From: Pseudomonas moorei
GTDB lineage: Bacteria; Pseudomonadota; Gammaproteobacteria; Pseudomonadales; Pseudomonadaceae
Direction of reading: 5' to 3'
NCBI RefSeq assembly: GCF_008801475.1
Contig: NZ_VZPP01000015.1
Location: 1-64,000 of the forward strand
Length of the DNA stretch: 64,000 bases
Part shown: in pieces, positions 1-64,000 of the stretch
Numbering within the stretch: position 1 is the first letter of the stretch
Layout of the letters: each line of letters opens with the position of its first letter
Notes under the pieces: generated by a model
Databases searched by the model: none
Told to the model about the DNA's origin: nothing
Seen by the model: only the letters and a program-made list of their open reading frames with translations
Made by a program: the position numbers and the translations under genes

Positions 1-147
1 AAGGGCCGTCGGGCGCGATTCTCATCGAGGCGCAGGGTCGCCACCCAGACGCCGGATAGATGAAAGCAAGCCAAGCACGCATCGAAAACAGTATTGCAGA
101 AATGGGGATATCCATAGATGTGGGAGCGGGCCTTGGGTGGCGAGCGC
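1..147. other. Left-edge stretch without a recognisable gene
   Basis: I see no supported gene here. The stretch ends just after the stop of the minus-strand crotonase gene. A short string at 121-130 (tgggagcggg) resembles the start of a Pseudomonas REP palindrome, but it is not followed by the second arm. Confidence 0.4.
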
Positions 148-933
148 CTAGTGCCCCTCGAATTGCGCCGCGCGTTTGTCGATGAACGCCTGCATGCCCT
201 CCTTTTGATCCCGTGAGGCGAACAGTAATGCATTGGCCTTGCGCTCCAGGGCCAGGCCGGCCTCCAGCGGGGCGTCCATGCCAGCGAGGATCACTTCCTT
301 GATCTGTTCAGCGGCCAGCGCCGGCATCGCCGCGATGGCACGTGCCAGCTCCAGGGCATGGGTCTGCACCTGGTCATCGTCCACCAGATCGCTGACCAGC
401 CCGGCGACCCAGGCCTCCTCGGCGCTGATGGGTTGCCCGGTGAGTGCCATGCGCATCGCCTTGACCTTGCCTACTGCCCGCACCAGCCGTTGGGTACCGC
501 CGATACCGGGCATGATGCCGATGCGGATTTCCGGTTGGCAGAAGCGCGCGCTGCGCCCGGCGACAATCAGGTCGGCATGCATTGCCAGCTCGCATCCACC
601 ACCGTACGCGTAGCCGCAGACGGCTGCGATCACCGGTTTCGGACAGTGCTGGATTGGCCCCCAGACCCGCTCGGTGTGGCGCTTGTAAATATCGATAGCG
701 CCCACCCCGGCCATGCTGTTGATGTCGCCACCGGCAGCGAACACCTTGTCACCGCCCGTCAGCACGATGCAGCGCACCTCGGGGTCAATCCCCAGCTCAC
801 TGAAATGACGCGACAGCAGTGCCTGCAACTCCAGGCTCAAGGCATTGGTCGCCTGAGGGCGGTTAAGCCGCAGCAAAGCCACGCCGGGCAGTGGGCGTTC
901 GAGTAGAACCGATGCAGCGGATGAGTCGGACAT
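148..933 (-). CDS. Enoyl-CoA hydratase/isomerase family protein (crotonase fold)
   Basis: A 261-residue crotonase-superfamily protein, which normally hydrates or isomerises an enoyl-CoA in beta-oxidation. The oxyanion-hole and catalytic segments are visible: FAAGGDINSM, then GGGCELAMHADL with the first catalytic Glu, then PEIRIGIMPGIGGTQR with the second. The start at 933 is chosen because GAGG lies 6 nt upstream; a longer reading to 1002 would begin inside a conserved regulatory element at 1000-1017. It is transcribed divergently from the side-chain operon. Substrate is unknown; a steroid side-chain or ring-derived enoyl-CoA is inferred from context only. Confidence 0.85.
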   Translation of the reverse strand: MSDSSAASVLLERPLPGVALLRLNRPQATNALSLELQALLSRHFSELGIDPEVRCIVLTGGDKVFAAGGDINSMAGVGAIDIYKRHTERVWGPIQHCPKPVIAAVCGYAYGGGCELAMHADLIVAGRSARFCQPEIRIGIMPGIGGTQRLVRAVGKVKAMRMALTGQPISAEEAWVAGLVSDLVDDDQVQTHALELARAIAAMPALAAEQIKEVILAGMDAPLEAGLALERKANALLFASRDQKEGMQAFIDKRAAQFEGH

Positions 934-999
934 GGGCATCCTCGATGACCTGACAAAGGGTGAATGGTCGCCAGTGTCCTGTTCGCGAGGTGAAACTTT

Positions 1000-1017
1000 C
1001 ATCGTCCGTTCAGACGT
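1000..1017 (-). promoter_or_regulatory. TAGTC-N5-GGACGATG element, copy 1
   Basis: Reads ACGTCTGAACGGACGATG on the minus strand, 11 of 13 consensus positions. It ends 66 bp upstream of the crotonase start at 933 and points towards it. The core TCTGAACGGACGATG is shared with the copies at 30375 and 57687. Confidence 0.7.
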
Positions 1018-1074
1018 AGTTTGACCCCGAGTTCGTCCCTAGAGTGACCCTTGTCAGTAGAAAAGGAGCACATG

Positions 1075-1860
1075 ATGGAGCTGAATTCGGGTCTTGATTA
1101 CAGCGGCAAGGTGGTGCTGGTTACCGGTGGCACCAAGGGCATCGGCGCCGGCATCGCGCTGGGGTTTCTGGCGGCGAACGCACGGGTGGTCGTCTGTGCT
1201 CGGCGCGAGCCTGAACAGGTGCCGACATCGGATGGCAAGCGCGCGACCTTCATTGCCGCCGATGTGCGCGACCATGATTCCCTGCAACGACTGTTCGCCA
1301 CCATCGAGCGCGACTTCGGGCGCCTCGACGTGGTGATCAACAACGCCGGCGGCAGCCCTGCTGCCGAAGCGGCCACGGCTTCGCCAAGGTTTCACGAAAG
1401 CATCATTGGTCTGAACCTGACTGCACCGCTCAACGTCGCCCAGCACGCCAACCGGCTGATGCAGGCGCAAGCGCAAGGCGGTTGCATCGTCTTCATCGGC
1501 AGCATCAGTGCACTGCGCTCCTCGCCGGGCACCGCGGCTTATGGCGCGGCCAAGGCCGGGGTGCTGGCGTTGGTGCAATCGCTGGCGGTGGAGTGGGGGC
1601 CCAAGGTGCGGGTGGTCACTGTCAGTCCGGGGTTGGTACTGACCGAGCAGGCGCATCTGCACTACGGCTCCGAGGCCGGTATCGCTGCTGTCGCTGCCGG
1701 CATTCCGGCCGCTCGCATGGCGGTGGCCGATGACATCGCCAACGCCTGCCTCTTCATTGCTTCACCGCTGGCCAGTTACGCCAGCGGTTGCAACCTGCTG
1801 CTGCATGGCGGTGGTGAACGTCCGGCATTTCTTGGTGCCGCGCAGGTTCTGCCCACCTGA
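1075..1860 (+). CDS. Short-chain dehydrogenase/reductase (SDR)
   Basis: Classical SDR of about 261 residues that should oxidise a hydroxyl or reduce a ketone with NAD(P). It has the Rossmann motif TGGTKGIG, the NNAGG motif, and a catalytic Ser/Tyr/Lys set around ISALRSSPGTAAYGAAKAG. AAGGAG lies 6 nt before the ATG at 1075 (3 nt before an alternative ATG at 1072). It is the first gene of a plus-strand run with the MaoC/DUF35, ACAD and aldolase genes, so a side-chain hydroxyacyl-CoA or a ring hydroxysteroid is the likely substrate. Which one cannot be told from sequence. Confidence 0.85.
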   Translation: MELNSGLDYSGKVVLVTGGTKGIGAGIALGFLAANARVVVCARREPEQVPTSDGKRATFIAADVRDHDSLQRLFATIERDFGRLDVVINNAGGSPAAEAATASPRFHESIIGLNLTAPLNVAQHANRLMQAQAQGGCIVFIGSISALRSSPGTAAYGAAKAGVLALVQSLAVEWGPKVRVVTVSPGLVLTEQAHLHYGSEAGIAAVAAGIPAARMAVADDIANACLFIASPLASYASGCNLLLHGGGERPAFLGAAQVLPT

Positions 1861-1916
1861 TCGACCTATTGCGGCGACCGGGTTCGGTGGCCGCCTTCAA
1901 TGTGAAGGAGACGACT

Positions 1917-2885
1917 TTGGCTGATCCACAATTGCTATCCAATGTGCGCGCGCTGGTGGGGCGCCAATACGGCCGCGTGTATGCCTGGGATGAGGTCAAT
2001 GCCCCGATGATTCGCCAGTGGTGCGAGGTCATGGGCGTGGACAACCCGCTATACACCGACCCGGCTTTTGCCTTGGGCACCGAGCATGAGGGCTTGATCG
2101 CTCCGCCCGCGATGTTGCAGGTGTGGACGATGGAGGGTCTGCACGCCAACAACTATCCGTCGGGCTCCACCGACGAGAACCCTTATGAGGTTCTCAAGGA
2201 AATGGAAGCTTACGGTTATGCCTCGACCGTGGCGGTGAACTCCGAACTGAGCTTTACCCGCCCGTTGCGCCTGGGGGAAAAGCTCTACTACACAACCCGC
2301 CTGGATTCGGTTGGCGATGAGAAAACCACCGCCCTTGGTACTGGCTTCTTCGTCACCCTGGTGATGAGCCATTTCGTCGAAAAGGCCGGCGGCGATGAGC
2401 CGGTAGGTGAGTTGCTGTTTCGCGTGTTCAAGTTCCGCCCGGCCAATGTCCAGGCGCCCGCCAAAGTTGAAGCCGCAGCGGTCAACGCCAAGCGTCCGCT
2501 ACCGGGTATCAGCGACGACACGCGGTTTTTCTGGGAGGGCTGCGAGAAGGGCCAGTTGCTGATCCAGCGCTGCACGGCGTGCCAGACCCTGCGCCATCCA
2601 CCGGCGCCGGTGTGCATCGAGTGCCACAGCTTCGACTGGGACACCGTTGAGGCCAGTGGCCGCGCCACGCTGTATTCGTTCGTGGTGATGCATTACCCCG
2701 AAGTGCCGCCGTTCGATTACCCCAATCCCATCGGCCTGATCGAGCTTGCGGAGGGCGTGCGCCTGATCGCCGGGCTGGTCGGTATCGAGCGCGAGCAACT
2801 ACAGATCGGCCAGCGTTTGCAGGTCGAGTTCCAGACTTTCGATGACCAGTTGACCCTGCCGTTGTTCCGCCTGGCAGAGGCATAG
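1917..2885 (+). CDS. MaoC-like hydratase / DUF35 OB-fold fusion (ChsH2-like)
   Basis: A 322-residue two-domain protein. Residues ~1-165 form a FAS1/MaoC-like hotdog domain; residues ~200-322 are a DUF35 domain with a zinc ribbon (RCTACQ...CIECH) and an OB fold. This is the ChsH2 layout: ChsH2 pairs with ChsH1 to hydrate steroid C22 enoyl-CoA, and its DUF35 domain binds the aldolase Ltp2. Start is TTG at 1917 with AAGGAG 6 nt upstream; no ATG or GTG fits as well. The hotdog domain carries DNPLY where an active hydratase has Asp...His, so it is probably the non-catalytic partner of the MaoC protein at 3999. Confidence 0.8.
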   Translation: MADPQLLSNVRALVGRQYGRVYAWDEVNAPMIRQWCEVMGVDNPLYTDPAFALGTEHEGLIAPPAMLQVWTMEGLHANNYPSGSTDENPYEVLKEMEAYGYASTVAVNSELSFTRPLRLGEKLYYTTRLDSVGDEKTTALGTGFFVTLVMSHFVEKAGGDEPVGELLFRVFKFRPANVQAPAKVEAAAVNAKRPLPGISDDTRFFWEGCEKGQLLIQRCTACQTLRHPPAPVCIECHSFDWDTVEASGRATLYSFVVMHYPEVPPFDYPNPIGLIELAEGVRLIAGLVGIEREQLQIGQRLQVEFQTFDDQLTLPLFRLAEA

Positions 2886-2893
2886 GAGCCACT

Positions 2894-4027
2894 ATGGATT
2901 TCGAATTGAGCGAAGACCAGCGCGCCATTGCGCAAATGGCCGATGGCGTGTTTGTCGACCATTGCCATGACGACTACATGCGCCAATGGGACACCAGCGG
3001 CGAGCCGATGATGGCGTCTCTTTGGGCCTTGTGCATCGACACCGGGCTGCATGCCCTGGCCATTCCGGAAGAACACGGCGGCAGCGGCCTGGGCATGACC
3101 GAGCTGATGCTGGTGCTGCAGGCCCAGGGCAAGTCCCTGGCGCAGGTGCCGTTGTGGCGCCATCAACTGGCCGCTGCGACGCTGGCCCGTTTCGATGCCA
3201 GCGGCGGTGCAAGGTGGATCGCCAAGGCGGCGTCCGGCGAGGCGCTGCTGAGCCTGTCTGTCGATGGCCTGAGCAGTGCACTGGGCATCGAGTTGCAAGC
3301 GCAGCCGTGTGCCGAAGGCTGGATGATCAGTGGCCGGGTTGCGGCGTTGTCCCTGGGGGATCTGGCCCGGGCCGCACTGGTGTTGGTCCAGGCCGAGGGC
3401 CATCCGCGCATGCTGCTGCTCGACCTGTCGGCACCCGAAATACAACGGGTATCTGCAGTGCTCACCCACGGCGAAGCGGTGACCGACCTGCACATCGAAG
3501 GCTTGACCGTGGACGCTGCGGCGCTGTTGCCGGCCGAGGCTGTCGACTGGCTGGAACTGCGTAGCGTGGCGGCATTGGCTGCCTTGCAATTGGGGGTCAG
3601 CGAAGAGCAGATCCGCCGCACCGTGGCCTATGTCAGCGAGCGCCAGCAGTTCGAGCGCAGCATCGGCAGTTTCCAGGCCGTGCAGATGAGCATGGCCGAC
3701 AACCATATCGCCATTGAAGCCTTGCGTACGGCGCTGTGGCAACTGACTTACCGCATCGACGCCGGCTTGCTGGCGCCCTGCGAAGCGTTGGCCACTGCCT
3801 GGTTGGCCTGTGAAGCAGGCCACCGCATCGGCCATGCCGCACAACACGTGCATGGCGGGATCGGCGTCGACCTGACGTACCCGATCCACCGTTTTCTCTA
3901 TTGGAGCCGTGGCCTCTGTCTTGCCCTGGGGGGTTCGGCAGCAAATCTGGAACGCCTGGGTGACTGGCTCAACGATAACGACAAGCTGGGATGGAAATAT
4001 GACCTCGAAGAACACCAAGCGCTTTGA
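2894..4027 (+). CDS. Acyl-CoA dehydrogenase, ChsE-type subunit
   Basis: A 377-residue ACAD-fold flavoprotein that starts 8 bp after the ChsH2-like gene. N-terminal helical domain (IPEEHGGSGLGMTE), central beta domain, and C-terminal helical domain (HVHGGIGVDLTYPIHRF) are present. The central part lacks the usual G-x-S-E-P-x-A-G-S-D FAD-binding string found in the ACADs at 5625 and 6857, so it may be one half of an alpha2beta2 enzyme as in steroid ChsE1/ChsE2. Its 3' end overlaps the next gene by 29 bp, suggesting translational coupling. Partner subunit is uncertain. Confidence 0.8.
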   Translation: MDFELSEDQRAIAQMADGVFVDHCHDDYMRQWDTSGEPMMASLWALCIDTGLHALAIPEEHGGSGLGMTELMLVLQAQGKSLAQVPLWRHQLAAATLARFDASGGARWIAKAASGEALLSLSVDGLSSALGIELQAQPCAEGWMISGRVAALSLGDLARAALVLVQAEGHPRMLLLDLSAPEIQRVSAVLTHGEAVTDLHIEGLTVDAAALLPAEAVDWLELRSVAALAALQLGVSEEQIRRTVAYVSERQQFERSIGSFQAVQMSMADNHIAIEALRTALWQLTYRIDAGLLAPCEALATAWLACEAGHRIGHAAQHVHGGIGVDLTYPIHRFLYWSRGLCLALGGSAANLERLGDWLNDNDKLGWKYDLEEHQAL

Positions 4028-4418
4028 AGACGTGCGCCCCGGCGAAGTGTTGCCGGAACTGGCGGTGCCAATCACGGTGACTCTGATCAACGGCGGGGCG
4101 ATTGCCACCCGTGACTACTTCCCCGGCCACCACGACGCGGATGCGGCCCGTGTCTTGGGTTCGCCCCACGTGTTCATGAATATTCTCACCACCAATGGGC
4201 TGGTGCAGCTATTCATCGAGCAGTGGGCCGGACCACTGGCGAAATTCACCGCGCTGAAAATCAAGCTCGGCGCGCCGAACTATCCCGGTGACTGCATGAC
4301 CTTCAGTGGCAGCGTTACCCGGGTTGATGCGGACACCCGCTCGGTGGAAATCACTTTGAGCGGCAAAAATTCCATGGGCAACCACGTGACCGGAACGGTC
4401 GCGCTGGTCCTGCCCTGA
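3999..4418 (+). CDS. MaoC-like enoyl-CoA hydratase (ChsH1-like)
   Basis: A 139-residue single hotdog-fold protein. The segment RDYFPGHHDADAARVLGSPHVFMN carries the Asp/His residues expected of an active MaoC hydratase. Paired with the MaoC-DUF35 protein at 1917 and next to the Ltp2-like aldolase, it matches the ChsH1-ChsH2-Ltp2 arrangement that hydrates and then cleaves the last three carbons of a steroid side chain. The start at 3999 is preferred over an upstream in-frame codon at 3909 because the latter would add 30 residues lying inside the ACAD gene. Confidence 0.8.
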   Translation: MTSKNTKRFEDVRPGEVLPELAVPITVTLINGGAIATRDYFPGHHDADAARVLGSPHVFMNILTTNGLVQLFIEQWAGPLAKFTALKIKLGAPNYPGDCMTFSGSVTRVDADTRSVEITLSGKNSMGNHVTGTVALVLP

Positions 4419-4435
4419 CAGCCGGAGAGATACAG

Positions 4436-5614
4436 ATGACTGATTCATCGATTTCCGGGCGTGCCGCGATCGTTGGTCTGGGTGCGACCGAATTTTCCAA
4501 GAACTCCGGACGCACCGAATTGCGCCTGGCGCTGGAGGCCACCTTGAGCGCGCTCAAGGACGCCGGCATTGATCCGAGCGAGGTCGAGGGTTTCAGTTCC
4601 TATTCCGTGGACAAGGTCCCGGAGTACGAAATTGCCCGTTTGCTCGGTTGCAAAGACGTGAAATTTTTCTCGCAAGTGCCTCATGGCGGCGGCGCGGCTT
4701 GCGGACCGGTGATGCACGCGGCCATGGCCGTGGCGACCGGGATGGCAAAAGTGGTGGTGGTCTACCGCGCCATGAACGAGCGCTCGTGGTATCGCTTCGG
4801 CACCGGCAGCTATGGCTTCGCTTCGACGCCGACCTTCGACAACGTCAACTACGGCTGGTACATGCCGCACGGTTTCCATACGCCGGCAGCCTGGGTCGGG
4901 ATGTTCGCCCAGCGCTACATGCATACCTATGGCGCTACGTCCGAAGACTTCGGCCGGGTGGCGGTTGCCGCGCGGAATTTCGCCGCCACCAACCCCCAGG
5001 CTTTTTTTCACGGCAAGCCGATCACGCTCGAAGAACACCAGGCCTCGCGCTGGATCTGCGAACCGTTGCACTTGCTCGATTGCTGCCAGGAATCCGATGG
5101 CGCGGTGGCGATGGTCATCACCTCGGCCGAACGCGCCCGAGATCTACGGCACAAACCGGTGACCATCAAGGCTGGCTCTCAGGGCATCAGTCATGGTCAG
5201 CAGAGCATGACGTCGTTCTACCGCGAGGACATCACCGGGCTGCCGGAAATGGGTGTGGTCGCCCGCGAGCTGTATCGCCAGTCGGGCCTCGGTCCGGAGG
5301 CGTTCCAGACCGCGATTATCTACGACCACTTCACCCCGTTCGTGTTGCCGCAACTGGAAGAGTTCGGTTTCGTCAAACGCGGCGAAGCCAAGGAATTCAT
5401 CCGCGCCGGGCACCACGCGCGTGGCGGCAAACTGCCGATCAACACCCATGGCGGACAACTGGGCGAAGCCTACATCCACGGCATGAACGGCATCGCCGAA
5501 GCGGTGCGCCAGGTACGTGGCACGGCGGTCAACCAGGTGGCGGATGTGCAGAACGTGCTGGTCACCGCCGGCACCGGCGTACCCACCAGCGGCCTGATTC
5601 TCGGCGCAGCCTAA
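4436..5614 (+). CDS. Thiolase-fold steroid side-chain retro-aldolase (Ltp2-like)
   Basis: A 392-residue SCP2/thiolase-superfamily protein. The usual nucleophile region reads PHGGGAACGPVMHA, so the Cys expected in a true thiolase is replaced by Gly. The C-terminal NTHGGQLGEAYIHGMNG motif is kept. Loss of the thiolase Cys next to ChsH1/ChsH2-like genes is typical of Ltp2-type retro-aldolases, which release propionyl-CoA (or acetyl-CoA in bile-acid degraders) from a beta-hydroxyacyl-CoA steroid. A second, divergent set is at 36416-38582. Function is inferred from family and context. Confidence 0.8.
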   Translation: MTDSSISGRAAIVGLGATEFSKNSGRTELRLALEATLSALKDAGIDPSEVEGFSSYSVDKVPEYEIARLLGCKDVKFFSQVPHGGGAACGPVMHAAMAVATGMAKVVVVYRAMNERSWYRFGTGSYGFASTPTFDNVNYGWYMPHGFHTPAAWVGMFAQRYMHTYGATSEDFGRVAVAARNFAATNPQAFFHGKPITLEEHQASRWICEPLHLLDCCQESDGAVAMVITSAERARDLRHKPVTIKAGSQGISHGQQSMTSFYREDITGLPEMGVVARELYRQSGLGPEAFQTAIIYDHFTPFVLPQLEEFGFVKRGEAKEFIRAGHHARGGKLPINTHGGQLGEAYIHGMNGIAEAVRQVRGTAVNQVADVQNVLVTAGTGVPTSGLILGAA

Positions 5615-5624
5615 GGAGCAGTAT

Positions 5625-6794
5625 ATGTTCGTCGACCTTACTCCCGAACAACATGCCCTGCGCCACAAGGTGCGGGACTATTTCCAGGCCTTGATGACCC
5701 CGGACATGCGCGACCAGTTGCGCGGCAAGGAAGGCGGTGATCTGTTTCGCCAGACCATCCGCCAGATGGGGCGCGACGGCTGGCTCGCGGTCGGCTGGCC
5801 CAAGATCCATGGCGGGCAGGGCTATTCGGCCACCGAGCAGTTGATCTTCTTCGAAGAAGCCAACATCGCCGGGGCGCCGCTGCCGTTCGTAACCATCAGC
5901 ACCGTTGGGCCGGCCTTGATGTCCCACGGCAGTCAATTGCAGAAAGAACGTTTCCTGCCCGGCATCGCCGCGGGCGAGATCATGTTCGCCATCGGCTACT
6001 CGGAACCGGGGGCCGGCAGCGACCTGGCGGTGCTGAAAACCAGCGCCCGCCAGGACGCTGAGGGCTTCGTGGTCAATGGCAACAAACTATGGACCTCGGG
6101 TGCCGAATCGGCCGACTTCATCTGGTTGGCGGCCCGCACCGATCAGACCCAGGCGCGACACAAAGGCATTTCGCTGCTGATCGTCGACACCAAGACACCA
6201 GGCTTCTCTCACACCCTGATTCGCACCGTCGGCACTCCGACTGCGGCCACTTACTACGACAACGTGCGGGTGCCCAACGAGATGCTGGTGGGTGAGTTGC
6301 ACGGTGGCTGGAAACTGATCACTTCGCAGCTGAATCACGAACGTCTCGGCCTGGGCACTTGGTCGGACAAGGTCGTGGCGCTGTTTCGCCGGGTTTACCT
6401 GTGGGCGCGGGCCCGCGATGAACAAGGCCGTCGGGCGATGGATAAAGCCTGGGTGCGCAGCTCGCTGGCCGAGTGTTATGCACGCCTGGAGGCAATGCGC
6501 CTGATCAACATGCGCATTGCCGCCGACCTCGAGCTCGACCGCATGAGCGTCGCGCTGAGTTCGACCACCAAGGTATACGGCTCGGAGTCGGCCATCGAAA
6601 TCCTGCGCAAGCTGGCGGCGATCGCCGGTGCCAATGGCTCGATGCGCAGCGGTTCGGCGGCGACGCTGTTGCAGGGAGATCTGGAGTATGAATTGCGCTC
6701 TGCAACGACCCTGACCTTTGGTGGTGGCACGAATGAAATCCAGCGCGAGCTGATCGCCCAGTTTGGCCTCGGCATGCCGCGCACCCAACGCTGA
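5625..6794 (+). CDS. Acyl-CoA dehydrogenase
   Basis: A 389-residue ACAD with the full set of family motifs: GYSEPGAGSDLA (FAD and substrate binding), LWTSGAESADF, and the C-terminal FGGGTNEIQRELIAQFGLGMP. It introduces a 2,3-double bond into an acyl-CoA thioester. It follows the aldolase gene by 10 bp. Together with the ACADs at 2894, 6857 and 8059 it probably forms hetero-oligomers acting on successive steroid side-chain intermediates; which chain pairs with which cannot be read from sequence. Confidence 0.88.
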   Translation: MFVDLTPEQHALRHKVRDYFQALMTPDMRDQLRGKEGGDLFRQTIRQMGRDGWLAVGWPKIHGGQGYSATEQLIFFEEANIAGAPLPFVTISTVGPALMSHGSQLQKERFLPGIAAGEIMFAIGYSEPGAGSDLAVLKTSARQDAEGFVVNGNKLWTSGAESADFIWLAARTDQTQARHKGISLLIVDTKTPGFSHTLIRTVGTPTAATYYDNVRVPNEMLVGELHGGWKLITSQLNHERLGLGTWSDKVVALFRRVYLWARARDEQGRRAMDKAWVRSSLAECYARLEAMRLINMRIAADLELDRMSVALSSTTKVYGSESAIEILRKLAAIAGANGSMRSGSAATLLQGDLEYELRSATTLTFGGGTNEIQRELIAQFGLGMPRTQR

Positions 6795-6818
6795 CCGTCC
6801 ATCAAAAATAAAACGCGT

Positions 6819-6842
6819 ACTCGCCCCGACACCGGGGCGAGT
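6819..6842 (+). other. Perfect intra-operon hairpin
   Basis: ACTCGCCCCG and CGGGGCGAGT form a perfect 10-bp stem with a 4-nt loop (acac). It lies between two ACAD genes, directly before the Shine-Dalgarno region of the 6857 gene. No T-run follows, so it looks more like an RNA-processing or attenuation site than a simple terminator. Confidence 0.65.
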
Positions 6843-6856
6843 CGAAGGGGACATTC

Positions 6857-8062
6857 ATGAGCACTATCGAGCAATTCCGGCATGAAACCCGGGCCTGGCT
6901 GGAAGCTAACTGCCCACTGTCGATGCGCACCGGCATGGCTGAAGGCGATGTGGTGTGGGGCAGTCAACATCCGCAGTTTCCTTCTGAAGACGCGCGTCTG
7001 TGGTTTGAGCGCATGCGTGACAAGCGCTGGTTCTGCCCCGAGTGGCCCGAGGAATACGGCGGTGCCGGCCTGAGCGATGAACAGCTGGCCGTACTGGAAA
7101 GCGAGATGCGTCGCCTCAAGTGCCGGCCACCGCAGATCAATCTCGGTATCTGGATGCTCGGGCCGGTGTTGCTGGCCTACGGCAGCGAGCAACAGAAACG
7201 CGATCTGTTACCGCCCATCGCCCGTGGCGAAGTGCGCTGGTGCCAGGGCTTTTCCGAGCCGAACGCCGGTTCTGACCTGGCCAGTCTGAAAATGGCCGCC
7301 CGTGATGCCGGTGATCATTTTGTGGTGGACGGCAGCAAGATCTGGACCTCCTACGGCGACAAGTCCGACTGGATGTATGCCTTGGTGCGCACCGACTTCA
7401 GCGCGCCGAAACACGAAGGTATCAGCCTGATCGTGCTCGACATGCGCAGCCCCGGAGTCACGCCGCAGCCGATCGATTTGATCAGTGGCAAATCGGCGTT
7501 TTGCCAGGTGTTCTTCGACGCCGTGAGAGTGCCCAAGAGCCAGTTGATCGGGCCGTTGCACGGCGGTTGGAATCTGGCCAAGTACCTGTTGCAGCACGAA
7601 CGCAAGGCGATGTCGAAATTCGGTGAGTTCAGCCTGCCGTCGCACGTCGACCTGCTGGCCCTGACGCGCGAATACGTACCGGCGCCACAGACTCAGAGCG
7701 AACACGCATTGCACGCCCGGGCCTCGGCCTGTGCAATGAACGAGCATGCCTACAACCTGACCGTGCAACGCATGGGCGAAGAGGCGCGGGCCGGTGATGA
7801 CATCGGCGGTCTGATGTCGATCATGAAACTGGTGCACACCGAACAGGAGCGCGACAAGTTCGAAGTCCTGCTCGATGCCATGGCCGGGCATGCCTTCGGC
7901 TGGGAGAGTACTGCGTTCAGCGAGCAGCAACTGTCGGTCACCCGATCCTGGTTGAACAGCTATGCGCTAACCATTTCCGGTGGGTCCTCGGAGGTCCAGC
8001 TGAACGTCATCGCCAAGCGCGTGCTGGGCTTGCCCGACGCCAAGAAAGGAGTCACCCCATGA
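6857..8062 (+). CDS. Acyl-CoA dehydrogenase
   Basis: A 401-residue ACAD with WPEEYGGAGL, GFSEPNAGSDLASLKM, IWTSYGDKSDWM and a C-terminal SGGSSEVQLNVIAKRVLGLP. These are the hallmarks of a catalytically complete FAD-dependent acyl-CoA dehydrogenase. It overlaps the next ACAD by 4 bp (ATGA), so the two are likely translationally coupled and form a heteromeric enzyme like the steroid ChsE/FadE pairs or the Scd pairs described in bile-acid degraders. The side-chain intermediate it oxidises is inferred only. Confidence 0.88.
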   Translation: MSTIEQFRHETRAWLEANCPLSMRTGMAEGDVVWGSQHPQFPSEDARLWFERMRDKRWFCPEWPEEYGGAGLSDEQLAVLESEMRRLKCRPPQINLGIWMLGPVLLAYGSEQQKRDLLPPIARGEVRWCQGFSEPNAGSDLASLKMAARDAGDHFVVDGSKIWTSYGDKSDWMYALVRTDFSAPKHEGISLIVLDMRSPGVTPQPIDLISGKSAFCQVFFDAVRVPKSQLIGPLHGGWNLAKYLLQHERKAMSKFGEFSLPSHVDLLALTREYVPAPQTQSEHALHARASACAMNEHAYNLTVQRMGEEARAGDDIGGLMSIMKLVHTEQERDKFEVLLDAMAGHAFGWESTAFSEQQLSVTRSWLNSYALTISGGSSEVQLNVIAKRVLGLPDAKKGVTP

Positions 8063-9201
8063 GCCTGCGTTATAGCGATGAACAACGTTTGCTGGCCGAT
8101 AGCGCACGGGACTTTCTCGCCGCCCGTAGCCCGGTAAGCGCCCAGCGGCGACTGCGTGATGAAGCGGTGGCCCTTGGTTTTGAACCGCAACTTTGGCGTG
8201 ACGCCGTGGAGTTGGGCTGGAGCGCGATTCCGTTTCCGGAAGAGTTTGGTGGTCTGGATTTCGGTTGCAAAGGCCTGGGTCCGATCTTCGAATCAATGGG
8301 CCGCAATCTGTCTGCCACACCATTGTTGTCCAGCGTGGTACTCGGTGGTTCGCTGGTGCACCTGGCGGGCGACTCGACGCAGCAGACGCATTGGTTGCAA
8401 GCGGTCATCGGTGGCGAACGGCGCCTGGCGCTTGCCGTGGACGAACGTGCGCGCCACGACCCCAGCCGCATTGCTCTTGAGGCGAAGGTTGAAGGGCAGG
8501 GCTATCGCTTGCACGGCGACAAGTTCTGGGTGGTCGACGGCCTGGGTGCCGATGCCTATGTGGTGGTTGCTCGTACGTCCGGACAGCCTGGCGATACGCA
8601 AGGCCTCAGCCTGTTCCTGGTGCCGGCCGATACGCAGGGTTTGACCGTCAGCGCCTTGCCGCTGATCGATTCGCGCAACAGCGCACGCCTGCAACTGGAT
8701 CGGGTGCAGGTGGGCAGTGAAGCGCTGCTGGGCACCCTGGATGAAGGCTGGACCGCGCTGGAAACCGTGCTGGATCGTGGCCGAACCTGCCTCGCGGCGG
8801 AGCTGCTGGGGATGGCCGAGCAATTGTTCGAGACCACCCTGGAATACCTCAAGACCCGCGTGCAGTTCGACACGGCGATTGGCACCTTCCAGGTCCTGCA
8901 ACATCGCGCCGCACAGATGTACATCGACCTGGCGCTGAGCCGCAGCGCCCTGATGGCCGCACTGGCGGCTCTGGATGAAACCGACATCGATGCCGGGGTT
9001 CGCGCTCGATTGGTCAGCCTGGCGAAATGGAAGGCCGGCGACACGGCGATCAACGTAGCCAACGAAGCGGTGCAGATGCATGGCGGCATTGGCGTCACTG
9101 ACGAGCTGGATGTCGGCCTGTACCTCAAGCATGTCCGCGTGGCCCAAAGCTGCCTCGGTGATCGGGATTTCCATTGCGAACGCTATTCGGCCAACGCGTA
9201 G
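8059..9201 (+). CDS. Acyl-CoA dehydrogenase, partner subunit
   Basis: A 380-residue ACAD-fold protein whose start overlaps the stop of the previous ACAD. It has FPEEFGGLDFG near the N terminus and QMHGGIGVTDELDVGLYLKH near the C terminus. The central G-x-S-E-P...GSD string is replaced by VDERARHDPSR, so FAD binding through that loop is altered. This is common for the beta subunit of heterotetrameric steroid acyl-CoA dehydrogenases. It is the last ACAD in this run before a REP-like spacer. Confidence 0.83.
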   Translation: MSLRYSDEQRLLADSARDFLAARSPVSAQRRLRDEAVALGFEPQLWRDAVELGWSAIPFPEEFGGLDFGCKGLGPIFESMGRNLSATPLLSSVVLGGSLVHLAGDSTQQTHWLQAVIGGERRLALAVDERARHDPSRIALEAKVEGQGYRLHGDKFWVVDGLGADAYVVVARTSGQPGDTQGLSLFLVPADTQGLTVSALPLIDSRNSARLQLDRVQVGSEALLGTLDEGWTALETVLDRGRTCLAAELLGMAEQLFETTLEYLKTRVQFDTAIGTFQVLQHRAAQMYIDLALSRSALMAALAALDETDIDAGVRARLVSLAKWKAGDTAINVANEAVQMHGGIGVTDELDVGLYLKHVRVAQSCLGDRDFHCERYSANA

Positions 9202-9238
9202 AACCGCTGCAGGACGCTCCCTTTGGTGTAACCCGACC

Positions 9239-9265
9239 CTGTGGGGGCGGGCTTTCCCGCGATGA
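9239..9265 (+). repeat. Single REP-like palindrome
   Basis: The string gtgggggcgggctttcccgc (9241-9260), followed by gatg, resembles the Pseudomonas REP core of GTGGGAGCGGGC paired with GCCCGCGAT. It sits in the gap between the ACAD at 8059 and the ligase at 9315. Confidence 0.6.
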
Positions 9266-9314
9266 CGAATGGGCTGCTGCTACGGGTCTTTAGGCTGTTC
9301 TGGAGAAAATAATA

Positions 9315-10997
9315 ATGAGCATTGAACGCTGGCAAACCGCGTGGCGCGAGCTGATCGCCCCCGGTGCGCCGTTTGAAGTGGTGACGCCCGATGACGGCGC
9401 TCCACGCTACTTCCGTCACGCTGCGCACAATCTGCAGCAGGTGATGGACGCGGGCCGGGTTCACGGCGACCGTGAGTTCCTGGTCTGGCAGTCGCAACGC
9501 CTGACCTTCAACCAGTTCTTCGATCAGGCCGATCGCCTGGCCGGGCAGATGATTGCACGTCTTGGCTTGCAACCGGGGGAGCGGGTGGCCATTGCCATGC
9601 GCAACCAGCCGGCGTGGCTGGTGGCGTTCGCCGCGATCGTGCGCTGCGGCGCGGTGTGTGTGCCGCTCAATAGCTGGGGGCTGCGCGACGAGTTGCAGTA
9701 CGCGCTGCAAGACAGCGGTTCACGCGTGCTGCTGTGTGATGAAGCACGCCTTGATACCTTGCACGAAGATCTGGCCCGTGAGCAGCGAGCCACGATTGTC
9801 GTCGGGGCCCACGAAGCAGCGTTGCCCGGGCACTGCCTGCGTTTCGAGGACTTGATCAGCGCCCCGGCATTGCCGTTGCCGGCGCTGGATATCGACCCCG
9901 ACGCGCCAGCGCTGATCCTCTATACCTCGGGCACCACCAGCCGGGCCAAGGGCGCCGTGTCGAGTCACCGGGCAATCTCCCAGGCGCTGTTTGCCCTGGA
10001 TTTCCAGAGCGCGTTTTGCGCCATGAGTTCGCCCGAACGTATCGGCGTGGTCATCAACAGCGGCTACCCGCCAACCACGCTGGCGGCGGTTCCGCTGTTT
10101 CATGTCAGCGGCCTGCATGCGCAGTTCCTGTCGGCGTTGCGCGGCGGCCGACGCCTGATGCTGATGTACAAGTGGGATGTCGAGCGCGCCATCGATCTCA
10201 TTCGCGATGAACGCTGCACCCAGTTCAACGGGGCGCCGGTGATGATGCAGCAACTGCTGGCTTCACCGCGTTTTGGCAGCGAGCACACTGCCAGTCTGTT
10301 CGGGCTTGGGCTGGGCGGTGCTGCTTCGTCCGCCGGGGTACTTGAGGACATGCTCAAGCTCAAGCCCGACGTCATCGGCGGTGCCGGCTACGGCCTGACC
10401 GAAAGCAATGGCATCGGCGCTGCCATCGGTGGCGATCCGTTCGTGTACAAACCGGCGACAGCGGGCTGGGCGCTGCCGATAGTCGATATACATATCGGTG
10501 AAAGCCCTGACCAGCCACAGGCGGCGGGCACTCGCGGGGTGATCTGGTTGCGTTCGCCAACCTTGATGAGCGCCTACTGGAATCTGCCCGAAGCCACCGC
10601 ACAAAGCCTGCGCGACGGTTGGCTCGACACCGGCGATATCGGCTACCTCGACGATGAGGGGTTCCTCCATATCACTGGCCGGGTCAAGGAGTTGATCAAC
10701 CGCGGTGGCGAAAAGATTTCCGCCGCTGAAATCGAGACTTGCATTCTCGATATGCCAGGTGTCCTCGAAGCGGCGGCATTCGCCATCGCCGACCCGTTGC
10801 TGGGTGAAACGGTAGGGTTGGCCGTGCATGGCCAGGCATCGACGCTGCCTCAGCAAGCGCAGATCTGCGCATTCATTTCCGAGCGCCTGGCTGCCTACAA
10901 AGTACCGACGCAGGTCTATCGGGTACGCGAGCCGTTGCCACGCAATGCCACGGGCAAGGTGCTCAAGGCACAACTGCAAGAAAAGTTGGGCGCATAA
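9315..10997 (+). CDS. AMP-forming acyl-CoA ligase
   Basis: A 560-residue ANL-superfamily ligase that would activate a carboxylate with ATP and CoA. Visible motifs: ILYTSGTTSRAKGA (P-loop), GYGLTESNG, the WLDTGDIGYLDDEGF/TGRVKELINRGGEKIS hinge, and the C-terminal lysine in PRNATGKVLK. The start at 9315 follows CTGGAG. It is placed after the side-chain ACADs and 92 bp before a DUF1329 gene with its own regulatory element. The substrate could be a steroid side-chain acid or a ring fragment; the sequence does not decide. Confidence 0.87.
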   Translation: MSIERWQTAWRELIAPGAPFEVVTPDDGAPRYFRHAAHNLQQVMDAGRVHGDREFLVWQSQRLTFNQFFDQADRLAGQMIARLGLQPGERVAIAMRNQPAWLVAFAAIVRCGAVCVPLNSWGLRDELQYALQDSGSRVLLCDEARLDTLHEDLAREQRATIVVGAHEAALPGHCLRFEDLISAPALPLPALDIDPDAPALILYTSGTTSRAKGAVSSHRAISQALFALDFQSAFCAMSSPERIGVVINSGYPPTTLAAVPLFHVSGLHAQFLSALRGGRRLMLMYKWDVERAIDLIRDERCTQFNGAPVMMQQLLASPRFGSEHTASLFGLGLGGAASSAGVLEDMLKLKPDVIGGAGYGLTESNGIGAAIGGDPFVYKPATAGWALPIVDIHIGESPDQPQAAGTRGVIWLRSPTLMSAYWNLPEATAQSLRDGWLDTGDIGYLDDEGFLHITGRVKELINRGGEKISAAEIETCILDMPGVLEAAAFAIADPLLGETVGLAVHGQASTLPQQAQICAFISERLAAYKVPTQVYRVREPLPRNATGKVLKAQLQEKLGA

Positions 10998-11005
10998 CGC
11001 TTCCT

Positions 11006-11023
11006 TAGTCTTTCCGGACGATG
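11006..11023 (+). promoter_or_regulatory. TAGTC-N5-GGACGATG element, copy 2
   Basis: TAGTCTTTCCGGACGATG, a 13/13 match. It ends 66 bp before the DUF1329 start codon at 11090. Confidence 0.85.
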
Positions 11024-11089
11024 TTGGGGCCGGCAGAACACGAACAATGAGTCCATTCCACAAAGCCTTATCAGCGAAGGAGGCAATAC

Positions 11090-12472
11090 ATGAAAATAAC
11101 AAGAACAGGTCTCATGCTCGCGGTCGCAGTCACAGCCAATAGCGGGCTGATGGGTAATGCGCAAGCCGAGGTGTCACCGCAGGAAGCCGCCAAACTGGGC
11201 AAGGAGCTGACCTGTGTCGGCGCCGAGCAAGCGGGTAACGCCGAGGGCACCATTCCGCCTTTCACCGGCAAGTACCTGGGCGAGGTGCCGGGCTGGAATC
11301 ATGTGAAGTTCTCCGGTGACCAGCCGGTTGATCCTTACGCTGCCGAGAAGCCGATCCTGGTGATCACTGCGCAGAACATGAGCCAATACGAGTCGCACCT
11401 GACCGAAGGCCAGAAAGCCCTGCTGAAGAAGTACCCGACCACCTACAAGATGAACATTTACCCAGGCCATCGGGATTTCCGCTATCCGGATTACGTCTGC
11501 CGTCGCGCGATGGACAACGCACTGCACGCCAAGCTGGTCAACGACGGTGCAGGTTTCACTGGAATAGGCCAAGTGCCGTTCCCGATCCCCAAGAACGGCA
11601 TGGAATTGCTGTGGAATCACCAACTGCCGGCACGTGCCTACACCGAGGAAAAAACCTCCGACCTGGCCTCGGTCCTGCCCAATGGCAGCATTGGTTGGGG
11701 GCGAGCCTACGCACGTAACCTGGCACTGGCCAACTCACCGATCGCCGACTCCAGGACGGAAGACAAGATTGCGGCCATGAGCAACAACATGACCCTCAAG
11801 CCGGCCCGCGACAACGGCACTATCAGCATTTCCCATGAGCCCTACAACTTCGGCACCGATGCGCGCCAGGCCTGGACCTACAGCCCATCGACCCGGCGCG
11901 TGCGGCAACTACCGGGCTATGGTTTCGATCAGCCGATGATCGGTACCAACGGCACCATGACCATCGACGAAGACCGTTTGTACAACGGTTCACCGGAGCG
12001 TTTCACCTGGAAACTCATCGGCAAGCGCGAGATTTACAGCCCGGCCAACGCGTTCAAACCTAATGCCGGGACCGTCAAGTACACCGACATGCTGACGCCC
12101 AACCATCCCAACCCCGATTTGATGCGTTATGAGTTGCGTCGCGTGTGGGTGCTGGAAGCGGATCTGAAGGAAGGCTATCGCCATGTCTATGGCAAGCGCG
12201 TGATGTTCATCGACGAAGACACCTGGAACGCCGTCATGTCCGACAACTACGATGCCCGTGGGCAACTGTGGAAGCACGCCATGGTCAACTACTACTACCA
12301 CCCTGACATGAGTGGCTGGCAGGCGGGATCACAGTTCTTCATGGACTTGAACTCTGGCCAATACACCGGTTATGGCATGACTAACGAGTCGAAGAAGGGT
12401 CCGATCCTCAACGAAGGCAAATTCACCCCGGACCAGTACACCGCGGATGCGGCGCGGGCTATCGGGCGGTAA
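11090..12472 (+). CDS. DUF1329 family periplasmic/outer-membrane protein
   Basis: A 460-residue DUF1329 protein (LolB/LppX-like fold family). An N-terminal signal peptide is clear: positively charged MKITRTG, a hydrophobic stretch, and a likely cleavage after AQA near residue 26. The family typically occurs with DUF1302 outer-membrane proteins and RND/YCF48 genes in degraders of hydrophobic compounds, all of which are in this window. It likely binds or moves hydrophobic steroid across the envelope. It has its own regulatory element upstream and an intrinsic terminator downstream, so it is probably monocistronic. Confidence 0.85.
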   Translation: MKITRTGLMLAVAVTANSGLMGNAQAEVSPQEAAKLGKELTCVGAEQAGNAEGTIPPFTGKYLGEVPGWNHVKFSGDQPVDPYAAEKPILVITAQNMSQYESHLTEGQKALLKKYPTTYKMNIYPGHRDFRYPDYVCRRAMDNALHAKLVNDGAGFTGIGQVPFPIPKNGMELLWNHQLPARAYTEEKTSDLASVLPNGSIGWGRAYARNLALANSPIADSRTEDKIAAMSNNMTLKPARDNGTISISHEPYNFGTDARQAWTYSPSTRRVRQLPGYGFDQPMIGTNGTMTIDEDRLYNGSPERFTWKLIGKREIYSPANAFKPNAGTVKYTDMLTPNHPNPDLMRYELRRVWVLEADLKEGYRHVYGKRVMFIDEDTWNAVMSDNYDARGQLWKHAMVNYYYHPDMSGWQAGSQFFMDLNSGQYTGYGMTNESKKGPILNEGKFTPDQYTADAARAIGR

Positions 12473-12494
12473 GCCCTGCTTCGTTGCAATGACA

Positions 12495-12527
12495 AAAGCC
12501 CCGTCGGATTCCGATGGGGCTTTTTTT
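12495..12527 (+). terminator. Rho-independent terminator after DUF1329 gene
   Basis: Stem AAAGCCCCgTCGG...CCGAtGGGGCTTT followed by a run of seven or more T, 20-55 bp after the stop at 12472. The stem is symmetric, so it may also serve the converging minus-strand operon. Confidence 0.9.
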
Positions 12528-12545
12528 GGACTGTCAGGTGGTCAG

Positions 12546-13001
12546 TCAGTTGATCGGCTGAGAGGTGATTGACCATTGGGCATCCAGTGGGCCGATCATC
12601 TCCAGCAGCCTTTTGTAACCGGTACGGAGGATGCGCCACTCACCTTGCATTTTGACGTAGTGATCCTCGTAGATTGCGCTGCCGTTAAGCAGGGTCTGTG
12701 CATCGAGGTTGATGAACAGGTCGTTCAGGTACCAAAGCCCTTTCGCTTCGTCACCGTTGACCTCGATTTCAGGGGTGTGGCCGTGGTGCATGCCGAAACG
12801 GCGGTTGGTGAAGTTGGAGCGGTAGAACTCAATGGCCTGCTCCAGCCCGTTGAGTTCGAATTGGTAGGTCGGGCTGTCGAAACTGATCTTCACATCAGGT
12901 GCCAGGATGTTGCGCAGCAGGTCAAGGTTGCAGGTATCGATACTTCGGAAATAACGGGCCTTGAGCTGTTTGATTTGCTCGATGGCAACGAGATCCATCA
13001 T
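12546..13001 (-). CDS. NTF2/SnoaL-fold protein, BaiE-like steroid dehydratase candidate
   Basis: A 151-residue NTF2-fold protein with clear similarity to BaiE, the bile acid 7-alpha-dehydratase. The N-terminal LKARYFRSID matches BaiE around Tyr30 and Asp35 (here Tyr17, Asp22), and MHHGHTPEIEV matches the segment with catalytic His83 (here His72). It should therefore be able to catalyse stereospecific elimination of a hydroxyl from an activated hydroxysteroid. Comparison is with the BaiE sequence as I remember it, not an alignment run. Last gene of a minus-strand block with a sulfotransferase; a paralogue lies at 14407. Confidence 0.8.
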   Translation of the reverse strand: MMDLVAIEQIKQLKARYFRSIDTCNLDLLRNILAPDVKISFDSPTYQFELNGLEQAIEFYRSNFTNRRFGMHHGHTPEIEVNGDEAKGLWYLNDLFINLDAQTLLNGSAIYEDHYVKMQGEWRILRTGYKRLLEMIGPLDAQWSITSQPIN

Positions 13002-13086
13002 TTCAGTAATCTCCGGGGGAGGTGATGGTCACACGACCATTCTGTAAGTAGTTGAATGAGGCGACATCCCTGTCGCCTCGGGCTAT

Positions 13087-13878
13087 TTAGCAAGGCAGAA
13101 AGTGACCGCCGTTGACATCCAGTTGCGCGCCGGTAATGACCTTGGCGTAGTCGCTCGCCAGGTACAGGGCGGCCATGGCGCAGTCACCGTCTTCGGGGAT
13201 TTTGCGCAGCGCAATCTGTTGGGCGATCTGGTCGCTCAGCGACTCCATCGTGACGCCCAGGCGCTTGGCTTCGTTCTTGAAGTAACCGATCACCGGAGCG
13301 CCCCACATCCAGCCCATGAAGGTGGAGTTGACGCGGATACCGAACGGGCCGAGATCCTGGGCCAGGTATTGCACGGCGGTTTTCAATGCGCCCTTGGAGA
13401 CGGCATAGCCGGATTCCAACTGGTTGGGGGTGCGAGTGGCCATGGTGTTGATCATGACGATGCTGCCCGACTTCTGTTTCTTCATCTGCGGCAGCACGGC
13501 TTGGGTCATGTGCATGGTGCCGAACAGGTTGACGTCCATCGCGTTGCGCCAGTCGTCCATTGCCGACTCGGAAGAGGTGCCCCAGGCGCCATGGGCGTAG
13601 GCGGAGTTGATCAGTGCGTCGATCCGGCCGAAGTGCTCGATCGTCAGGTCGGCGAGCGTCTGGCACTGTTCGGGCCGGGTAATGTCGGTAGGGACTTTCA
13701 GGATCGGCGTGCTGTAGCCAGCGTCGCGGACTGCTTTTTCGGCCTGATCCAGCTTGGCTGGCGTCCGCGCGGCCAACACCACGGCTTTGGCCTGGAACTC
13801 GGCGGCACGCACGGCCAGCTTGATGCCCAGGCCAGGACCAATACCGGAAATGATGACGACTTTATCTTTCAGCAACAT
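13087..13878 (-). CDS. Short-chain dehydrogenase/reductase
   Basis: A 263-residue SDR. The cofactor loop reads SGIGPGLGIKLA instead of the usual TGGxxGIG, the NNAG motif is altered to INSAYA, and the active site has SIVMINTMATRTPNQLESGYAVSKGAL with Tyr and Lys. It is a somewhat atypical but complete SDR. It sits between a BaiE-like gene and a SRPBCC gene, so it may oxidise or reduce the same hydroxysteroid as its neighbours. Confidence 0.82.
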   Translation of the reverse strand: MLLKDKVVIISGIGPGLGIKLAVRAAEFQAKAVVLAARTPAKLDQAEKAVRDAGYSTPILKVPTDITRPEQCQTLADLTIEHFGRIDALINSAYAHGAWGTSSESAMDDWRNAMDVNLFGTMHMTQAVLPQMKKQKSGSIVMINTMATRTPNQLESGYAVSKGALKTAVQYLAQDLGPFGIRVNSTFMGWMWGAPVIGYFKNEAKRLGVTMESLSDQIAQQIALRKIPEDGDCAMAALYLASDYAKVITGAQLDVNGGHFLPC

Positions 13879-13918
13879 GGCAATTACCTTCTTGTTTTTA
13901 TGGTGGGAAATGGGCCGC

Positions 13919-14386
13919 TCAGACGCCGCTGGCGTGCAGTGTTTCGGCGCGGCGTTTGAGATCCAGGGCCATCTGGTCGAAACCGGCTTTTACCCAGGCA
14001 CCGTGTTCACGCATGATGGTGTCCTGGTTCAGGCCCAGGAAAATATCAGTCGTAAAGTAGCGGCAGCGGTTGGCATCGATGGCCTGGATGTACTGATCGC
14101 GACGGGCGGCGTCCATGTTGTCCGGGACGGGACGCTGCTCCCAGGACAACAGCTGCTCGGGGTCGCAAGCCACGAGGTATTCGAAGACCGGAACGGTTTC
14201 ACCGGTATCGGGGGAAAGGACCTGCATATGCACCTCGTCGCCGATCTGCAGGCCGCACCGAATGTTCGGACAGAAGCTGTTCCACTGGTGGTAATTGTCC
14301 AGATCGATGAGCACTTCCCAGACCACCCGGGCAGGGGCATTAATTTCCACCGTGTGGGAGGTCACTATGTTTTCCGCTTTGGCCAT
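13919..14386 (-). CDS. SRPBCC (START/polyketide cyclase-like) protein
   Basis: A 155-residue protein with the SRPBCC start pattern: VTSHTVEINAPARVVWEVLIDLDNYHQWNSFCP. This fold forms a deep hydrophobic pocket that binds sterols or polyketides. AGGAG lies 6 nt before the ATG at 14386. It is flanked by two BaiE-like/SDR genes in one orientation. It may bind a steroid intermediate or act as a cyclase/lyase; the exact role is unknown. Confidence 0.8.
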   Translation of the reverse strand: MAKAENIVTSHTVEINAPARVVWEVLIDLDNYHQWNSFCPNIRCGLQIGDEVHMQVLSPDTGETVPVFEYLVACDPEQLLSWEQRPVPDNMDAARRDQYIQAIDANRCRYFTTDIFLGLNQDTIMREHGAWVKAGFDQMALDLKRRAETLHASGV

Positions 14387-14406
14387 GACTGTCTCCTGTT
14401 GTGCAT

Positions 14407-14862
14407 TCAGTTGATGGGTCTGGAGGTGATCTGCAGGTGTTCACTCAAGGGCTGTACGGTCTCGAGCAGGGTTTCATAGCCCGTCTCGGCGATCATCCAG
14501 CGCTCGCCGCGCTTGATGTAGCAATCCTGGTAGATCGCACTGCCGTGCATATGGGTGTTTTCCTCGAGGTTGATGAACACGTAGCTCAGGTACCAGAGGG
14601 CGGTGGCCTGGTCGCGATCGACTTCGATTTCCGGGGTGTGACCGTTGTGGCTCGCCAGGCGGGTCTTGGTGAATGAGGTTCGGTAGAAGTCCAGCGCATC
14701 TCCTAGGCCGTTGACGTGGAATTGGTAGGCTGGGCTTTTGAACGACAGGGCGACGTCTTCGGTGAGCATGCCCTGCAGCATCTCGAGGTTGCAGGTATCG
14801 ATGGCGCGGAAATAGCGCGCCTTGAGCTGTTTGATCAGCTCGATTGCTTCTAGATCCAACAT
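14407..14862 (-). CDS. NTF2/SnoaL-fold protein, second BaiE-like dehydratase candidate
   Basis: A 151-residue paralogue of the protein at 12546, collinear without gaps. The predicted catalytic set is at the same positions: Tyr17 and Asp22 in LKARYFRAID, His72 in SHNGHTPEIEV. It also ends in the shared TSRPIN motif. The start at 14862 follows GGAGG. Two copies could act on different hydroxyl positions or form a heteromer. As with its paralogue, the BaiE comparison is from memory and should be tested by alignment. Confidence 0.8.
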   Translation of the reverse strand: MLDLEAIELIKQLKARYFRAIDTCNLEMLQGMLTEDVALSFKSPAYQFHVNGLGDALDFYRTSFTKTRLASHNGHTPEIEVDRDQATALWYLSYVFINLEENTHMHGSAIYQDCYIKRGERWMIAETGYETLLETVQPLSEHLQITSRPIN

Positions 14863-14884
14863 GTGAAGCCTCCTGGGGGGACAC

Positions 14885-15601
14885 TCAGACACTGAGCTGG
14901 TACTCGCTAGTGAGGATGCAGTCGATCTTCTCGAAGTCGATGAATTTGCTGGTCGATTCGTACATGGCCTGCTGACGCCGCGCGCATTTTTCCGGGTCGC
15001 CCAGGGCGGCGAAGCATCCTTGCGGATTGCCGATGGCCTCGGGCGGGAAGTTTTCTTCGACGATGGCGTGCAGCACCGGCGCACCGCAAGAAAGCGCCCG
15101 AATCACGGTGTTTTGTCGGTAGCCGAAGATCGATTGCAGTGGATAGGCGTTGGGTCCGTGCCCATTGCGCCAGGTGTCGTACCAACGCTCGTAGCTCATC
15201 CGATCTGGCTTGTGCAGCAACGCCACCTGATTCATGCCAGGCGTGCGCTCGCCGACCGGCACCCGGTACCGGGCAGCACGGGCCTGGCGCTCCTCGGGGT
15301 AAGGCTCGGATTCCACCACCAGATAAGCCTCCAGGCGGCTGGTCAACGGCGCCACGAGTGCTTTGATGACGGGCCATTGCGAGGCACTGTCCAGCCACAA
15401 CGAAAGCAGACCATCCAACGGCACGGCGCTATTGGTGATGCGCTGCGTGGAAGCGGCGGCCACAGTCTCATCGACCAGCATGACGCGAATGTTGTTTGCA
15501 CCGGCTGCAGCCAGTGTGTCGCGTAGACCGAGCAAATCCGAACGCCATTGCTCGGCGCTGGGTTGTGGCGGCTTCCACAAGGTCAACATGATTTTTTCCA
15601 T
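14885..15601 (-). CDS. EthD-like dimeric ferredoxin-like fold protein
   Basis: A 238-residue protein whose C-terminal half has the EthD pattern (LLHKPDRMSYERWYDTWRNGHGPNAYPLQS...YRQNTVIR), a ferredoxin-like alpha/beta-barrel fold seen in small cyclases, lyases and stress-response proteins. The N-terminal half (LTLWKPPQPSAEQWRSDL) may be a second, divergent repeat of the same fold. Starts at 15601 with GGAG 5 nt upstream. No catalytic assignment is possible; it is fixed between a BaiE-like gene and the sulfotransferase. Confidence 0.7.
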   Translation of the reverse strand: MEKIMLTLWKPPQPSAEQWRSDLLGLRDTLAAAGANNIRVMLVDETVAAASTQRITNSAVPLDGLLSLWLDSASQWPVIKALVAPLTSRLEAYLVVESEPYPEERQARAARYRVPVGERTPGMNQVALLHKPDRMSYERWYDTWRNGHGPNAYPLQSIFGYRQNTVIRALSCGAPVLHAIVEENFPPEAIGNPQGCFAALGDPEKCARRQQAMYESTSKFIDFEKIDCILTSEYQLSV

Positions 15602-15619
15602 GAGTTCTCCAGCCTGCGT

Positions 15620-16807
15620 TCAGTGATTGAGGCTCAGATGACGGGCGCGATATTCGCTGTAGTCCTGGCTCATCTGCGCCTCGTTCAGACCGAAGCGTTC
15701 CAGGCTGTAGTCGTGGCTGGCACGTTTTTCCCGGCTGTTCTGTGAAAGCCAGACCTGAGCGTCGGCGCGGGCCTTGTCGGTAAGCGGCAGATTGGCAAAG
15801 GCGTAAACCCTTTCCAGCACGCGCATTGGTTGGGTCACGGTGTCGGCAAAGTTGATGTCGAGAAAACGCTCGGCAGCGTGTTGTTCACGGACCTGCATGG
15901 TGTGCCGAATGCCACGTGCCATGCGACTGTTCCACTGCTCGCCGGCGGCTTTCGGATCCGGGTTGTCGCTGTACATCTGCCACAGGGTGTGGGCCATGCT
16001 GGCCATGGAGGGGATCGTCTGAGTGGGATCGCGATGGGTAAAAATGACCTGCGCCTTGGGGAAAACATCGAGCAACAGGTGCAAGGTGTGCAAGTGCTGG
16101 GGCGCTTTCAGCAGCCAGCGCTGGCGCGCAGGTTCACCCCGCTGGTTTTTCTGCCATTGCAGGAACTGCAGCATTTTTTTCAGCTGGGTGTAGACCGGTC
16201 GCTGATCTTGTTGATCCAGCCAGCGGGTATAGCTGGGTACGTTGACGTATGCGTCCATGGCGCACATGAAGGAATGCTCCATGAGCATGAACTCCTCATC
16301 GCAGAGCATGGCGTCGAGCGGATGGATGGCGAGGATCTGTGGAATGGCTTGGGCCATCAACTCGACCTCGGCCCTGGCCTGGGCGATACGCTTGGCCGGC
16401 GCGGCCAGGGTTTCGTCTGCCAGCGGTGCCGGGTAGCGGGTCTCCCACCAGGCAGCCGAGTAAAAGCGCGGGTCAACCGCCAGGGTGCGCTGCAGCATGG
16501 TGGTGCCGGTGCGTGGCAGACCCAGGATGACCAACGGATCGTCGATCTGTATCTGGGTTATTTCCGGATGGCGGTTCAGGTAGTCCTCCATTACCAGACG
16601 GTTGACCAGTTGCCCCACCAGTCTTTCCTGCAGCAAATGCAGACCGGTTTTCGACAGCTCGGCTTCGGCAGCCAGGGCATCGAGTAGCGCCTGCAGCGCC
16701 TCGCGATAGGTGTCATCGCCAAAATTGCTCAGGCCATTGGTACGCGAAATCGCGCTGGCCAGCAGGTTATCGACGGTCAACTCGTTAATCAGGGCGTGTG
16801 CGCTCAT
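15620..16807 (-). CDS. PAPS-dependent sulfotransferase (Sulfotransfer_3 type)
   Basis: A 395-residue sulfotransferase. The 5'-phosphosulfate loop is LVILGLPRTGTTMLQRTL and the 3'-phosphate-binding strand/helix is VIFTHRDPTQTIPSMASM, both typical of PAPS enzymes. The start at 16807 is chosen because GGAGG lies 4 nt upstream and its ATG overlaps the upstream stop (TGATG). With cysD, cysNC and cysQ close by, it should move sulfate from PAPS to a hydroxyl; a hydroxysteroid is the obvious candidate from context. The acceptor is not determined. Confidence 0.88.
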   Translation of the reverse strand: MSAHALINELTVDNLLASAISRTNGLSNFGDDTYREALQALLDALAAEAELSKTGLHLLQERLVGQLVNRLVMEDYLNRHPEITQIQIDDPLVILGLPRTGTTMLQRTLAVDPRFYSAAWWETRYPAPLADETLAAPAKRIAQARAEVELMAQAIPQILAIHPLDAMLCDEEFMLMEHSFMCAMDAYVNVPSYTRWLDQQDQRPVYTQLKKMLQFLQWQKNQRGEPARQRWLLKAPQHLHTLHLLLDVFPKAQVIFTHRDPTQTIPSMASMAHTLWQMYSDNPDPKAAGEQWNSRMARGIRHTMQVREQHAAERFLDINFADTVTQPMRVLERVYAFANLPLTDKARADAQVWLSQNSREKRASHDYSLERFGLNEAQMSQDYSEYRARHLSLNH

Positions 16808-17916
16808 AAGACCTCCGCGACTGCAGACACTTTTACAACCCGGGTGGTGGGGTGGCATTGCTCCTGGGCGCCGACCCAGCGCAGGCACAGGGTGCCTTGG
16901 CGTACGCCGGCGGTTTGAAGCCAGTTGCTTATCCCGGGGTCCAGCTCACTGAGTACCAGGGTCACTCCACCGTTATCGTCGTAGCGGGCCTGGTGCTTGT
17001 TGAAGCAGATTTTGTGGTAGCGGTAGTCCAGCGATTCCATCCAGTAGTTATTGATCTGCAAGTTCCAGAAGTCGCACTCCGGCACCTTGTCGATATGGAT
17101 GACCAGCGCTTCATCGGCGCCCAGCGCCCAGTGCGAGTGGTAGTAGAAAATGTTCGGATCACCGCCCACTGACTGGCAGAGCGCCTGGTTGGCCGGGGGC
17201 AGTTGATTGCTGTGCGGCAGGTAGCTTTCGCTCCAGTCGGCGAACAACCTGGCGGTGTTCTCCACGAAGCTGGAGACCCGAGCCAGGCCTTGCTGAAAAG
17301 TTGCCGGGTCAAGGGCTTGCGGCCTGGCATCGGTGCCAATCCGTTCAATGCTCAGCTTGGCAGGCACTTCGATCCCACGGTCAAGAAACGTCTGACGCAC
17401 GATCAGTGCGTTGGTGGTGTCTTCCATTTTCAGCCAGTTGCCAGGTTGCGGCTCGCGGCTGAGGGTGATTTCGAAGTAACCCTGGGCATCAACCTGTAAC
17501 TGGCTGGCGTCGATGAAACCGGTCTGGATCAGGGTGCCGTCGGTTTCATACCCGCCTTTCTGGGTACCAAAGCTCAGGTAAGCGACACTGCCGCGCTGGC
17601 CTTTGATGCGATAGTCCAACGTGCCGTTCAGGCGCGAGTATTCATAGAGGTTGTCCGGGTTGTCGGCACCAATTTTAGCGGTCTCGTGTGAGGTCTTGAA
17701 GAAACTGGGAAATGCCGGATCGGCAAATTCGATGTGCATCTCCAGGCCAATGCGTAGCAAGCGCGTGAGGTAGCGGAAGCCTTCGGCGCGGGTGGCTGCA
17801 TCGGCGGGTGCTTCGGGGCGCAGAATCTGCTCGCCGCAGCGCTTTAGGTGATCGCAGAACATGGCCCAGGTCTGGCCACTCAACAACTGTTGTTCGTCAA
17901 TAGAGCTGATTGTCAT
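16804..17916 (-). CDS. DUF1214 domain-containing protein
   Basis: A 370-residue protein with a C-terminal DUF1214-like region (YYHSHWALGADEALVIHIDKVPECDFWNLQINNYW). No signal peptide or membrane segment is seen, so it is likely cytoplasmic. Its stop codon overlaps the sulfotransferase start, and it is the first gene of the minus-strand block running down to 12546. Proteins of this kind are uncharacterised; tight coupling suggests it works with the sulfotransferase or on its product. Confidence 0.75.
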   Translation of the reverse strand: MTISSIDEQQLLSGQTWAMFCDHLKRCGEQILRPEAPADAATRAEGFRYLTRLLRIGLEMHIEFADPAFPSFFKTSHETAKIGADNPDNLYEYSRLNGTLDYRIKGQRGSVAYLSFGTQKGGYETDGTLIQTGFIDASQLQVDAQGYFEITLSREPQPGNWLKMEDTTNALIVRQTFLDRGIEVPAKLSIERIGTDARPQALDPATFQQGLARVSSFVENTARLFADWSESYLPHSNQLPPANQALCQSVGGDPNIFYYHSHWALGADEALVIHIDKVPECDFWNLQINNYWMESLDYRYHKICFNKHQARYDDNGGVTLVLSELDPGISNWLQTAGVRQGTLCLRWVGAQEQCHPTTRVVKVSAVAEVL

Positions 17917-18012
17917 TGTTAGACTCTCTTGATTAGGCGAATCCGGGCTGAAAGCACCCCCGCAGAGGCGCCCGAGCCAGATTCATCGGCCCCTGACAGG
18001 GCGCGTTCAAAT

Positions 18013-18028
18013 GCCCGGCGAACCGGGC
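18013..18028 (-). other. Hairpin just after cysNC
   Basis: GCCCGG-cgaa-CCGGGC, 8 nt downstream of the cysNC stop on the minus strand. It has no T-run, so it is only a weak candidate terminator. Confidence 0.4.
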
Positions 18029-18035
18029 GCCGGGG

Positions 18036-19949
18036 TTAGAGTTCCTTACTGATGAAGCCGCGCTCGATCAGCACCGCGATGATCCGATCCACTGCACCCT
18101 CCGGCGTCAGCTTGCTGGTCTGGATATGGATATCTGGCTTGCTCGGCACCTCATAAGGCGAGTCAATGCCTGTGAAGTTTTTCAACTCGCCACGGCGGAC
18201 TTTCTTGTACAGGCCTTTGGGGTCGCGCTCTTCAGCCACGGCCAGCGGCGTGTCGACGAAGATTTCGATGAACTCGCCGTCCTGCAGCAGTCCACGCGCC
18301 ATCTCGCGCTCGGAGCGGAACGGCGAGATGAAGGCGGTCAACACGATCATCCCGGCATCCACGAACAACTTGGACACCTCGGCCACCCGCCGGATGTTCT
18401 CTACCCGGTCGGCATTAGTGAAACCCAGGTCGCGGTTCAAACCGTGACGCACGTTGTCGCCGTCGAGCAAGTAGGTGTGCCGGCCGCGTGCGTACAGGCG
18501 GGTTTCCAACAGGTTGGCGATAGCCGATTTGCCAGCGCCCGACAAGCCGGTGAACCACAGCAGTACCGGCTGCTGGCCCATCTGTTCGGCGCGTGCCTTC
18601 TTGTTCACATCCACGTGCTGCATATGGATGTTCTGTGAGCGACGCAGGGAGAACTCGATCAGGCCGGCGCCGACGGTGGCGTTGGACAGACGGTCAATAA
18701 GGATAAAGCTGCCGGTTTCACGGTTGCTCTTGTAGGGATCGAAAGCGATCGGCTGGCTGGTGAAGAGGTTGCACACGCCGATCTCGTTCAACGCCAGTTC
18801 CTTGGCCGCCAAGTGCTCCATGGTGTTGACGTTGACCTTGTACTTGGGCACTGCCAAGGTGACCGACAGCGTCTTGCCGCCGATCTTCATCAGGTAGGGG
18901 CGGCCGGCGAGCATAGGCTGTTCGTGCATCCAGATCAGGCTGACCTGGAACTGATCGGCCACACTGGCCGGGTCTTCTGCAGTGGACAGAACATCGCCGC
19001 GGCTGCAATCGACTTCGTCGGTCAGGGTCAGGGTGATGGACTGGCCGGCCACGGCTTGCTGCAGATCACCATCGAGGGTCACGATGCGCGAGATTCGACT
19101 CTCTTGTCCGGCCGGCAACACCCGTACCCGGTCGCCAGGACGAATCATCCCGCTGGCGATGGTGCCGGTGAAACCACGGAAATCGAGGTTGGGGCGGTTG
19201 ACCCACTGCACCGGCATGCGAAACGACAGTTTCTGCTGGTGCGCCTCGTCGATCTCGACGGTTTCCAGGTAGCCCATCAGCGTGGTGCCGCGATACCAAG
19301 GCATGTGCTCGCTCTGCTCGGTGATGTTCTCACCCCGCAGCGCGGACATCGGGATGGCGGTGACATCCTGAAGATTGATCTGCTTGGCGAAGGCGCGATA
19401 GTCATCGACGATGGCGTTGAAGACTTTCTCCGAGTAGTCCATCAAGTCCATCTTGTTGACGGCCAGGACCACCTTGCGAATGCCGATCAGCGAAGCCAGA
19501 AAGCTATGGCGCCGGGACTGTGTCAGCACGCCGCGTCGGGCGTCGATCATCACCACGGCCACGTCGGCCGTGGAAGCACCGGTGACCATGTTGCGGGTGT
19601 ACTGCTCATGGCCAGGTGTATCGGCAACAATAAACTTGCGCCGTTCCGTGGAGAAAAAACGGTAGGCCACGTCGATGGTAATGCCTTGTTCACGCTCGGC
19701 GGCCAGGCCGTCCACCAACAGCGCGAAGTCGAGTTCGCCACCCTGGGTGCCGTCTTTTTTCGAGTCGGCTTCCAGCGCTTCCATCTGGTCTTCGAAGAGC
19801 ATTTTCGAATCGTAGAGCAAGCGTCCGATCAGCGTGCTCTTGCCATCGTCCACGCTGCCACAGGTAATGAAACGCAGCAGGCTCTTGTGCTCGTGGGCCT
19901 TGAGGTATTGCCCGATATCCTCGGCAATCAAGTCAGATACGTGTGCCAT
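18036..19949 (-). CDS. cysNC: Bifunctional sulfate adenylyltransferase subunit 1 / APS kinase (CysNC, NodQ-like)
   Basis: A 637-residue fusion. Residues ~20-450 are the CysN GTPase with P-loop GSVDDGKST (31-39), DTPGHEQY and NKMD motifs; residues ~460-637 are the CysC APS kinase with P-loop GLSGAGKS. It couples GTP hydrolysis to APS formation by CysD and then phosphorylates APS to PAPS. Start at 19949 overlaps the cysD stop (TGATG). The gene lies next to a sulfotransferase, a SnoaL/BaiE-like block and cysQ, so PAPS supply for sulfonation is a likely role besides assimilation. Confidence 0.95.
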
Positions 19950-20848
19950 CAGAAATACCCCTCTTGTTTTTTCTTCTCCATCGATGCAGCCGAGTCGTGG
20001 TCGATCATTCGCCCTTGACGCTCGGACGTGCGGGTCAGCAGCATTTCCTGAATGATCTTGGGCAGGGTGTCGGCATTGGACTCGACGGCGCCGGTGAGCG
20101 GGTAGCAACCCAGAGTGCGGAAGCGCACATTGCGTATCATCGGTACTTCACCCGGGTTGAGTGGCATACGGGCGTCATCGACCATGATCAGCATCCCGTC
20201 ACGCTCGACCACCGGGCGCGGCGCGGCGAAATACAGCGGTACGATCGGGATATTTTCCAGATAGATGTATTGCCATATGTCCAACTCGGTCCAGTTGGAC
20301 AAAGGGAACACGCGGATCGACTCGCCCTTGTGTTTACGCGTGTTGTACAGGTGCCAGAGCTCTGGACGCTGGTTCTTCGGGTCCCAGCGGTGCTGATCGG
20401 AGCGGAAGGAGAAAATCCGTTCCTTGGCACGTGATTTTTCTTCGTCGCGGCGTGCGCCGCCGAAGGCCGCGTCAAAACCGTAGTGATCGAGTGCCTGTTT
20501 CAGGCCTTCGGTTTTCATGATGTCGGTATGGATCTGCGACCCGTGCTTGAACGGGCTGATGCCCATTTCAATGCCTTCGGGGTTGGTATGGGTCAGCAGG
20601 TCGACGTTCAGTTTGGCGACCATCTGATCGCGGAAGCGATACATCTCCTGGAACTTCCAGGTGGTGTCGACATGCAGCAATGGGAAGGGCGGCTTGGCCG
20701 GGTAGAAGGCCTTCATGGCAAGGTGCAGCATGACCGCACTGTCCTTGCCGATGGAGTAGAGCATGACCGGGTTGTCGGAATCTGCGACAACCTCGCGCAT
20801 TGCCTGGATGCTTTCGGCTTCCAGTCGTTGCAGGTGGGTAAGCGTCAT
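19949..20848 (-). CDS. cysD: Sulfate adenylyltransferase subunit 2 (CysD, NodP-like)
   Basis: A 299-residue PP-loop ATP-sulfurylase subunit: [14 protein letters not shown] (PP-loop), [27 protein letters not shown] and the C-terminal SERQGR...[14 protein letters not shown] lies 6-7 nt before the ATG at 20848, so this start can be used on its own. Around residues 225-240 ([13 protein letters not shown]) it differs from what I recall of the usual Pseudomonas CysD and is closer to the rhizobial NodP form, hinting at an accessory copy. The frame is open upstream into a transposase-like sequence (see 19949-21865). Confidence 0.93.
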
Positions 20849-21865
20849 AGATTTTCCTCTCGCTTTTTGTTGTTGTCGTTTATCAACGTACAACTGCTGC
20901 GATTCGGACTTATGCGCGACTTGATGTTTTAACATCAGGTGCAACATCTGCAGCATGGGATCGCGGTGCAGGGTGTTGGCGACTACGGCAGGCGCGTGTT
21001 CGCGCCCATCTTCAGGACAGACGCGCACGGCTTGCTGACTGATGTGGGTTGCCAGTTCGCGGGCACCGTCGAGCATTGCGCTGGCTTCGGGAAGATGGAA
21101 CAGATGCAGGCGTTCGGCGCGTTCGCCGGCCCAGGTGATGAAGGTCGCGGCGCGTTGCCAGTGCATGCCCGAGAGCAGGGCAAAGACTTTGCGGTCGACC
21201 GAGCGATACAAACGGTCGAAGAACGCTTCCAGGTGCGGGGCGCGCAAGCTGTCTTCGTATGGCAGCCAGAGCACCTTGCCGCGATTGCTGACCGCGCGCA
21301 GCACCCCGTAACTGAGTTTGCCCTGATCGTTACGGGCACCGTAGTCATCGATCCAGTGGATCTCGCCGTTCTGCGTACGAGCCTGTTCGAGGATGTCCAG
21401 GTAGGTGCTGCGATACCAACGCTGCACCGCCAGCGAAGCATTCGCGACACGCTTGGCCGGGCGCTCGGCATTGAGCTGCCAGCGTTGCAAATAGTGGGCG
21501 GCGGTGCGTTCTGGCAAGTCGATATCGTGCAGACGCTTGACCAGTGCCTGCATCGCTTCCAGTTGCCATAGCCGGAACGGCAACTGATGCCGTTCCGGCG
21601 GCGTGCTGACCAACAAGTGGTAGATGTTCTGTTCCTGCTCGGCAGACAGACTGCGGCCTTCACCTTGCTTACGCCCGCGCTCCCTTACGGGCACGGCATT
21701 CCAGCCACCGGCCTGCCACGCCTTGTAGGCAGAGATGATCGTCGGCGATGAGAGCCCGGTATCCTGACTGATGGCTTTGAGCGTGCTGCCAGCGATGCGC
21801 AACTGCACGGCGCGCAGACGGAGCTTATTGATCTGTGCAACGGATAACTGGTTGCCGTGGGACAC
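19949..21865 (-). CDS. IS630-like transposase-derived region joined in frame to CysD
   Basis: From 21865 the frame is open without a stop through cysD, giving a 638-residue product. It has a GTG start with AGGAG 5 nt upstream, so it is probably translated. Residues 1-100 are a winged-helix/HTH pair of IS630 type ([22 protein letters not shown]). Residues ~165-290 resemble the IS630 DDE domain: IHWIDDYGA keeps an Asp, but the usual D-N-x-x-x-H reads SGMHWQ and the final L-N-x-x-E reads LDGARE. The nuclease is therefore likely dead. It may be a relic, a domesticated DNA-binding domain, or a true fusion. Residues 340-638 are CysD. Confidence 0.6.
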
Positions 21866-21990
21866 AGGAACTCCTGTTAAACATCCATTTGCTGAGTGGC
21901 GCGGGTGTGGATGTCTGTACTGTTCCCGGATCCGGAAAACGGCGCATAGGCCGAATGGACCATACGAAGAACAAAAACAGGAGAATTCCC

Positions 21991-22755
21991 ATGAACGAGT
22001 CAGTGACTGTCCTGCTTGAAGACGTCATCGATATTGCCCGCGCAGCAGGCGAACTGGTGTTGGAGGTGTACCGCTCGGATTTCGAGGTGCGGGGGAAAGT
22101 CGATGCCTCCCCGGTGACCGAAGCTGACGAGCGTGCCGAGGCTTTGATTCTGCAGGCCTTGGCGGCGCGTACGCCGCAGATTCCGGTGATTTCGGAAGAG
22201 GCCGCTGCCGCCGGCCAGGTGCCCGAGGTGGGCCAGTGTTTCTGGCTGGTTGACCCCCTGGACGGCACCAAGGAGTTCATCAATCGCAATGGCGAGTTCA
22301 CCGTCAATATCGCCCTGATCGATAACGGTGAACCGGTGCTTGGGGTGGTTCTCGCGCCCGCGCTGGAGCGTCTGTTCGCCGGTGCCCGTGGTTGTGGAGC
22401 CTTTATCGAACAGGCGAGGCAGCGTCGGCCCATCCGCTGCCGTGCGGTGACGCAAGAGGGCCTGGACGTGGTCGCCAGCCGTTCCCATGGCGATGCCACG
22501 GCACTGGATAAATTCCTCGACGGGCGCCAGGTGCGATCACTGAAAAGCGCCGGCTCATCGCTAAAGATTTGTCTGGTGGCTGCCGGTGAGGCAGACCTTT
22601 ATCCGCGCTTGGGGCGCACCATGGAGTGGGATATCGCCGCAGGCCATGCGGTGCTTGTCGCTGCCGGTGGACAGATTCGCACCCTTGCCGGCGATGCGTT
22701 GCGTTATGGCAAGCCCGGCCTGGACAACCCGCATTTCTATGCTCACGGCCTGTAG
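21991..22755 (+). CDS. cysQ: 3'(2'),5'-bisphosphate nucleotidase (PAP phosphatase)
   Basis: A 254-residue inositol-monophosphatase-fold enzyme. The metal-binding motifs are visible: [31 protein letters not shown], and [12 protein letters not shown]. CysQ hydrolyses PAP, the by-product left after sulfotransferases use PAPS. AGGAG precedes the ATG at 21991. It is divergent from cysD/cysNC with a 125-bp shared spacer, so PAPS synthesis, use and PAP removal are all encoded within 7 kb. An intrinsic terminator follows. Confidence 0.92.
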
Positions 22756-22776
22756 ACCCCACACGCGTGTGCGCGG

Positions 22777-22810
22777 GCCTGCTTCCGGGAATGGAGGCAG
22801 GCTTTTTTTT
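22777..22810 (+). terminator. Rho-independent terminator after cysQ
   Basis: Stem GCCTGCTTCC / GGAGGCAGGC with a short loop, followed by eight T. It lies about 20 bp after the cysQ stop and faces the converging MFS gene. Confidence 0.88.
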
Positions 22811-22855
22811 GGGTTTAAAGAGCTGGCGATTTTACAAAAACGAAGGCCAGGCAAA

Positions 22856-24202
22856 TCAGACAGTGGCGGCAGCGCTCGCCGGCTCGGCGATGAGCTCGCC
22901 TGGTCGGATCAGTTGTGCGCGATAGCGGGGCAGGGCCATGGCCAGGAACAGCGCGGCAAGCAACACCAGGGAGACCGACGCCGCCAGTGCATAACGCAGT
23001 GCTTCGCCACCCAGGCTTGGTGCGAAGTAGTCACTGAGCATGCCGATGACCAGCGGACCGAAACCGACGCCAAGCATGGTCATTGCCATGACAAAGATGG
23101 AGGAGGCCTGGCCCAGGTATTTCGGTGCAAACAAATGGCTGATCGCCCCCAGGCATGGTGTCGCCCACCAGGTGCCAAAGAAGCTGAACACGCTGTAGAA
23201 AAGGAAAGCTGTGGGTACTTGCATGCCGCCAATATGGAAGGCAATGCCGGGTGGCCAGAGAAAGAACGCCAGGCTCGAGGGAATGCAGATCAGGGTGGCC
23301 AGCAGCGGCACGCCGATCTGCCAGGCCGGATCACGCCGGGCCATGCGGTCGGTCAGCATGCCGCAGGTCAAAGTGCCGACAGTGGCCCCGATGCCACCGG
23401 CTACGCCGACCAGAACTCCTGCTTCCTGCAGGTTCAAACCGTGGGAGCGGATGAGAAAACTCGGGCTCCAGGTGCCGATGGCATAACCGGCAATCGCCCA
23501 GGCGCCTCCGGTAAGCACCAGCCAGACGAAGGACGGGGTCTGGAATAATCGCGCCAGCGTCTTGGCCCAGCCATCCTGGGTGCCCATGTCCTGTGCGAGA
23601 TGTGCTGGCGCTGCAGCGGCGGATTTTGGCGTCCTTACCGTCAGCCAGAGCAGTAGACCGAGAAAGATGCCCGGTGCACCGAACACTAGAAAGGCGAAGC
23701 GCCAGCCGTGATGCTGGGCGATCCAGCCACCCAGGCCAAGACCGAAAATCGTACCTAGGGCGGAACCGACCATCAGTATCGACAGGGCCGTTGAGCGGCG
23801 CTCAGGCGGATACAGTTCGCAAACCATGGCCACCGAAGGCGCAGTGCCGCCTGCCTCACCGACGGCCACGCCCATCCGCGCCAGGACCAGTGTCAGGAAG
23901 CTGCCGACCATCCCACAGGCCATGGTCATCACACTCCAGGCGATGCAACAGGCGGCGATCACCGGCTTACGGCCGATACGGTCGGACAGACGTCCCAGAG
24001 GGAAACCGAAAAGGCCGTAGAAAACCGCGAAGGTCACGCCGGAAAGCAAGCCGATTTCTGTATCGGATATGCCGAACTCAGCCTTTACCGGCTCGATCAG
24101 GATCGCCATCAACTGCCGGTCGATGTGGTTGAAGACATAAATACAGGCCAGCACGAACAATGCGTAGTGCGTGCGCCAGGTGGTGCGGATGGGTGACATC
24201 AC
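22856..24202 (-). CDS. MFS transporter, copy 1
   Basis: A 448-residue major-facilitator protein with about 12 hydrophobic segments. It carries the signature between TM2 and TM3, GFPLGRLSDRIGRKPV. Start is GTG at 24202 with GGAG 8 nt upstream, the same spacing as in its paralogue at 28989-30314; an ATG follows directly. It is divergent from an acyl-CoA ligase, with one regulatory element facing each gene. Likely role: uptake or efflux of a steroid acid across the inner membrane. Direction and substrate are unknown. Confidence 0.87.
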   Translation of the reverse strand: MMSPIRTTWRTHYALFVLACIYVFNHIDRQLMAILIEPVKAEFGISDTEIGLLSGVTFAVFYGLFGFPLGRLSDRIGRKPVIAACCIAWSVMTMACGMVGSFLTLVLARMGVAVGEAGGTAPSVAMVCELYPPERRSTALSILMVGSALGTIFGLGLGGWIAQHHGWRFAFLVFGAPGIFLGLLLWLTVRTPKSAAAAPAHLAQDMGTQDGWAKTLARLFQTPSFVWLVLTGGAWAIAGYAIGTWSPSFLIRSHGLNLQEAGVLVGVAGGIGATVGTLTCGMLTDRMARRDPAWQIGVPLLATLICIPSSLAFFLWPPGIAFHIGGMQVPTAFLFYSVFSFFGTWWATPCLGAISHLFAPKYLGQASSIFVMAMTMLGVGFGPLVIGMLSDYFAPSLGGEALRYALAASVSLVLLAALFLAMALPRYRAQLIRPGELIAEPASAAATV

Positions 24203-24262
24203 AACGGGTACTCCGGTTCTTGTTTTAGTACGCGTGATCGTCCGCCTGGCCGGGGGGGGCAG

Positions 24263-24280
24263 CGACGTCCGTTCAGACTA
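24263..24280 (-). promoter_or_regulatory. TAGTC-N5-GGACGATG element, copy 3
   Basis: TAGTCTGAACGGACGTCG on the minus strand, 11/13. It lies 60 bp upstream of the MFS start at 24202. Confidence 0.7.
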
Positions 24281-24362
24281 CTGCCTTGCAGCACCCGCCC
24301 GGCGCAACAAGTCACCGGTGGCGGGCGGGGGCGTTTCCACGTGGTCCTGTGCCGAACCTTTT

Positions 24363-24380
24363 TAGTCTTATCGGACGATG
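24363..24380 (+). promoter_or_regulatory. TAGTC-N5-GGACGATG element, copy 4
   Basis: TAGTCTTATCGGACGATG, 13/13, ending 65 bp before the ligase start at 24446. Divergent partner of copy 3. Confidence 0.85.
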
Positions 24381-24445
24381 TCGTTGTGGCGAGCAGCGTT
24401 AAGTATCTGCCGCTACTTATTGGCAGGTTTTCTACGGAGTCAGGA

Positions 24446-26308
24446 ATGAACGGTTTCAATACACCGCATCAACCGACGATGCTCGACAACGGCCCTGTGT
24501 CCCGCGAACAGACTCAGCGTCTTCTTGATCGGCGGGCAGTGGCCGCGGGGCAGATCAAACCGGCGGACCGCTACACCATCGCCGACCGGCTGGAAGAGCA
24601 AGCCTCGCGTTTCGCCCAGCGCCCATTCCTCATTTATGCCGAACAGCGGTTGAGCTACGCCGAGGTGGATGCACGCGCCAACCAGATGGCGCACGTTTTC
24701 CACGCCCGCGGTTTGCGCCCGGGCGATGTCTGCGCCATCGCCCTGGAGAATCGTCCGGAGTTTTTTTTCAGTTGGTTTGGCCTGGCCAAGCTGGGTGTGG
24801 TAGCGGCCTTTATCAATACTCAGGTGAGCGGCCGGGCATTGGCGCATGCCGTGGTGTCCACGGCAGCCAAGGCCATGGTGGTGGGCGAGGAGTGCCTGAA
24901 CAATCTGCTGTCTACCGAAGGCTTGCCGGACGTGCCCTGGTTGCTTATGCCGGACGCCGAAAACCCCGCCAGTGAAGCATTGCGAGCCAGGGCTGATACA
25001 GGATTCGCCGCACAGGTAGCGGCTGCACCACGCACAGCGTTTGCGCGGGACCTGCGGGCCGAGGTGCCGGCCGAGTCGCCGGCGATGCTGATTTTCACCT
25101 CTGGCACTACCGGTTTGCCCAAGGCTGCGATCTATAGCCATATGCGTTGGTTGTCGATCGGCGACGTGATGGAAGTGACCCTCGAGGGTGGGACCGAGGA
25201 TGTGTTCTATTGTTGCCTGCCGCTCTATCACGGTGCCGCAGCGACATCCGTGACGGCCACCGCCCTGCGTGTCGGCGCGAGCATCGTGGTCCGCCGCAAG
25301 TTCAGCGTCCGCGAGTTCTGGAAGGACATACGTGACCACCGCATCAGCATTTTTCAGTACATCGGAGAAATCTGCCGCTACCTGCTCAATCAGCCCGTGG
25401 TCGATGGCGAACGTGAACACAGCTTGCGCTGCCTGCTGGGCGCGGGCCTGACTCCGGAGACCTGGCAGCGCTGGGTGGAGCGTTTCGGTCCGGTGCGGAT
25501 TCTCGAAGGTTGGGGCGCCACCGAGGCCAACACCAGCCTGATCAATCTGGACAACCAGCCAGGCTCCTGCGGTCGTGTACCGTTCTGGAACAAAACCAAT
25601 ATGCGCCTGGTTCGTTATGACGTTGAAAGCGACAGCCATCCACGGGACGAGCATGGCTTCTATCGACTCTGCGAGGTCGGCGAGGTCGGTGAGGGCATGG
25701 CCCTCATCGTCGATCATCCGCAAATCGGTGGCGGTCGCTTCGAGGGTTACACCTCGGCGCAGGCCACCGAAAGCAAGATTCGGCGCAATGTCTTCAGCCA
25801 GGGCGATGCGTATTGGAGCTCGGGTGACCTGCTGCGCTACGACGAGAACGGTTACTTTTATTTTGTCGATCGCATCGGTGATACCTACCGCTGGAAGAGC
25901 GAGAACGTTTCAACTCAGGAGGTCGCCGATGCATTGGGCGATTTTCCGGGGCTGGAACTGATCAATATCTACGGCGTGCAGGTTCCCGGGCATGAGGGAC
26001 GTGCCGGGATGGCAGCGGTGCTGATGCAAGAGGGCCGGCACTTCGACCCCGAAGCGTTCTACGCACTGACTGAAGCGCGCCTGCCACGCTATGCCGCGCC
26101 GGTGTTCGTGCGGGTGTCCGCCGCGGCCGATTTGACCAGTACTTTCAAGTTGCGCAAGGTTGATCTGCAACGCCAGGGGTATGCGCCGACCGCCTTCAAC
26201 GATCCGTTGTACATCCGCGATGAAAGCAGCCGCAGCTATCAACCGTACTCCGAGGAATTGCTGGACAGAATCGGTTTGCAGCCATTCGCGCTTACCCCTC
26301 AAGCCTGA
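24446..26308 (+). CDS. Steroid/very-long-chain-type acyl-CoA ligase, copy 1
   Basis: A 620-residue AMP-forming ligase: LIFTSGTTGLPKAAIYSHMRW (P-loop), EGWGATEAN, YWSSGDLLRYDENGYFYFVDRIGDTYRWKSENVST (hinge), and the C-terminal STFKLRKVDLQRQGY. The length and FATP-like signature place it with ligases that act on bulky acids. The start at 24446 is chosen because GGAGTCAGGA precedes it. Clearly paralogous to the ligase at 31651. A role in activating the side chain of bile acids or similar steroids is inferred. Confidence 0.87.
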   Translation: MNGFNTPHQPTMLDNGPVSREQTQRLLDRRAVAAGQIKPADRYTIADRLEEQASRFAQRPFLIYAEQRLSYAEVDARANQMAHVFHARGLRPGDVCAIALENRPEFFFSWFGLAKLGVVAAFINTQVSGRALAHAVVSTAAKAMVVGEECLNNLLSTEGLPDVPWLLMPDAENPASEALRARADTGFAAQVAAAPRTAFARDLRAEVPAESPAMLIFTSGTTGLPKAAIYSHMRWLSIGDVMEVTLEGGTEDVFYCCLPLYHGAAATSVTATALRVGASIVVRRKFSVREFWKDIRDHRISIFQYIGEICRYLLNQPVVDGEREHSLRCLLGAGLTPETWQRWVERFGPVRILEGWGATEANTSLINLDNQPGSCGRVPFWNKTNMRLVRYDVESDSHPRDEHGFYRLCEVGEVGEGMALIVDHPQIGGGRFEGYTSAQATESKIRRNVFSQGDAYWSSGDLLRYDENGYFYFVDRIGDTYRWKSENVSTQEVADALGDFPGLELINIYGVQVPGHEGRAGMAAVLMQEGRHFDPEAFYALTEARLPRYAAPVFVRVSAAADLTSTFKLRKVDLQRQGYAPTAFNDPLYIRDESSRSYQPYSEELLDRIGLQPFALTPQA

Positions 26309-26368
26309 TGAGCTGGCGGCCTGCGGTCGCCAGCGAACCTTCTCCAAAGCCTCATTCCCCTTCTGGGG

Positions 26369-26386
26369 TAGTCCTGTCGGACGATG
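26369..26386 (+). promoter_or_regulatory. TAGTC-N5-GGACGATG element, copy 5
   Basis: TAGTCCTGTCGGACGATG, 13/13, ending 118 bp before the SDR start at 26505. Confidence 0.82.
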
Positions 26387-26504
26387 CCGGGCTGGCGGGT
26401 GGCTGCAAGTATTTCCATGCCAACTGTGCACCAAATCTTTATCTGAGTGAGTTGCGAATCAACCGCGGGCCTATCAATCACACAATAAAAAGAAGGATGG
26501 CAGC

Positions 26505-27341
26505 ATGATCGATTTCACAGGCAAGACAGTTCTGGTCACCGGTGGTGGCGTGGGTATAGGGCGGGCAATCGTTGAAGCGTTTGGCCGCGCGGGTGCACGC
26601 CTGGTGGTAGCTGAAGTGGATGCCGAACGGGCCGCGCAGGTGCGCGACTGGTTGGCGACTGCCGGTGTCGAGTCCTTGGTTGTCGGGGGCGACGTCACCT
26701 GCAAGGAACAGGTGGCTGCCTTGGCCGAACAGGTCCAGTCGCGGTTCGGCGGACTCGATGTCCTGGTCAATAACGTTGGCGATTCACTGATGATCGCCAA
26801 GCCATTCGACAGCTACAGCGACGACGATATCGATCGTCTGTACGCCGTCAACTTGCAGCATATTTTCCGGGTGACCCGCGCGATGCTGCCGCTGATGCGC
26901 CGTCAGGGTGCCGGTGGCAGCATCATCAGCGTTTCGTCGATCGAAGGCTTCCGGGGCATTCCCAACTTGAGTATCTACGCCGCCTTCAAGTCGGCCATCG
27001 GCGGCTTTACCAAGAGCCTGGCATTGGAGCTGGGCCCCGTGGGTATCCGTGTCAACCAGATTGCCCCCGAGACCACCGAAACACCACAACTGCCGGTGTC
27101 GGTGATGATTGGTGCAGAGCACCGGGAGCAAATCCCCCACTGGATTCCCCTGGGTCGCTTCGGCAAGGCCGAGGACATGGCCGGCGCCGCGCTATTCCTT
27201 GCCAGTCCGTTGGCGGCCTGGGTGACCGGTACCACTTTGCACGTGGACGGCGGAGCGCTGGCCGCTGCGGGCTGGTACCGCGACCCCCAAGGCACCTGGA
27301 CCAATGTGCCGGTGATGAGCGGCAACGGTTTCAACTTCTGA
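26505..27341 (+). CDS. Short-chain dehydrogenase/reductase
   Basis: A 278-residue SDR with TGGGVGIGRAIVEAF (cofactor), NNVGDS, and the active-site IISVSSIEGFRGIPNLSIYAAFKSA containing Ser, Tyr and Lys. The C-terminal extension (AAAGWYRDPQGTWTNVPVMSGNGFNF) is longer than in a minimal SDR. AAGGA precedes the ATG. It has its own regulatory element and a likely terminator. Likely acts on a ring or side-chain hydroxyl/ketone; the position is unknown. Confidence 0.85.
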   Translation: MIDFTGKTVLVTGGGVGIGRAIVEAFGRAGARLVVAEVDAERAAQVRDWLATAGVESLVVGGDVTCKEQVAALAEQVQSRFGGLDVLVNNVGDSLMIAKPFDSYSDDDIDRLYAVNLQHIFRVTRAMLPLMRRQGAGGSIISVSSIEGFRGIPNLSIYAAFKSAIGGFTKSLALELGPVGIRVNQIAPETTETPQLPVSVMIGAEHREQIPHWIPLGRFGKAEDMAGAALFLASPLAAWVTGTTLHVDGGALAAAGWYRDPQGTWTNVPVMSGNGFNF

Positions 27342-27354
27342 AAAACCACCGCGA

Positions 27355-27378
27355 AGTGCTGCACTGATTATTTTTTTT
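27355..27378 (+). terminator. Possible rho-independent terminator
   Basis: Short stem AGTGC-t-GCACT followed, 5 nt later, by a run of eight T. Weak stem but strong T-run, 14 bp after the SDR stop. Confidence 0.45.
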
Positions 27379-27449
27379 CGCGCCCGGCATCGCCCGGGTA
27401 CTCCTATCGAATTGGCCCGGGCTCGGGTTCAAACAAGGGTAAACACTCA

Positions 27450-28355
27450 ATGAATATTCTGGTGATTGGGGGGACTGGCCTGATCGGCGGTCACGCCGCT
27501 CTCTATCTCAAGGACAATGGCCACGAGGTGACCATTGCTGGACGCAAGCCGGCTGCCGCTGGTAGCGCGTTGGCCGAATTGAAGCAACTGCAGGGCGATT
27601 ACGTCGCCGGTACTTTCACTCTGGATGACCTGGCCGGCTTCGATGCCCTTGTGTTCGCTGCGGGCAACGATGTCCGTCACATTCCACAGGATGGCAATGT
27701 CGACGCCCACTGGCAGCGGAACAACGTCGAGGCCATTCCACGGTTCTTCCAGCTGGCACGCGATGCGGGCATCAAGCGGGCAGTGCTGGTGGGCAGCTTC
27801 TACCCGCAAGTGGCACCGCAATTGATTGAAACCGAACCTTATGTGCGCTCGCGGCACCTGGCGGACAAGGGCGTGCGCGCCCTGGTTACTGCCGATTTCA
27901 AGGTGTGCAGCATCAACGCACCCTTTGTGGTTGGCGCGGTGCCGGGGCTGAAAGTGGAGATGTTCGAAGCCTATACCCGTTATGCCGAAGGTCAGTTCGC
28001 GCCTTTGCCGTATTACGGTCCGGCCGGTGGCAGTAACTTCATATCCACCCGCTCATTGTCCCAGGCGATCCTCGGTGCGCTGCTGCGTGGCGATTCGGGC
28101 AAGGCTTACCTGGTGGGGGACGAAAACCTCAGCTACGCCCAATACTTCCAGAGCTTCCTGCGTGCCGTTGGCAACGAGGCGCCAGTGCCGGCCTTGGACC
28201 AGGAGCATCCGATGTTGCCGGACTCCGCGATTTACACGGGGCGCGGCAGCACTGTGAGCTACGAGCCAGACATCTCGGAGACAGCGTTGCTGGGTTATGT
28301 TCGCGGTGACATCCAGCGGGCGATCAATGAGGTGGTTCGCCAGTACCGCGCGTGA
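27450..28355 (+). CDS. Extended SDR / NAD(P)-dependent epimerase-like protein
   Basis: A 301-residue extended SDR. It starts with VIGGTGLIGGHAALYL, the GxxGxxG Rossmann motif of the epimerase/3-beta-HSD group. The usual YxxxK is replaced by YVRSR after VLVGSFYPQ, so the catalytic Lys appears changed to Arg. It may still act as an oxidoreductase or only bind NAD(P) and a substrate. Placed between an SDR and a converging NTF2-fold gene; function in steroid metabolism is only inferred. Confidence 0.75.
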   Translation: MNILVIGGTGLIGGHAALYLKDNGHEVTIAGRKPAAAGSALAELKQLQGDYVAGTFTLDDLAGFDALVFAAGNDVRHIPQDGNVDAHWQRNNVEAIPRFFQLARDAGIKRAVLVGSFYPQVAPQLIETEPYVRSRHLADKGVRALVTADFKVCSINAPFVVGAVPGLKVEMFEAYTRYAEGQFAPLPYYGPAGGSNFISTRSLSQAILGALLRGDSGKAYLVGDENLSYAQYFQSFLRAVGNEAPVPALDQEHPMLPDSAIYTGRGSTVSYEPDISETALLGYVRGDIQRAINEVVRQYRA

Positions 28356-28475
28356 GTGAAACGTGGGGTGATTTTCCCCGGTTTTCGTCAGGGGAGCGTC
28401 CCGTGGTTTGAGGTGAAGCAGCGCGAAGCCCAACACCTGATACCTCGATGTCGGGATTGTTGGGCTTCCTTGCAT

Positions 28476-28919
28476 TCAGTGAACCTGCATCAGCAAATGC
28501 TCACTCAAGTCCCCGATCATTTCCAGGTGCGAGTAGTCACGAAAGCTGAATCGCCAAACCCCATCGACACGCTCGAACTCGTCGATATAACGCCCGGTGG
28601 CGATGGATTGCAGGGGGAGGGTAGCGGTGGCCTGCAGCACCGTGTAACAGGAGCGAATCGTTGCGGTTCCAGCGTCTTCGTCGATGTCAATGATGGGGTT
28701 GCTGATGATGTGCCTGGTCCGGGGTGTGCCGCAGGGGTAAATCCTGATTCGTTGCTGCCAGATACCCAGCAGGGCTGTGTGATCCAGATAGTCGCTCTGG
28801 CCTTGTACCTTGATTCGGGCATGACAAAACAGCTCGGCGGCCTCGATCAGTTGGCCTGCGTCCAGGCATTCGGCATAACGGTAGAGCAAGTTGCTGATGT
28901 GTATGGCGCTGGTGCTCAT
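28476..28919 (-). CDS. NTF2/SnoaL-fold protein
   Basis: A 147-residue NTF2-like protein with the Tyr-x4-Asp pair (YRYAECLD) and a later His (TRHIISNPIID) seen in the scytalone dehydratase/BaiE/ring-dioxygenase-beta superfamily. Start at 28919 has GAGG 6 nt upstream. It follows the MFS gene at 28989 on the same strand, so both are probably cotranscribed. It may be an elimination or isomerisation enzyme on a steroid; more distant from BaiE than the proteins at 12546 and 14407. Confidence 0.72.
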   Translation of the reverse strand: MSTSAIHISNLLYRYAECLDAGQLIEAAELFCHARIKVQGQSDYLDHTALLGIWQQRIRIYPCGTPRTRHIISNPIIDIDEDAGTATIRSCYTVLQATATLPLQSIATGRYIDEFERVDGVWRFSFRDYSHLEMIGDLSEHLLMQVH

Positions 28920-28988
28920 GGTGGTCCTCATAAAAAAAAGCCGCTGGAACCGGACAGGGTTGCAGCTGCGAGAGGTGGGGAAAGGAGA

Positions 28989-30314
28989 TCAGGCTGTCGC
29001 GGCCTGGACCGGTGTGACAAGCGGGGCGGGGTTCTTGATCTGTTGCCGGTAACGTGGCAATGCCAGGGTCAGGAACACGCTGGCCAGCACCAGCATCGAC
29101 ACCGATGAGGCGAGCGCATAACGCAGCGATTCGGTGCCCAGGGTCGACCTGAAGAAATCACTGAGCATGCCCACCAGCAGCGGTCCGACACCGACACCCA
29201 GCAGGGTCATGGACATCACAAAAATGGCCGTGGCCTGAGCCAGCCGCTTAGCCGGGAACAGGTGGGTAATGGCGCTCAGGCACGGTGTTGCCCACCACAC
29301 ACCAAAGAACGCAAACACGCTGTAGAACAGGAATGCTTGCGGCACGGCGATGCTGCCGATATGGAACGCCGTGCCTTGAGGCCAGAGGAAATACGCCAGG
29401 GCGAATGGAATGCTGATCAGTGTGCCCAACAGCGGCACACCGATTTGCCAGCCAACATTGCGTCTCGCCATGCGGTCGGTGAGCATGCCGCAGATCAGCG
29501 TGCCAATGGCCGCTCCACCGCCGCCTACCACGCCTACCAGGAATCCGGCCTGTTGCATGTTGAGGCCGTGGGAGCGGATCAGGAAACTCGGGCTCCAGGT
29601 GCCAATGGCGTAGCCGGCAATGGCCGCCGCGCCGCCGGTGAGCACCAGCCACAGAAACGACGGCATGCGAAACAGCTCGACGAGGGTCTTGAGCCAACCG
29701 TCATGCTGCAGTGCGGCACTGCCCGGTGGTACGACCCGCTTGGGCGCACGCACAGTCAGCAGCAGTAGCAGGCCGAGGACAATGCCGGGAGCACCGATCA
29801 ACAAGAAGGCGTAGCGCCAGCCGTGGTGTTGGGCGATCCAGCCGCCCAGACCCAGGCCGACAACCGCTCCCAGGCTGGAGCCGAGCATCAGGAATGCCAG
29901 GGCCGTGGAGCGGCGATTGGCCGGGTACAAATCCGAGACCATGGCCACCGACGGCGCCGTGCCGCCGGCCTCTCCGACAGCGACGCCAACGCGTGCGAGG
30001 ACCAGGGTCAGAAAGTTGCCGGCCACGCCGCAGAGCATGGTCATCACGCTCCAGGCGATGCAGCTGAAGGCGATCACTGGTTTGCGCCCGATGCGGTCTG
30101 ACAGGCGTCCCAACGGGAAGCCGAACACCGTATAGAACACCGCGAAGGTCACCCCCGAAAGCAGGCCGATGTCGGTATCGGAAATGCCGAACTCGAGCTT
30201 CACCGGCTCAATCAGAATCGCCATCAACTGACGGTCGATGTAGTTGAAGACATAAATCATGGCAAGCACGAATAGCGCGTAGTGCGTTCGCCATGTCACA
30301 GGGGATTGGTTCAC
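28989..30314 (-). CDS. MFS transporter, copy 2
   Basis: A 441-residue MFS permease closely related to the one at 22856: both share TWRTHYALFVLA near the N terminus, GFPLGRLSDRIGRKPV, and GTWSPSFLIRSHGLN. Start GTG at 30314 with GGGAG 8 nt upstream; an apparent longer reading to 30419 would run through a regulatory element. It is divergent from the OYE-ligase operon. Probably moves a related steroid acid; differences from copy 1 may reflect substrate preference. Confidence 0.87.
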   Translation of the reverse strand: MNQSPVTWRTHYALFVLAMIYVFNYIDRQLMAILIEPVKLEFGISDTDIGLLSGVTFAVFYTVFGFPLGRLSDRIGRKPVIAFSCIAWSVMTMLCGVAGNFLTLVLARVGVAVGEAGGTAPSVAMVSDLYPANRRSTALAFLMLGSSLGAVVGLGLGGWIAQHHGWRYAFLLIGAPGIVLGLLLLLTVRAPKRVVPPGSAALQHDGWLKTLVELFRMPSFLWLVLTGGAAAIAGYAIGTWSPSFLIRSHGLNMQQAGFLVGVVGGGGAAIGTLICGMLTDRMARRNVGWQIGVPLLGTLISIPFALAYFLWPQGTAFHIGSIAVPQAFLFYSVFAFFGVWWATPCLSAITHLFPAKRLAQATAIFVMSMTLLGVGVGPLLVGMLSDFFRSTLGTESLRYALASSVSMLVLASVFLTLALPRYRQQIKNPAPLVTPVQAATA

Positions 30315-30374
30315 TGCGGGTGCTCCCGGTTTTGTTCTGGTTGGCGTGATGCTCGTCTCGCTACGGGTTTTTCT

Positions 30375-30392
30375 CATCGTCCGTTCAGACCA
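30375..30392 (-). promoter_or_regulatory. TAGTC-N5-GGACGATG element, copy 6
   Basis: TGGTCTGAACGGACGATG on the minus strand, 12/13, identical to copy 14. It lies 60 bp upstream of the MFS start at 30314. Confidence 0.8.
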
Positions 30393-30434
30393 TTTTCGGT
30401 GCGTAAGCCGGTCTGCCATGCCCGATAGCGAAAC

Positions 30435-30452
30435 TAGTCTTGTCGGACGATG
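30435..30452 (+). promoter_or_regulatory. TAGTC-N5-GGACGATG element, copy 7
   Basis: TAGTCTTGTCGGACGATG, 13/13, ending 116 bp before the OYE-like gene at 30569. Divergent partner of copy 6. Confidence 0.84.
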
Positions 30453-30568
30453 TTTCGCTCGTGATCAAAGTCAATCATTCAGCCCATATTCGCTGGCATG
30501 TCAGCGCTTGCACAAGCTGTGGCAAGCCCTCCGACGGCCAGAAAACAATAAGAAGCTGAGGAATTGCA

Positions 30569-31654
30569 ATGAGCGTCTTGTTCGAGCCGGTCACCCTGGG
30601 CGAGCTGCAACTGGCCAACCGCATTGTCATGGCGCCCATGACCCGCAGTCGTGCCCTTGCCGATGCGGTACCCGGCAGCGATATGGTCGAGTATTACCGT
30701 CAGCGTGCGGGTGCCGGGCTGATCGTGGCCGAAGGTACTGCGCCGTCTGCCAGTGGCCTGGGCTATTGCCGTACCCCGGCGATCTATAGCGTCGAACAGA
30801 TGGCGGGCTGGCGGCGGGTCACCGAGGCGGTGCATGCCGAGGGTGGGCGTATCGTCCTGCAGTTGATGCATGTCGGCCGCGCAGCCAGTCAACACAACAA
30901 ACCGGCCGGGGCGATCACTGTGGCGCCATCTGCGTTCCGAGCGCGCACCCAGGTGTTCAGTGACGCTGCGGGCCTGGTGGACACTGACGAGCCGCAGGCG
31001 CTGACCTTGCAAGGTATTCAGGACGTCATCGAAGACTATCGCCAGGCCGCAATGAATGCGCGCCAGGCCGGCTTTGACGGTGTCGAGTTGCACTGCACCA
31101 GTGGTTATCTGCCGATGCAGTTCATGGCCTCGGGCAGCAATCAGCGCAACGACGCCTACGGCGGCGATGTGACCGGGCGTGTACGTTTTGCCAAGGAAGT
31201 GATCGAAGCCATGGCCAGCGCGATCGGTGCTGGACGCGTCGGCTTCCGCCTGTGCCCCGCTAACCCCTACAACGATATCGACGACCACGACCCGGCTGCC
31301 ACGGCGGCTGCCTTGTGTGAAGCCGTTGCTCCATTGTCCCTGGCCTATCTGCACATCATGCGTTCGCCACTGGCCAACCTCGATGCCTTTGCGCTGGCGC
31401 GTCGGCACAGCCCTCATGCCTTGATTCTCAATGATGGTTTTGATGGCCCTTCGGCCAGCGCCGCTCTAGCGTCGGGCGAGGGTGCCGCCGTTTCGTTTGG
31501 CCGTCACTTTATTGCCAACCCCGATCTGGTGGAGCGCTTGAAGCGTGGCCTGCCGCTGAGTCGCTTTGACCGCAAGACTCTCTACACGCCGGGCTCGGCC
31601 GGCTACTCGGATTACCTCACCTGGCAGGCCGGTGCCCGGGAGGTGGCGCAATGA
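30569..31654 (+). CDS. Old Yellow Enzyme-family FMN oxidoreductase
   Basis: A 361-residue TIM-barrel FMN protein of the OYE/NemA group: NRIVMAPMTRSRA at the N terminus, QLMHVGRA, and SNQRNDAYGGDVTGRVRF. Such enzymes reduce activated C=C bonds with NAD(P)H. The usual H-x-x-N pair that binds the carbonyl reads HCTS (ELHCTSGYLPMQF), so Asn is replaced by Ser, which may alter substrate choice. Its stop overlaps the start of the ligase at 31651 (ATGA). A double-bond reduction in a steroid ring or side chain is plausible. Confidence 0.85.
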   Translation: MSVLFEPVTLGELQLANRIVMAPMTRSRALADAVPGSDMVEYYRQRAGAGLIVAEGTAPSASGLGYCRTPAIYSVEQMAGWRRVTEAVHAEGGRIVLQLMHVGRAASQHNKPAGAITVAPSAFRARTQVFSDAAGLVDTDEPQALTLQGIQDVIEDYRQAAMNARQAGFDGVELHCTSGYLPMQFMASGSNQRNDAYGGDVTGRVRFAKEVIEAMASAIGAGRVGFRLCPANPYNDIDDHDPAATAAALCEAVAPLSLAYLHIMRSPLANLDAFALARRHSPHALILNDGFDGPSASAALASGEGAAVSFGRHFIANPDLVERLKRGLPLSRFDRKTLYTPGSAGYSDYLTWQAGAREVAQ

Positions 31655-33504
31655 ATCTGAATGACTTGACCCGCGTCTTGCCGACCCGCCCGGTGCCACG
31701 GGAGCAGACCCAGGCGTTGCTCGACCAACGCTCGGCCGCCGCCGGGCTGATCAAGCCCGGCGACCACTACACCTTGGCCGATCGCCTGGAACAACAGGCG
31801 CGTGATCACGGTGAGCGCGCGTTCCTGATCTACGGCGAGCAGACCTTGAGCTACTCCGAGGTCGAGGCGCGAGCCAATCAAATGGCCCACACCTTTTATG
31901 CCAATGGCCTGCGTGCCGGTGATGTCTGCGCCCTGGCCATGGAAAACCGCCCGGCGTTCTTCTGCACCTGGTTCGGCATGGTCAAGCTCGGGGTGGTAGT
32001 GGCCTTTATCAACACCCAGGTCAGTGGCCGGCCACTGCTGCACGCATTGCAAACCACCGAAGCCAAAGCGTTGGTGGTCGGCGAAGAATGCCTGGCCAAT
32101 GTGCAGGTCACCGAAGGTTTTCCGGATCTGCCGTGCTGGCTGATTCACGACCCGGAAAACCCGTGGACAGAGCCGCTGCCCAAAGCCGTCGACGGGCATT
32201 TCGATGCACGCCTGGAGAAAGCCCCGCGCACGCCGTTCCCGCGAGATATCCGTGCGCACATCGAGGCGCAGACGCCAACTCTGCTGATCTTTACCTCGGG
32301 CACCACCGGCTTGCCCAAAGCGGCGCGCTACAGCCACATGCGCTGGATGTCCTCGGGCGATGTGATGGAAGCCACCCTGCAAGTCACTTGCGAGGATGTG
32401 TTCTATTGCTGCCTGCCGCTATACCACGGCGCAGCTGCTACTTCGGTGACTTCTACTGCGCTGCGCGCCGGAGCGGCCATCGTGGTGCGTCGCAAGTTCA
32501 GCGTGCGTGAGTTCTGGAAAGACGTGGCGCGTCATCAGATCAGCATCTTCCAGTACATCGGCGAGATCTGCCGCTACCTGCTCAACCAGCCAGTGCAAAC
32601 GGGCGAGCGCGAGCACAGTCTGCGTTGCATGCTCGGTGCCGGATTGTCGCCCGACTCCTGGCAGCGCTGGCTGGAGCGCTTCGGCCCGATCCAGGTGTTC
32701 GAAGGCTGGGGCGCCACCGAGGCCAATGCCGCGGTGATCAACGTCGACAACTATTTCGGTTCCTGCGGACGCGTGCCTGACTGGAATAAAACCAACCTGC
32801 GGCTGGTGCGTTACGACATCGAGAACGACTGCCATCCACGGGATGAAAACGGCTTCTATCAAGTCTGCAAAGTGGGAGAAACAGGCGAGGCCATGGGCTT
32901 TATCGTCGATCACCCGGACATCGGCGGCGGCCGTTTCGAGGGGTACACCTGCGCCGTGGCCACCGAGAGCAAGATCCGCCGTAATGTGTTTCGCGATGGC
33001 GACGCCTATTGGAGTTCCGGCGACTTGCTGCGCGAAGACGCCGACGGTTACTGCTATTTCGTCGACCGCATTGGCGATACCTATCGCTGGAAGAGCGAGA
33101 ACGTTTCGACCCTGGAGGTGGCCGACGCCTTGGGCGATCTGCCGGGTCTGGAACTGATCAACGTCTATGGCGTCCTGGTGCCGGGTCACGAAGGACGCGC
33201 CGGCATGGCCGCCGTGTTGATGCAGGTCGGTCGCGAGTTCGATCCAGGGGCCCTGTATGCCCTGACCGAGGCCCGTCTTCCCCGCTATGCGGCTCCGGTG
33301 TTCGTGCGCGTCACTCAGTCGGCAGACCTGACCGCCAGCTACAAGCTGCGCAAGGTCGATCTGCAGCGACAGGGCTACTGCCCGACGCGTTGTAGCGATC
33401 CGTTGTTCATCCGCGATGAACAAGCCCGCACCTATGTGCCCTATTCGGTAGAGGCCCTGACTCGGGTTGGCCTCACGCCCTTCGCGGTGACTCTCAATGA
33501 CTGA
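31651..33504 (+). CDS. Steroid/very-long-chain-type acyl-CoA ligase, copy 2
   Basis: A 617-residue ligase strongly similar to the one at 24446 along its whole length: PVPREQTQALLDQRSAAAG, LIFTSGTTGLPKAARYSHMRW, FEGWGATEAN, YWSSGDLLREDADGYCYFVDRIGDTYRWKSENVST. Translationally coupled to the OYE gene and overlapping the MBL-fold gene by 8 bp. Two diverged copies suggest two acid substrates, for example bile acids with different side chains or hydroxylation. That is inference. Confidence 0.87.
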   Translation: MNLNDLTRVLPTRPVPREQTQALLDQRSAAAGLIKPGDHYTLADRLEQQARDHGERAFLIYGEQTLSYSEVEARANQMAHTFYANGLRAGDVCALAMENRPAFFCTWFGMVKLGVVVAFINTQVSGRPLLHALQTTEAKALVVGEECLANVQVTEGFPDLPCWLIHDPENPWTEPLPKAVDGHFDARLEKAPRTPFPRDIRAHIEAQTPTLLIFTSGTTGLPKAARYSHMRWMSSGDVMEATLQVTCEDVFYCCLPLYHGAAATSVTSTALRAGAAIVVRRKFSVREFWKDVARHQISIFQYIGEICRYLLNQPVQTGEREHSLRCMLGAGLSPDSWQRWLERFGPIQVFEGWGATEANAAVINVDNYFGSCGRVPDWNKTNLRLVRYDIENDCHPRDENGFYQVCKVGETGEAMGFIVDHPDIGGGRFEGYTCAVATESKIRRNVFRDGDAYWSSGDLLREDADGYCYFVDRIGDTYRWKSENVSTLEVADALGDLPGLELINVYGVLVPGHEGRAGMAAVLMQVGREFDPGALYALTEARLPRYAAPVFVRVTQSADLTASYKLRKVDLQRQGYCPTRCSDPLFIRDEQARTYVPYSVEALTRVGLTPFAVTLND

Positions 33505-34588
33505 TCTTGACGCCAACGGTCACGAACTGCGCAGCGGTCTGCGTTATCCCTGGCCACAACCGCCTGACTCCGGGCAGGTGCGCGAAGTGGCGGCGGGCGT
33601 GTGGTGGCTGCGCATGCCGCTGCCGTTTCGCCTCGACCACATCAACCTCTATCTGCTGCGCCATACCGATGGCTGGGTGGTGGTGGACACCGGCATGAAC
33701 ACCGAACAGACCCGCGAAGTCTGGGAGCGGGTGCTAAGCGAAGTGTGTGCTGGCCTGCCACTGCTGGCAGTGGTCTGCACTCACTTTCATTCCGATCACG
33801 CCGGGGTGGCCGCATGGCTTTCGGAGCGTTTTCATTGCCCGGTGTACATGACCTCCAGCGAGTTTCAGTCACTGCATGTCAGGTTTCCCGCCGATCAGGC
33901 GCCGGGCTGGGATTTCCTCGATTTCTACCGCAAGGCTGGCGTGACTGACGAGCAAAGCACCGAGATGTTTGCGGTGATGAGCAACGCTCATTTTCTGCCT
34001 GCGCCACTGAACCATTACCGCCGTTTACGCGAGGGCAGCGTCCTGGATATCGGTGGCCGCACCTGGCAGGTCGTCATCGGTCGCGGCCACTCGCCGGAGC
34101 ATGCCTGTCTGTATGCCGCCGATGACGGCTTGCTGATTTCCGGCGATCAGGTGCTGCCGCGCATCACGTCTACGGTCGGTGTGCATGCCACCGAGCCGAT
34201 GGCCAATCCACTGCGTGACTGGCTCGATTCCATCGAGCATTTGCGCAGCCTGCCCGACAGCGTGCTGGTGCTGCCGGCGCACGAACGGCCGTTTTTCAAT
34301 TTGCATGAGCGCCTGGATCAACTGGAGGCCCATCACAACGGGCACCTGGCGCTGATGCTGGCCAACTGTGACGAGCCGCGCACCGTGCTCGAACTGATGG
34401 CCGAGTTGTTTCCCAGGTTGTCGGGTCGTTTCGACGAACTGATGGCACTTGGCGAAACGTTGGCCCATGCCAACTACCTGGTGGCCCAAGGGGCGCTGGA
34501 GCGGGAAGAGGAGTGGGGGCGATATCGCTACCGGTGTGCTGTAGCTGTAAGGGGAGCGTGCGCGGCGCCTTCGCTCAAGGTGTTTTGA
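33497..34588 (+). CDS. Metallo-beta-lactamase-fold hydrolase
   Basis: A 363-residue MBL-fold protein with the metal motif THFHSDH (His96, His98, Asp100, His101) and a later GRGHSPEH His. It should be a dinuclear-metal hydrolase, likely of a thioester or lactone. The C-terminal ~90 residues form a helical LACTB2-like extension. It overlaps the upstream ligase, which suggests a role as a steroid acyl-CoA thioesterase or lactone hydrolase; no substrate can be fixed. Confidence 0.83.
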   Translation: MTDLDANGHELRSGLRYPWPQPPDSGQVREVAAGVWWLRMPLPFRLDHINLYLLRHTDGWVVVDTGMNTEQTREVWERVLSEVCAGLPLLAVVCTHFHSDHAGVAAWLSERFHCPVYMTSSEFQSLHVRFPADQAPGWDFLDFYRKAGVTDEQSTEMFAVMSNAHFLPAPLNHYRRLREGSVLDIGGRTWQVVIGRGHSPEHACLYAADDGLLISGDQVLPRITSTVGVHATEPMANPLRDWLDSIEHLRSLPDSVLVLPAHERPFFNLHERLDQLEAHHNGHLALMLANCDEPRTVLELMAELFPRLSGRFDELMALGETLAHANYLVAQGALEREEEWGRYRYRCAVAVRGACAAPSLKVF

Positions 34589-34655
34589 GCGGGCGGCATG
34601 GCAGCAATGTTGAACATTCCAGGCAGCCAATCGGTTGCCTTTCAGGAGAGTCAGT

Positions 34656-36323
34656 GTGATCAAGAAAAACAAAAATAACTCTACGGTCATGGCTTCGAGC
34701 GTGTTTCAAGTCACCAGCCTGGCGACTGCCATTGCGCTGGTGTCCACGCCGGTATGGGCCGGTGACACGGTCGAGTTCGACAATGGGGCAACCATGGACT
34801 GGTCGGTGACCACCAGCTACGGCATCGGTGTACGCACTGGCAGCCAAAGCGATCGCCTGATGACGATCAACGCCGACGATGCCAACCGCAACTTCGATCG
34901 TGGCAGCCTGACCACCGACCGCGTGGGCGCGCTGGGCGAAATGATCCTGCGCAAGGACAACTACGGCGCCGTGGTGCGAGCCAGTACCTTCTACGATGAC
35001 GTCTATCACAAGGAAAACGACAACGATTCGCCCGCCACGGTGAACAAAAACGGCAGCAACGACGAGTTCACCAGCGATACCCGCTACTACAGCGGTGGTC
35101 GTTCCAGACTGCTGGATGCCTATGTGTTCAGCGGCTGGCGCTTTGACAACGACACCCTGCTCGACGTCAAGGCCGGGCGACACATCGAGTCTTGGGGCGA
35201 GAGTTTGTATTACCCGGGCGTGAGTGGCGTGCAGAACCCCTCCGATGCGGTAAAGGCGTCCCAGCCGGGTGTTGAGGTCAAGGAAATATTGTTGCCGGTG
35301 GGCCAGTTTTCCGGCTCGTTCCGCCTCAACCCCAGTGTGACCTTTGGTGCGTATGTGCAGTACGAATGGAAGGGCACCGAGTTGCCACCAGTGGGCAGCT
35401 ACCTGTCGAGCAGCGACGTGGTGGGACCGGGGCGCGAATTCATCTACGCCAACGGCCGCAAGATCAACTACCTTGGCACTGACGATCCGCGCGATGGCGG
35501 CCAGTGGGGCGTGCAGGTGCGCTATCGCCCGGTACCGGCTGTCGAGCTGTCACTGTTCCATGTCAACTACCACGACAAGAACCCGGCCACCGCGCTGGTC
35601 GGTTATGACCCGTTGCCGGTCGGCGGGGGCAGGTACGCCCTGGCCACCAATGGTTATCGGATCAAGTACTTCGAAGACATCAAGCTGACCGGCATCAGCG
35701 CATCGACCAAGATCGGCGACACTCAGTTCGGTGCCGAGTGGTCGTACCGCGACGGTGCGCCGGTGATGGTCAATACCGGCCTGGGTGCGGTGCCGGCCAA
35801 GGGCAAGGGCCAGCAAATGCAGTTGTCGGCGATCCGTATCCTGGGCGACCGTCCCTGGGCAAGCCAGACCAGCCTGACTGCCGAAATCATCCGCGTGCAG
35901 GTCGACAGCGTCGAATCCACTTCGGCGGCACCCAACCTGCAAGGCCTGAACCTGCTGCCCTCCGTGGCCGCACTAGTGGCGCCTTCCAATGACTACACCT
36001 ACAGCACCGAAGCAGGATTTCGCACAAAGTCTTCCAGCGCCTACACCTTGGGGGCATCGTTCAGTTATCCGGGAGTTTTCCAAGGCTGGGATCTGGAAGT
36101 GCCGGTGCGATTCTCCAACGTGTTCAGCGGATCGACGCCCATGGCCGGGAGCATCTCAGGGGTGCAGGGCGACCGACGCGTGAGCGTGGGCACCACCTTC
36201 AAGTACCTGGGCAACCTGGAAATGGGCCTGACCTATATCGGCTACCTGGGTGAACCGGACCCGATTCATCGTCCATTCGCTGACCGCGACTACGCCACGT
36301 TCTCGATGAAATACACCTTCTGA
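34656..36323 (+). CDS. DUF1302 outer-membrane protein, copy 1
   Basis: A 555-residue DUF1302 protein. GTG start at 34656 with AGGAG 7 nt upstream. The N-terminal signal peptide ends near PVWA (about residue 36). The rest is rich in alternating beta-strand pattern and ends in KYTF with terminal Phe, as in outer-membrane barrels. The family is found beside DUF1329 in degraders of hydrophobic compounds and probably passes steroid through the outer membrane. A paralogue lies at 53657. No GGACGATG element was seen directly upstream; it may be read through from the MBL gene 67 bp upstream. Confidence 0.85.
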   Translation: MIKKNKNNSTVMASSVFQVTSLATAIALVSTPVWAGDTVEFDNGATMDWSVTTSYGIGVRTGSQSDRLMTINADDANRNFDRGSLTTDRVGALGEMILRKDNYGAVVRASTFYDDVYHKENDNDSPATVNKNGSNDEFTSDTRYYSGGRSRLLDAYVFSGWRFDNDTLLDVKAGRHIESWGESLYYPGVSGVQNPSDAVKASQPGVEVKEILLPVGQFSGSFRLNPSVTFGAYVQYEWKGTELPPVGSYLSSSDVVGPGREFIYANGRKINYLGTDDPRDGGQWGVQVRYRPVPAVELSLFHVNYHDKNPATALVGYDPLPVGGGRYALATNGYRIKYFEDIKLTGISASTKIGDTQFGAEWSYRDGAPVMVNTGLGAVPAKGKGQQMQLSAIRILGDRPWASQTSLTAEIIRVQVDSVESTSAAPNLQGLNLLPSVAALVAPSNDYTYSTEAGFRTKSSSAYTLGASFSYPGVFQGWDLEVPVRFSNVFSGSTPMAGSISGVQGDRRVSVGTTFKYLGNLEMGLTYIGYLGEPDPIHRPFADRDYATFSMKYTF

Positions 36324-36384
36324 TCGACCACTCAAGGACCGGGGCGCTTTGCCGCGCCCGGCCCGTCAAACTATTTGAAAATGA

Positions 36385-36403
36385 CCGCAGCGTAACGCTG
36401 CGG
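36385..36403 (+). other. Perfect hairpin before the second aldolase gene
   Basis: CCGCAGCG-taa-CGCTGCGG, an 8-9 bp stem ending 12 bp before the ATG at 36416 and directly preceding the GGAGG ribosome-binding site. It could influence translation or mark an mRNA processing site between the DUF1302 and aldolase genes. Confidence 0.6.
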
Positions 36404-36415
36404 CATGGAGGCACT

Positions 36416-37627
36416 ATGGGGCTCAAAGGGCACGCGGCGATTGTCGGTACCGCACAATACAAACCGGAAAAATACGCGACTGCGCCGAGGATGTTTCACC
36501 TTGAGCAGGTCGCCGACCTGGCGGCCCAGGCGCTGCGTGATGCCGGGCTCAAGGCCTCGGACCTTGACGGGTTAGTGATCAACGGTCCGCATTTTCATGA
36601 AGCTTCGGTGTTCGTACCGGCGATGGCCGCCGAGTACCTGGGCCTTCGCCTGAACTTCGCCGAAGTGGTGGACCTGGGCGGCTGCACCTCGGTGGGCATG
36701 GTCTGGCGCGCCGCCGCCGCGATCGAACTGGGGCTATGTCAGGCAGTGCTGTGCGTCATTCCCGCACGCATGGCGCCTTTGGGGCCGGACGAGGATCCAG
36801 GCTGGATGGCCCGGTCCATGCGTTTTGGCGGACATAGCACGGCATTCGGCGCGCCCGAAGCCGAGTTCGACCTGCCGTACGGGCACATGGGCCAGAACAC
36901 CGGCTACGCGATGATCGCCCAGCGTTATGCCGCACAGTACGATTATGACCAGCGAGCAATGGCCAAGATCGCCGTCGACCAGCGCACCAACGCCCTGGCC
37001 AACCCACAAGCGATGTTCTACGGCCAGCCATTGACCATCGAACAGGTGCTGGCCAGCAAAATGGTTGCCGACCCGCTGCACGTCCTGGAAATCGTCATGC
37101 CGGTGGCCGGTGGCGCCGCGATGATCATCACCAACAAGGAAGTGGCGGCGCGGGCGCGTAAACGTCCGGCATTTATTACCGGGTTTGGCGAGCACTTGGC
37201 ATTCAAGTCGCCGTCCTATTCCGAGGACATGCTGCGTACGCCAATTGGTCCGGCCTCTGAGCGGGCCTTTGCGATGGCGGGCCTCAAGCCTAAAGACGTC
37301 GACGCCGCGCAGATCTACGACTGCTACACCATCACCACCTTGCTGACACTGGAAGATGCCGGCTTCTGCGCCAAGGGCGAGGGCATGGCGTTCGTCCGTG
37401 AACATGACCTGACCTGGCGTGGAGACTTCCCGATGAACACACATGGCGGTCAACTCAGTTTCGGCCAATCGGCCTCGGCCGGAGGCATGAGCCAGGTGAT
37501 CGAGGCGGTGACGCAGATCGCCGGTACTGCCGGTGAGCGTCAACTGGGGCGCTGCGACAGCGTCTACGTCTCCGGCACCGGTGGCGTGATGAGCGAGCAG
37601 GGCGCATTGATACTTCAGGGAGCATAA
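36416..37627 (+). CDS. Thiolase-fold (SCP2-type) lipid-transfer/aldolase-like protein
   Basis: A 403-residue thiolase-superfamily protein of the SCP2/Ltp group. The nucleophile region reads DLGGCTSVGMVWRA; a Cys is present but the spacing to the following Gly is one longer than usual, so true thiolase activity is doubtful. NTHGGQLSFGQSASAGG is conserved. It is followed after 4 bp by a DUF35-MaoC fusion, the pairing expected for steroid retro-aldolases such as Ltp2 and bile-acid Sal proteins. It is a good candidate for cleaving the first two-carbon unit or the last three-carbon unit of the side chain. Confidence 0.8.
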   Translation: MGLKGHAAIVGTAQYKPEKYATAPRMFHLEQVADLAAQALRDAGLKASDLDGLVINGPHFHEASVFVPAMAAEYLGLRLNFAEVVDLGGCTSVGMVWRAAAAIELGLCQAVLCVIPARMAPLGPDEDPGWMARSMRFGGHSTAFGAPEAEFDLPYGHMGQNTGYAMIAQRYAAQYDYDQRAMAKIAVDQRTNALANPQAMFYGQPLTIEQVLASKMVADPLHVLEIVMPVAGGAAMIITNKEVAARARKRPAFITGFGEHLAFKSPSYSEDMLRTPIGPASERAFAMAGLKPKDVDAAQIYDCYTITTLLTLEDAGFCAKGEGMAFVREHDLTWRGDFPMNTHGGQLSFGQSASAGGMSQVIEAVTQIAGTAGERQLGRCDSVYVSGTGGVMSEQGALILQGA

Positions 37628-37631
37628 GCAC

Positions 37632-38582
37632 ATGTCCAACAACAAACCGATGCCGGTCGCGACGCAGATCTCCGCACCGTTCTGGGAGGGCCTGAAGGCT
37701 CGCCGCCTGTTGATCCAGCAATGCAACGCCTGTGCAAACTGGAACTTCTACCCGCGCCGGCATTGCCCGGTATGCCTGGAACATGATCTGTCCTGGCGCG
37801 AAGTCGACGGCGCCGCGACGCTGTACAGCTACACCGTGACACGTATTGCCACCTTGCCCGACTTCATTGATGAAATGCCGCAGAAGCTGGCGGTGGTCGA
37901 GTTGGCCGAAGGGGTGCGCATCAACACCAATCTGGTCGGCCTGGACGAGGGCGAAATCGAGATCGGCATGCCGTTGCAGCCGGTGTTTGCCGAAGTCGAT
38001 GCCAAGGGCAATCGTTTGCTGCGCTTCACCGGGGTCGACAAGGATGCGCCGAGCCTTGAGTCGTTGCCTGCTCAGGACTGTGAACCGGCGCCTGCGGCAG
38101 CGGATCAAGCACCCGCACGGCAGATTGATTTCAACGATGGGCCGGCATTGCAGGCACTGGTCAGCGAACAGTACAGCGACTGGAGCAACGTGGTACTGGT
38201 CGACCAGGCACTGATCGACGCCTTTGCCCGGTTGTCGGGCGACGATTACTGGATCCATACCGATCCGGAGCGGGCACGCCTGCAAAGTCCGTTCGGCGGC
38301 ACCATCGCCCACGGCGCACTGGTACAGGTGCTGCAATCACGGATGAAGCTGGCGCTGGGCTTTGAAATCAGCGGTTTCACCACCCAGATCAACTATGGCT
38401 CCGATCGCCTGCGCTTCCCGGCGCCGGTGCCGGCCGGCTCACGCATTCATTCTCGGGCCCGGGTGAAAAAAGTCGAGATCCTGCCCCGTGGCACCCAGAT
38501 GACCCTGGAGCTCAACATTCATGTGGTGGGCCAGGACCGGCCCTCGGTGATCAATGATCTGGTGATCCTCTACATCGCCTGA
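37632..38582 (+). CDS. DUF35 / MaoC hydratase fusion with reversed domain order
   Basis: A 316-residue protein. Residues ~15-140 are DUF35 with a zinc ribbon (CNACANWNFYPRRHCPVC) and OB fold. After an Ala/Pro-rich linker (~145-165), residues ~180-316 are a MaoC hydratase with the Asp/His motif SGDDYWIHTDPERARLQSPFGGTIAHG. The order is the opposite of the MaoC-DUF35 protein at 1917, and here the hydratase domain keeps its catalytic residues. It probably hydrates an enoyl-CoA and passes it to the adjacent aldolase. Confidence 0.83.
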   Translation: MSNNKPMPVATQISAPFWEGLKARRLLIQQCNACANWNFYPRRHCPVCLEHDLSWREVDGAATLYSYTVTRIATLPDFIDEMPQKLAVVELAEGVRINTNLVGLDEGEIEIGMPLQPVFAEVDAKGNRLLRFTGVDKDAPSLESLPAQDCEPAPAAADQAPARQIDFNDGPALQALVSEQYSDWSNVVLVDQALIDAFARLSGDDYWIHTDPERARLQSPFGGTIAHGALVQVLQSRMKLALGFEISGFTTQINYGSDRLRFPAPVPAGSRIHSRARVKKVEILPRGTQMTLELNIHVVGQDRPSVINDLVILYIA

Positions 38583-38614
38583 TGGCGGGGCATCCTGCTT
38601 CTGCCGCAGATCTC

Positions 38615-38643
38615 TTGCAGGAGCCGGCTTGCCGGCGATGGCG
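38615..38643 (+). repeat. REP-like palindrome
   Basis: ttgcaggagccggcttgccggcgatggcg, given here as pieces GAGCCGGC and GCCGGCGATGGCG; typical of Pseudomonas REP elements. It lies 33 bp after the DUF35-MaoC stop. Confidence 0.65.
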
Positions 38644-38777
38644 TTCATTCAGGCGACGAATCTATCGGCTGACTCACCGCTTTCGCTGGCAAGCCAGTTC
38701 CAGGGCTCCACGGCAATCAGATCGGTTTGCGCATAAATATCCCCCATCTCCAACCCCACGCCATTTGTGCCATTGCA

Positions 38778-38795
38778 TAAGCCATTTGGACGATG
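38778..38795 (+). promoter_or_regulatory. GGACGATG element, copy 8 (variant left half)
   Basis: TAAGCCATTTGGACGATG. The right half is intact; the left half is weak. It shares GCCA(T/A)(T/A)TGGACGATGTG with copy 13. It ends 142 bp before the start at 38938. Confidence 0.6.
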
Positions 38796-38937
38796 TGTCA
38801 CCCCGGCCTTGCGCCGAGTATTTCCCCAGAGGCAACGCCCATCTCGATTGCCTCGCATGCCCTGGTGCGTGACAAAACAAGAGGATTGGCCCTATGACTT
38901 GCCCGATGCATATGTGCCTTGATCAGGAGTGTTCCTT

Positions 38938-39924
38938 ATGCGCTCTATGATCGGTTATGCAGTCTGCCTGATGGTCGCCTTGACCATTGGCTACACGTTT
39001 TCCCCCAAAAAACCACCGCAAGAGGAACTGTTGGCCACGCGCCCCGACCGGGTGCAGATCAACGGCCTGCTCAATCTTGGCTCGCGTGTGGTCGCCGTGG
39101 GCGAGCGTGGCAGCATCCTGCTCAGTGATGATCAGGGCGTTAGCTGGCAGCCTGCCCGCATCGAAATGCAACGCAATGCCACCCTGACTGCCGTGGTGGC
39201 ACTGGATGACAAACGCCTTTTGGCCGTCGGGCATGACGGCTGGATCCTGCGGTCCCTGGACGCCGGGAGCAGTTGGCAGGAAATGCGCCACGACAGCGAT
39301 CTGGGCGAACCGCTGCTGGGCATCTGGACTGGCGGTGGCGACACCGTCATGGCGTTCGGCAGCTTCGGCAAGTTCTATCAATCCCTCGATGCCGGGCAGA
39401 CCTGGACTGCGCAGCCCCTGGACATCGATAACGCGCACCTGAACAGCATGGCCGGTGGCAATGATGGCCGGCGCATGTTGGTGGGCGAGCAGGGCCTGGT
39501 ACTGCGCACGGTTGACGCCGGCCAGCACTGGCAGACCTTGCCGGCCTTCTATAGCGGCTCGCTGTTCGGCATCGTGCGTCTGAGTGCGGATAACTGGGTG
39601 ACCTACGGCATGCGCGGGCATGTATTCGTCAGCCACGATTTCGGCGACAGCTGGACCCAGATCAATGTGGGCAATCAATTGCCGCTGTACGGCCATGTGT
39701 TGTTGCCCGATCACTCGGGGCTGGTGATCGTCGGTGCCGGCAGTTCAGTGGTACGTCTGGATGCGCAGGGTGCACTGGTCGGTACCGGGCGCCTGGCCGG
39801 ACTCGGTACGTTGACCTCGGCGACGATGGTTGGCTCGCGTCTGCTGGTGGGTGGCGAGCGTGGGGTATTGCAGGGTTCAGGTGGCAGCGTCGCTGCCGTA
39901 TTGACCACACAGGTCACCCAGTAA
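38938..39924 (+). CDS. YCF48/BNR-repeat periplasmic protein
   Basis: A 328-residue protein with an N-terminal hydrophobic segment (MRSMIGYAVCLMVALTIGYTF) that acts as a signal or anchor, then at least five Asp-box repeats (S-x-D-x-G-x-x-W): LLSDDQGVSW, LRSLDAGSSW, YQSLDAGQTW, LRTVDAGQHW, FVSHDFGDSW. This predicts a beta-propeller. Start at 38938 has AGGAG 8 nt upstream. It precedes an RND/MMPL gene by 14 bp; YCF48-RND pairs recur in hydrophobic-compound degraders and probably form an envelope transport complex. Confidence 0.83.
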   Translation: MRSMIGYAVCLMVALTIGYTFSPKKPPQEELLATRPDRVQINGLLNLGSRVVAVGERGSILLSDDQGVSWQPARIEMQRNATLTAVVALDDKRLLAVGHDGWILRSLDAGSSWQEMRHDSDLGEPLLGIWTGGGDTVMAFGSFGKFYQSLDAGQTWTAQPLDIDNAHLNSMAGGNDGRRMLVGEQGLVLRTVDAGQHWQTLPAFYSGSLFGIVRLSADNWVTYGMRGHVFVSHDFGDSWTQINVGNQLPLYGHVLLPDHSGLVIVGAGSSVVRLDAQGALVGTGRLAGLGTLTSATMVGSRLLVGGERGVLQGSGGSVAAVLTTQVTQ

Positions 39925-39938
39925 AAGAGAGGCAGGCA

Positions 39939-42362
39939 ATGAATCAAGGAAAACACTGGGTGACGCGCTGCGTCGAAACGTGTGCGGATCACCTGATGGC
40001 CTGGCGCAAAGGACTGCTGCTGCTGTTTGTTCTGGTGACACTGGGCCTGGGTTACAGCGCCACCCATACGCAACTGGATCCGGGATTCAACAAGCAGATC
40101 CCGGTGCGTCATGAATACATGATCAATTTTCTCAAGTTCAGCCGTTACTTCACCGGCGCCAACCGTTTCCTGGTCAGCGTGCGCTGGAAAGGCGAGGGTG
40201 ACATTTATAACGCCGAGTACCTTGATACCCTGCGTAAAGTCACCGACGACGTGTTTTTCATCTCCGGGGTCAGTCGCCCCAGCGTGACGTCGCTGTTTAC
40301 CGCCAACGTGCGCTACATCGAAATCACCGAGGAAGGATTCTTTGGCGACGTGGTGGTGCCACCGCGTTTCAGCGGCACCCCTGAGGATCTGGCGCAGGTG
40401 CGCAGTAACACGGCGGCCTCCGGGCAGGTCGGCCGCCTGGTGGCCAACGACCTGAAGTCCGCCATGGTCCGCGCCGACCTGCAGGACACCGACCCCAAGA
40501 CCGGTCAGCCGGTCTCCTATGTCGACATCGCCAAGCGCCTGGAAGAAATCCGCGCCAAGTACGACAGTCCTGATATCGAGATCAACATCGTCGGTTTTGC
40601 CAAGCTGGTGGGCGATGTGGTCGAAGGGCTGAACACGGTGATCGGCTTTTTTGTCGTGGCGTTCGTGATCACTGGATTGCTGTTGTGGTTGTATTCGCGT
40701 TCCCTGCGCCTGACCGTGGTGGCACTGCTGGTCGCGTTGTTGCCGGTGGTCTGGTTGCTGGGTCTGTTGCCAATGCTGGGATTAGGCATTGATCCGATGT
40801 CGATCCTGGTGCCGTTCCTGATCTTCTCCATCGGTGTATCCCATGCGGTACAGATGACCAACGCCTGGAAGCAGGACGTGTTGGCTGGCAGTGCGTCCAG
40901 GGAAGCGGCGCGCTCGGCATTTTGCAAGATTTTCATCCCCGGTTCCCTGGCGTTGCTGATGAACGCACTGGGGTTCGCGGTGATCATGCTGATCGACATT
41001 CCGATCGTTCACGAACTGGGAGTGACTGCCTGCATCGGCGTGATGTTGATGATCATCACCAACAAACTGATGTTGCCGATCATCATTTCCTACCTCAGCC
41101 TGGAACCCGCGCTGTTGCGCCGGGCACAAACCCGGCCGGCGGGCAAGCATCGCCTGTGGTGGCGCCTGTCGGCGCTGGCTGAACCGGGGCCGGCACTCGG
41201 GGTATTTGCCGTCAGTCTGCTGTTGCTGTTGGCCGGGGCCTACAAGGCTCGTGACCTGGCCGTGGGTGATATCGGCGCGGGCGCGCCGGAGCTGCGGGCC
41301 GATTCGCGCTACAACACGGACAACGGCAAGATCATCAGCAGCTACTCCATCGGGCTCGATGTGATGTCGGTGTTCGTCCAGGTCAAGGGGGTCGACGAAG
41401 GTTGCCTGTCGCCAACGGTGATGCGTGCGGTGGAAGCCTTCGATTTCCGTATGCGCACGGTCTCGGGCGTGCAGTCGATCCAGAGCGTGGCGGACATGGG
41501 CAAGCGGGTGATTGCCGGCAACAACGAAGGCAATCCTCGCTGGGCGGCGATTCCAGGGTCGCCCCGTGGCCTGAGTCAGGGTGCGCGAGCCTATATGCCG
41601 GATGACGGAATGGTCACCGACGGCTGCCAGCAGATGCAGATCCTGGTGTTCCTTGCCGACCACGAAGGCTCCACCGTCAGTCATGCGATTGCCGAAGCCA
41701 AGCGGATTATTACCCAGGTCAGCTCGCCGCAAGTCGAGTTCCTCCTGGCCGGTGGCAACGTTGGGGTAATGGCGGCCTCCAACGAGGCGGTCAAGCGCGC
41801 TGAAGTCATCATGCTGGGGGCGCTGTTCGGTTCGGTGGCGCTGTTTTGCTGGCTGACCTTCCTGTCGATCCGTGCGGTGCTGTGCATTCTCGTGCCGCTG
41901 GCTATTGTCGCGATCCTGTGTAATGCACTGATGACCATGCTCGGGATCGGCCTGAAAGTCGCCACCTTGCCGGTGATGGCGCTGGGCGTAGGTGTGGGCG
42001 TCGACTACGGCATTTACCTGTACGAACGCATCCAGCACGAAATGCTGCGCGGTTCCAACCTGCGTGAAGCGTTCTATGAGGCCATGTGCCAACGCGGCAC
42101 GGCCGCGGTATTCACCGCCGTGACCATGTCCATTGGCGTCTGTACCTGGGCGTTCGCACCGTTGAAGTTCCAGGCTGACATGGGCGTGTTGCTGTCGTTC
42201 ATGTTCCTGGTCAACGTGTTGGGGGCGATTTTCCTCCTGCCGGCGTTGGCGGCCTGGTTCAATCGCGGACGACCGCTGGTCACCGAACGGGTACGTCAGC
42301 CTGCGGCGCCGCAAGGTCAGTTCCGGCTGAAAAACAGCCCGGCTGCGCGGGACTCCCGATAA
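39939..42362 (+). CDS. RND superfamily (MMPL-type) transporter
   Basis: An 807-residue membrane protein with the two-fold RND layout: TM1, a periplasmic loop (~50-240), a block of TM helices (~250-390), TM7, a second loop (~450-625) and a second TM block (~630-780). MMPL-type motifs include FSIGVSHAVQM and ALGVGVGVDYGIYLYERI, with the conserved Asp of the proton path. Coupled to the YCF48-like gene. It likely moves steroid or lipid through the inner membrane or periplasm. Direction is not evident. Confidence 0.87.
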   Translation: MNQGKHWVTRCVETCADHLMAWRKGLLLLFVLVTLGLGYSATHTQLDPGFNKQIPVRHEYMINFLKFSRYFTGANRFLVSVRWKGEGDIYNAEYLDTLRKVTDDVFFISGVSRPSVTSLFTANVRYIEITEEGFFGDVVVPPRFSGTPEDLAQVRSNTAASGQVGRLVANDLKSAMVRADLQDTDPKTGQPVSYVDIAKRLEEIRAKYDSPDIEINIVGFAKLVGDVVEGLNTVIGFFVVAFVITGLLLWLYSRSLRLTVVALLVALLPVVWLLGLLPMLGLGIDPMSILVPFLIFSIGVSHAVQMTNAWKQDVLAGSASREAARSAFCKIFIPGSLALLMNALGFAVIMLIDIPIVHELGVTACIGVMLMIITNKLMLPIIISYLSLEPALLRRAQTRPAGKHRLWWRLSALAEPGPALGVFAVSLLLLLAGAYKARDLAVGDIGAGAPELRADSRYNTDNGKIISSYSIGLDVMSVFVQVKGVDEGCLSPTVMRAVEAFDFRMRTVSGVQSIQSVADMGKRVIAGNNEGNPRWAAIPGSPRGLSQGARAYMPDDGMVTDGCQQMQILVFLADHEGSTVSHAIAEAKRIITQVSSPQVEFLLAGGNVGVMAASNEAVKRAEVIMLGALFGSVALFCWLTFLSIRAVLCILVPLAIVAILCNALMTMLGIGLKVATLPVMALGVGVGVDYGIYLYERIQHEMLRGSNLREAFYEAMCQRGTAAVFTAVTMSIGVCTWAFAPLKFQADMGVLLSFMFLVNVLGAIFLLPALAAWFNRGRPLVTERVRQPAAPQGQFRLKNSPAARDSR

Positions 42363-42462
42363 CCAAAAATAAACCTGAGGGGTCTATTGTGGAGTTCGCA
42401 AGCGATAGGGAAACTGATGCGCAGGCCCCTGTGAATGTTTCGCAGGCAAGCAGTAGTCAAGA

Positions 42463-42484
42463 GGGGGAGCCCTGAGCTCCCTCC
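42463..42484 (+). other. Hairpin between RND and regulator genes
   Basis: GGGAGC-cctga-GCTCCC with flanking G/C pairs. It may be a weak terminator for the RND gene. An AT-rich stretch with TATAAA (42494-42499) follows and could be part of a promoter for the regulator. Confidence 0.4.
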
Positions 42485-42545
42485 AGCCGAAATTATAAAA
42501 ATAACAAGGGAAGGGATTTGTCCTTACCCGAGCGAGGATAGGACT

Positions 42546-43781
42546 ATGCAAGATGGTGTCTTGACCCATGAAGCCCTGGCCAGCCTTGGCCTCGACCTTA
42601 CGCGCTACAACCAGTTGGTGGGCGAAATCTACGAAGGCGCCCTCGATCCGAAACTGATGGCCCACGCACTCAAAAGCTTTCTCAAGCTCTATGATGCCAA
42701 CTTTGTCACCCTGATCCTGCGGGTGCCGGATCAGCCCGATACCGGTGTGATGATTATCGCCGGTGACATCGAGGGGGCCGGTGATGTCTGCTACATGACT
42801 TACCCGCAAACCAATTCGCCGTTCTCCAACCAGCCGCTGGACTGTGTATTCACGGTCGATGACATCATGAGCTCCGCGGAATGGGAACACAGTGCCTACT
42901 TCAAGGCGTTCTGCGGCCCCAATGATGTGTACCACGTGATGTGCGCAGACATTTCCACCCCGGACGGCGGCAAACTGCGTTTTCGCGTCACCCGCCCCGA
43001 AACTGCCCCCAACTTCTCTGCCAGCGAGCGGTCGCTTTGCGCCAGTTTCCTGCCACATCTGCGTCGTGCCTCACAGTTGCACAACCTTTTGGACCGCAGT
43101 GAATCGCTGAGTGAGTTGTACTCCCAGGCCATTAGCCGTTTATCGGTGGCGACCCTGGTGCTCGACGAGAGTGGCAGTGTGTTGCAAATCAACCCGGTGG
43201 CCCAGGAAATCCTGGCCCGTTCCGATGGCCTGAAACTGGTGGGCGGGCGCCTGGAGGCGACTTACCCCAGCGATAACCGTGAACTGCAACGCTTGATTCG
43301 CGGCGCATTCTGCCCGGATGCCCCGAAAAGCGCCGAGGCCATGTCGGTGACGCGGCCTTCGGGGCTGGTCAATCTCGGCGTGGTGGTCGAATCGATTCCG
43401 TCCCTGGACTGGGCCGAGGAGAAGGGGCAGCCAGCGGCGCTGGTGTACATTCGTGATGCGTCGAGCAGATCCTTGGCCAGCGAGGTGGTGACCAAACAGC
43501 TGTTCAACCTGACCAAGGCCGAAACCGCCCTGGCGATGGAACTCGCCAATGGCTTGTCCCTGGAGGAAGCGGCCGAGGTCCTGAATATCCGGCGTAATAC
43601 TGCGCGGGCGCACTTGCGCTCGATTTTCTCCAAGACCGGTGTGCGGCGCCAGACCGAACTGGTGCGCATCATGCTCAACAGTGTGGTGGCGTTGGGCAAG
43701 CCGCAACTGGCGTTGAAAGTGACCGAGAAAATCAAGGTGCCGACACTGCAACTGGCGGTGCCTATCTATCGCCACGCCTGA
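42546..43781 (+). CDS. LuxR-type transcriptional regulator
   Basis: A 411-residue protein with a C-terminal LuxR-type helix-turn-helix (about residues 318-385: LTKAETALAMELANGLSLEEAAEVLNIRRNTARAHLRSIFSKTG, given in part) and an N-terminal sensor-like region without autoinducer-domain hallmarks. It resembles the TeiR-type LuxR activator of testosterone degradation in Comamonas in size and layout. Start at 42546 is preferred over an upstream in-frame codon because GAGGATAGG precedes it. It is the only clear dedicated transcription factor in the window, so it is the first candidate to bind the 18-bp repeated element. Confidence 0.83.
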   Translation: MQDGVLTHEALASLGLDLTRYNQLVGEIYEGALDPKLMAHALKSFLKLYDANFVTLILRVPDQPDTGVMIIAGDIEGAGDVCYMTYPQTNSPFSNQPLDCVFTVDDIMSSAEWEHSAYFKAFCGPNDVYHVMCADISTPDGGKLRFRVTRPETAPNFSASERSLCASFLPHLRRASQLHNLLDRSESLSELYSQAISRLSVATLVLDESGSVLQINPVAQEILARSDGLKLVGGRLEATYPSDNRELQRLIRGAFCPDAPKSAEAMSVTRPSGLVNLGVVVESIPSLDWAEEKGQPAALVYIRDASSRSLASEVVTKQLFNLTKAETALAMELANGLSLEEAAEVLNIRRNTARAHLRSIFSKTGVRRQTELVRIMLNSVVALGKPQLALKVTEKIKVPTLQLAVPIYRHA

Positions 43782-43844
43782 TTCTGCAGATCAACCACCG
43801 GGCATCGGTTGCCCGGCGTGACGGTAACTGAGGCAGCCCGTTTG

Positions 43845-43862
43845 TAGTCCGCACAGACGATG
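43845..43862 (+). promoter_or_regulatory. TAGTC-N5-GGACGATG element, copy 9
   Basis: TAGTCCGCACAGACGATG, 12/13, ending 53 bp before the HSD start at 43916. TAGTCCGCA is shared with copy 12. Confidence 0.8.
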
Positions 43863-43915
43863 CCGTCGCGTGATCGCCCTGTCGATACTGGGTGGACCAA
43901 TCACGGAGTATCACA

Positions 43916-44683
43916 ATGCCTATTACAGCCATCACCGGCAGTGCCTCGGGAATCGGCGCCGCCGTATCCGCCACCCTGCGCGCCGCTGGTCACCAGGTCA
44001 TCGGTATCGATCGCAGCAACGCCGAAGTGATCGCCGACCTGTCCACTCCAGAGGGGCGTGACGCGGCCATCGCACAAGTACTTCAACTCAGTGGCGGGGT
44101 CCTCGATGGGCTGATCTGCTGCGCCGGTGTTGGTGTCACGGCACCTTCCTGCGGTCTGATCCTGGCGGTCAATCACTTTGGCGTGAGCCAGTTGCTCGAC
44201 GGTCTGCAAGGTGCGTTGGCCAAGGGCCAACAACCGGCGGCACTGGTGATCGGCTCGGTGGCATCGACTCATTCGGGCCCCGACGGCCAGCCGTTGGTTG
44301 AGGCTATGCTCGCAGGCGATGAGGAGCAGGCGGTGCTGTTGGCCAACAACCTCGGCCATCCCCACGTCGCCTATGCCGCCTCCAAAAACGCCATCAGCCG
44401 GCATGCCCGCAACCTGGCGGTGAGCTGGGGCAAGCAGGGCATACGCTTGAACGTGGTGGCACCGGGCGCAGTAGAAACCCCGTTGCACAAGGCTTCGCTG
44501 GACGATGCACGGTTTGGTCAGGCGACCCGTGATTTCGTCGCACCCATGGGCCGCTCCGCACACCCAGACGAGATCGCTGCAATGGTGGCTTTCCTGCAAT
44601 CGCCGCAAGCGTCGTTTGTCCATGGCAGCGTGGTATTCGTCGATGGCGGTATGGACGCCATGGTCCGCGCCTCGCGCTTCTAA
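43916..44683 (+). CDS. hsdA: 3-alpha-hydroxysteroid dehydrogenase (HsdA-like SDR)
   Basis: A 255-residue SDR that closely follows the Comamonas/Pseudomonas 3-alpha-HSD pattern: ITGSASGIGAAV, GIDRSNAEVIADLSTPEGR, a Ser-containing VIGSVAS segment, YAASKNAI with the catalytic Tyr/Lys, and the C-terminal FVHGSVVFVDGGMDAMVR. It should oxidise 3-alpha-hydroxysteroids (bile acids, androsterone) to 3-ketosteroids with NAD. Similarity to HsdA is from memory of that sequence. CGGAG lies 7 nt before the ATG. It precedes another SDR by 11 bp. Confidence 0.8.
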   Translation: MPITAITGSASGIGAAVSATLRAAGHQVIGIDRSNAEVIADLSTPEGRDAAIAQVLQLSGGVLDGLICCAGVGVTAPSCGLILAVNHFGVSQLLDGLQGALAKGQQPAALVIGSVASTHSGPDGQPLVEAMLAGDEEQAVLLANNLGHPHVAYAASKNAISRHARNLAVSWGKQGIRLNVVAPGAVETPLHKASLDDARFGQATRDFVAPMGRSAHPDEIAAMVAFLQSPQASFVHGSVVFVDGGMDAMVRASRF

Positions 44684-44694
44684 AAGGAACCAGC

Positions 44695-45528
44695 ATGAAC
44701 AAAGTGGCATTCATCACTGGCGCCAGCCGTGGTATCGGTCGCGAGGCGGCTCTGGCATTCGCCCGCGCCGGTTTCGATGTGGCGATCAGCGCTCGCACCC
44801 TCAATGAGGGCGAACAGCATGAACATGCCCTGCGCGACGCCGCCGGGGCGCCGTTGGCCGGCAGTCTCAATGGTACTGCGCAGGCCTTGCGCGATCTCGG
44901 TTGTCGGGTGCTCGTGGTACCGATGGACCTGCTCGACAGCGACTCGGCACTGGCCGCTTGCCAGGCGGTTCTGGCCGAGTACGGGCGTATCGACGTATTG
45001 ATCAACAATGCGATATATCAGGGCAGTGACCTCAATACCGGTTTCATGGATCTGCAAGCGCAGACCCTGGAGCGGATGTTCCAGGGCTACATTCTCACCC
45101 CGTTCCTGTTGACGCGAGCGGTGGCCGAACACATGGTGGCGCGCGGTGGCGGGGTGGTGATCAATGTCACCTCCGGTGCCGGCGAAAGCGACCCCCCGGT
45201 GGCAGCGGGCAAGGGGGGCTGGGGTTATGCCTATGGCGCGGGCAAGGCGGCGGTGTCGCGTCTGTCCGGGGTCATGACCACGGAACTGGGCGCGGCCGGC
45301 GTGCGTGCCTATACCCTCAATCCAGGCGTTGTCACCACCGAAGCCCTCAAGGCCACCATCGGTGACAAAGGCCTGATCGCCTTGCGCGCCGGCAGCGCCC
45401 CACCCCATGTACCGGCGGCCGTGATGCTGTGGCTGGCCACTGCGCAACAAGCGCCCGAGTTTCAACGCCGGACCATCGCCGCCCAGCCTTTTGCGCTGGA
45501 GCACGGAATTGTCGCCGACTGGCGCTGA
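44695..45528 (+). CDS. Short-chain dehydrogenase/reductase
   Basis: A 277-residue SDR cotranscribed with the HsdA-like gene. ITGASRGIGREAALAF (cofactor), NNAIYQG, and VVINVTSGAGE...GYAYGAGKAAV with Tyr and Lys. The insertion around residues 35-75 (NEGEQHEHALRDAAGAPLAG) is common in SDRs of unknown substrate in actinobacterial steroid clusters. It may oxidise another hydroxyl (C7, C12 or C17) or a side-chain carbinol; this cannot be settled. Confidence 0.83.
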   Translation: MNKVAFITGASRGIGREAALAFARAGFDVAISARTLNEGEQHEHALRDAAGAPLAGSLNGTAQALRDLGCRVLVVPMDLLDSDSALAACQAVLAEYGRIDVLINNAIYQGSDLNTGFMDLQAQTLERMFQGYILTPFLLTRAVAEHMVARGGGVVINVTSGAGESDPPVAAGKGGWGYAYGAGKAAVSRLSGVMTTELGAAGVRAYTLNPGVVTTEALKATIGDKGLIALRAGSAPPHVPAAVMLWLATAQQAPEFQRRTIAAQPFALEHGIVADWR

Positions 45529-45544
45529 CATCCCCTGAAGTGAA

Positions 45545-45568
45545 CCAGTCGCCATTGATGGCGACTGG
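45545..45568. terminator. Perfect palindrome between converging genes, possible bidirectional terminator
   Basis: CCAGTCGCCAT-tg-ATGGCGACTGG, an 11-bp perfect inverted repeat, 17 bp after the SDR stop and facing the converging hsaF gene. No long T-run on either side. Confidence 0.5.
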
Positions 45569-45619
45569 CATGGTCTCTTCCACCTGCTCGCGAAAGCAGC
45601 GGATCTGGCGGTGTCGGGC

Positions 45620-46648
45620 TTACGCCTGACGACGCTGACGGGCGAGGGTCATGGCGGTGTCTTCGATCATGTCTTCCTGACCACCGACCATGCCGCGACG
45701 GCCCATTTCAACGAGAATCTCCCGGGCCGACACGCCGTATTTTTTCTCGGCGCGCTTGGCGAACAAAAGGAACGAGCCATAGACCCCGGCGTAGCCCATC
45801 GTTAAGGCGTCGCGGTCGCTGCGGATCGGGAAGTCCATGATTGGCACCACCAGATCTTCGGCCACGTCCTGGATGCCAAATACGCTGACGCCTGTGTCAA
45901 TGCCCATGCGGTCGCACACCGCCACCAGCACTTCCATCGGCGTGTTGCCGGCACCGGCACCGAGGCCGGCGCAGGCAGCGTCGATTCGCTTGGCCCCGGC
46001 GGCAATCGCGGCGATGGAGTTGGACACGCCCATCGACAAATTGTGGTGACCATGAAACCCGATCTCGGTCTCCGGCTTGAGGGCTGCGCGCATTGCCGCC
46101 ACGCGAGCGCTGACATCGTGGGGCAGCAGGTAGCCCGCCGAGTCGGTCAGGTAGATGCAGTTGGCGCCGTAGCTTTCCATCAGCAAGCCTTGCTTGACCA
46201 GGCCTTCGGGACTGTTCATGTGGGCCATCATCAGGAAGCCGACGGTATCCATACCCAGGTCGCGGGCGTGGGAGATGTGCTGCTCGCTGACATCGGCTTC
46301 GGTGCAATGGGTTGCCACGCGAATGGTGTTGACCCCTAGTTCATGGGCCATTTTCAGGTGATCGACGGTGCCGATGCCCGGCAGCAGCAGGGCCGAGACC
46401 TTGGCCTTTTTCATCAGCGGGATCACCGCCGACAGATACTCTTCGTCGGTGTGTGCCGGGAAGCCGTAGTTCACTGAGCTACCGCCCAGGCCGTCGCCGT
46501 GGGTGACTTCAATCAGTGGCACGCCGGCCGCATCAAGGCCACAGGCGATGTCCTTCATCTGTTGCAGGCTGATCTGGTGACGCTTGGGGTGCATGCCATC
46601 GCGCAAGCACATGTCGTGAACGGTGATGCTTTTGCCGCGAAGATCCAT
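45620..46648 (-). CDS. hsaF: 4-hydroxy-2-oxovalerate (2-oxohexanoate) aldolase
   Basis: A 342-residue class II pyruvate aldolase. [15 protein letters not shown] carries Arg16, Asp17 and His20, and [13 protein letters not shown] carries the metal-binding His pair, matching BphI/HsaF. It splits the hydroxy-oxo acid from ring A into pyruvate and an aldehyde that is channelled to the dehydrogenase encoded next. In steroid pathways the product is propanal. It is the last gene of a minus-strand hsaE-hsaG-hsaF operon with a 10-bp gap to hsaG. Confidence 0.93.
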
Positions 46649-46658
46649 GGTCGGCTCC

Positions 46659-47585
46659 TTATGCGTGGGCGGTTTGGACGGAAGCTTTCAGCACCAGCTC
46701 GCCCTTGAGGATTTCCTCGGCGAACATCTCGGCGGTGCGCGCGGCGGCGGCGGTCATGATGTCGAGGTTGCCGGCGTACTTGGGCAGGTAGTCGCCCAGG
46801 CCTTCGACTTCCATGAAGATCGACACCCGGTTACCGTCGAACACCGGACCGTTGACCAGCTTGTAGCCGGGCACGTAGCGCTGCACTTGCTTGATCATGG
46901 CCTCGATGGCCGCCGTGATCGCCGGCTGGTCGGGCTCGCTGGCGGTCAGGCAATGCACGGTGTCACGCATGATCAGCGGTGGCTCGGCGGGGTTGATGAT
47001 GATGATCGCCTTGCCTTTCTTCGCGCCGCCGACCTTTTCCACTGCACTGGAAGTAGTGCGGGTGAACTCATCGATGTTTTTCCGGGTACCGGGACCCACC
47101 GATTTTGAAGCGGCGGTGGCGATAATTTCGGCATATTCCACCGCCTGCACACTGGACACCGCGGCCACCAGTGGAATGGTGGCCTGGCCGCCGCAGGTGA
47201 CCATATTGACGTTCATCACACCCAGGCCCAACTGAGCCTTGAGGTTGACCGGAGGGACGCAATACGGCCCGATGGCTGCCGGCGTCAGGTCGATCATCAA
47301 CACGCCCAGGGCATTGAGCTTGCGCGAGTTCTGCGCGTGCACGTAGGCCGAGGTGGCGTCGAAGGCGATCTGGATCTGATCGTCGAGGACATGGGGCAGC
47401 AGGCCGTCGACGCCATTGGCGGTGGTTTTCAGGCCAAGCTCGCGAGCCCGCGACAGGCCTTCGGAAGTGGCGTCGATGCCCACCATCCACACCGGTTCCA
47501 GCACCTCGCTGCGCATCAGCTTGTACAGCAGATCGGTGCCGATGTTGCCCGGCCCGATCAGCGCGCATTTGATCTTTTTGCTCAT
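46659..47585 (-). CDS. hsaG: Acetaldehyde/propanal dehydrogenase (acylating)
   Basis: A 308-residue NAD-dependent acylating aldehyde dehydrogenase: [13 protein letters not shown] (Rossmann), catalytic Cys131 in [11 protein letters not shown]. It forms a channelling complex with HsaF and converts the aldehyde to acyl-CoA. The start at 47585 is used because AGGAG lies 9 nt upstream and the N terminus then matches BphJ/HsaG length. Between hsaE and hsaF. Confidence 0.93.
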
Positions 47586-47616
47586 GGTCTTTGGCTCCTG
47601 GGGAGGTAAGGGGAAA

Positions 47617-48408
47617 TCAAGGGACAAAGCGCAGGCTGGTTTCGCCGAGCCCGGTCATTGACAGGCTGATGCGATCGCCGGCAACCACCGGCACCAGCGG
47701 CGCCAGGGCACCGGAGAGAATGATTTCGCCGCGACGAAACGGAATGCCCAACTCGCCCAGGGTATTGGCCAGCCAGGCCACTGCCGCACAAGGATGGCCT
47801 TGCACCGCCGAGCCCAGGCCCGTGCCGGCGGGTTGGTCGTTTTTCAGCATTTGCATGTGCACGGCGGCCAGGTCCAGCGAGCGCGGATCGATACGCTGGG
47901 TGCCGAGGGCAAACACGCCGCAGGAAGCGTTGTCGGCCACGGTGTCCTGTATGCGGATCTGCCAGTCGTCGATCCGCGAATCAACGATTTCGAAGCACGG
48001 CGCCACCCATTGGCTGGCGGCCAGCACGTCCTCGGCACTGATGCCCGGGCCTTGCAAGTCTTCACCGAGGATAAAGGCTATTTCGCCTTCGGCCCGGGGC
48101 TGGATCAGGTTGTAACGGGCCAGGCTGACATCGCTGCCGTCCTCGACCTGCATGGAATTGGTGAGGAAACCGAAGTCCGGTTGATGGACATCAAGCATTT
48201 CCTGCACCGCGCGGCTGGTGACCCCGATTTTCTTGCCAATCACCCGCTCGCCCAGGGCCTCGCGGCGTTGCAGCAAGTGCAGGGAAATCCGATAGGCCTG
48301 CTCCAGTGTGATCTGCGGATAACGCTGGGTCAGGGGGGCCAGGGTCTTACGGTTGCGCAGGGCATTGAACAGCTCGTCACCGAGCGCGTTGATCAAATGA
48401 GCATCCAT
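47617..48408 (-). CDS. hsaE: 2-hydroxypenta(hexa)-2,4-dienoate hydratase
   Basis: A 263-residue fumarylacetoacetase-fold hydratase: [26 protein letters not shown] and [12 protein letters not shown] contain the acidic metal ligands typical of BphH/MhpD/HsaE. It hydrates the dienoate released by HsaD from cleaved ring A. First gene of the hsaE-hsaG-hsaF unit. A strong minus-strand terminator lies 24 bp upstream, so the unit either has a promoter in that short gap or relies on read-through. Confidence 0.92.
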
Positions 48409-48431
48409 GGCGAGGGCTCCAGATGGGGGAG

Positions 48432-48467
48432 AAAAAAAAGACCCGCCCCAACGTCATCAGGGGCGGG
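48432..48467 (-). terminator. Rho-independent terminator after the SDR (minus strand)
   Basis: On the minus strand: CCCGCCCC and GGGGCGGG form an 8-bp GC stem followed by eight T. It separates the SDR at 48482 from hsaE. Confidence 0.88.
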
Positions 48468-48481
48468 CCCAAAGGAGTCGG

Positions 48482-49255
48482 TCAGCCGGGCCAGACCGAT
48501 GTCTCGGCACCGCCATCGACATCAATGATCTTGCCGGTCACCCAGGCCGAAGCGGGGCTGGCCAGGTACAGCGCGGCGGCGGCGATGTCTTGCGGGGTAC
48601 CCAGGCACTTGAGTGGGGTGTTGGCCTCCATCACCTCGCGCATGGCTGCAGGCATTACGCCGTTCAGCGCTTCGGTCAGGGTAGGGCCGGGCGCCACGGC
48701 GTTGACCCGGATCTGTGGCGCGAAGTCCTGGGCCAGCAAGCGGGTCAGATGGCTGAGGGCGGCCTTGGCCGTGCCGTAGGCGCTGAAGTGGCGCTGGGCA
48801 TAGCGTGCGGCCACCGAGCTGACATTGATGATGTTGCCGCCGCCGGCGTCGCGCATGAGCGGCACGCACAACTGACAGAAGGCATAGCTGGTGGTGACGT
48901 TGAAATCCAGCATCTGGGCGAACTGTTCAGGTGTCGTGATCAATGCATCGCTCGGTCCGCCACCGCCAACGTTGTTCACCAGATGAGTGATCCGGCCCAT
49001 TTGTTCAACGCTTTGACGCACCAGCGCCTGGCGTTGCTCGGCATCGTTGACGTCACAGGTAAAAGCCAGGGCGCGCCGGCCCAGGCCTCGAACCTCTTCG
49101 GCCACTGCCTGGACTTCGTCCAGCGAGCGTGACGAGCACACGACATCAGCGCCGGCTTCGGCATACGCCAGGGCAATCGCCCGACCAATGCCGCGGCCGC
49201 TGCCAGTGACAATGGCGACGCTGCCGTGCATGTAGAAACGTTGCAAAATACTCAT
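48482..49255 (-). CDS. Short-chain dehydrogenase/reductase
   Basis: A 257-residue SDR: TGSGRGIGRAIALAYAEAGADVVCSSR, NNVGGGGPSD, and NIINVSSVAARYAQRHFSAYGTAKAAL with Ser/Tyr/Lys; IDVDGGAE near the C terminus. The glycine-rich NNVGGGGP resembles the 7-alpha-hydroxysteroid dehydrogenase (HdhA) group, so 7-alpha-HSD is a possible but unproven identity. Start at 49255 is preferred because an upstream in-frame reading would begin inside a regulatory element. Has its own element and terminator, so likely monocistronic. Confidence 0.83.
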   Translation of the reverse strand: MSILQRFYMHGSVAIVTGSGRGIGRAIALAYAEAGADVVCSSRSLDEVQAVAEEVRGLGRRALAFTCDVNDAEQRQALVRQSVEQMGRITHLVNNVGGGGPSDALITTPEQFAQMLDFNVTTSYAFCQLCVPLMRDAGGGNIINVSSVAARYAQRHFSAYGTAKAALSHLTRLLAQDFAPQIRVNAVAPGPTLTEALNGVMPAAMREVMEANTPLKCLGTPQDIAAAALYLASPASAWVTGKIIDVDGGAETSVWPG

Positions 49256-49318
49256 GGACCCTTGCTCCGTGGGGTTGATTGCTGATGAGTCCACTATCGC
49301 TGGCGTCGCGTGGGTGGG

Positions 49319-49336
49319 CATCGTCTCATTGGACTA
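49319..49336 (-). promoter_or_regulatory. TAGTC-N5-GGACGATG element, copy 10
   Basis: TAGTCCAATGAGACGATG on the minus strand, 12/13; 63 bp upstream of the SDR start at 49255. A degenerate plus-strand copy (TAGCGAACCGCGACGATG) overlaps its edge at 49335-49352. Confidence 0.8.
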
Positions 49337-49439
49337 GCGAACCGCGACGATGGCTCTCAACCACCGAATCGCTGGCCTCGACCCGCAGATTGCCCCTCTC
49401 TTGTTTTGTCCTTGAACCTGGCAACGCGCGGGACCGCGA

Positions 49440-49457
49440 CATCGTCCGTTTGGAGGG
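49440..49457 (-). promoter_or_regulatory. GGACGATG half-element, copy 11
   Basis: CCCTCCAAACGGACGATG on the minus strand. Right half perfect, left half not conserved. It is 184 bp upstream of the SDR start. Confidence 0.45.
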
Positions 49458-49544
49458 TTGCTGCACCGCTGAGGGGCTGAACATAAAACGGTCTTGCCGT
49501 CGCCGCCCGAGGCCGTGATCCCTGCAAAAGCAATCGCTTGCCCC

Positions 49545-49562
49545 TAGTCCGCATTGACGATG
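49545..49562 (+). promoter_or_regulatory. TAGTC-N5-GGACGATG element, copy 12
   Basis: TAGTCCGCATTGACGATG, 12/13, ending 73 bp before the hsaA start. Confidence 0.8.
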
Positions 49563-49635
49563 AAGGATTGTCCGCTCGATCCGATGATCCATCACAACTC
49601 GCGCAGTGGCGCAGTGAGATCGGGAGAATTGAGTG

Positions 49636-50823
49636 ATGCACAGCATGCGAGAAAAGACCCAGGACGAACGTGATCTGCTTGAACGTGCACGGCGCCTGGT
49701 ACCGGTACTCAAGGCACGTACGGCGCAGGCCGACAAGGACTTGAAGGTGCCTCAGGAGACCATCGCCGAACTGCAGTCCGCCGGCTTGCTGCGGGCGTTG
49801 CAGCCACGGGCGTTCGGTGGTTATGAAGTGGACCCGCGCACCTTCTTCGAAATCCAGACCATTCTTGCCGAGGGTTGCATGTCAACGGCCTGGATCTACG
49901 GAGTGATGGGCGTTCACCCTTGGCAACTGGCCCGTTATCCGATCGAAGCGCAGCGCGAAGTCTGGGCGGATGACCACGGTGCGCTGATCTGTTCGACCTA
50001 TATGCCGGCGGCCAGGGTCACGGTGGTCGAGGGCGGTTACCGCATCAGCGGACGTTGGGGTTTCTCCAGCGGCAGTGAGCACTGCCAATGGGTGTTTCTC
50101 GGCGGCATACTGCCACCCGATGGCGAACTGGCCGCCGAGCACGGCACCTTCCTGCTGCCGCGTCACGACTATCAGATCGAACGTAACTGGGACGTGATGG
50201 GCCTGCGCGGCACCGGAAGTCACGACATCGTGGTCGACGATGTATTTGTCCCGGCCCATCGCGTGCAACGCACCAATAACTGGACCCTCGAAGCAACGCC
50301 CGGGCGCCAGGTCAACACCAACCCGATCTATGCGATCCCCTTCGCCCAAGTGTTCTCCCGTGCGGTATCGACTTCAGCCATCGGCGCCTTGCAAGGCGCG
50401 ATCAACGAGTTCCGCGATAACGCCGCCAGGCACATCGGCAAGCACGGTGCCCGCACCGCTGACGATCCGGTGGCGCAAACCGCGATTGCCGAAGCAATGA
50501 TCACCGTCGACAGCTTGCGTCTGGTGCTGGAGCGCAACTACGAACATCTGATGAGTCTGGCTCGTGCCGGCCAATACCCGGACACCGAGACTCGTCTGCT
50601 GTATCGCTACCAGTCGGCCTATGTGACCAACATCTGCGCCGAACGGGCCAACGACCTGCTGCGCAGCATGGCGGCCTCGGGCTTGTACAACACCAACCCG
50701 GTGGCGCGGCTGTTCCGTGACCTGCACCAGGCGCGCGGACACATCGCCAACAACTACCTGGCCTACGGACGCAGCTATGGCGCGGTGATGCTGGGCCTGC
50801 CCAACCCGGATCCCTACGTCTGA
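49636..50823 (+). CDS. hsaA: 3-hydroxy-9,10-secoandrosta-1,3,5(10)-triene-9,17-dione 4-monooxygenase, oxygenase (HsaA-like)
   Basis: A 395-residue group D flavin monooxygenase with ACAD fold: LQPRAFGGYEVDPRTFFEIQ, GCMSTAWIYGVMGVHPWQLA, GRWGFSSGSEHCQWVFLGG and a C-terminal AYGRSYGAVMLGLPNPDPY. These match HsaA/TesA2, which hydroxylates the aromatised ring A to a catechol using reduced flavin from a reductase. Start is ATG at 49636 or GTG at 49633 (GGGAG upstream). The downstream gene encodes a plant-type ferredoxin reductase rather than the small flavin reductase HsaB, which is not seen in the window. Confidence 0.87.
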   Translation: MHSMREKTQDERDLLERARRLVPVLKARTAQADKDLKVPQETIAELQSAGLLRALQPRAFGGYEVDPRTFFEIQTILAEGCMSTAWIYGVMGVHPWQLARYPIEAQREVWADDHGALICSTYMPAARVTVVEGGYRISGRWGFSSGSEHCQWVFLGGILPPDGELAAEHGTFLLPRHDYQIERNWDVMGLRGTGSHDIVVDDVFVPAHRVQRTNNWTLEATPGRQVNTNPIYAIPFAQVFSRAVSTSAIGALQGAINEFRDNAARHIGKHGARTADDPVAQTAIAEAMITVDSLRLVLERNYEHLMSLARAGQYPDTETRLLYRYQSAYVTNICAERANDLLRSMAASGLYNTNPVARLFRDLHQARGHIANNYLAYGRSYGAVMLGLPNPDPYV

Positions 50824-50856
50824 GGCCGTCCCACCCTGTTTCGCCCCCTGGGTTTA

Positions 50857-50883
50857 CACCTGTCCGCAATACGCGGGCAGGTG
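50857..50883 (+). other. Intra-operon hairpin between hsaA and reductase gene
   Basis: CACCTGTCCGC-aatac-GCGGGCAGGTG, an 11-bp stem with one G-U pair. It ends 18 bp before the next start codon and lacks a T-run. Confidence 0.6.
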
Positions 50884-50901
50884 GTCATGAGTACCTGACC
50901 T

Positions 50902-51924
50902 ATGAACAATTATCTTGCCCTGCGCGTGGCGCGAGTGATCGAGGAAACCGCCGATGCGCGTTCCCTGGTGTTCGACGTGCCGGAGCATCTGGGCGAACGA
51001 TTTCGCTATCAACCCGGCCAGTTCCTGACCTTGCGCGTGCCCTTCGAGGATGGCTGGCTGCCCCGTTGTTATTCATTGTCCAGCACGCCGTTGCTGGATG
51101 AGCCGTTGCGGGTCACGGTCAAGCGCGTGCAAGAGGGGCGCGCCTCGAACTGGTTGTGCGGCGAGTTGCAGGCCGGGCAGACCCTGGAGGTGTTGCCTCC
51201 GGCCGGGGTGTTTGTGCCCCGTAGCCTCGACGGTGACTTGCTGTTGTTCGGTGGCGGCAGCGGCGTGACCCCGGTGCTGTCGATCCTGCGCTCGGCGTTG
51301 CTCGCGGGCACAGGCCGGATCCTGCTGATCTATGCCAATCGCGATGAGACCTCGGTGATTTTCAAGGATGAACTCAAGGCCCTGGCCAGCGTTCATCCAC
51401 AGCGCCTGCAGATCGTCCATTGGCTTGACTCGGTGCAGGGCATCCCGAGCGTCGGACAACTGGCCGAACTGGCGCGGCCATTTATCGATGCCCAGGCATT
51501 CATTTGTGGTCCGGGGCCATTCATGGATGCGGCCGTCAACGCGCTCAAGGGCCTGGGCATGCCGGATCGCCGGGTGCATGTCGAGCGCTTCGTCTCGCTA
51601 CCCGGTGAAGGCGAACTGCCTCTGACCGTCAGCAGCGAAGCTGCGGTGGCCGCGCAGTTGGCGGTGCGCCTGGATGGCGCGGACCACCACCTGGCCTGCG
51701 ACAGCGGCGAGACCGTACTGGCCGCCATGGAGCGTGCCGGCCTCAATCCACCCAGCGCCTGTCGTGTCGGCGGCTGCGCCTCATGCATGTGCACGCTGGA
51801 AAGCGGCGACGTCGAGTTGTTGCACAACGATGCACTGGATGCAGGCGACCTGGCCGAGGGCTGGATTCTTGCCTGTCAGGCGGTGCCCACCAGCGCACAA
51901 CTGCGTATCCGCTTTCCCGATTGA
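50902..51924 (+). CDS. kshB: Ferredoxin-NAD(P)H reductase with 2Fe-2S domain (KshB-like)
   Basis: A 340-residue class IA reductase. Residues 1-105 bind FAD (RCYSLSS), 105-225 bind NAD(P) (LLFGGGSGVTPVLSIL), and the C-terminal ~85 residues are a plant-type 2Fe-2S ferredoxin (CRVGGCASCMC with the fourth Cys in ILACQAVP). This layout matches KshB, the reductase of 3-ketosteroid 9-alpha-hydroxylase, and also PaaE/HmpX types. Position beside hsaA and fadD3 favours KshB. The oxygenase KshA is not in the window. Confidence 0.8.
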   Translation: MNNYLALRVARVIEETADARSLVFDVPEHLGERFRYQPGQFLTLRVPFEDGWLPRCYSLSSTPLLDEPLRVTVKRVQEGRASNWLCGELQAGQTLEVLPPAGVFVPRSLDGDLLLFGGGSGVTPVLSILRSALLAGTGRILLIYANRDETSVIFKDELKALASVHPQRLQIVHWLDSVQGIPSVGQLAELARPFIDAQAFICGPGPFMDAAVNALKGLGMPDRRVHVERFVSLPGEGELPLTVSSEAAVAAQLAVRLDGADHHLACDSGETVLAAMERAGLNPPSACRVGGCASCMCTLESGDVELLHNDALDAGDLAEGWILACQAVPTSAQLRIRFPD

Positions 51925-51940
51925 TGAACCCGAGCCCACG

Positions 51941-53557
51941 ATGAATCAGAGCCTGAACCTTGCCGCGCCCGCGAGCGCAGCCCCTGCCACCCTTGCCCAG
52001 TTGGTCTTCAGCAGTGCCGAGCGTTTTGCCGGACGCACGGCCATCGAGGACAACGGCCAATGCATCGACTACGCCGAGTTGCCCGAGCGCGTCATGGCTT
52101 TTACCCGGGGCTTGATGGCCCTGGGGATCCAGACCGGCGACCGGGTCGGTATCTGGGCGCCGAACAGTGGTGACTGGATCCTCGCGGCGCTGGGTATTCA
52201 TTGCGCCGGTGCGGTGCTGGTGCCGATCAACACGCGCATGAAGGGCCTGGAGGCTGCCGATGTACTGGAGCGTAGCGGCTGTCGACTGTTGTTTGTCCAG
52301 CAGCGCTTTCTCGACGTTGACTACCCGGCGCTACTCGCCCCCCACCGGCCAGCCAGTCTCGAACATCTGGTGATTGTCGATGGCGACACGCCTGAGTTGT
52401 CGGCGGACCTGACGCTTGCGCAATTCCTGGTGGGCGCGGCAACCATTGATGTCGATAGCGCCAGGCGCAGGGCATTGGCGGTTGGTCCTGACGCCATGTG
52501 CGACCTGTTATTTACTTCCGGCACCACCGGCAAACCCAAGGGCGTGATGAGCGGCCATGGTCAAAACCTGCGGGCCTTCACCGAATACGTCAAGGTCATC
52601 GGCCTGGTGCCGGGCGACCGCTATCTGATTGTCAACCCGTTCTTTCATGCCTTCGGCTACAAGGCCGGCTGGCTGACCTGCCTGATCGGCGGGGCGACCA
52701 TCCTGCCACATGCGGTGTTCGACGCAGAACAGGTGTTCCAGCGCATCGCTTGTGAGCGCATCAGCGTGCTGCCCGGCGCACCGACCCTGTACCTGTCGCT
52801 GCTGGCCCATCCGTTGCTCAAACAGACTGACCTGTCGAGCCTGCGCATCGCTGTGACAGGGTCGGCGAGCATTCCGCCGAGCCTGATCGAACGCATGCGC
52901 AGCGAGTTGGGGTTTGCCGTGGTCACCACGGCCTATGGTCTGACCGAGTGCGGCGGGCTGGCAACAATCTGTAATCCACAAGATTCGGCACAGGTGATCG
53001 CCGGCACCAGCGGACGGCCGATTGCCGGCACTGAAGTGAGCATCCGCGACCCGCACAACCAGGCGCTGGGCGCAGGACAAACCGGCGAGATCTGTCTGCG
53101 TGGCTTCCACGTCATGCAGGGCTATTTCCAGAACCCGCAAGCGACCCACGAAACCATCGACGTCGAAGGCTGGCTGCACACCGGCGACGTCGGGCGCCTG
53201 GATGAGGCGGGCAACCTGATCATCACCGACCGCCTGAAGGACATGTTCATCGTCGGCGGTTTCAACTGCTACCCGGCGGAGATCGAAGCGGCGTTGATCA
53301 AGCATCCGGCGATTGCACAGGTGGCGGTGATCGGCATCGCTGACGAACGCATGGGCGAGGTCGGATGCGCTTGCGTGGTGCTGCGCCCGGGTAAGGAACT
53401 CGACGAGGCTCAACTGATCGGCTGGAGCCGTGAACAAATGGCCAATTACAAGGTGCCGCGTCAGGTGCGCTTCTTCAGCGCCTTGCCACTTAACCCGTCG
53501 AGCAAGGTCGTGAAGAACGAACTGCGTGCAATGGTCGCCAACAGCGCTCCGGCATGA
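51941..53557 (+). CDS. fadD3: Acyl-CoA ligase, FadD3-like (HIP-CoA ligase)
   Basis: A 538-residue ANL ligase: LLFTSGTTGKPKGVMSGHGQ, FFHAFGYKAGWLTCLIGGATILP, TAYGLTECGG, WLHTGDVGRLDEAGNLIITDRLKDMFIVGGFNCYP and the C-terminal NPSSKVVKNEL. The FHAFGYKAGW and GGFNCYPAEIE segments resemble actinobacterial FadD3, which adds CoA to the C/D-ring acid HIP before IpdA/IpdB act. The start at 51941 lies 17 bp after the reductase stop. Close enzymes on other acids cannot be excluded. Confidence 0.8.
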   Translation: MNQSLNLAAPASAAPATLAQLVFSSAERFAGRTAIEDNGQCIDYAELPERVMAFTRGLMALGIQTGDRVGIWAPNSGDWILAALGIHCAGAVLVPINTRMKGLEAADVLERSGCRLLFVQQRFLDVDYPALLAPHRPASLEHLVIVDGDTPELSADLTLAQFLVGAATIDVDSARRRALAVGPDAMCDLLFTSGTTGKPKGVMSGHGQNLRAFTEYVKVIGLVPGDRYLIVNPFFHAFGYKAGWLTCLIGGATILPHAVFDAEQVFQRIACERISVLPGAPTLYLSLLAHPLLKQTDLSSLRIAVTGSASIPPSLIERMRSELGFAVVTTAYGLTECGGLATICNPQDSAQVIAGTSGRPIAGTEVSIRDPHNQALGAGQTGEICLRGFHVMQGYFQNPQATHETIDVEGWLHTGDVGRLDEAGNLIITDRLKDMFIVGGFNCYPAEIEAALIKHPAIAQVAVIGIADERMGEVGCACVVLRPGKELDEAQLIGWSREQMANYKVPRQVRFFSALPLNPSSKVVKNELRAMVANSAPA

Positions 53558-53568
53558 GGAGCGCTCAT

Positions 53569-53586
53569 CTCGCCAAATGGACGATG
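53569..53586 (+). promoter_or_regulatory. GGACGATG element, copy 13 (variant left half)
   Basis: CTCGCCAAATGGACGATG; right half perfect. It ends 70 bp before the DUF1302 start at 53657 and shares an extended GTG 3' flank with copy 8. Confidence 0.6.
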
Positions 53587-53656
53587 TGCGCCGCAGCGGT
53601 TTTTTTCATGCTGTGGTCGCACCAGTAAAAACAACAACAAGGAGAGGAGCAAGTTT

Positions 53657-55297
53657 ATGCGAAACATTGTTGCGCGCCGTCCGGGGAATCTGTTGGGGGG
53701 GCGCGGCCTGTTGGCTACGGTCGTCACGGTTGCCAGTGCCACGGCCAATGCTGCGCCGACCATCGAACTGGGGGAGAACACCACCCTGGATTCGTCGCTT
53801 ACGGTCAACTACACAACCTCCATGCGTACCGCCAGGCAGGCCAGCCAATACCTCAATGATCCGAACAACGACGATGGCACACGCAACTTCAAGCGTGGTT
53901 CATTGATCAACAACCGCCTGAGTCTGTTCGGCGAGTTGCAGCTCAAACACGACAACCTCGGCGCGGTGCTGCGCGGCAGTGATTTTTATGACGATGTCTA
54001 CCACCAGCGCAACGCCAACGACTCACCGGATACAGTGAACAAGTTAGGGCGCAACGATAGCTTCAGTGACGAAACCCGACGGCTGAGCGGCAGCACCGCG
54101 CGCCTGCTCGATGCGTATGTGTACGGCAACTTTGATATTGGCGACACGCAGTACCTGTCGCTCAAGGCCGGGCGGCATCTGGTGGCCTGGGGCGAGAGCC
54201 TGTTCTGGTCCAACATCAGCCAGGGCCAGGCGCCGGTGGATGCCACCAAGTTCAACGTGCCGGGGACCGAGGCCAAGGACTCGTACCTGCCGGTAGGGCA
54301 GGTGTCCGGGTCGTGGTCGCTCAATGAAGACCTGGCGCTGGTGGGCTACTACCAGTACGAGTGGGAAAAGACCGAGCTCAACCCGGTAGGTGACTATTTC
54401 GGCAGCGATACGTTTGGTCCCGGTGCCGAGTTCTTTCGCCTGGGCCGTGGACAGGTCAACAACTTGCCCAGCGGCGTGGCGGTCGGTTATGGCGGTGCCA
54501 AAGACCCCAGCGACAGCGGCCAATGGGGCCTTGGCGTGCGCTACCGGATCACCGAGAACACTGAAGTCGGGTTGTTCCATTACCGCTATAACGAGCGCGT
54601 CGGCTCGTTGTTTTTCGACTTCACCGGCACCACCCAATACTCCTCGCTCAAGAGCATCGGCCATGACGGAAGCGCGCCGGTCTATCGCCTCGGCTACTTC
54701 GAAGACGTCAAGCTGACAGGCATCAGTTTCAGCTCCAAGGTTGGCGATTCGGTGCAGTACGCCGGTGACCTGAGCTACCGCGATGGCGCTTCTGTCTACC
54801 TGAACAACGGCGCGCCGACCACCGGACAGATCTGGCAAGGCAACCTCAACGCTTCGTACATCCTCGGTCCAAGCATGCTCGCCCAGCAGACCACGTTCAT
54901 GGGCGAAGTCGTGCATCAGTACATCGCCGGGGTGGACAGCCTGACGATCACCGGTGGTGGGCCTGGCGTGGACGGTACGTTCAACAAGTTCGAATCGGCG
55001 ATACAGACCCGGGGCTCGACCCTGCTGGGTATCGGCGCCTACATGGACTACCCGTCCGTTGCCACCGGCCTGGACCTGAGCACCAAAGTGGTGTGGACGC
55101 AGAATGTCGACGGCAGTGCCTATCAGGGCATGGGCCGCGACGAGAAGCGTCTGACCGTGGGCGGCGACTTCAAGTACCTGGGCAACTTCCAGGTCGGCAT
55201 GACCTATGTCGCCTACTTGAGTTCGCCGGATGTTGCCCAGGGCCGGTTGCTGGCTGACCGCGATTACCTGTCGTTCAACGCCAAATACACCTTCTGA
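53657..55297 (+). CDS. DUF1302 outer-membrane protein, copy 2
   Basis: A 546-residue DUF1302 protein paralogous to that at 34656 (shared NRNFDRGSL/TRNFKRGSL-type, LRGSDFYDDVYH, KAGRHLVAWGESL, and final NAKYTF). A signal peptide ends near NAAP at residue ~33. AGGAGAGGAG precedes the start. It is likely an outer-membrane beta-barrel for steroid entry. It has its own regulatory element, unlike copy 1. Two copies may serve substrates of different polarity or give different induction. Confidence 0.85.
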   Translation: MRNIVARRPGNLLGGRGLLATVVTVASATANAAPTIELGENTTLDSSLTVNYTTSMRTARQASQYLNDPNNDDGTRNFKRGSLINNRLSLFGELQLKHDNLGAVLRGSDFYDDVYHQRNANDSPDTVNKLGRNDSFSDETRRLSGSTARLLDAYVYGNFDIGDTQYLSLKAGRHLVAWGESLFWSNISQGQAPVDATKFNVPGTEAKDSYLPVGQVSGSWSLNEDLALVGYYQYEWEKTELNPVGDYFGSDTFGPGAEFFRLGRGQVNNLPSGVAVGYGGAKDPSDSGQWGLGVRYRITENTEVGLFHYRYNERVGSLFFDFTGTTQYSSLKSIGHDGSAPVYRLGYFEDVKLTGISFSSKVGDSVQYAGDLSYRDGASVYLNNGAPTTGQIWQGNLNASYILGPSMLAQQTTFMGEVVHQYIAGVDSLTITGGGPGVDGTFNKFESAIQTRGSTLLGIGAYMDYPSVATGLDLSTKVVWTQNVDGSAYQGMGRDEKRLTVGGDFKYLGNFQVGMTYVAYLSSPDVAQGRLLADRDYLSFNAKYTF

Positions 55298-55304
55298 TGA
55301 TCAT

Positions 55305-55332
55305 GGCTGCGTCGCGACAAGGCGACGCGGCC
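55305..55332 (+). other. Hairpin after DUF1302 copy 2
   Basis: GGCTGCGTCGC-gacaag-GCGACGCGGCC, 11-bp stem with one G-U pair, 7 bp after the stop; only a weak T-rich flank (ttcattt). Possibly a partial terminator or processing site before the FMN oxidoreductase gene. Confidence 0.55.
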
Positions 55333-55370
55333 TTCATTTGCAGCCTGATAAAAATAAAGAGAGGCCCGTC

Positions 55371-56603
55371 ATGAACCCTCGTTCGACCCCATCACCGTTC
55401 AGCCCTATCGCGATTGGCCCACTGACCCTGAAGAACCGCTTTATCAAATCCGCCACCAACGAGGGTATGAGTGCCCAAGGCGTACCTTCCAAACAACTGG
55501 TCAAGCTGCATGCAGCCCTGGCCGAGGGCGGCACCGCCCTGACCACGGTGGCCTATTGCGCAATCAGCAGCGATGGCCGCACCTTGCCCAACCAGTTGAC
55601 CCTGAGCCCATCCAGCCTGCCACATTTCAAGGCCCTGACCGACGCAGTGCACCAGTGCGGTGGCCTGGCCAGCGCGCAGATCACTCATGGTGGCTGCTTT
55701 ACTTTTATCCGCGAGCGCTCGACCAAGCGTCCGCTGTCGGCCAGCGGCGGCTTCAACAAAATCGGCTTGATGAGCGGCATGTTCCTAAAGCAGGCGATGA
55801 ACGAAGGCGATATGCAGCAGGTGGTGCGAGATTTCGCTCAAGGCGCGCGTCTGGCGCGCCAGGCCGGTTTCGATGCCGTGGAAATCCACATGGGCCACGG
55901 TTACTTGCTCAGCCAGTTCATTTCGCCGATGTACAACAAGCGCCGCGACCAGTACGGCGGCAGCCTGGAAAATCGCTTGCGCTTTCCGCGTCGGGTACTG
56001 CGTGCGGTGCTCGATGCGGTTGGCCAGGAGATGGCGGTGATCTGCAAATACAGCGTTACGGAAGGCGTGAGAGCCGGTAACAGCGCTGAAGACGGAGCGA
56101 AGATAGCCCGCATGCTGGAAGAGGAGGGGGCGCACCTGCTGGTGCTCAGCGCCGGTATGAATGCCGAGTCGATCACCACCATGTTCGGCTCCTCGTTTCC
56201 CAAGGAAAACCGCGTGCAGCAGAAGAACCGGATCATCGCCCTGGCGATGGCCATTCAACGGCGCAAAGAACCGACTGTGGAATTCCGTGAGCTGTATTTG
56301 CTGGAACACGCGCGCAAGGTGCGTGCGGCGGTGAAAATGCCTTTGGCTTACCTGGGCGGTGCCAAGAGCCTGGCGAGCATCGAGCAGATCATGGCTGAGG
56401 GCTTTGACCTGGTTGCCTTGGGCCGGGTGTTGCTGGCCGAAAATGACTACGTCAACAAACTCGCCAGCGGCGTCAGTCGCGACTCGATCTGTACTGCCTG
56501 CAACCGTTGCGTGGCCATGATGTACACGCCCGGCGGTACCTCCTGCGTCCTGGGGCAGCCCGGCGATGCCATGTTGAACAGCCAGAAGGCGGCAGATCGC
56601 TAA
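55371..56603 (+). CDS. NADH:flavin oxidoreductase (FMN TIM barrel, stand-alone)
   Basis: A 410-residue FMN oxidoreductase: NRFIKSATNEGM, HMGHGYLLSQFISPMYNKRRDQYGGSLENRLRF (in part), and a C-terminal CTACNRCVAMMYTPGGTSC cysteine set. It is related to the N-terminal half of 2,4-dienoyl-CoA reductase and bile-acid BaiCD/BaiH, but lacks their C-terminal FAD/NAD domain. Start at 55371 follows GAGAGG. A steroid enone or dienoyl-CoA reduction is plausible. The Cys cluster may still bind iron-sulfur or be structural. Confidence 0.83.
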   Translation: MNPRSTPSPFSPIAIGPLTLKNRFIKSATNEGMSAQGVPSKQLVKLHAALAEGGTALTTVAYCAISSDGRTLPNQLTLSPSSLPHFKALTDAVHQCGGLASAQITHGGCFTFIRERSTKRPLSASGGFNKIGLMSGMFLKQAMNEGDMQQVVRDFAQGARLARQAGFDAVEIHMGHGYLLSQFISPMYNKRRDQYGGSLENRLRFPRRVLRAVLDAVGQEMAVICKYSVTEGVRAGNSAEDGAKIARMLEEEGAHLLVLSAGMNAESITTMFGSSFPKENRVQQKNRIIALAMAIQRRKEPTVEFRELYLLEHARKVRAAVKMPLAYLGGAKSLASIEQIMAEGFDLVALGRVLLAENDYVNKLASGVSRDSICTACNRCVAMMYTPGGTSCVLGQPGDAMLNSQKAADR

Positions 56604-56625
56604 CCTCCATCATCCCCTGCAAGAG

Positions 56626-56709
56626 CGAGCTTGCTCGCGAAGGTCGTTAACGATAACGCGTGGTTGCTGGATGAACGCGTTGTCTTTGAGTCCTTCGCGA
56701 GCAAGCTCG
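56626..56709. repeat. REPIN (two inverted REP arms)
   Basis: CGAGCTTGCTCGCGA at 56626-56640 and its inverted partner TCGCGAGCAAGCTCG at 56695-56709 enclose a 54-bp loop. Direct counterpart of the element at 60011 (shared AGGTCGTTAACGA-like core). Confidence 0.85.
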
Positions 56710-56726
56710 TTCCGACAGTTTGAGGG

Positions 56727-57560
56727 TTAGCCGTGCTGCAGGAACTCGATGCAGCTGCGGTTGAACAGTTCGCGGTGTTCCACCTGAACCCAATGTCCGC
56801 AGCGGTTGAGCACGATGAAGCGGGCATTCGGTGCGCCGTCGATGATGCGCTGGGCGCCGCTGATCGGGTTGAAGTGATCGTTGTTGCCCCAGAAGCCGAG
56901 GATCGGGCACTGGATTTCACCCAGGCGCGCTTCCATGTTCGGCACCATCATTGTGCTGAACAGGCTCTTCGGTTGCGTTACGGCCACCGCCACGCGTTCT
57001 TGCAGCAGGCTTTGCGGCAGGATCGAATCATCGAACAACTGCAGGCTCATCATGCTGCGCATCTCTTGCATGCCGATGGGGCCTGCGTTGAACAGGCTGA
57101 CCATGCGCACGATGCCTTCCATCTTGAAGTAGGTTTCCCGCTCCTCGACACCGCCCGGTGCCAGCAGGATCAGGCTCTGGGGCAGTTGCGGCAGGCGCAG
57201 GGCCAGACCCAGGGCAATTGCGCCACCCAGCGAGTTACCCAGCACCGTGCAGCGCTGCACGCCAACGGACTCGAGGAACGCCGCCACGCAGTCGACGAAG
57301 AAATCCAGGTTGTACTGGACGTCCTCGGGTTTGTCCGAGCGACCGAAGCCCGGCAGGTCAAGCACGAGGTTGCGATAGCCCGCGGCGACAAGCTGTGGGT
57401 AGTTGCCCTTGAAGTTGCTGAAGCCACTGGCGCCCGGCCCGCTGCCGTGTAGCCACAGCACCACGGGGCCTGCGCCCTCATCCAGATAGTGCAGGCGCAG
57501 GCCGTTGGGCAGGGTCGCGTAATGGCCGACGGGCAGGGGCAGGTCTACGGGTTGGTTCAT
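56727..57560 (-). CDS. hsaD: Meta-cleavage product hydrolase, 4,9-DSHA hydrolase (HsaD/TesD-like)
   Basis: A 277-residue alpha/beta hydrolase. Nucleophile Ser110 in GNSLGGA, Asp228 in GNNDHF, His256 in CGHWVQVEH, and oxyanion HGSGPGASG near the N terminus are typical of BphD/HsaD. It cleaves the C-C bond after HsaC opens ring A, giving the C/D-ring acid and a dienoate for HsaE. The start at 57560 has GGAG 6 nt upstream. It lies alone on the minus strand, with an element at 57687. Confidence 0.9.
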   Translation of the reverse strand: MNQPVDLPLPVGHYATLPNGLRLHYLDEGAGPVVLWLHGSGPGASGFSNFKGNYPQLVAAGYRNLVLDLPGFGRSDKPEDVQYNLDFFVDCVAAFLESVGVQRCTVLGNSLGGAIALGLALRLPQLPQSLILLAPGGVEERETYFKMEGIVRMVSLFNAGPIGMQEMRSMMSLQLFDDSILPQSLLQERVAVAVTQPKSLFSTMMVPNMEARLGEIQCPILGFWGNNDHFNPISGAQRIIDGAPNARFIVLNRCGHWVQVEHRELFNRSCIEFLQHG

Positions 57561-57686
57561 GGGGTTCTCCATTGTCTGCGGATTCGTGAAGCACATCCGC
57601 GCCAGGCGCTACCGCAGGATGAAGGGGAACGTCGCGCCTGGCGTGGTGCGCACGCCAGGCATGCTGGGCTCTGACCGCGCAGTTCA

Positions 57687-57704
57687 CATCGTCCGTTCAG
57701 ACCA
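57687..57704 (-). promoter_or_regulatory. TAGTC-N5-GGACGATG element, copy 14
   Basis: TGGTCTGAACGGACGATG on the minus strand, 12/13, identical to copy 6; 126 bp upstream of hsaD. It is 8 bp from copy 15, which faces the other way. Confidence 0.8.
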
Positions 57705-57712
57705 CGCGGCGG

Positions 57713-57730
57713 TAGTCCCATCGGACGATG
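57713..57730 (+). promoter_or_regulatory. TAGTC-N5-GGACGATG element, copy 15
   Basis: TAGTCCCATCGGACGATG, 13/13, with an extended GTCC-catc-GGAC dyad. It ends 90 bp before the SDR start at 57821. Confidence 0.85.
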
Positions 57731-57820
57731 TGTACCCAGGCTCTGGCCGCTAATCATGCGGGGGACGGCGCCACTGCAAGGGCAGCGGGTCGCAGCGTAT
57801 TTTCACATTCGGAGAATGCT

Positions 57821-58555
57821 ATGAAGTTACTCAACAAAGTGGCCTTTGTGACCGGCGCCGGGCAGGGCATGGGCCAGGCCATCGTGCGTGGTTTTGTCGC
57901 CGAGGGCGCCAAGGTGGTAGCAGTGGACCTGAATCAGGCGGCGCTGGCCGAGAGCCTGGCGGACCTGGGCGACCAGGTACTGGCACTGGCTTGCAATGTC
58001 GCTGACAGCGCCTCTGTGGCCGATGCCATGGGCCAGACCGAGCAGCACTTCGGCGGCCTCGATATCCTGGTCAACAATGCCGGCGTGGGCGGGCTGGACA
58101 GCTTCCTCGAAACCTCGGACGAGAGCTGGGCGCGGGTGATTGGCGTGAACCTGGGCGGCACCTTCCTGTGCTGCCGTGAAGGCGCGAGGTTGATGGTCAA
58201 GGGTGGGCGCAAGGGCGCGATTATCAATCTCTCCAGCACTGCCGCGCTGACCGGTGACGGCCCGGCGCACTATTGCACCTCGAAAGCCGGGGTGATGGGC
58301 CTGACCCGTTCGATGGCCCGAGAACTGGCGGCCAGCGCCATCCGCGTCAACACCCTGGTTCCTGGGCCGACCAACACGCCGATGATGGCCGGCATTCCTG
58401 ATGAATACATGCAGGCACTGCTGAAAAACGTGCCCCTGGGCCGCATGTGCGAGACCGACGAAATCGCCAGGGTTGCCGTGTTCCTGGCCAGCGAAGACGC
58501 CAGTTTCATGACCGGGCAGAACATCGCCGTCAACGGCGGTATGGCCTTTATCTGA
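57821..58555 (+). CDS. Short-chain dehydrogenase/reductase
   Basis: A 244-residue SDR: TGAGQGMGQAIVRGFVAEGA, NNAGVGG, IINLSSTAALTGDGPAHYCTSKAGV with Ser/Tyr/Lys, and AVNGGMAFI at the C terminus. GGAG lies 6 nt before the ATG. First gene of a three-gene plus-strand unit (SDR, SDR, NTF2-fold). In actinobacteria SDRs such as IpdF and IpdC-neighbour enzymes act on C/D-ring CoA intermediates; a similar role is possible here. Confidence 0.83.
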   Translation: MKLLNKVAFVTGAGQGMGQAIVRGFVAEGAKVVAVDLNQAALAESLADLGDQVLALACNVADSASVADAMGQTEQHFGGLDILVNNAGVGGLDSFLETSDESWARVIGVNLGGTFLCCREGARLMVKGGRKGAIINLSSTAALTGDGPAHYCTSKAGVMGLTRSMARELAASAIRVNTLVPGPTNTPMMAGIPDEYMQALLKNVPLGRMCETDEIARVAVFLASEDASFMTGQNIAVNGGMAFI

Positions 58556-58569
58556 TCAGGGAGTCACCC

Positions 58570-59343
58570 ATGAGCAAGCGTTTACAAGCAAAGATTGCCT
58601 TCGTCACTGGCGCCGGCTCCGGCATCGGTGAAGCCACCGCACTGCGATTCGCCGAAGAGGGCGCCACCGTAGTGCTGTGCGGACGTCGCATCGAGCCACT
58701 GCAAGGCGTGCAGGAAAAAATTCGTGCCCAGGGTGGGCAGGCCGAGATTGCCGTGGCCGATGTCAGCGATGAACAGGCTTACGTCGGAGCGCTGCAAGCC
58801 GCCGCGCAACGTCACGGTCGCCTGGACATCCTGGTCAACAACGCGATGGCCTACACCTGGGGCGGCATCGATACGATGACCACCGCCGACTGGCACGCGA
58901 ACTTCGCCACCACCGTCGATGGCACCTTCTGGGGCACCCGCACGGCGATGCAGTTGATGAAAGCGCAGGGCGGCGGTTCGATCGTCAATATCGCGTCGAT
59001 CTGCGGTCTGTTCGGCACGGCGTGGATGGCCGGTTACTCGGCAGCCAAAGCGGCGGTGATCAACTTCAGCCGGGCGGCGGCCAGTGAAGGCGCGCCGCAC
59101 AACATCCGCTGCAACGTGATTATTCCGGGCGTGGTCGACACTCCTGCCACGGCCGGTATGCTGAGTGACGCCAAGACCCGCACCAACACTGAAAAAGTGA
59201 TCCCGATGAAACGGGTCGGCCTGCCGGTGGAGCTGGCCAACGCCATTCTGTTCCTGGCCAGCGATGAGGCTTCGTACGTCACCGGCGCGAGCCTGGCGGT
59301 AGACGGCGGGCGTGGTTCGGACCTGTACACGGTGCTCGACTGA
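58570..59343 (+). CDS. Short-chain dehydrogenase/reductase
   Basis: A 257-residue SDR: TGAGSGIGEATALRFAEEGATVVLCGRR, NNAMAYTWGG, SIVNIASICGLFGTAWMAGYSAAKAAV with Ser/Tyr/Lys, and AVDGGRGSD. Start at 58570 follows AGGGAG. Its stop overlaps the next start (TGATG), so translation is coupled with the NTF2-fold protein. Substrate unknown; a ketone/alcohol step in ring degradation is likely. Confidence 0.83.
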   Translation: MSKRLQAKIAFVTGAGSGIGEATALRFAEEGATVVLCGRRIEPLQGVQEKIRAQGGQAEIAVADVSDEQAYVGALQAAAQRHGRLDILVNNAMAYTWGGIDTMTTADWHANFATTVDGTFWGTRTAMQLMKAQGGGSIVNIASICGLFGTAWMAGYSAAKAAVINFSRAAASEGAPHNIRCNVIIPGVVDTPATAGMLSDAKTRTNTEKVIPMKRVGLPVELANAILFLASDEASYVTGASLAVDGGRGSDLYTVLD

Positions 59344-59978
59344 TGAATCAGGACACCAACACATTACTGGCGCGCATCGACCGCCTGGAGTCGCTGGATG
59401 CGATCCGCCAACTGGCTGGCAAGTACGCCCTGGCGCTGGACATGCGTGACATGGATGCCATGGCCAATTGCTTCGCCCCGGACGTGCGGGTGGGCCGCGA
59501 CAAGAGTGGTCGCGCGCACCTCAAGGCGTGGCTGGATGAAACCATGCGCAAGCAGTTCCACGGCACCTCCCATCACCTGGGCCAGCACATCATCGAGTTC
59601 AGCGATGCCGATCACGCCACCGGTGTGGTCTATTCGAAGAACGAACATGAGACCGGCCCCGAGTGGGTGATCATGCAGATGCTGTACTGGGATGATTACG
59701 AGCGGATCGACGGACGCTGGTGTTTCCGTCGCCGTTTGCCGTGCTATTGGTACGCGACCGATCTGAACAAACCACCGATTGGCGGCCTGAAGATGCGCTG
59801 GCCTGGGCGTGAGCCTTACGCTGGCAGCTTCCACGAGCTGTTCCCGTCCTGGGATGCGTTCTGGGCGCAGCGCCTGGACAAGGACGCGTTACCACAGATT
59901 GCCGAGCCGGCGCCGCTGGAGGGGTTTCTCAAAAACCTGCGCCGTGGCGCGGATGATCCAAAGATTCGCGTGCGTTGA
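59343..59978 (+). CDS. NTF2/SnoaL-fold protein
   Basis: A 211-residue protein with an NTF2-like fold in residues ~1-145: KYALALDMRDMDAMANCFAPDV holds the Tyr-x4-Asp pair, and FHGTSHHLGQH the His region of the scytalone dehydratase/BaiE superfamily. A C-terminal extension (~146-211, with GREPYAGSFHELFPSWDAFW) is unusual for the fold and may contact a partner. Coupled to the preceding SDR. It may be a dehydratase or isomerase in steroid breakdown; not proven. Confidence 0.75.
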   Translation: MNQDTNTLLARIDRLESLDAIRQLAGKYALALDMRDMDAMANCFAPDVRVGRDKSGRAHLKAWLDETMRKQFHGTSHHLGQHIIEFSDADHATGVVYSKNEHETGPEWVIMQMLYWDDYERIDGRWCFRRRLPCYWYATDLNKPPIGGLKMRWPGREPYAGSFHELFPSWDAFWAQRLDKDALPQIAEPAPLEGFLKNLRRGADDPKIRVR

Positions 59979-60010
59979 ATCGTTGGACAGGGATCTCTGA
60001 ACTGTAGGCG

Positions 60011-60095
60011 CGAGCGTTGCTCGCGATGGTCGTTAACGAAAGCGCGCATGTCCTGGATAAACGCGGCGTTCGGGAGTCCATCGCGAGCAAGTTCG
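60011..60095. repeat. REPIN (two inverted REP arms)
   Basis: CGAGCGTTGCTCGCGA (60011-60026) and TCGCGAGCAAGTTCG (60081-60095) enclose a ~54-bp loop with GGTCGTTAACGA. Same family and orientation as the element at 56626. Located between converging genes. Confidence 0.82.
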
Positions 60096-60115
60096 ATCCT
60101 GTAAAGGGCCTCTGT

Positions 60116-61309
60116 TCAGTTTGAGAAACGTGGTTCCCGGGGCATGCCCAGCGCGCGCTCGGCAATGACGTTGCGCTGGATTTCGTTGCTGCCTCCATAG
60201 ATGGTGTCGGAACGGGTGAACAGGAACAGCGACTGCAGACGGCTGAGCTGGTAAGGCGCGGCGTCGAGAATTTCCGCAGCATCGCCCAGCACGTCCATGG
60301 CCAGTTTACCCAGGTCGCTGTGCCAGGTTGACCAGGCCAGTTTGTAGATCATCGCTTCACGTCCCAGGTTGCCATCCTGTGGGCCTGACAGCATGCGCAA
60401 AGAGTTGTAGCGCAACACTTTGAGCCCGGCCCAGGCCTGGGCAATCCGCTGACGCAGCAACGGATCGCGCGCAGCACCGTTGGCGCGAGCGATGCGGATG
60501 ATTTCGTCGAGTTCGTTGTGGAACTGCATCTGCTGACCCAGCGTGGATACGCCGCGCTCAAAGCCCAATAGCGCCATGGCGATCTTCCAGCCATCGCCCG
60601 GTTGCCCGATCAGGTTGTCGGCATGGGTGGCGGCCTGGTCGAAGAACACCTCGTTGAATTCACTGGTGCCGGTCAGTTGCTGGATCGGTTGCACGCGAAT
60701 GGTGTCCTGAGCCATCGGCACCAACAGGAACGATAAACCGTGATGCCCCTGGCTACCGGGCTCGGTGCGCGCAAGCACAAAACACCAGTCGGCCTCGTGG
60801 GCCAGGGAGGTCCAGACCTTTTGCCCGCTGATCAGCCAGTGCTCGCCCGTGGCATCCAGTATCGCCCGGGTCTGTACATTGGCCAGGTCCGAACCAGCGC
60901 CCGGTTCCGAGTAGCCCTGGCACCAGAACTGGCTGCCGTCGAGGATACCGGGCAACAGGCGCTGCTGCTGAGCTGGTGTACCGAAGGCGGCGAGTGTGGG
61001 GCCGACCAGGCCTTCGCCAATATGGCCCATCCGCCCAGGGCCACCGGCGCGGGCATATTCTTCATGGAAAATCACCTGCTGGCTGATGGACAGTCCCCGT
61101 CCTCCGTGTTCCCTGGCCCAGCCAACCCCGATCCAGGCGCCTGCGGCAAGTTTACGTTCCCAGGCTTTACGCTCTTCGGGAAAACTGTGCTCATCCCCCG
61201 GTCCGCCACGAAAACGCAAGGGCGCAAATTCGCCGCTCAGGTGCTCGGCCATCCATTGGGCGACCTCTTTGCGGAACGCTTCGTCGGCACCACTAAAACC
61301 GATTTTCAT
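60116..61309 (-). CDS. Acyl-CoA dehydrogenase
   Basis: A 397-residue ACAD with a full motif set: GYSEPGAGSDLANVQT, VWTSLAHEADW, and YGGSNEIQRNVIAERALGMP at the C terminus. It overlaps the ACAD at 61306 by 4 bp (ATGA), so the two are probably subunits of one heterotetramer. Between hsaD/SDR genes and hsaC/ipdA, this pair may correspond to the C/D-ring IpdE1-IpdE2 or a similar enzyme; that is inferred from neighbours. Confidence 0.87.
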   Translation of the reverse strand: MKIGFSGADEAFRKEVAQWMAEHLSGEFAPLRFRGGPGDEHSFPEERKAWERKLAAGAWIGVGWAREHGGRGLSISQQVIFHEEYARAGGPGRMGHIGEGLVGPTLAAFGTPAQQQRLLPGILDGSQFWCQGYSEPGAGSDLANVQTRAILDATGEHWLISGQKVWTSLAHEADWCFVLARTEPGSQGHHGLSFLLVPMAQDTIRVQPIQQLTGTSEFNEVFFDQAATHADNLIGQPGDGWKIAMALLGFERGVSTLGQQMQFHNELDEIIRIARANGAARDPLLRQRIAQAWAGLKVLRYNSLRMLSGPQDGNLGREAMIYKLAWSTWHSDLGKLAMDVLGDAAEILDAAPYQLSRLQSLFLFTRSDTIYGGSNEIQRNVIAERALGMPREPRFSN

Positions 61310-62478
61310 GCTTGCTCTCCCAATAGATACGCGGCCAGGCGCTCGCGGTGCAACGCCGGGCTGCCCAGTAGGTGCTCACCGGCGCGGGCACGTTTGAAGT
61401 ACAGGTGTGGATCGTATTCCCAGGTGAAACCGACGCCGCCATGCAGTTGGATCGATTCGCCAGCGCAATGGAAAAACGCCTCGCTGGCGTGGATCTTCGC
61501 GGTGGCGGCGGCCAGCTCAAGTTCCTCGATGACCGCGGCATCGCCTGCCGGGTCCAGACGTTCCTGGGCCACGCAAGCGGCGTAGTAGGCTGCCGAGCGG
61601 GCGCATTCGACTTGCAGCATCATGTCGGCACAGCGGTGCTTGATCGCCTGGAAACTGGCAATGGTGCGTTTGAATTGTCGGCGTTCGGCGATGTACGCCA
61701 GTGTCAGATCCAGGGCTTGCTGCGCGCCGCCAGTCTGTTCGGCGGCAAGCCCGATGGCGGCGATCTGCAGGGTGTCGCGCAGCACCGCCCAGCCTAGTGC
61801 GGGGCCGCACAGCAGTTGTGCCTCGCTGACCTTTACCTTATGCAGTTCAATGCGTGCCAGGCGACGGGTCTGGTCCAGGGTCGCCAGTGGGCTGCGCATC
61901 ACACTCGGCGTATCGCCAGGCAAGACGAACAGGCTGATGCCCTGTTCGCCCTCAGTACCGGGTGCGCGGGCGGCGACGATCAGCAGATCGGCCGAGGCGC
62001 CATCGATGACCTGGGCGTACTGACCGTCCAGCGTCCAGCCGCCATGGTGCGGTTCGGCCACGGTTTGCACACTGCAAGCCTCAAGCCCCGCAACACTGGC
62101 GAAGGCCAGGGTGGCCCGAGTTTCACCGGCGGCAATCGCCCCCAGCCAGTGCTCCTGGGCCGTCTCGTTGTTGCTCAGCAACAGGGCCGGAGTTGCCAGG
62201 CACGACGTGGCGAACAGCGGCGAACCCAACAAAAAGCGCCCGCTTTGCTCCAGCAGAATCGCCAGTTCGACAAACCCCAGACCCATACCGCCAAAGCGCT
62301 CGGGCACCATCAGGGCCGGCCAGTAGAGTTGCTGGCCGATCTGTCGCCAGACCTCGGGATCATGCGCGTCCGGACGGTTCATGGCGGCGCGCACGGCATG
62401 CGAATCGCTGGCCTTGGCAAGAAAGCGCTCGGCGCTCTCGCGAATCATCAAGTGTTCTTCGGTAAAAGCGAACTCCAT
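61306..62478 (-). CDS. Acyl-CoA dehydrogenase, partner subunit
   Basis: A 390-residue ACAD-fold protein: VPERFGGMGLGFVELAILLEQ and the C-terminal IQLHGGVGFTWEYDPHLYFKRA. The central FAD loop is changed (LAFASVAGLEAC in place of SEPxAGSD), as in other partner subunits of this window. It is the first gene of the two-gene minus-strand unit; no good GGACGATG element was found upstream in the minus orientation, so its control is unclear. Confidence 0.83.
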   Translation of the reverse strand: MEFAFTEEHLMIRESAERFLAKASDSHAVRAAMNRPDAHDPEVWRQIGQQLYWPALMVPERFGGMGLGFVELAILLEQSGRFLLGSPLFATSCLATPALLLSNNETAQEHWLGAIAAGETRATLAFASVAGLEACSVQTVAEPHHGGWTLDGQYAQVIDGASADLLIVAARAPGTEGEQGISLFVLPGDTPSVMRSPLATLDQTRRLARIELHKVKVSEAQLLCGPALGWAVLRDTLQIAAIGLAAEQTGGAQQALDLTLAYIAERRQFKRTIASFQAIKHRCADMMLQVECARSAAYYAACVAQERLDPAGDAAVIEELELAAATAKIHASEAFFHCAGESIQLHGGVGFTWEYDPHLYFKRARAGEHLLGSPALHRERLAAYLLGEQA

Positions 62479-62798
62479 GGGGGCTGTCTCTGCAAAGCGG
62501 ATGGATGCGTGAAGTCTGGGCTGGTGGCGGCGGTGAACGAATCACTAAAACGGACTAGGGCCATTCTGCTGCTTGCGTAGCCCGTGAGGGAGCTGGTTTG
62601 TTCCGTGCGGCGTTCCGACGAAGGTGGCGGGTCAGTCAACATCAACGTTGAATGTGATTGCCTCCTCGCGAGCGAGCCCGTTCCCGCAAAAAGCGCTGCG
62701 AAGCGTTGCGGTGCTTAGTCTCAACGGACGATGAAGCGGTGCGCGGCGCTTTGCACAATGTTCGCCACGAAACCCATTCAGCCACCGAGGACCAAGGC
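62479..62798. other. 320-bp divergent spacer before hsaC
   Basis: Contains a REP-like fragment (cctcgcgagcgagcccgttcc at 62663-62683, given here in full as a short element) and the regulatory element at 62716. No gene is supported. Confidence 0.5.
62716..62733 (+). promoter_or_regulatory. TAGTC-N5-GGACGATG element, copy 16
   Basis: TAGTCTCAACGGACGATG, 13/13, ending 65 bp before the hsaC start at 62799. Confidence 0.85.
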
Positions 62799-63689
62799 AT
62801 GATCGACATTCGCGGTTTGAGCTATTTCGTCTCTCAGATCGAAAACCTCAGCCATTGGCAGCGTTACGCAGAGGACGTGCTGGGCATGCAAGTACAGCCG
62901 GCGCCGGGCGGTGGCCTGTACGTGAAAATGGACGAGCGTCCGTTTCGCATGTTGATCGTCGAAGGCAGTGAGGCGCGTTACCAGGCCTCCGGTTGGGAGC
63001 TGGCCAACGAAAGGGCGTTCCAGACCGCACTTGAGCATCTGGCCGCAGCCGGTATCGAATGGCAGCCGGGGTCGGCCGCCGATATCGAGCAGCGCGGGGT
63101 GCAGGCTCTGGTCAAGGTCACTGACCCGTCGGGCAACTGCCATGAACTGAGTTGGGGGCATCGCTCCGACTGCCTGCCGTTTATCTCGCCACAAGGCGTG
63201 CCGCGCTTCATCACCGGCGACATGGGCCTGGGCCACACGGTGCTGCCGGCGCCGAACTTCGATGCCACCCTGGCGTTCGCCAAGGATGTGCTGGGCTTCG
63301 AGCTGTCGGATATTTTCAACTTCCGTCCCGACCCGTCGGCACCGCCGATCCGCATTCACTTCCTGCATTGCCGGAACGCCCGTCACCACAGCCTGGCGCT
63401 GGCCGAGTACCCGGTGCCGTCAGGTTGCGTGCACGTGATGGTCGAGGTCGATTCGATGACCGAAGTCGGCCGCGCCCACGACCGCCTGCTTGCCCATGAG
63501 GTGACTCTGTCAGCCACCCTCGGCCAGCACCTGAACGATCACATGACCAGTTTTTATATGAAGACGCCGTCCGGTTTCGATCTGGAGTACGGCTATGGCG
63601 GACTGCTGGTCGACTGGGCCGAACACTCGGCGTTCGAGTTCACCCGCGTCAGCATTTGGGGGCACGACTTTTCGGTCGGCCGACAGTAA
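62799..63689 (+). CDS. hsaC: Extradiol dioxygenase, 3,4-DHSA dioxygenase (HsaC/TesB-like)
   Basis: A 296-residue type I extradiol dioxygenase with two VOC domains (~1-130 and ~140-290). Predicted Fe(II) ligands by analogy with BphC are His146 (GLGHTV), His212 (CVHVMVE) and Glu263 (DLEYGYGG); catalytic His197, His248 and Tyr253 are also in place. It opens the catechol formed by HsaA. Start ATG at 62799. It precedes ipdA by 9 bp in the same orientation. Confidence 0.92.
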   Translation: MIDIRGLSYFVSQIENLSHWQRYAEDVLGMQVQPAPGGGLYVKMDERPFRMLIVEGSEARYQASGWELANERAFQTALEHLAAAGIEWQPGSAADIEQRGVQALVKVTDPSGNCHELSWGHRSDCLPFISPQGVPRFITGDMGLGHTVLPAPNFDATLAFAKDVLGFELSDIFNFRPDPSAPPIRIHFLHCRNARHHSLALAEYPVPSGCVHVMVEVDSMTEVGRAHDRLLAHEVTLSATLGQHLNDHMTSFYMKTPSGFDLEYGYGGLLVDWAEHSAFEFTRVSIWGHDFSVGRQ

Positions 63690-63698
63690 GGAATTGCC

Positions 63699-64000
63699 AT
63701 GATGAACAAACAAATGACAGCGGCCGATGCGGTCGGCCAATTACGCGATGGCATGACCATCGGTTTCGGTGGCTGGGGGCCGCGGCGCAAGCCGATGGCC
63801 ATCGTGCGCGAGATCCTGCGCTCACCGGTCAAGGACTTGACCGTGGTGGCCTACGGCGGCCCGGAAGTGGGCATGCTTTGCGCCGCCGGCAAGGTCAAGA
63901 AGCTGGTATTCGGCTTCGTCACTCTCGACGCGATCCCGCTGGAACCCTATTACCGCAAGGCCCGCGAAGCCGGTGAGCTGGAGCTTATGGAGCTCGATGA
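63699..64000 (+). CDS. ipdA: CoA-transferase family protein IpdA, 5' part (runs off the window)
   Basis: The first ~100 residues of a CoA-transferase alpha subunit: GFGGWGPRRKPMAIVREILR, TVVAYGGPEVGMLC, KKLVFGFVTLDAIPLEPYYRK. GFGGWGPRRKP is characteristic of IpdA, which with IpdB opens the last steroid ring (COCHEA-CoA hydrolase). AAGGA lies 6 nt before the ATG at 63699 (a second ATG follows at 63702). No stop before the right edge, so the gene is incomplete here; ipdB is expected just beyond. Confidence 0.88.
   Translation, partial: MMNKQMTAADAVGQLRDGMTIGFGGWGPRRKPMAIVREILRSPVKDLTVVAYGGPEVGMLCAAGKVKKLVFGFVTLDAIPLEPYYRKAREAGELELMELD

Follow-up and report, generated by a model that had tools for sequence, protein, structure and literature searches.

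LuxR-type activators such as LuxR, LasR and TraR carry a C-terminal GerE helix-turn-helix (HTH) and bind a palindrome of about 20 bp centred near -42.5. A LuxR-type positive regulator, TesR/TeiR, has been described in Comamonas testosteroni (PMC6678751, PMC6895838, PMC13101464), where TesR ends the tesB...tesR cluster (PMC13101464), and a statement cited in PMC6895838 holds that tesR-like genes occur only in this species. Pseudomonas stutzeri Chol1 is credited with two TeiR-like genes, the deletion of one of which strongly delayed cholate degradation according to unpublished data mentioned in a 2021 review (PMC8399759), which calls the regulation of bile-acid degradation in Proteobacteria "still largely unknown". 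The actinobacterial KstR and KstR2, as portrayed in PMC6678751, are TetR repressors that are released by CoA esters and regulate large steroid-degradation gene sets. Among the papers listed in searches of the open-licence literature, none describes a TeiR/TesR operator in its title or the opening of its abstract, and none was found to describe the DNA element considered here.

The window, meaning the whole 64-kb stretch of DNA that was analysed, lies in a cluster of HsaC/TesB-like, HsaA-like and HsaE/F/G-type genes, together with numerous genes for beta-oxidation, acyl-CoA synthetases, and transporters of the MFS and RND types. It encodes the LuxR-type protein LuxR1, which is probably, as judged from sequence, one of two shared activators of a set of element-bearing promoters with class II geometry. 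Like TeiR/TesR as described, LuxR1 is LuxR-type, lies within a steroid-degradation cluster and would be a positive regulator. TesR closes the tesB-tesR cluster as reported (PMC13101464), whereas LuxR1 does not; it follows a YCF48-RND gene pair, and the TeiR-like layout that the original prediction ascribed to it fits instead a paralogue, LuxR2, which holds the place of TesR. A membrane/polar/kinase role has been reported for TeiR, a further point on which the two descriptions differ. The likeness to Chol1 consists of two LuxR-type regulators within one bile-acid degradation cluster of a Pseudomonas (PMC8399759); the delay on deletion is what was reported for that strain, and the present analysis adds the element, the promoter geometry and the sharing of the recognition helix. 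LuxR1 would resemble KstR and KstR2 in regulating a large steroid-degradation gene set, but it is LuxR-type and a putative activator rather than a TetR repressor (PMC6678751).

LuxR1, its domains and its paralogue

The open reading frame at 42546-43781 on the forward strand, from which the original prediction set out, is a genuine gene encoding 411 residues. Its longest form begins upstream, at an ATG at 42435; the shorter form is favoured because a start codon is kept at 42546 in all 12 aligned sequences (the window and 11 relatives), as ATG in ten and GTG in two. The gene, its predicted domains and the two genes that precede it are as follows.

38938..39924, + strand: YCF48/BNR-repeat protein gene (Pfam), opening the presumed luxR unit
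39996..42362, + strand: RND/MMPL transporter gene (Pfam MMPL), 183 bp before luxR
42546..43781, + strand: LuxR1, LuxR-type regulator, 411 aa, with a GerE domain (Pfam E 4.9e-6)
42603..43094, + strand: sensor domain at the N-terminus, residues 20-183, predicted to fold like LuxR autoinducer / GAF domains
43140..43454, + strand: PAS-like middle domain, residues about 199-303, with a weak Pfam PAS match and a model in which strands and helices alternate
43482..43697, + strand: LuxR-type HTH domain, residues 313-384, from Pfam GerE and model helices 313-384
43593..43637, + strand: recognition helix region, residues 350-364, RNTARAHLRSIFSKT, identical in the paralogue LuxR2

The GerE match (LuxR HTH) spans residues 322-375 and scores 26.5 bits, above the cut-off of 23.5, and residues 350-364 within it are presumably, from what is known of the family, the DNA-contacting helix. 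The Pfam PAS match, at residues 191-253, is sub-threshold (E 0.011), and an autoinducer domain was not detected in the sequence by Pfam up to E 1. NCBIfam gave no match at E<=1e-10, and a PDB sequence search returned weak matches only, the top one being the HTH of VpsT (E 0.0035). Internal stops that had been suspected in LuxR homologues of 40% identity were traced to an alignment that overran the natural stop, the fetched reading frames being intact (mostly 376 aa).

An AlphaFold2 model of the full-length protein (40 sequences; pLDDT 76.8, pTM 0.57) has an alpha/beta domain at its N-terminus, then a long helix at 159-198, a PAS-like domain at 201-303 and the HTH at 313-384. Residues 1-200 were also modelled separately (pTM 0.80, mean pLDDT 83), and the top VIA match of this model was CviR (Z 14.5; 3.2 A over 168 aligned residues), with LasR at Z 13.9 (2.9 A, 156 aligned) and a phytochrome PAS-GAF fragment close behind at Z 13.1 (3.6 A, 165 aligned). 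Searched with the full-length model, Foldseek placed bacteriophytochromes on top at low TM and VIA placed QscR and LasR there, while with the N-terminal model alone LuxR autoinducer domains rank first by a small margin. The N-terminal fold is thus predicted to be of the autoinducer/GAF type; GAF folds score nearly as high as autoinducer folds, so the class of ligand is not readable from the fold.

LuxR1 shares the GerE HTH with LuxR, LasR and TraR, and it resembles them in the predicted autoinducer/GAF fold of its N-terminus and in the associated palindrome of about 20 bp near -42.5. It departs from them in the PAS-like domain, some 100 residues long, that separates sensor and HTH, in the lack of a sequence match to the autoinducer domain, in the operator sequence and in the probable ligand, a steroid. 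The acyl-HSL receptors among the fold matches are chains of about 225-260 residues in which the sensor directly precedes the HTH, compared with 411 residues and an intervening PAS-like domain in LuxR1.

A codon-model gene caller of our own recognised 54 genes wholly within the window, and a Pfam scan of all of them (E<=1e-4), in which the gene at 14885-15601 was left without a family, revealed no second DNA-binding regulator; the claim that the 64 kb encode no other stand-alone transcription factor than LuxR1 is upheld for these called genes. A paralogue, LuxR2, nevertheless sits on the same contig 11 kb past the window edge (contig 75247-76449), with 62% identity to LuxR1 and a GerE domain of its own (Pfam). 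It is the last gene of a same-strand run that starts with the tesB/hsaC-like gene 62799. In the stretch NIRRNTARAHLRSIFSKTGVRRQTELVRIMLNSVVALG LuxR2 equals LuxR1 in every letter; the recognition helix is identical, and the operator is therefore, from the sequences, very probably common to both. A close copy together with a 60%-identical copy is also found in relatives (e.g. G137, G208 and G252), and two further genomes (G132 and G256), in each of which four candidates were scored, have a single LuxR match, LuxR1-like. Since a protein with the same recognition helix is encoded so near, the designation of LuxR1 as master regulator did not survive, and a role as single master is unlikely.

The element and its promoters

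The GTC-N6-GAC dyad noted in the original prediction is over-represented in the window, with 35 matches against 18.6 expected and none of 100 shuffles reaching 35, but it proved to be only the core of a longer, polar, operator-like unit of 18-20 bp, TAGTCY-N4-RGACGATG. Distant relatives often carry the full left half, giving the perfect palindrome CATCGTC-N6-GACGATG, each instance of which is tallied twice in counts over both strands. With up to 2 mismatches, TMGTCYNNNNRGACGATG matches 21 times in the window, where 2.0 matches are expected and none of 100 shuffles reached that number; some of the 21 are one site counted on both strands. Across the 6.47-Mb genome, TAGTCYNNNCGGACGATG with 0-1 mismatch has 10 copies, all on this contig, and the strict form TAGTCYNNNNRGACGATG is likewise found 10 times, compared with 0 in the reversed control.

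Most genomes of the genus (367 of 398) contain a looser pattern, TAGTCN6GACGATG, and many of the matches listed have G at position 6; G157, an apparent exception with 8 loose matches and no LuxR homologue, has 0 strict matches. Outside contig C15, on which the window lies, the genome holds three loose-pattern matches, two on C4 and one at C3:460119. A chance pattern was ruled out by the window shuffles, by the strict form against the reversed control and by the orientation of the PWM sites.

To score sites, a weight matrix (PWM) was built from 61 promoters, all from other genomes. Above a score of 8 it finds 20 real matches, compared with 5 in a reversed-sequence control whose maximum is 13.0. 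Over 144 kb of contig, 13 sites exceed this maximum (one in-gene match, at 13.1, being excluded), and all 13 lie 54-127 bp upstream of a gene start and are oriented to that gene. Where 16 element promoters had been claimed, a recount at a PWM of at least 10 and outside genes gives 14 in the window.

1000..1017, - strand: weak element (PWM 10.5, control range), 160 bp before gene 148-840 (-)
11006..11023, + strand: element (PWM 29.6), 91 bp before the DUF1329 gene 11114
24263..24280, - strand: element (PWM 12.8, just below the control maximum), 64 bp before the MFS gene 22856-24199 (-)
24363..24380, + strand: element (PWM 32.2), 66 bp before the AMP-binding (acyl-CoA synthetase-type) gene 24446
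26369..26386, + strand: element (PWM 30.6), 119 bp before the SDR gene 26505
30375..30392, - strand: element (PWM 14.2), 115 bp before the MFS gene 28989-30260 (-)
30435..30452, + strand: element (PWM 29.3), 117 bp before the flavin oxidoreductase gene 30569
38778..38795, + strand: variant element TAAGCCATTTGGACGATG (PWM 10.6, control range), ahead of the YCF48-RND-luxR unit
43845..43862, + strand: element TAGTCCGCACAGACGATG (PWM 27.4), 63 bp past the luxR stop and 54 bp before the SDR gene 43916
49319..49336, - strand: element (PWM 22.6), 64 bp before the SDR gene 48482-49255 (-)
49545..49562, + strand: element (PWM 24.8), 74 bp before the HsaA-like gene 49636
57687..57704, - strand: element (PWM 18.1), 127 bp before the alpha/beta hydrolase gene 56727-57560 (-)
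57713..57730, + strand: element (PWM 27.7), 91 bp before the SDR gene 57821
62716..62733, + strand: element (PWM 25.6), 66 bp before the tesB/hsaC-like gene 62799

The sites at 24263, 38778 and 1000 score within the reversed-control range and were accepted on position or conservation, that at 38778 on conservation. Among the genes served, HsaA is the top NCBIfam match of gene 49636 and HsaC that of gene 62799, each below the cut-off. Sites outside the window were located by sequence first and their downstream genes inspected afterwards. One of them, C15:77987, precedes kshA (KshA_C, 217 bits). The pair on C4 are 2-mismatch sites, chosen for keeping TAGTC-N6-GACGATG: one precedes a 3-ketosteroid dehydrogenase (KstD)-like gene (578 bits, cut-off 788) and the other a flavin reductase gene that has HsaB among its matches (133 bits, cut-off 230), where hydroxyphenylacetate reductase outscores HsaB.

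Promoter geometry was read from 72 non-redundant copies (flanks less than 60% identical) out of 110, all chosen by an exact TAGTCN6GACGATG match. A -10 hexamer, defined by at least 4 of 6 matches with A at position 2 and T at position 6, begins at position 39 or 40 of the element for 62 of the 72 copies, compared with a background of 0.4% per position over 56 other offsets between 20 and 79. The same spacing is seen in nine of the 12 copies from the genome itself and is absent from the other three. The best -35 match at 16-18 bp spacing reaches 2-3 of 6 positions in 60 of these 62 promoters and 4 of 6 in the remaining two. When the hexamer is taken as -12 to -7, from which start sites are derived, the dyad centre falls at -42.5 or -43.5, and the predicted start, element position 51, is an A in 31 of the 72 copies. 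The lux box is centred at about -42.5. A weak -35 combined with a -10 at a fixed distance is the layout expected where an activator replaces the -35, and the element promoters, with a site near -42 in the -35 place and a fixed -10 relative to these derived starts, appear to be of the class II, lux-box-like kind.

Regulator and element across genomes

A LuxR homologue (E<=1e-30, up to four best candidates scored per genome) is present in 69 of the 398 genomes of the genus, and 68 of the 69 carry 3-10 strict elements. Among the 329 genomes that lack one, 302 have no strict element, 27 have one or two, and none has three or more. The sole LuxR-positive genome devoid of elements (G225) encodes a homologue of 36% identity bearing the helix NTARTHLRAIFAKAGV (NTARTHLR). 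In the Burkholderiaceae, where the paralogue LuxR2 served as query and up to five best candidates were scored per genome, a related gene is found in 102 of 329 genomes at E<=1e-20, many of the matches being weak. Elements were counted in 37 hand-picked genomes of this family: all 21 with a strong LuxR match have 3-17 element matches (in the TM- form), all nine with weak matches only have 0-1, and seven of the 227 without a LuxR match have 0, 0, 0, 1, 1, 1 and 5, the last (G712) with its matches at 4 scattered places yet no LuxR match.

A further set of 80 named loci was drawn from Pseudomonas, Burkholderia, Paraburkholderia, Cupriavidus, Ralstonia, Pandoraea, Collimonas, Marinobacter, candidate Binataceae and others. 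At least one exact TMGTCYNNNNRGACGATG occurs in 60 of them, compared with 0 in the reversed control, and among the 20 that lack it are the three Zavarzinia loci, all of them, as well as 12 of the 21 with the helix NTARTHLR; a genome with a 100% match to Zavarzinia marina (G429) has 5 strict elements, none near luxR. An element lies within about 0.5 kb past luxR in 20 of 20 loci (L001, L009-L027). No exact element is found within about 1.5 kb of luxR in nine close loci (L028-L036), and around the A-type LuxR genes of L057 and L077 a stretch of 20 kb is free of elements. The element, luxR and the steroid enzymes are co-inherited and the genomes are related, so that co-occurrence is confounded and the genomes do not count as independent; Fisher values calculated from such counts therefore carry no meaning. 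Among eight distant loci, no luxR-element pair was found away from cluster-type enzymes; seven of the eight have several homologues of cluster genes, and L114 has only one in 21 kb besides luxR.

The helix core NT[AS]R[AT]HLR is kept in 78 of 80 named relatives. In the sister branch B (L072-L075; LuxR identity 33-36%), the helix reads NTVRAHLRG, and the 20-kb loci hold no GACGATG site but carry CTTCGTCY-N4-RGACGAAG dyads or near forms. A GACGAAG site is located less than 10 kb from the branch B luxR in seven of seven genomes (the helix being seen in five of the seven), compared with 10 GACGAAG matches in total over 12 comparison genomes, five of which are one sequence beside an A-type luxR. 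That a changed helix accompanies a changed half-site argues that the LuxR protein, and no bystander, sets the half-site, although the branch B loci are related and therefore represent few independent events. The apparent division of GACGATG and GACGAAG between branches A and B is not clean: one branch B luxR also has a nearby GACGATG site (G458), L039 carries B-like and A-type luxR genes together with GACGATG sites, and a single GACGAAG sequence is found again and again next to A-type luxR genes, in five of the 12 comparison genomes. Burkholderia proteins with NTARTHLR retain some elements, hence residue 355 of the helix is not by itself what sets the site, and the link between helix and element is loose. 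From co-occurrence, promoter geometry and the joint shift of helix and half-site, it is highly likely that the LuxR family reads the element.

Proposed activation, its alternatives and the luxR1 unit

Computation shows the gene with its domains, the element and the geometry of its promoters, the content of the regulon, the co-occurrence, the identity of the helices and the site heading the unit; from these we infer binding, activation, a ligand, co-transcription and the sharing of operators between paralogues in the following form. LuxR1 and LuxR2 would be paralogous, ligand-responsive LuxR-type activators of a regulon for the degradation of steroids of the bile-acid type. A LuxR dimer would bind the 18-20 bp TMGTCY-N4-RGACGATG (ideally CATCGTC-N6-GACGATG) centred near -42.5/-43.5, replace the -35 contact and recruit sigma70 RNA polymerase to the -10 at its fixed distance, a class II activation in the same mode as that of LuxR at the lux box. 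The signal is probably a steroid or the CoA ester of an intermediate, for which the N-terminal domain with its LasR/GAF-like fold would be the sensor, perhaps along with the PAS domain. LuxR2, outside the window and bearing the identical recognition helix, would use the same operators.

The chief alternative makes LuxR2, in its TesR position, the main activator, with LuxR1 tuning the response, sensing another ligand or controlling mainly the RND/YCF48 unit and its neighbours. The identical helix would suit this as well, LuxR2 closes a tesB-like run as TesR does in the Comamonas tesB...tesR cluster (PMC13101464), and in Chol1 a single deletion is said merely to delay degradation (PMC8399759). 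It is a possible but rather doubtful reading, since some element-bearing genomes, G132 and G256 for example, have as their sole LuxR match, among four candidates scored in each, a LuxR1-like gene placed after RND. An improbable alternative is that another co-inherited regulator, encoded elsewhere, binds the element while LuxR has different targets. Co-occurrence alone cannot part luxR from the remainder of the cluster; yet no such regulator is found among the 54 called genes of the window, the element tracks luxR homologues across genera, a changed LuxR helix pairs with a changed half-site, though not cleanly, and the promoters have the geometry typical of LuxR-type class II activation.

Repression by LuxR at the element, relieved by a steroid signal, has a precedent in the LuxR repressor reported for the Comamonas beta-hsd gene (cited in PMC6678751). 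It is very improbable here, given that the element replaces a -35 that matches at 2-3 of 6 positions in 60 of 62 promoters, an activator-dependent layout, and that induction in Comamonas is described as requiring TesR/TeiR (PMC6678751). Since GC-rich DNA abounds in short palindromes, the element might in principle be a repeat, an RNA feature or a chance pattern with no regulatory protein behind it. Such a reading is scarcely credible against 10 strict matches versus 0 in the reversed control of the same genome, against 13 top sites that are all gene-oriented, and against copies that have a -10 at fixed distance.

Extended beyond this genome, the model of shared LuxR-type activators suggests an ancient code of steroid catabolism in Proteobacteria, in which solo LuxR-type receptors would read CATCGTC-N6-GACGATG from Pseudomonas to the Burkholderiales, Marinobacter and candidate Binataceae, pairs of paralogues under two sensors would share the operator, and a sister branch would read GACGAAG, which differs by one base; the chances of this proposal are about even. 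An equally balanced part of the same proposal is that the LasR/GAF-like pocket of these receptors, joined by an inserted PAS domain, accommodates a steroid and not a homoserine lactone. If the code is true, regulons would be readable from genomes by sequence alone. If a LasR-like pocket does bind steroids, a quorum-sensing receptor fold would have been reused for a nutrient made by vertebrates.

An operator with fixed geometry and a defined receptor family names the promoters concerned and makes their regulation testable. The element also predicts the regulon in other genomes and on other contigs, as with the kstD-like gene, and is a ready part for steroid biosensors. The single-deletion delay in Chol1 fits partial redundancy of two LuxR-type regulators, and two shared regulators offer a reason for a mere delay (PMC8399759). 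The presence of related LuxR genes in 69 of the 398 genus genomes, and in 102 of the 329 from Burkholderiaceae, also has a bearing on the restriction of tesR-like genes to C. testosteroni that PMC6895838 cites, with no kinship to TesR itself implied.

The original prediction saw no good copy of the element upstream of luxR1 and took this as an argument against autoregulation. The 183-bp gap before luxR does lack a site, and scans of the gap for an element, a sigma70-like promoter or a terminator found none; the scan thus gave no sign of an internal luxR promoter, although the gap does contain an AT-rich conserved block. The conserved variant element at 38778, however, heads the YCF48-RND-luxR unit and makes the argument against autoregulation doubtful. 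The variant TAAGCCATTTGGACGATG or a near form heads the luxR unit in 16 of 16 relatives with LuxR proteins of 72-95% identity: in 14 it lies 110-145 bp upstream of the YCF48 gene, and in the other two it lies ahead of RND and luxR, with the YCF48 gene not matched. RND precedes luxR in all 16, and YCF48 stands ahead of RND in the same proportion of 14 in 16. If luxR1 is co-transcribed with YCF48 and RND, as is presumed, it would stand under its own weak operator. Because both luxR genes end runs headed by an element, induction would probably be self-reinforcing; the run that ends in LuxR2 is headed by the strong site at 62716.

The palindrome at kshA homologues and a second dyad form

The ideal form of the element stands before a kshA homologue at one of the LuxR loci, L142, where this gene is followed immediately downstream by the luxR homologue.

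L142, about 8708-8727: perfect palindrome CATCGTC-N6-GACGATG, approximately 90 bp upstream of the kshA homologue

The same palindrome occupies similar places at three further loci (L132, L133 and L146). The sister LuxR branch (L072-L075; genomes G193, G172, G243, G364, G275, G232 and G458) adjoins CTTCGTCY-N4-RGACGAAG-type dyads, which may represent another class of operator within the same genomes; the helix of this branch, NTVRAHLRG, was seen in five of these seven genomes.

Sulfur-activation genes and the locus on contig C4

A sulfate-activation set lies inside the steroid cluster of the window, and encodes a PAPS reductase-domain protein and a GTPase-APS kinase fusion; genes for a sulfotransferase and for SDR, SnoaL-like and DUF1214 proteins accompany it there.

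13087-21865, (-) strand: sulfate-activation set and neighbours
L143 (Cupriavidus pinatubonensis), 2301-2365, divergent: two near-elements adjoining sulfur-activation gene homologues

Homologues of several of these genes again adjoin LuxR loci in Cupriavidus (L143) and Pandoraea (L156). The window's set possibly serves in the sulfation of a steroid hydroxyl to yield a leaving group. The L143 near-elements end in GACGAAG and GACGAGG; no element was seen upstream of the sulfur-activation genes of the window.

A steroid-type locus of the same P. moorei genome (L007; contig C4, 499001-517418) carries a further gene group, flanked by element-bearing flavin reductase and KstD-like genes.

L007, 8920-13809: aldehyde dehydrogenase, methyl-accepting chemotaxis receptor and amidase genes

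This group may serve in steroid chemotaxis and bile-salt deconjugation.

LuxR homologues on plasmids and possibly beyond Proteobacteria

Three Vibrio alfacsensis plasmids (H1-H3; about 174-221 kb) bear a LuxR homologue (52% identical), a hint that such clusters may be mobile. In a candidate Binataceae MAG (L136) the element occurs together with a LuxR homologue whose core helix reads NTARAHLR; provided that the bin is clean, this would place the pair beyond Proteobacteria.
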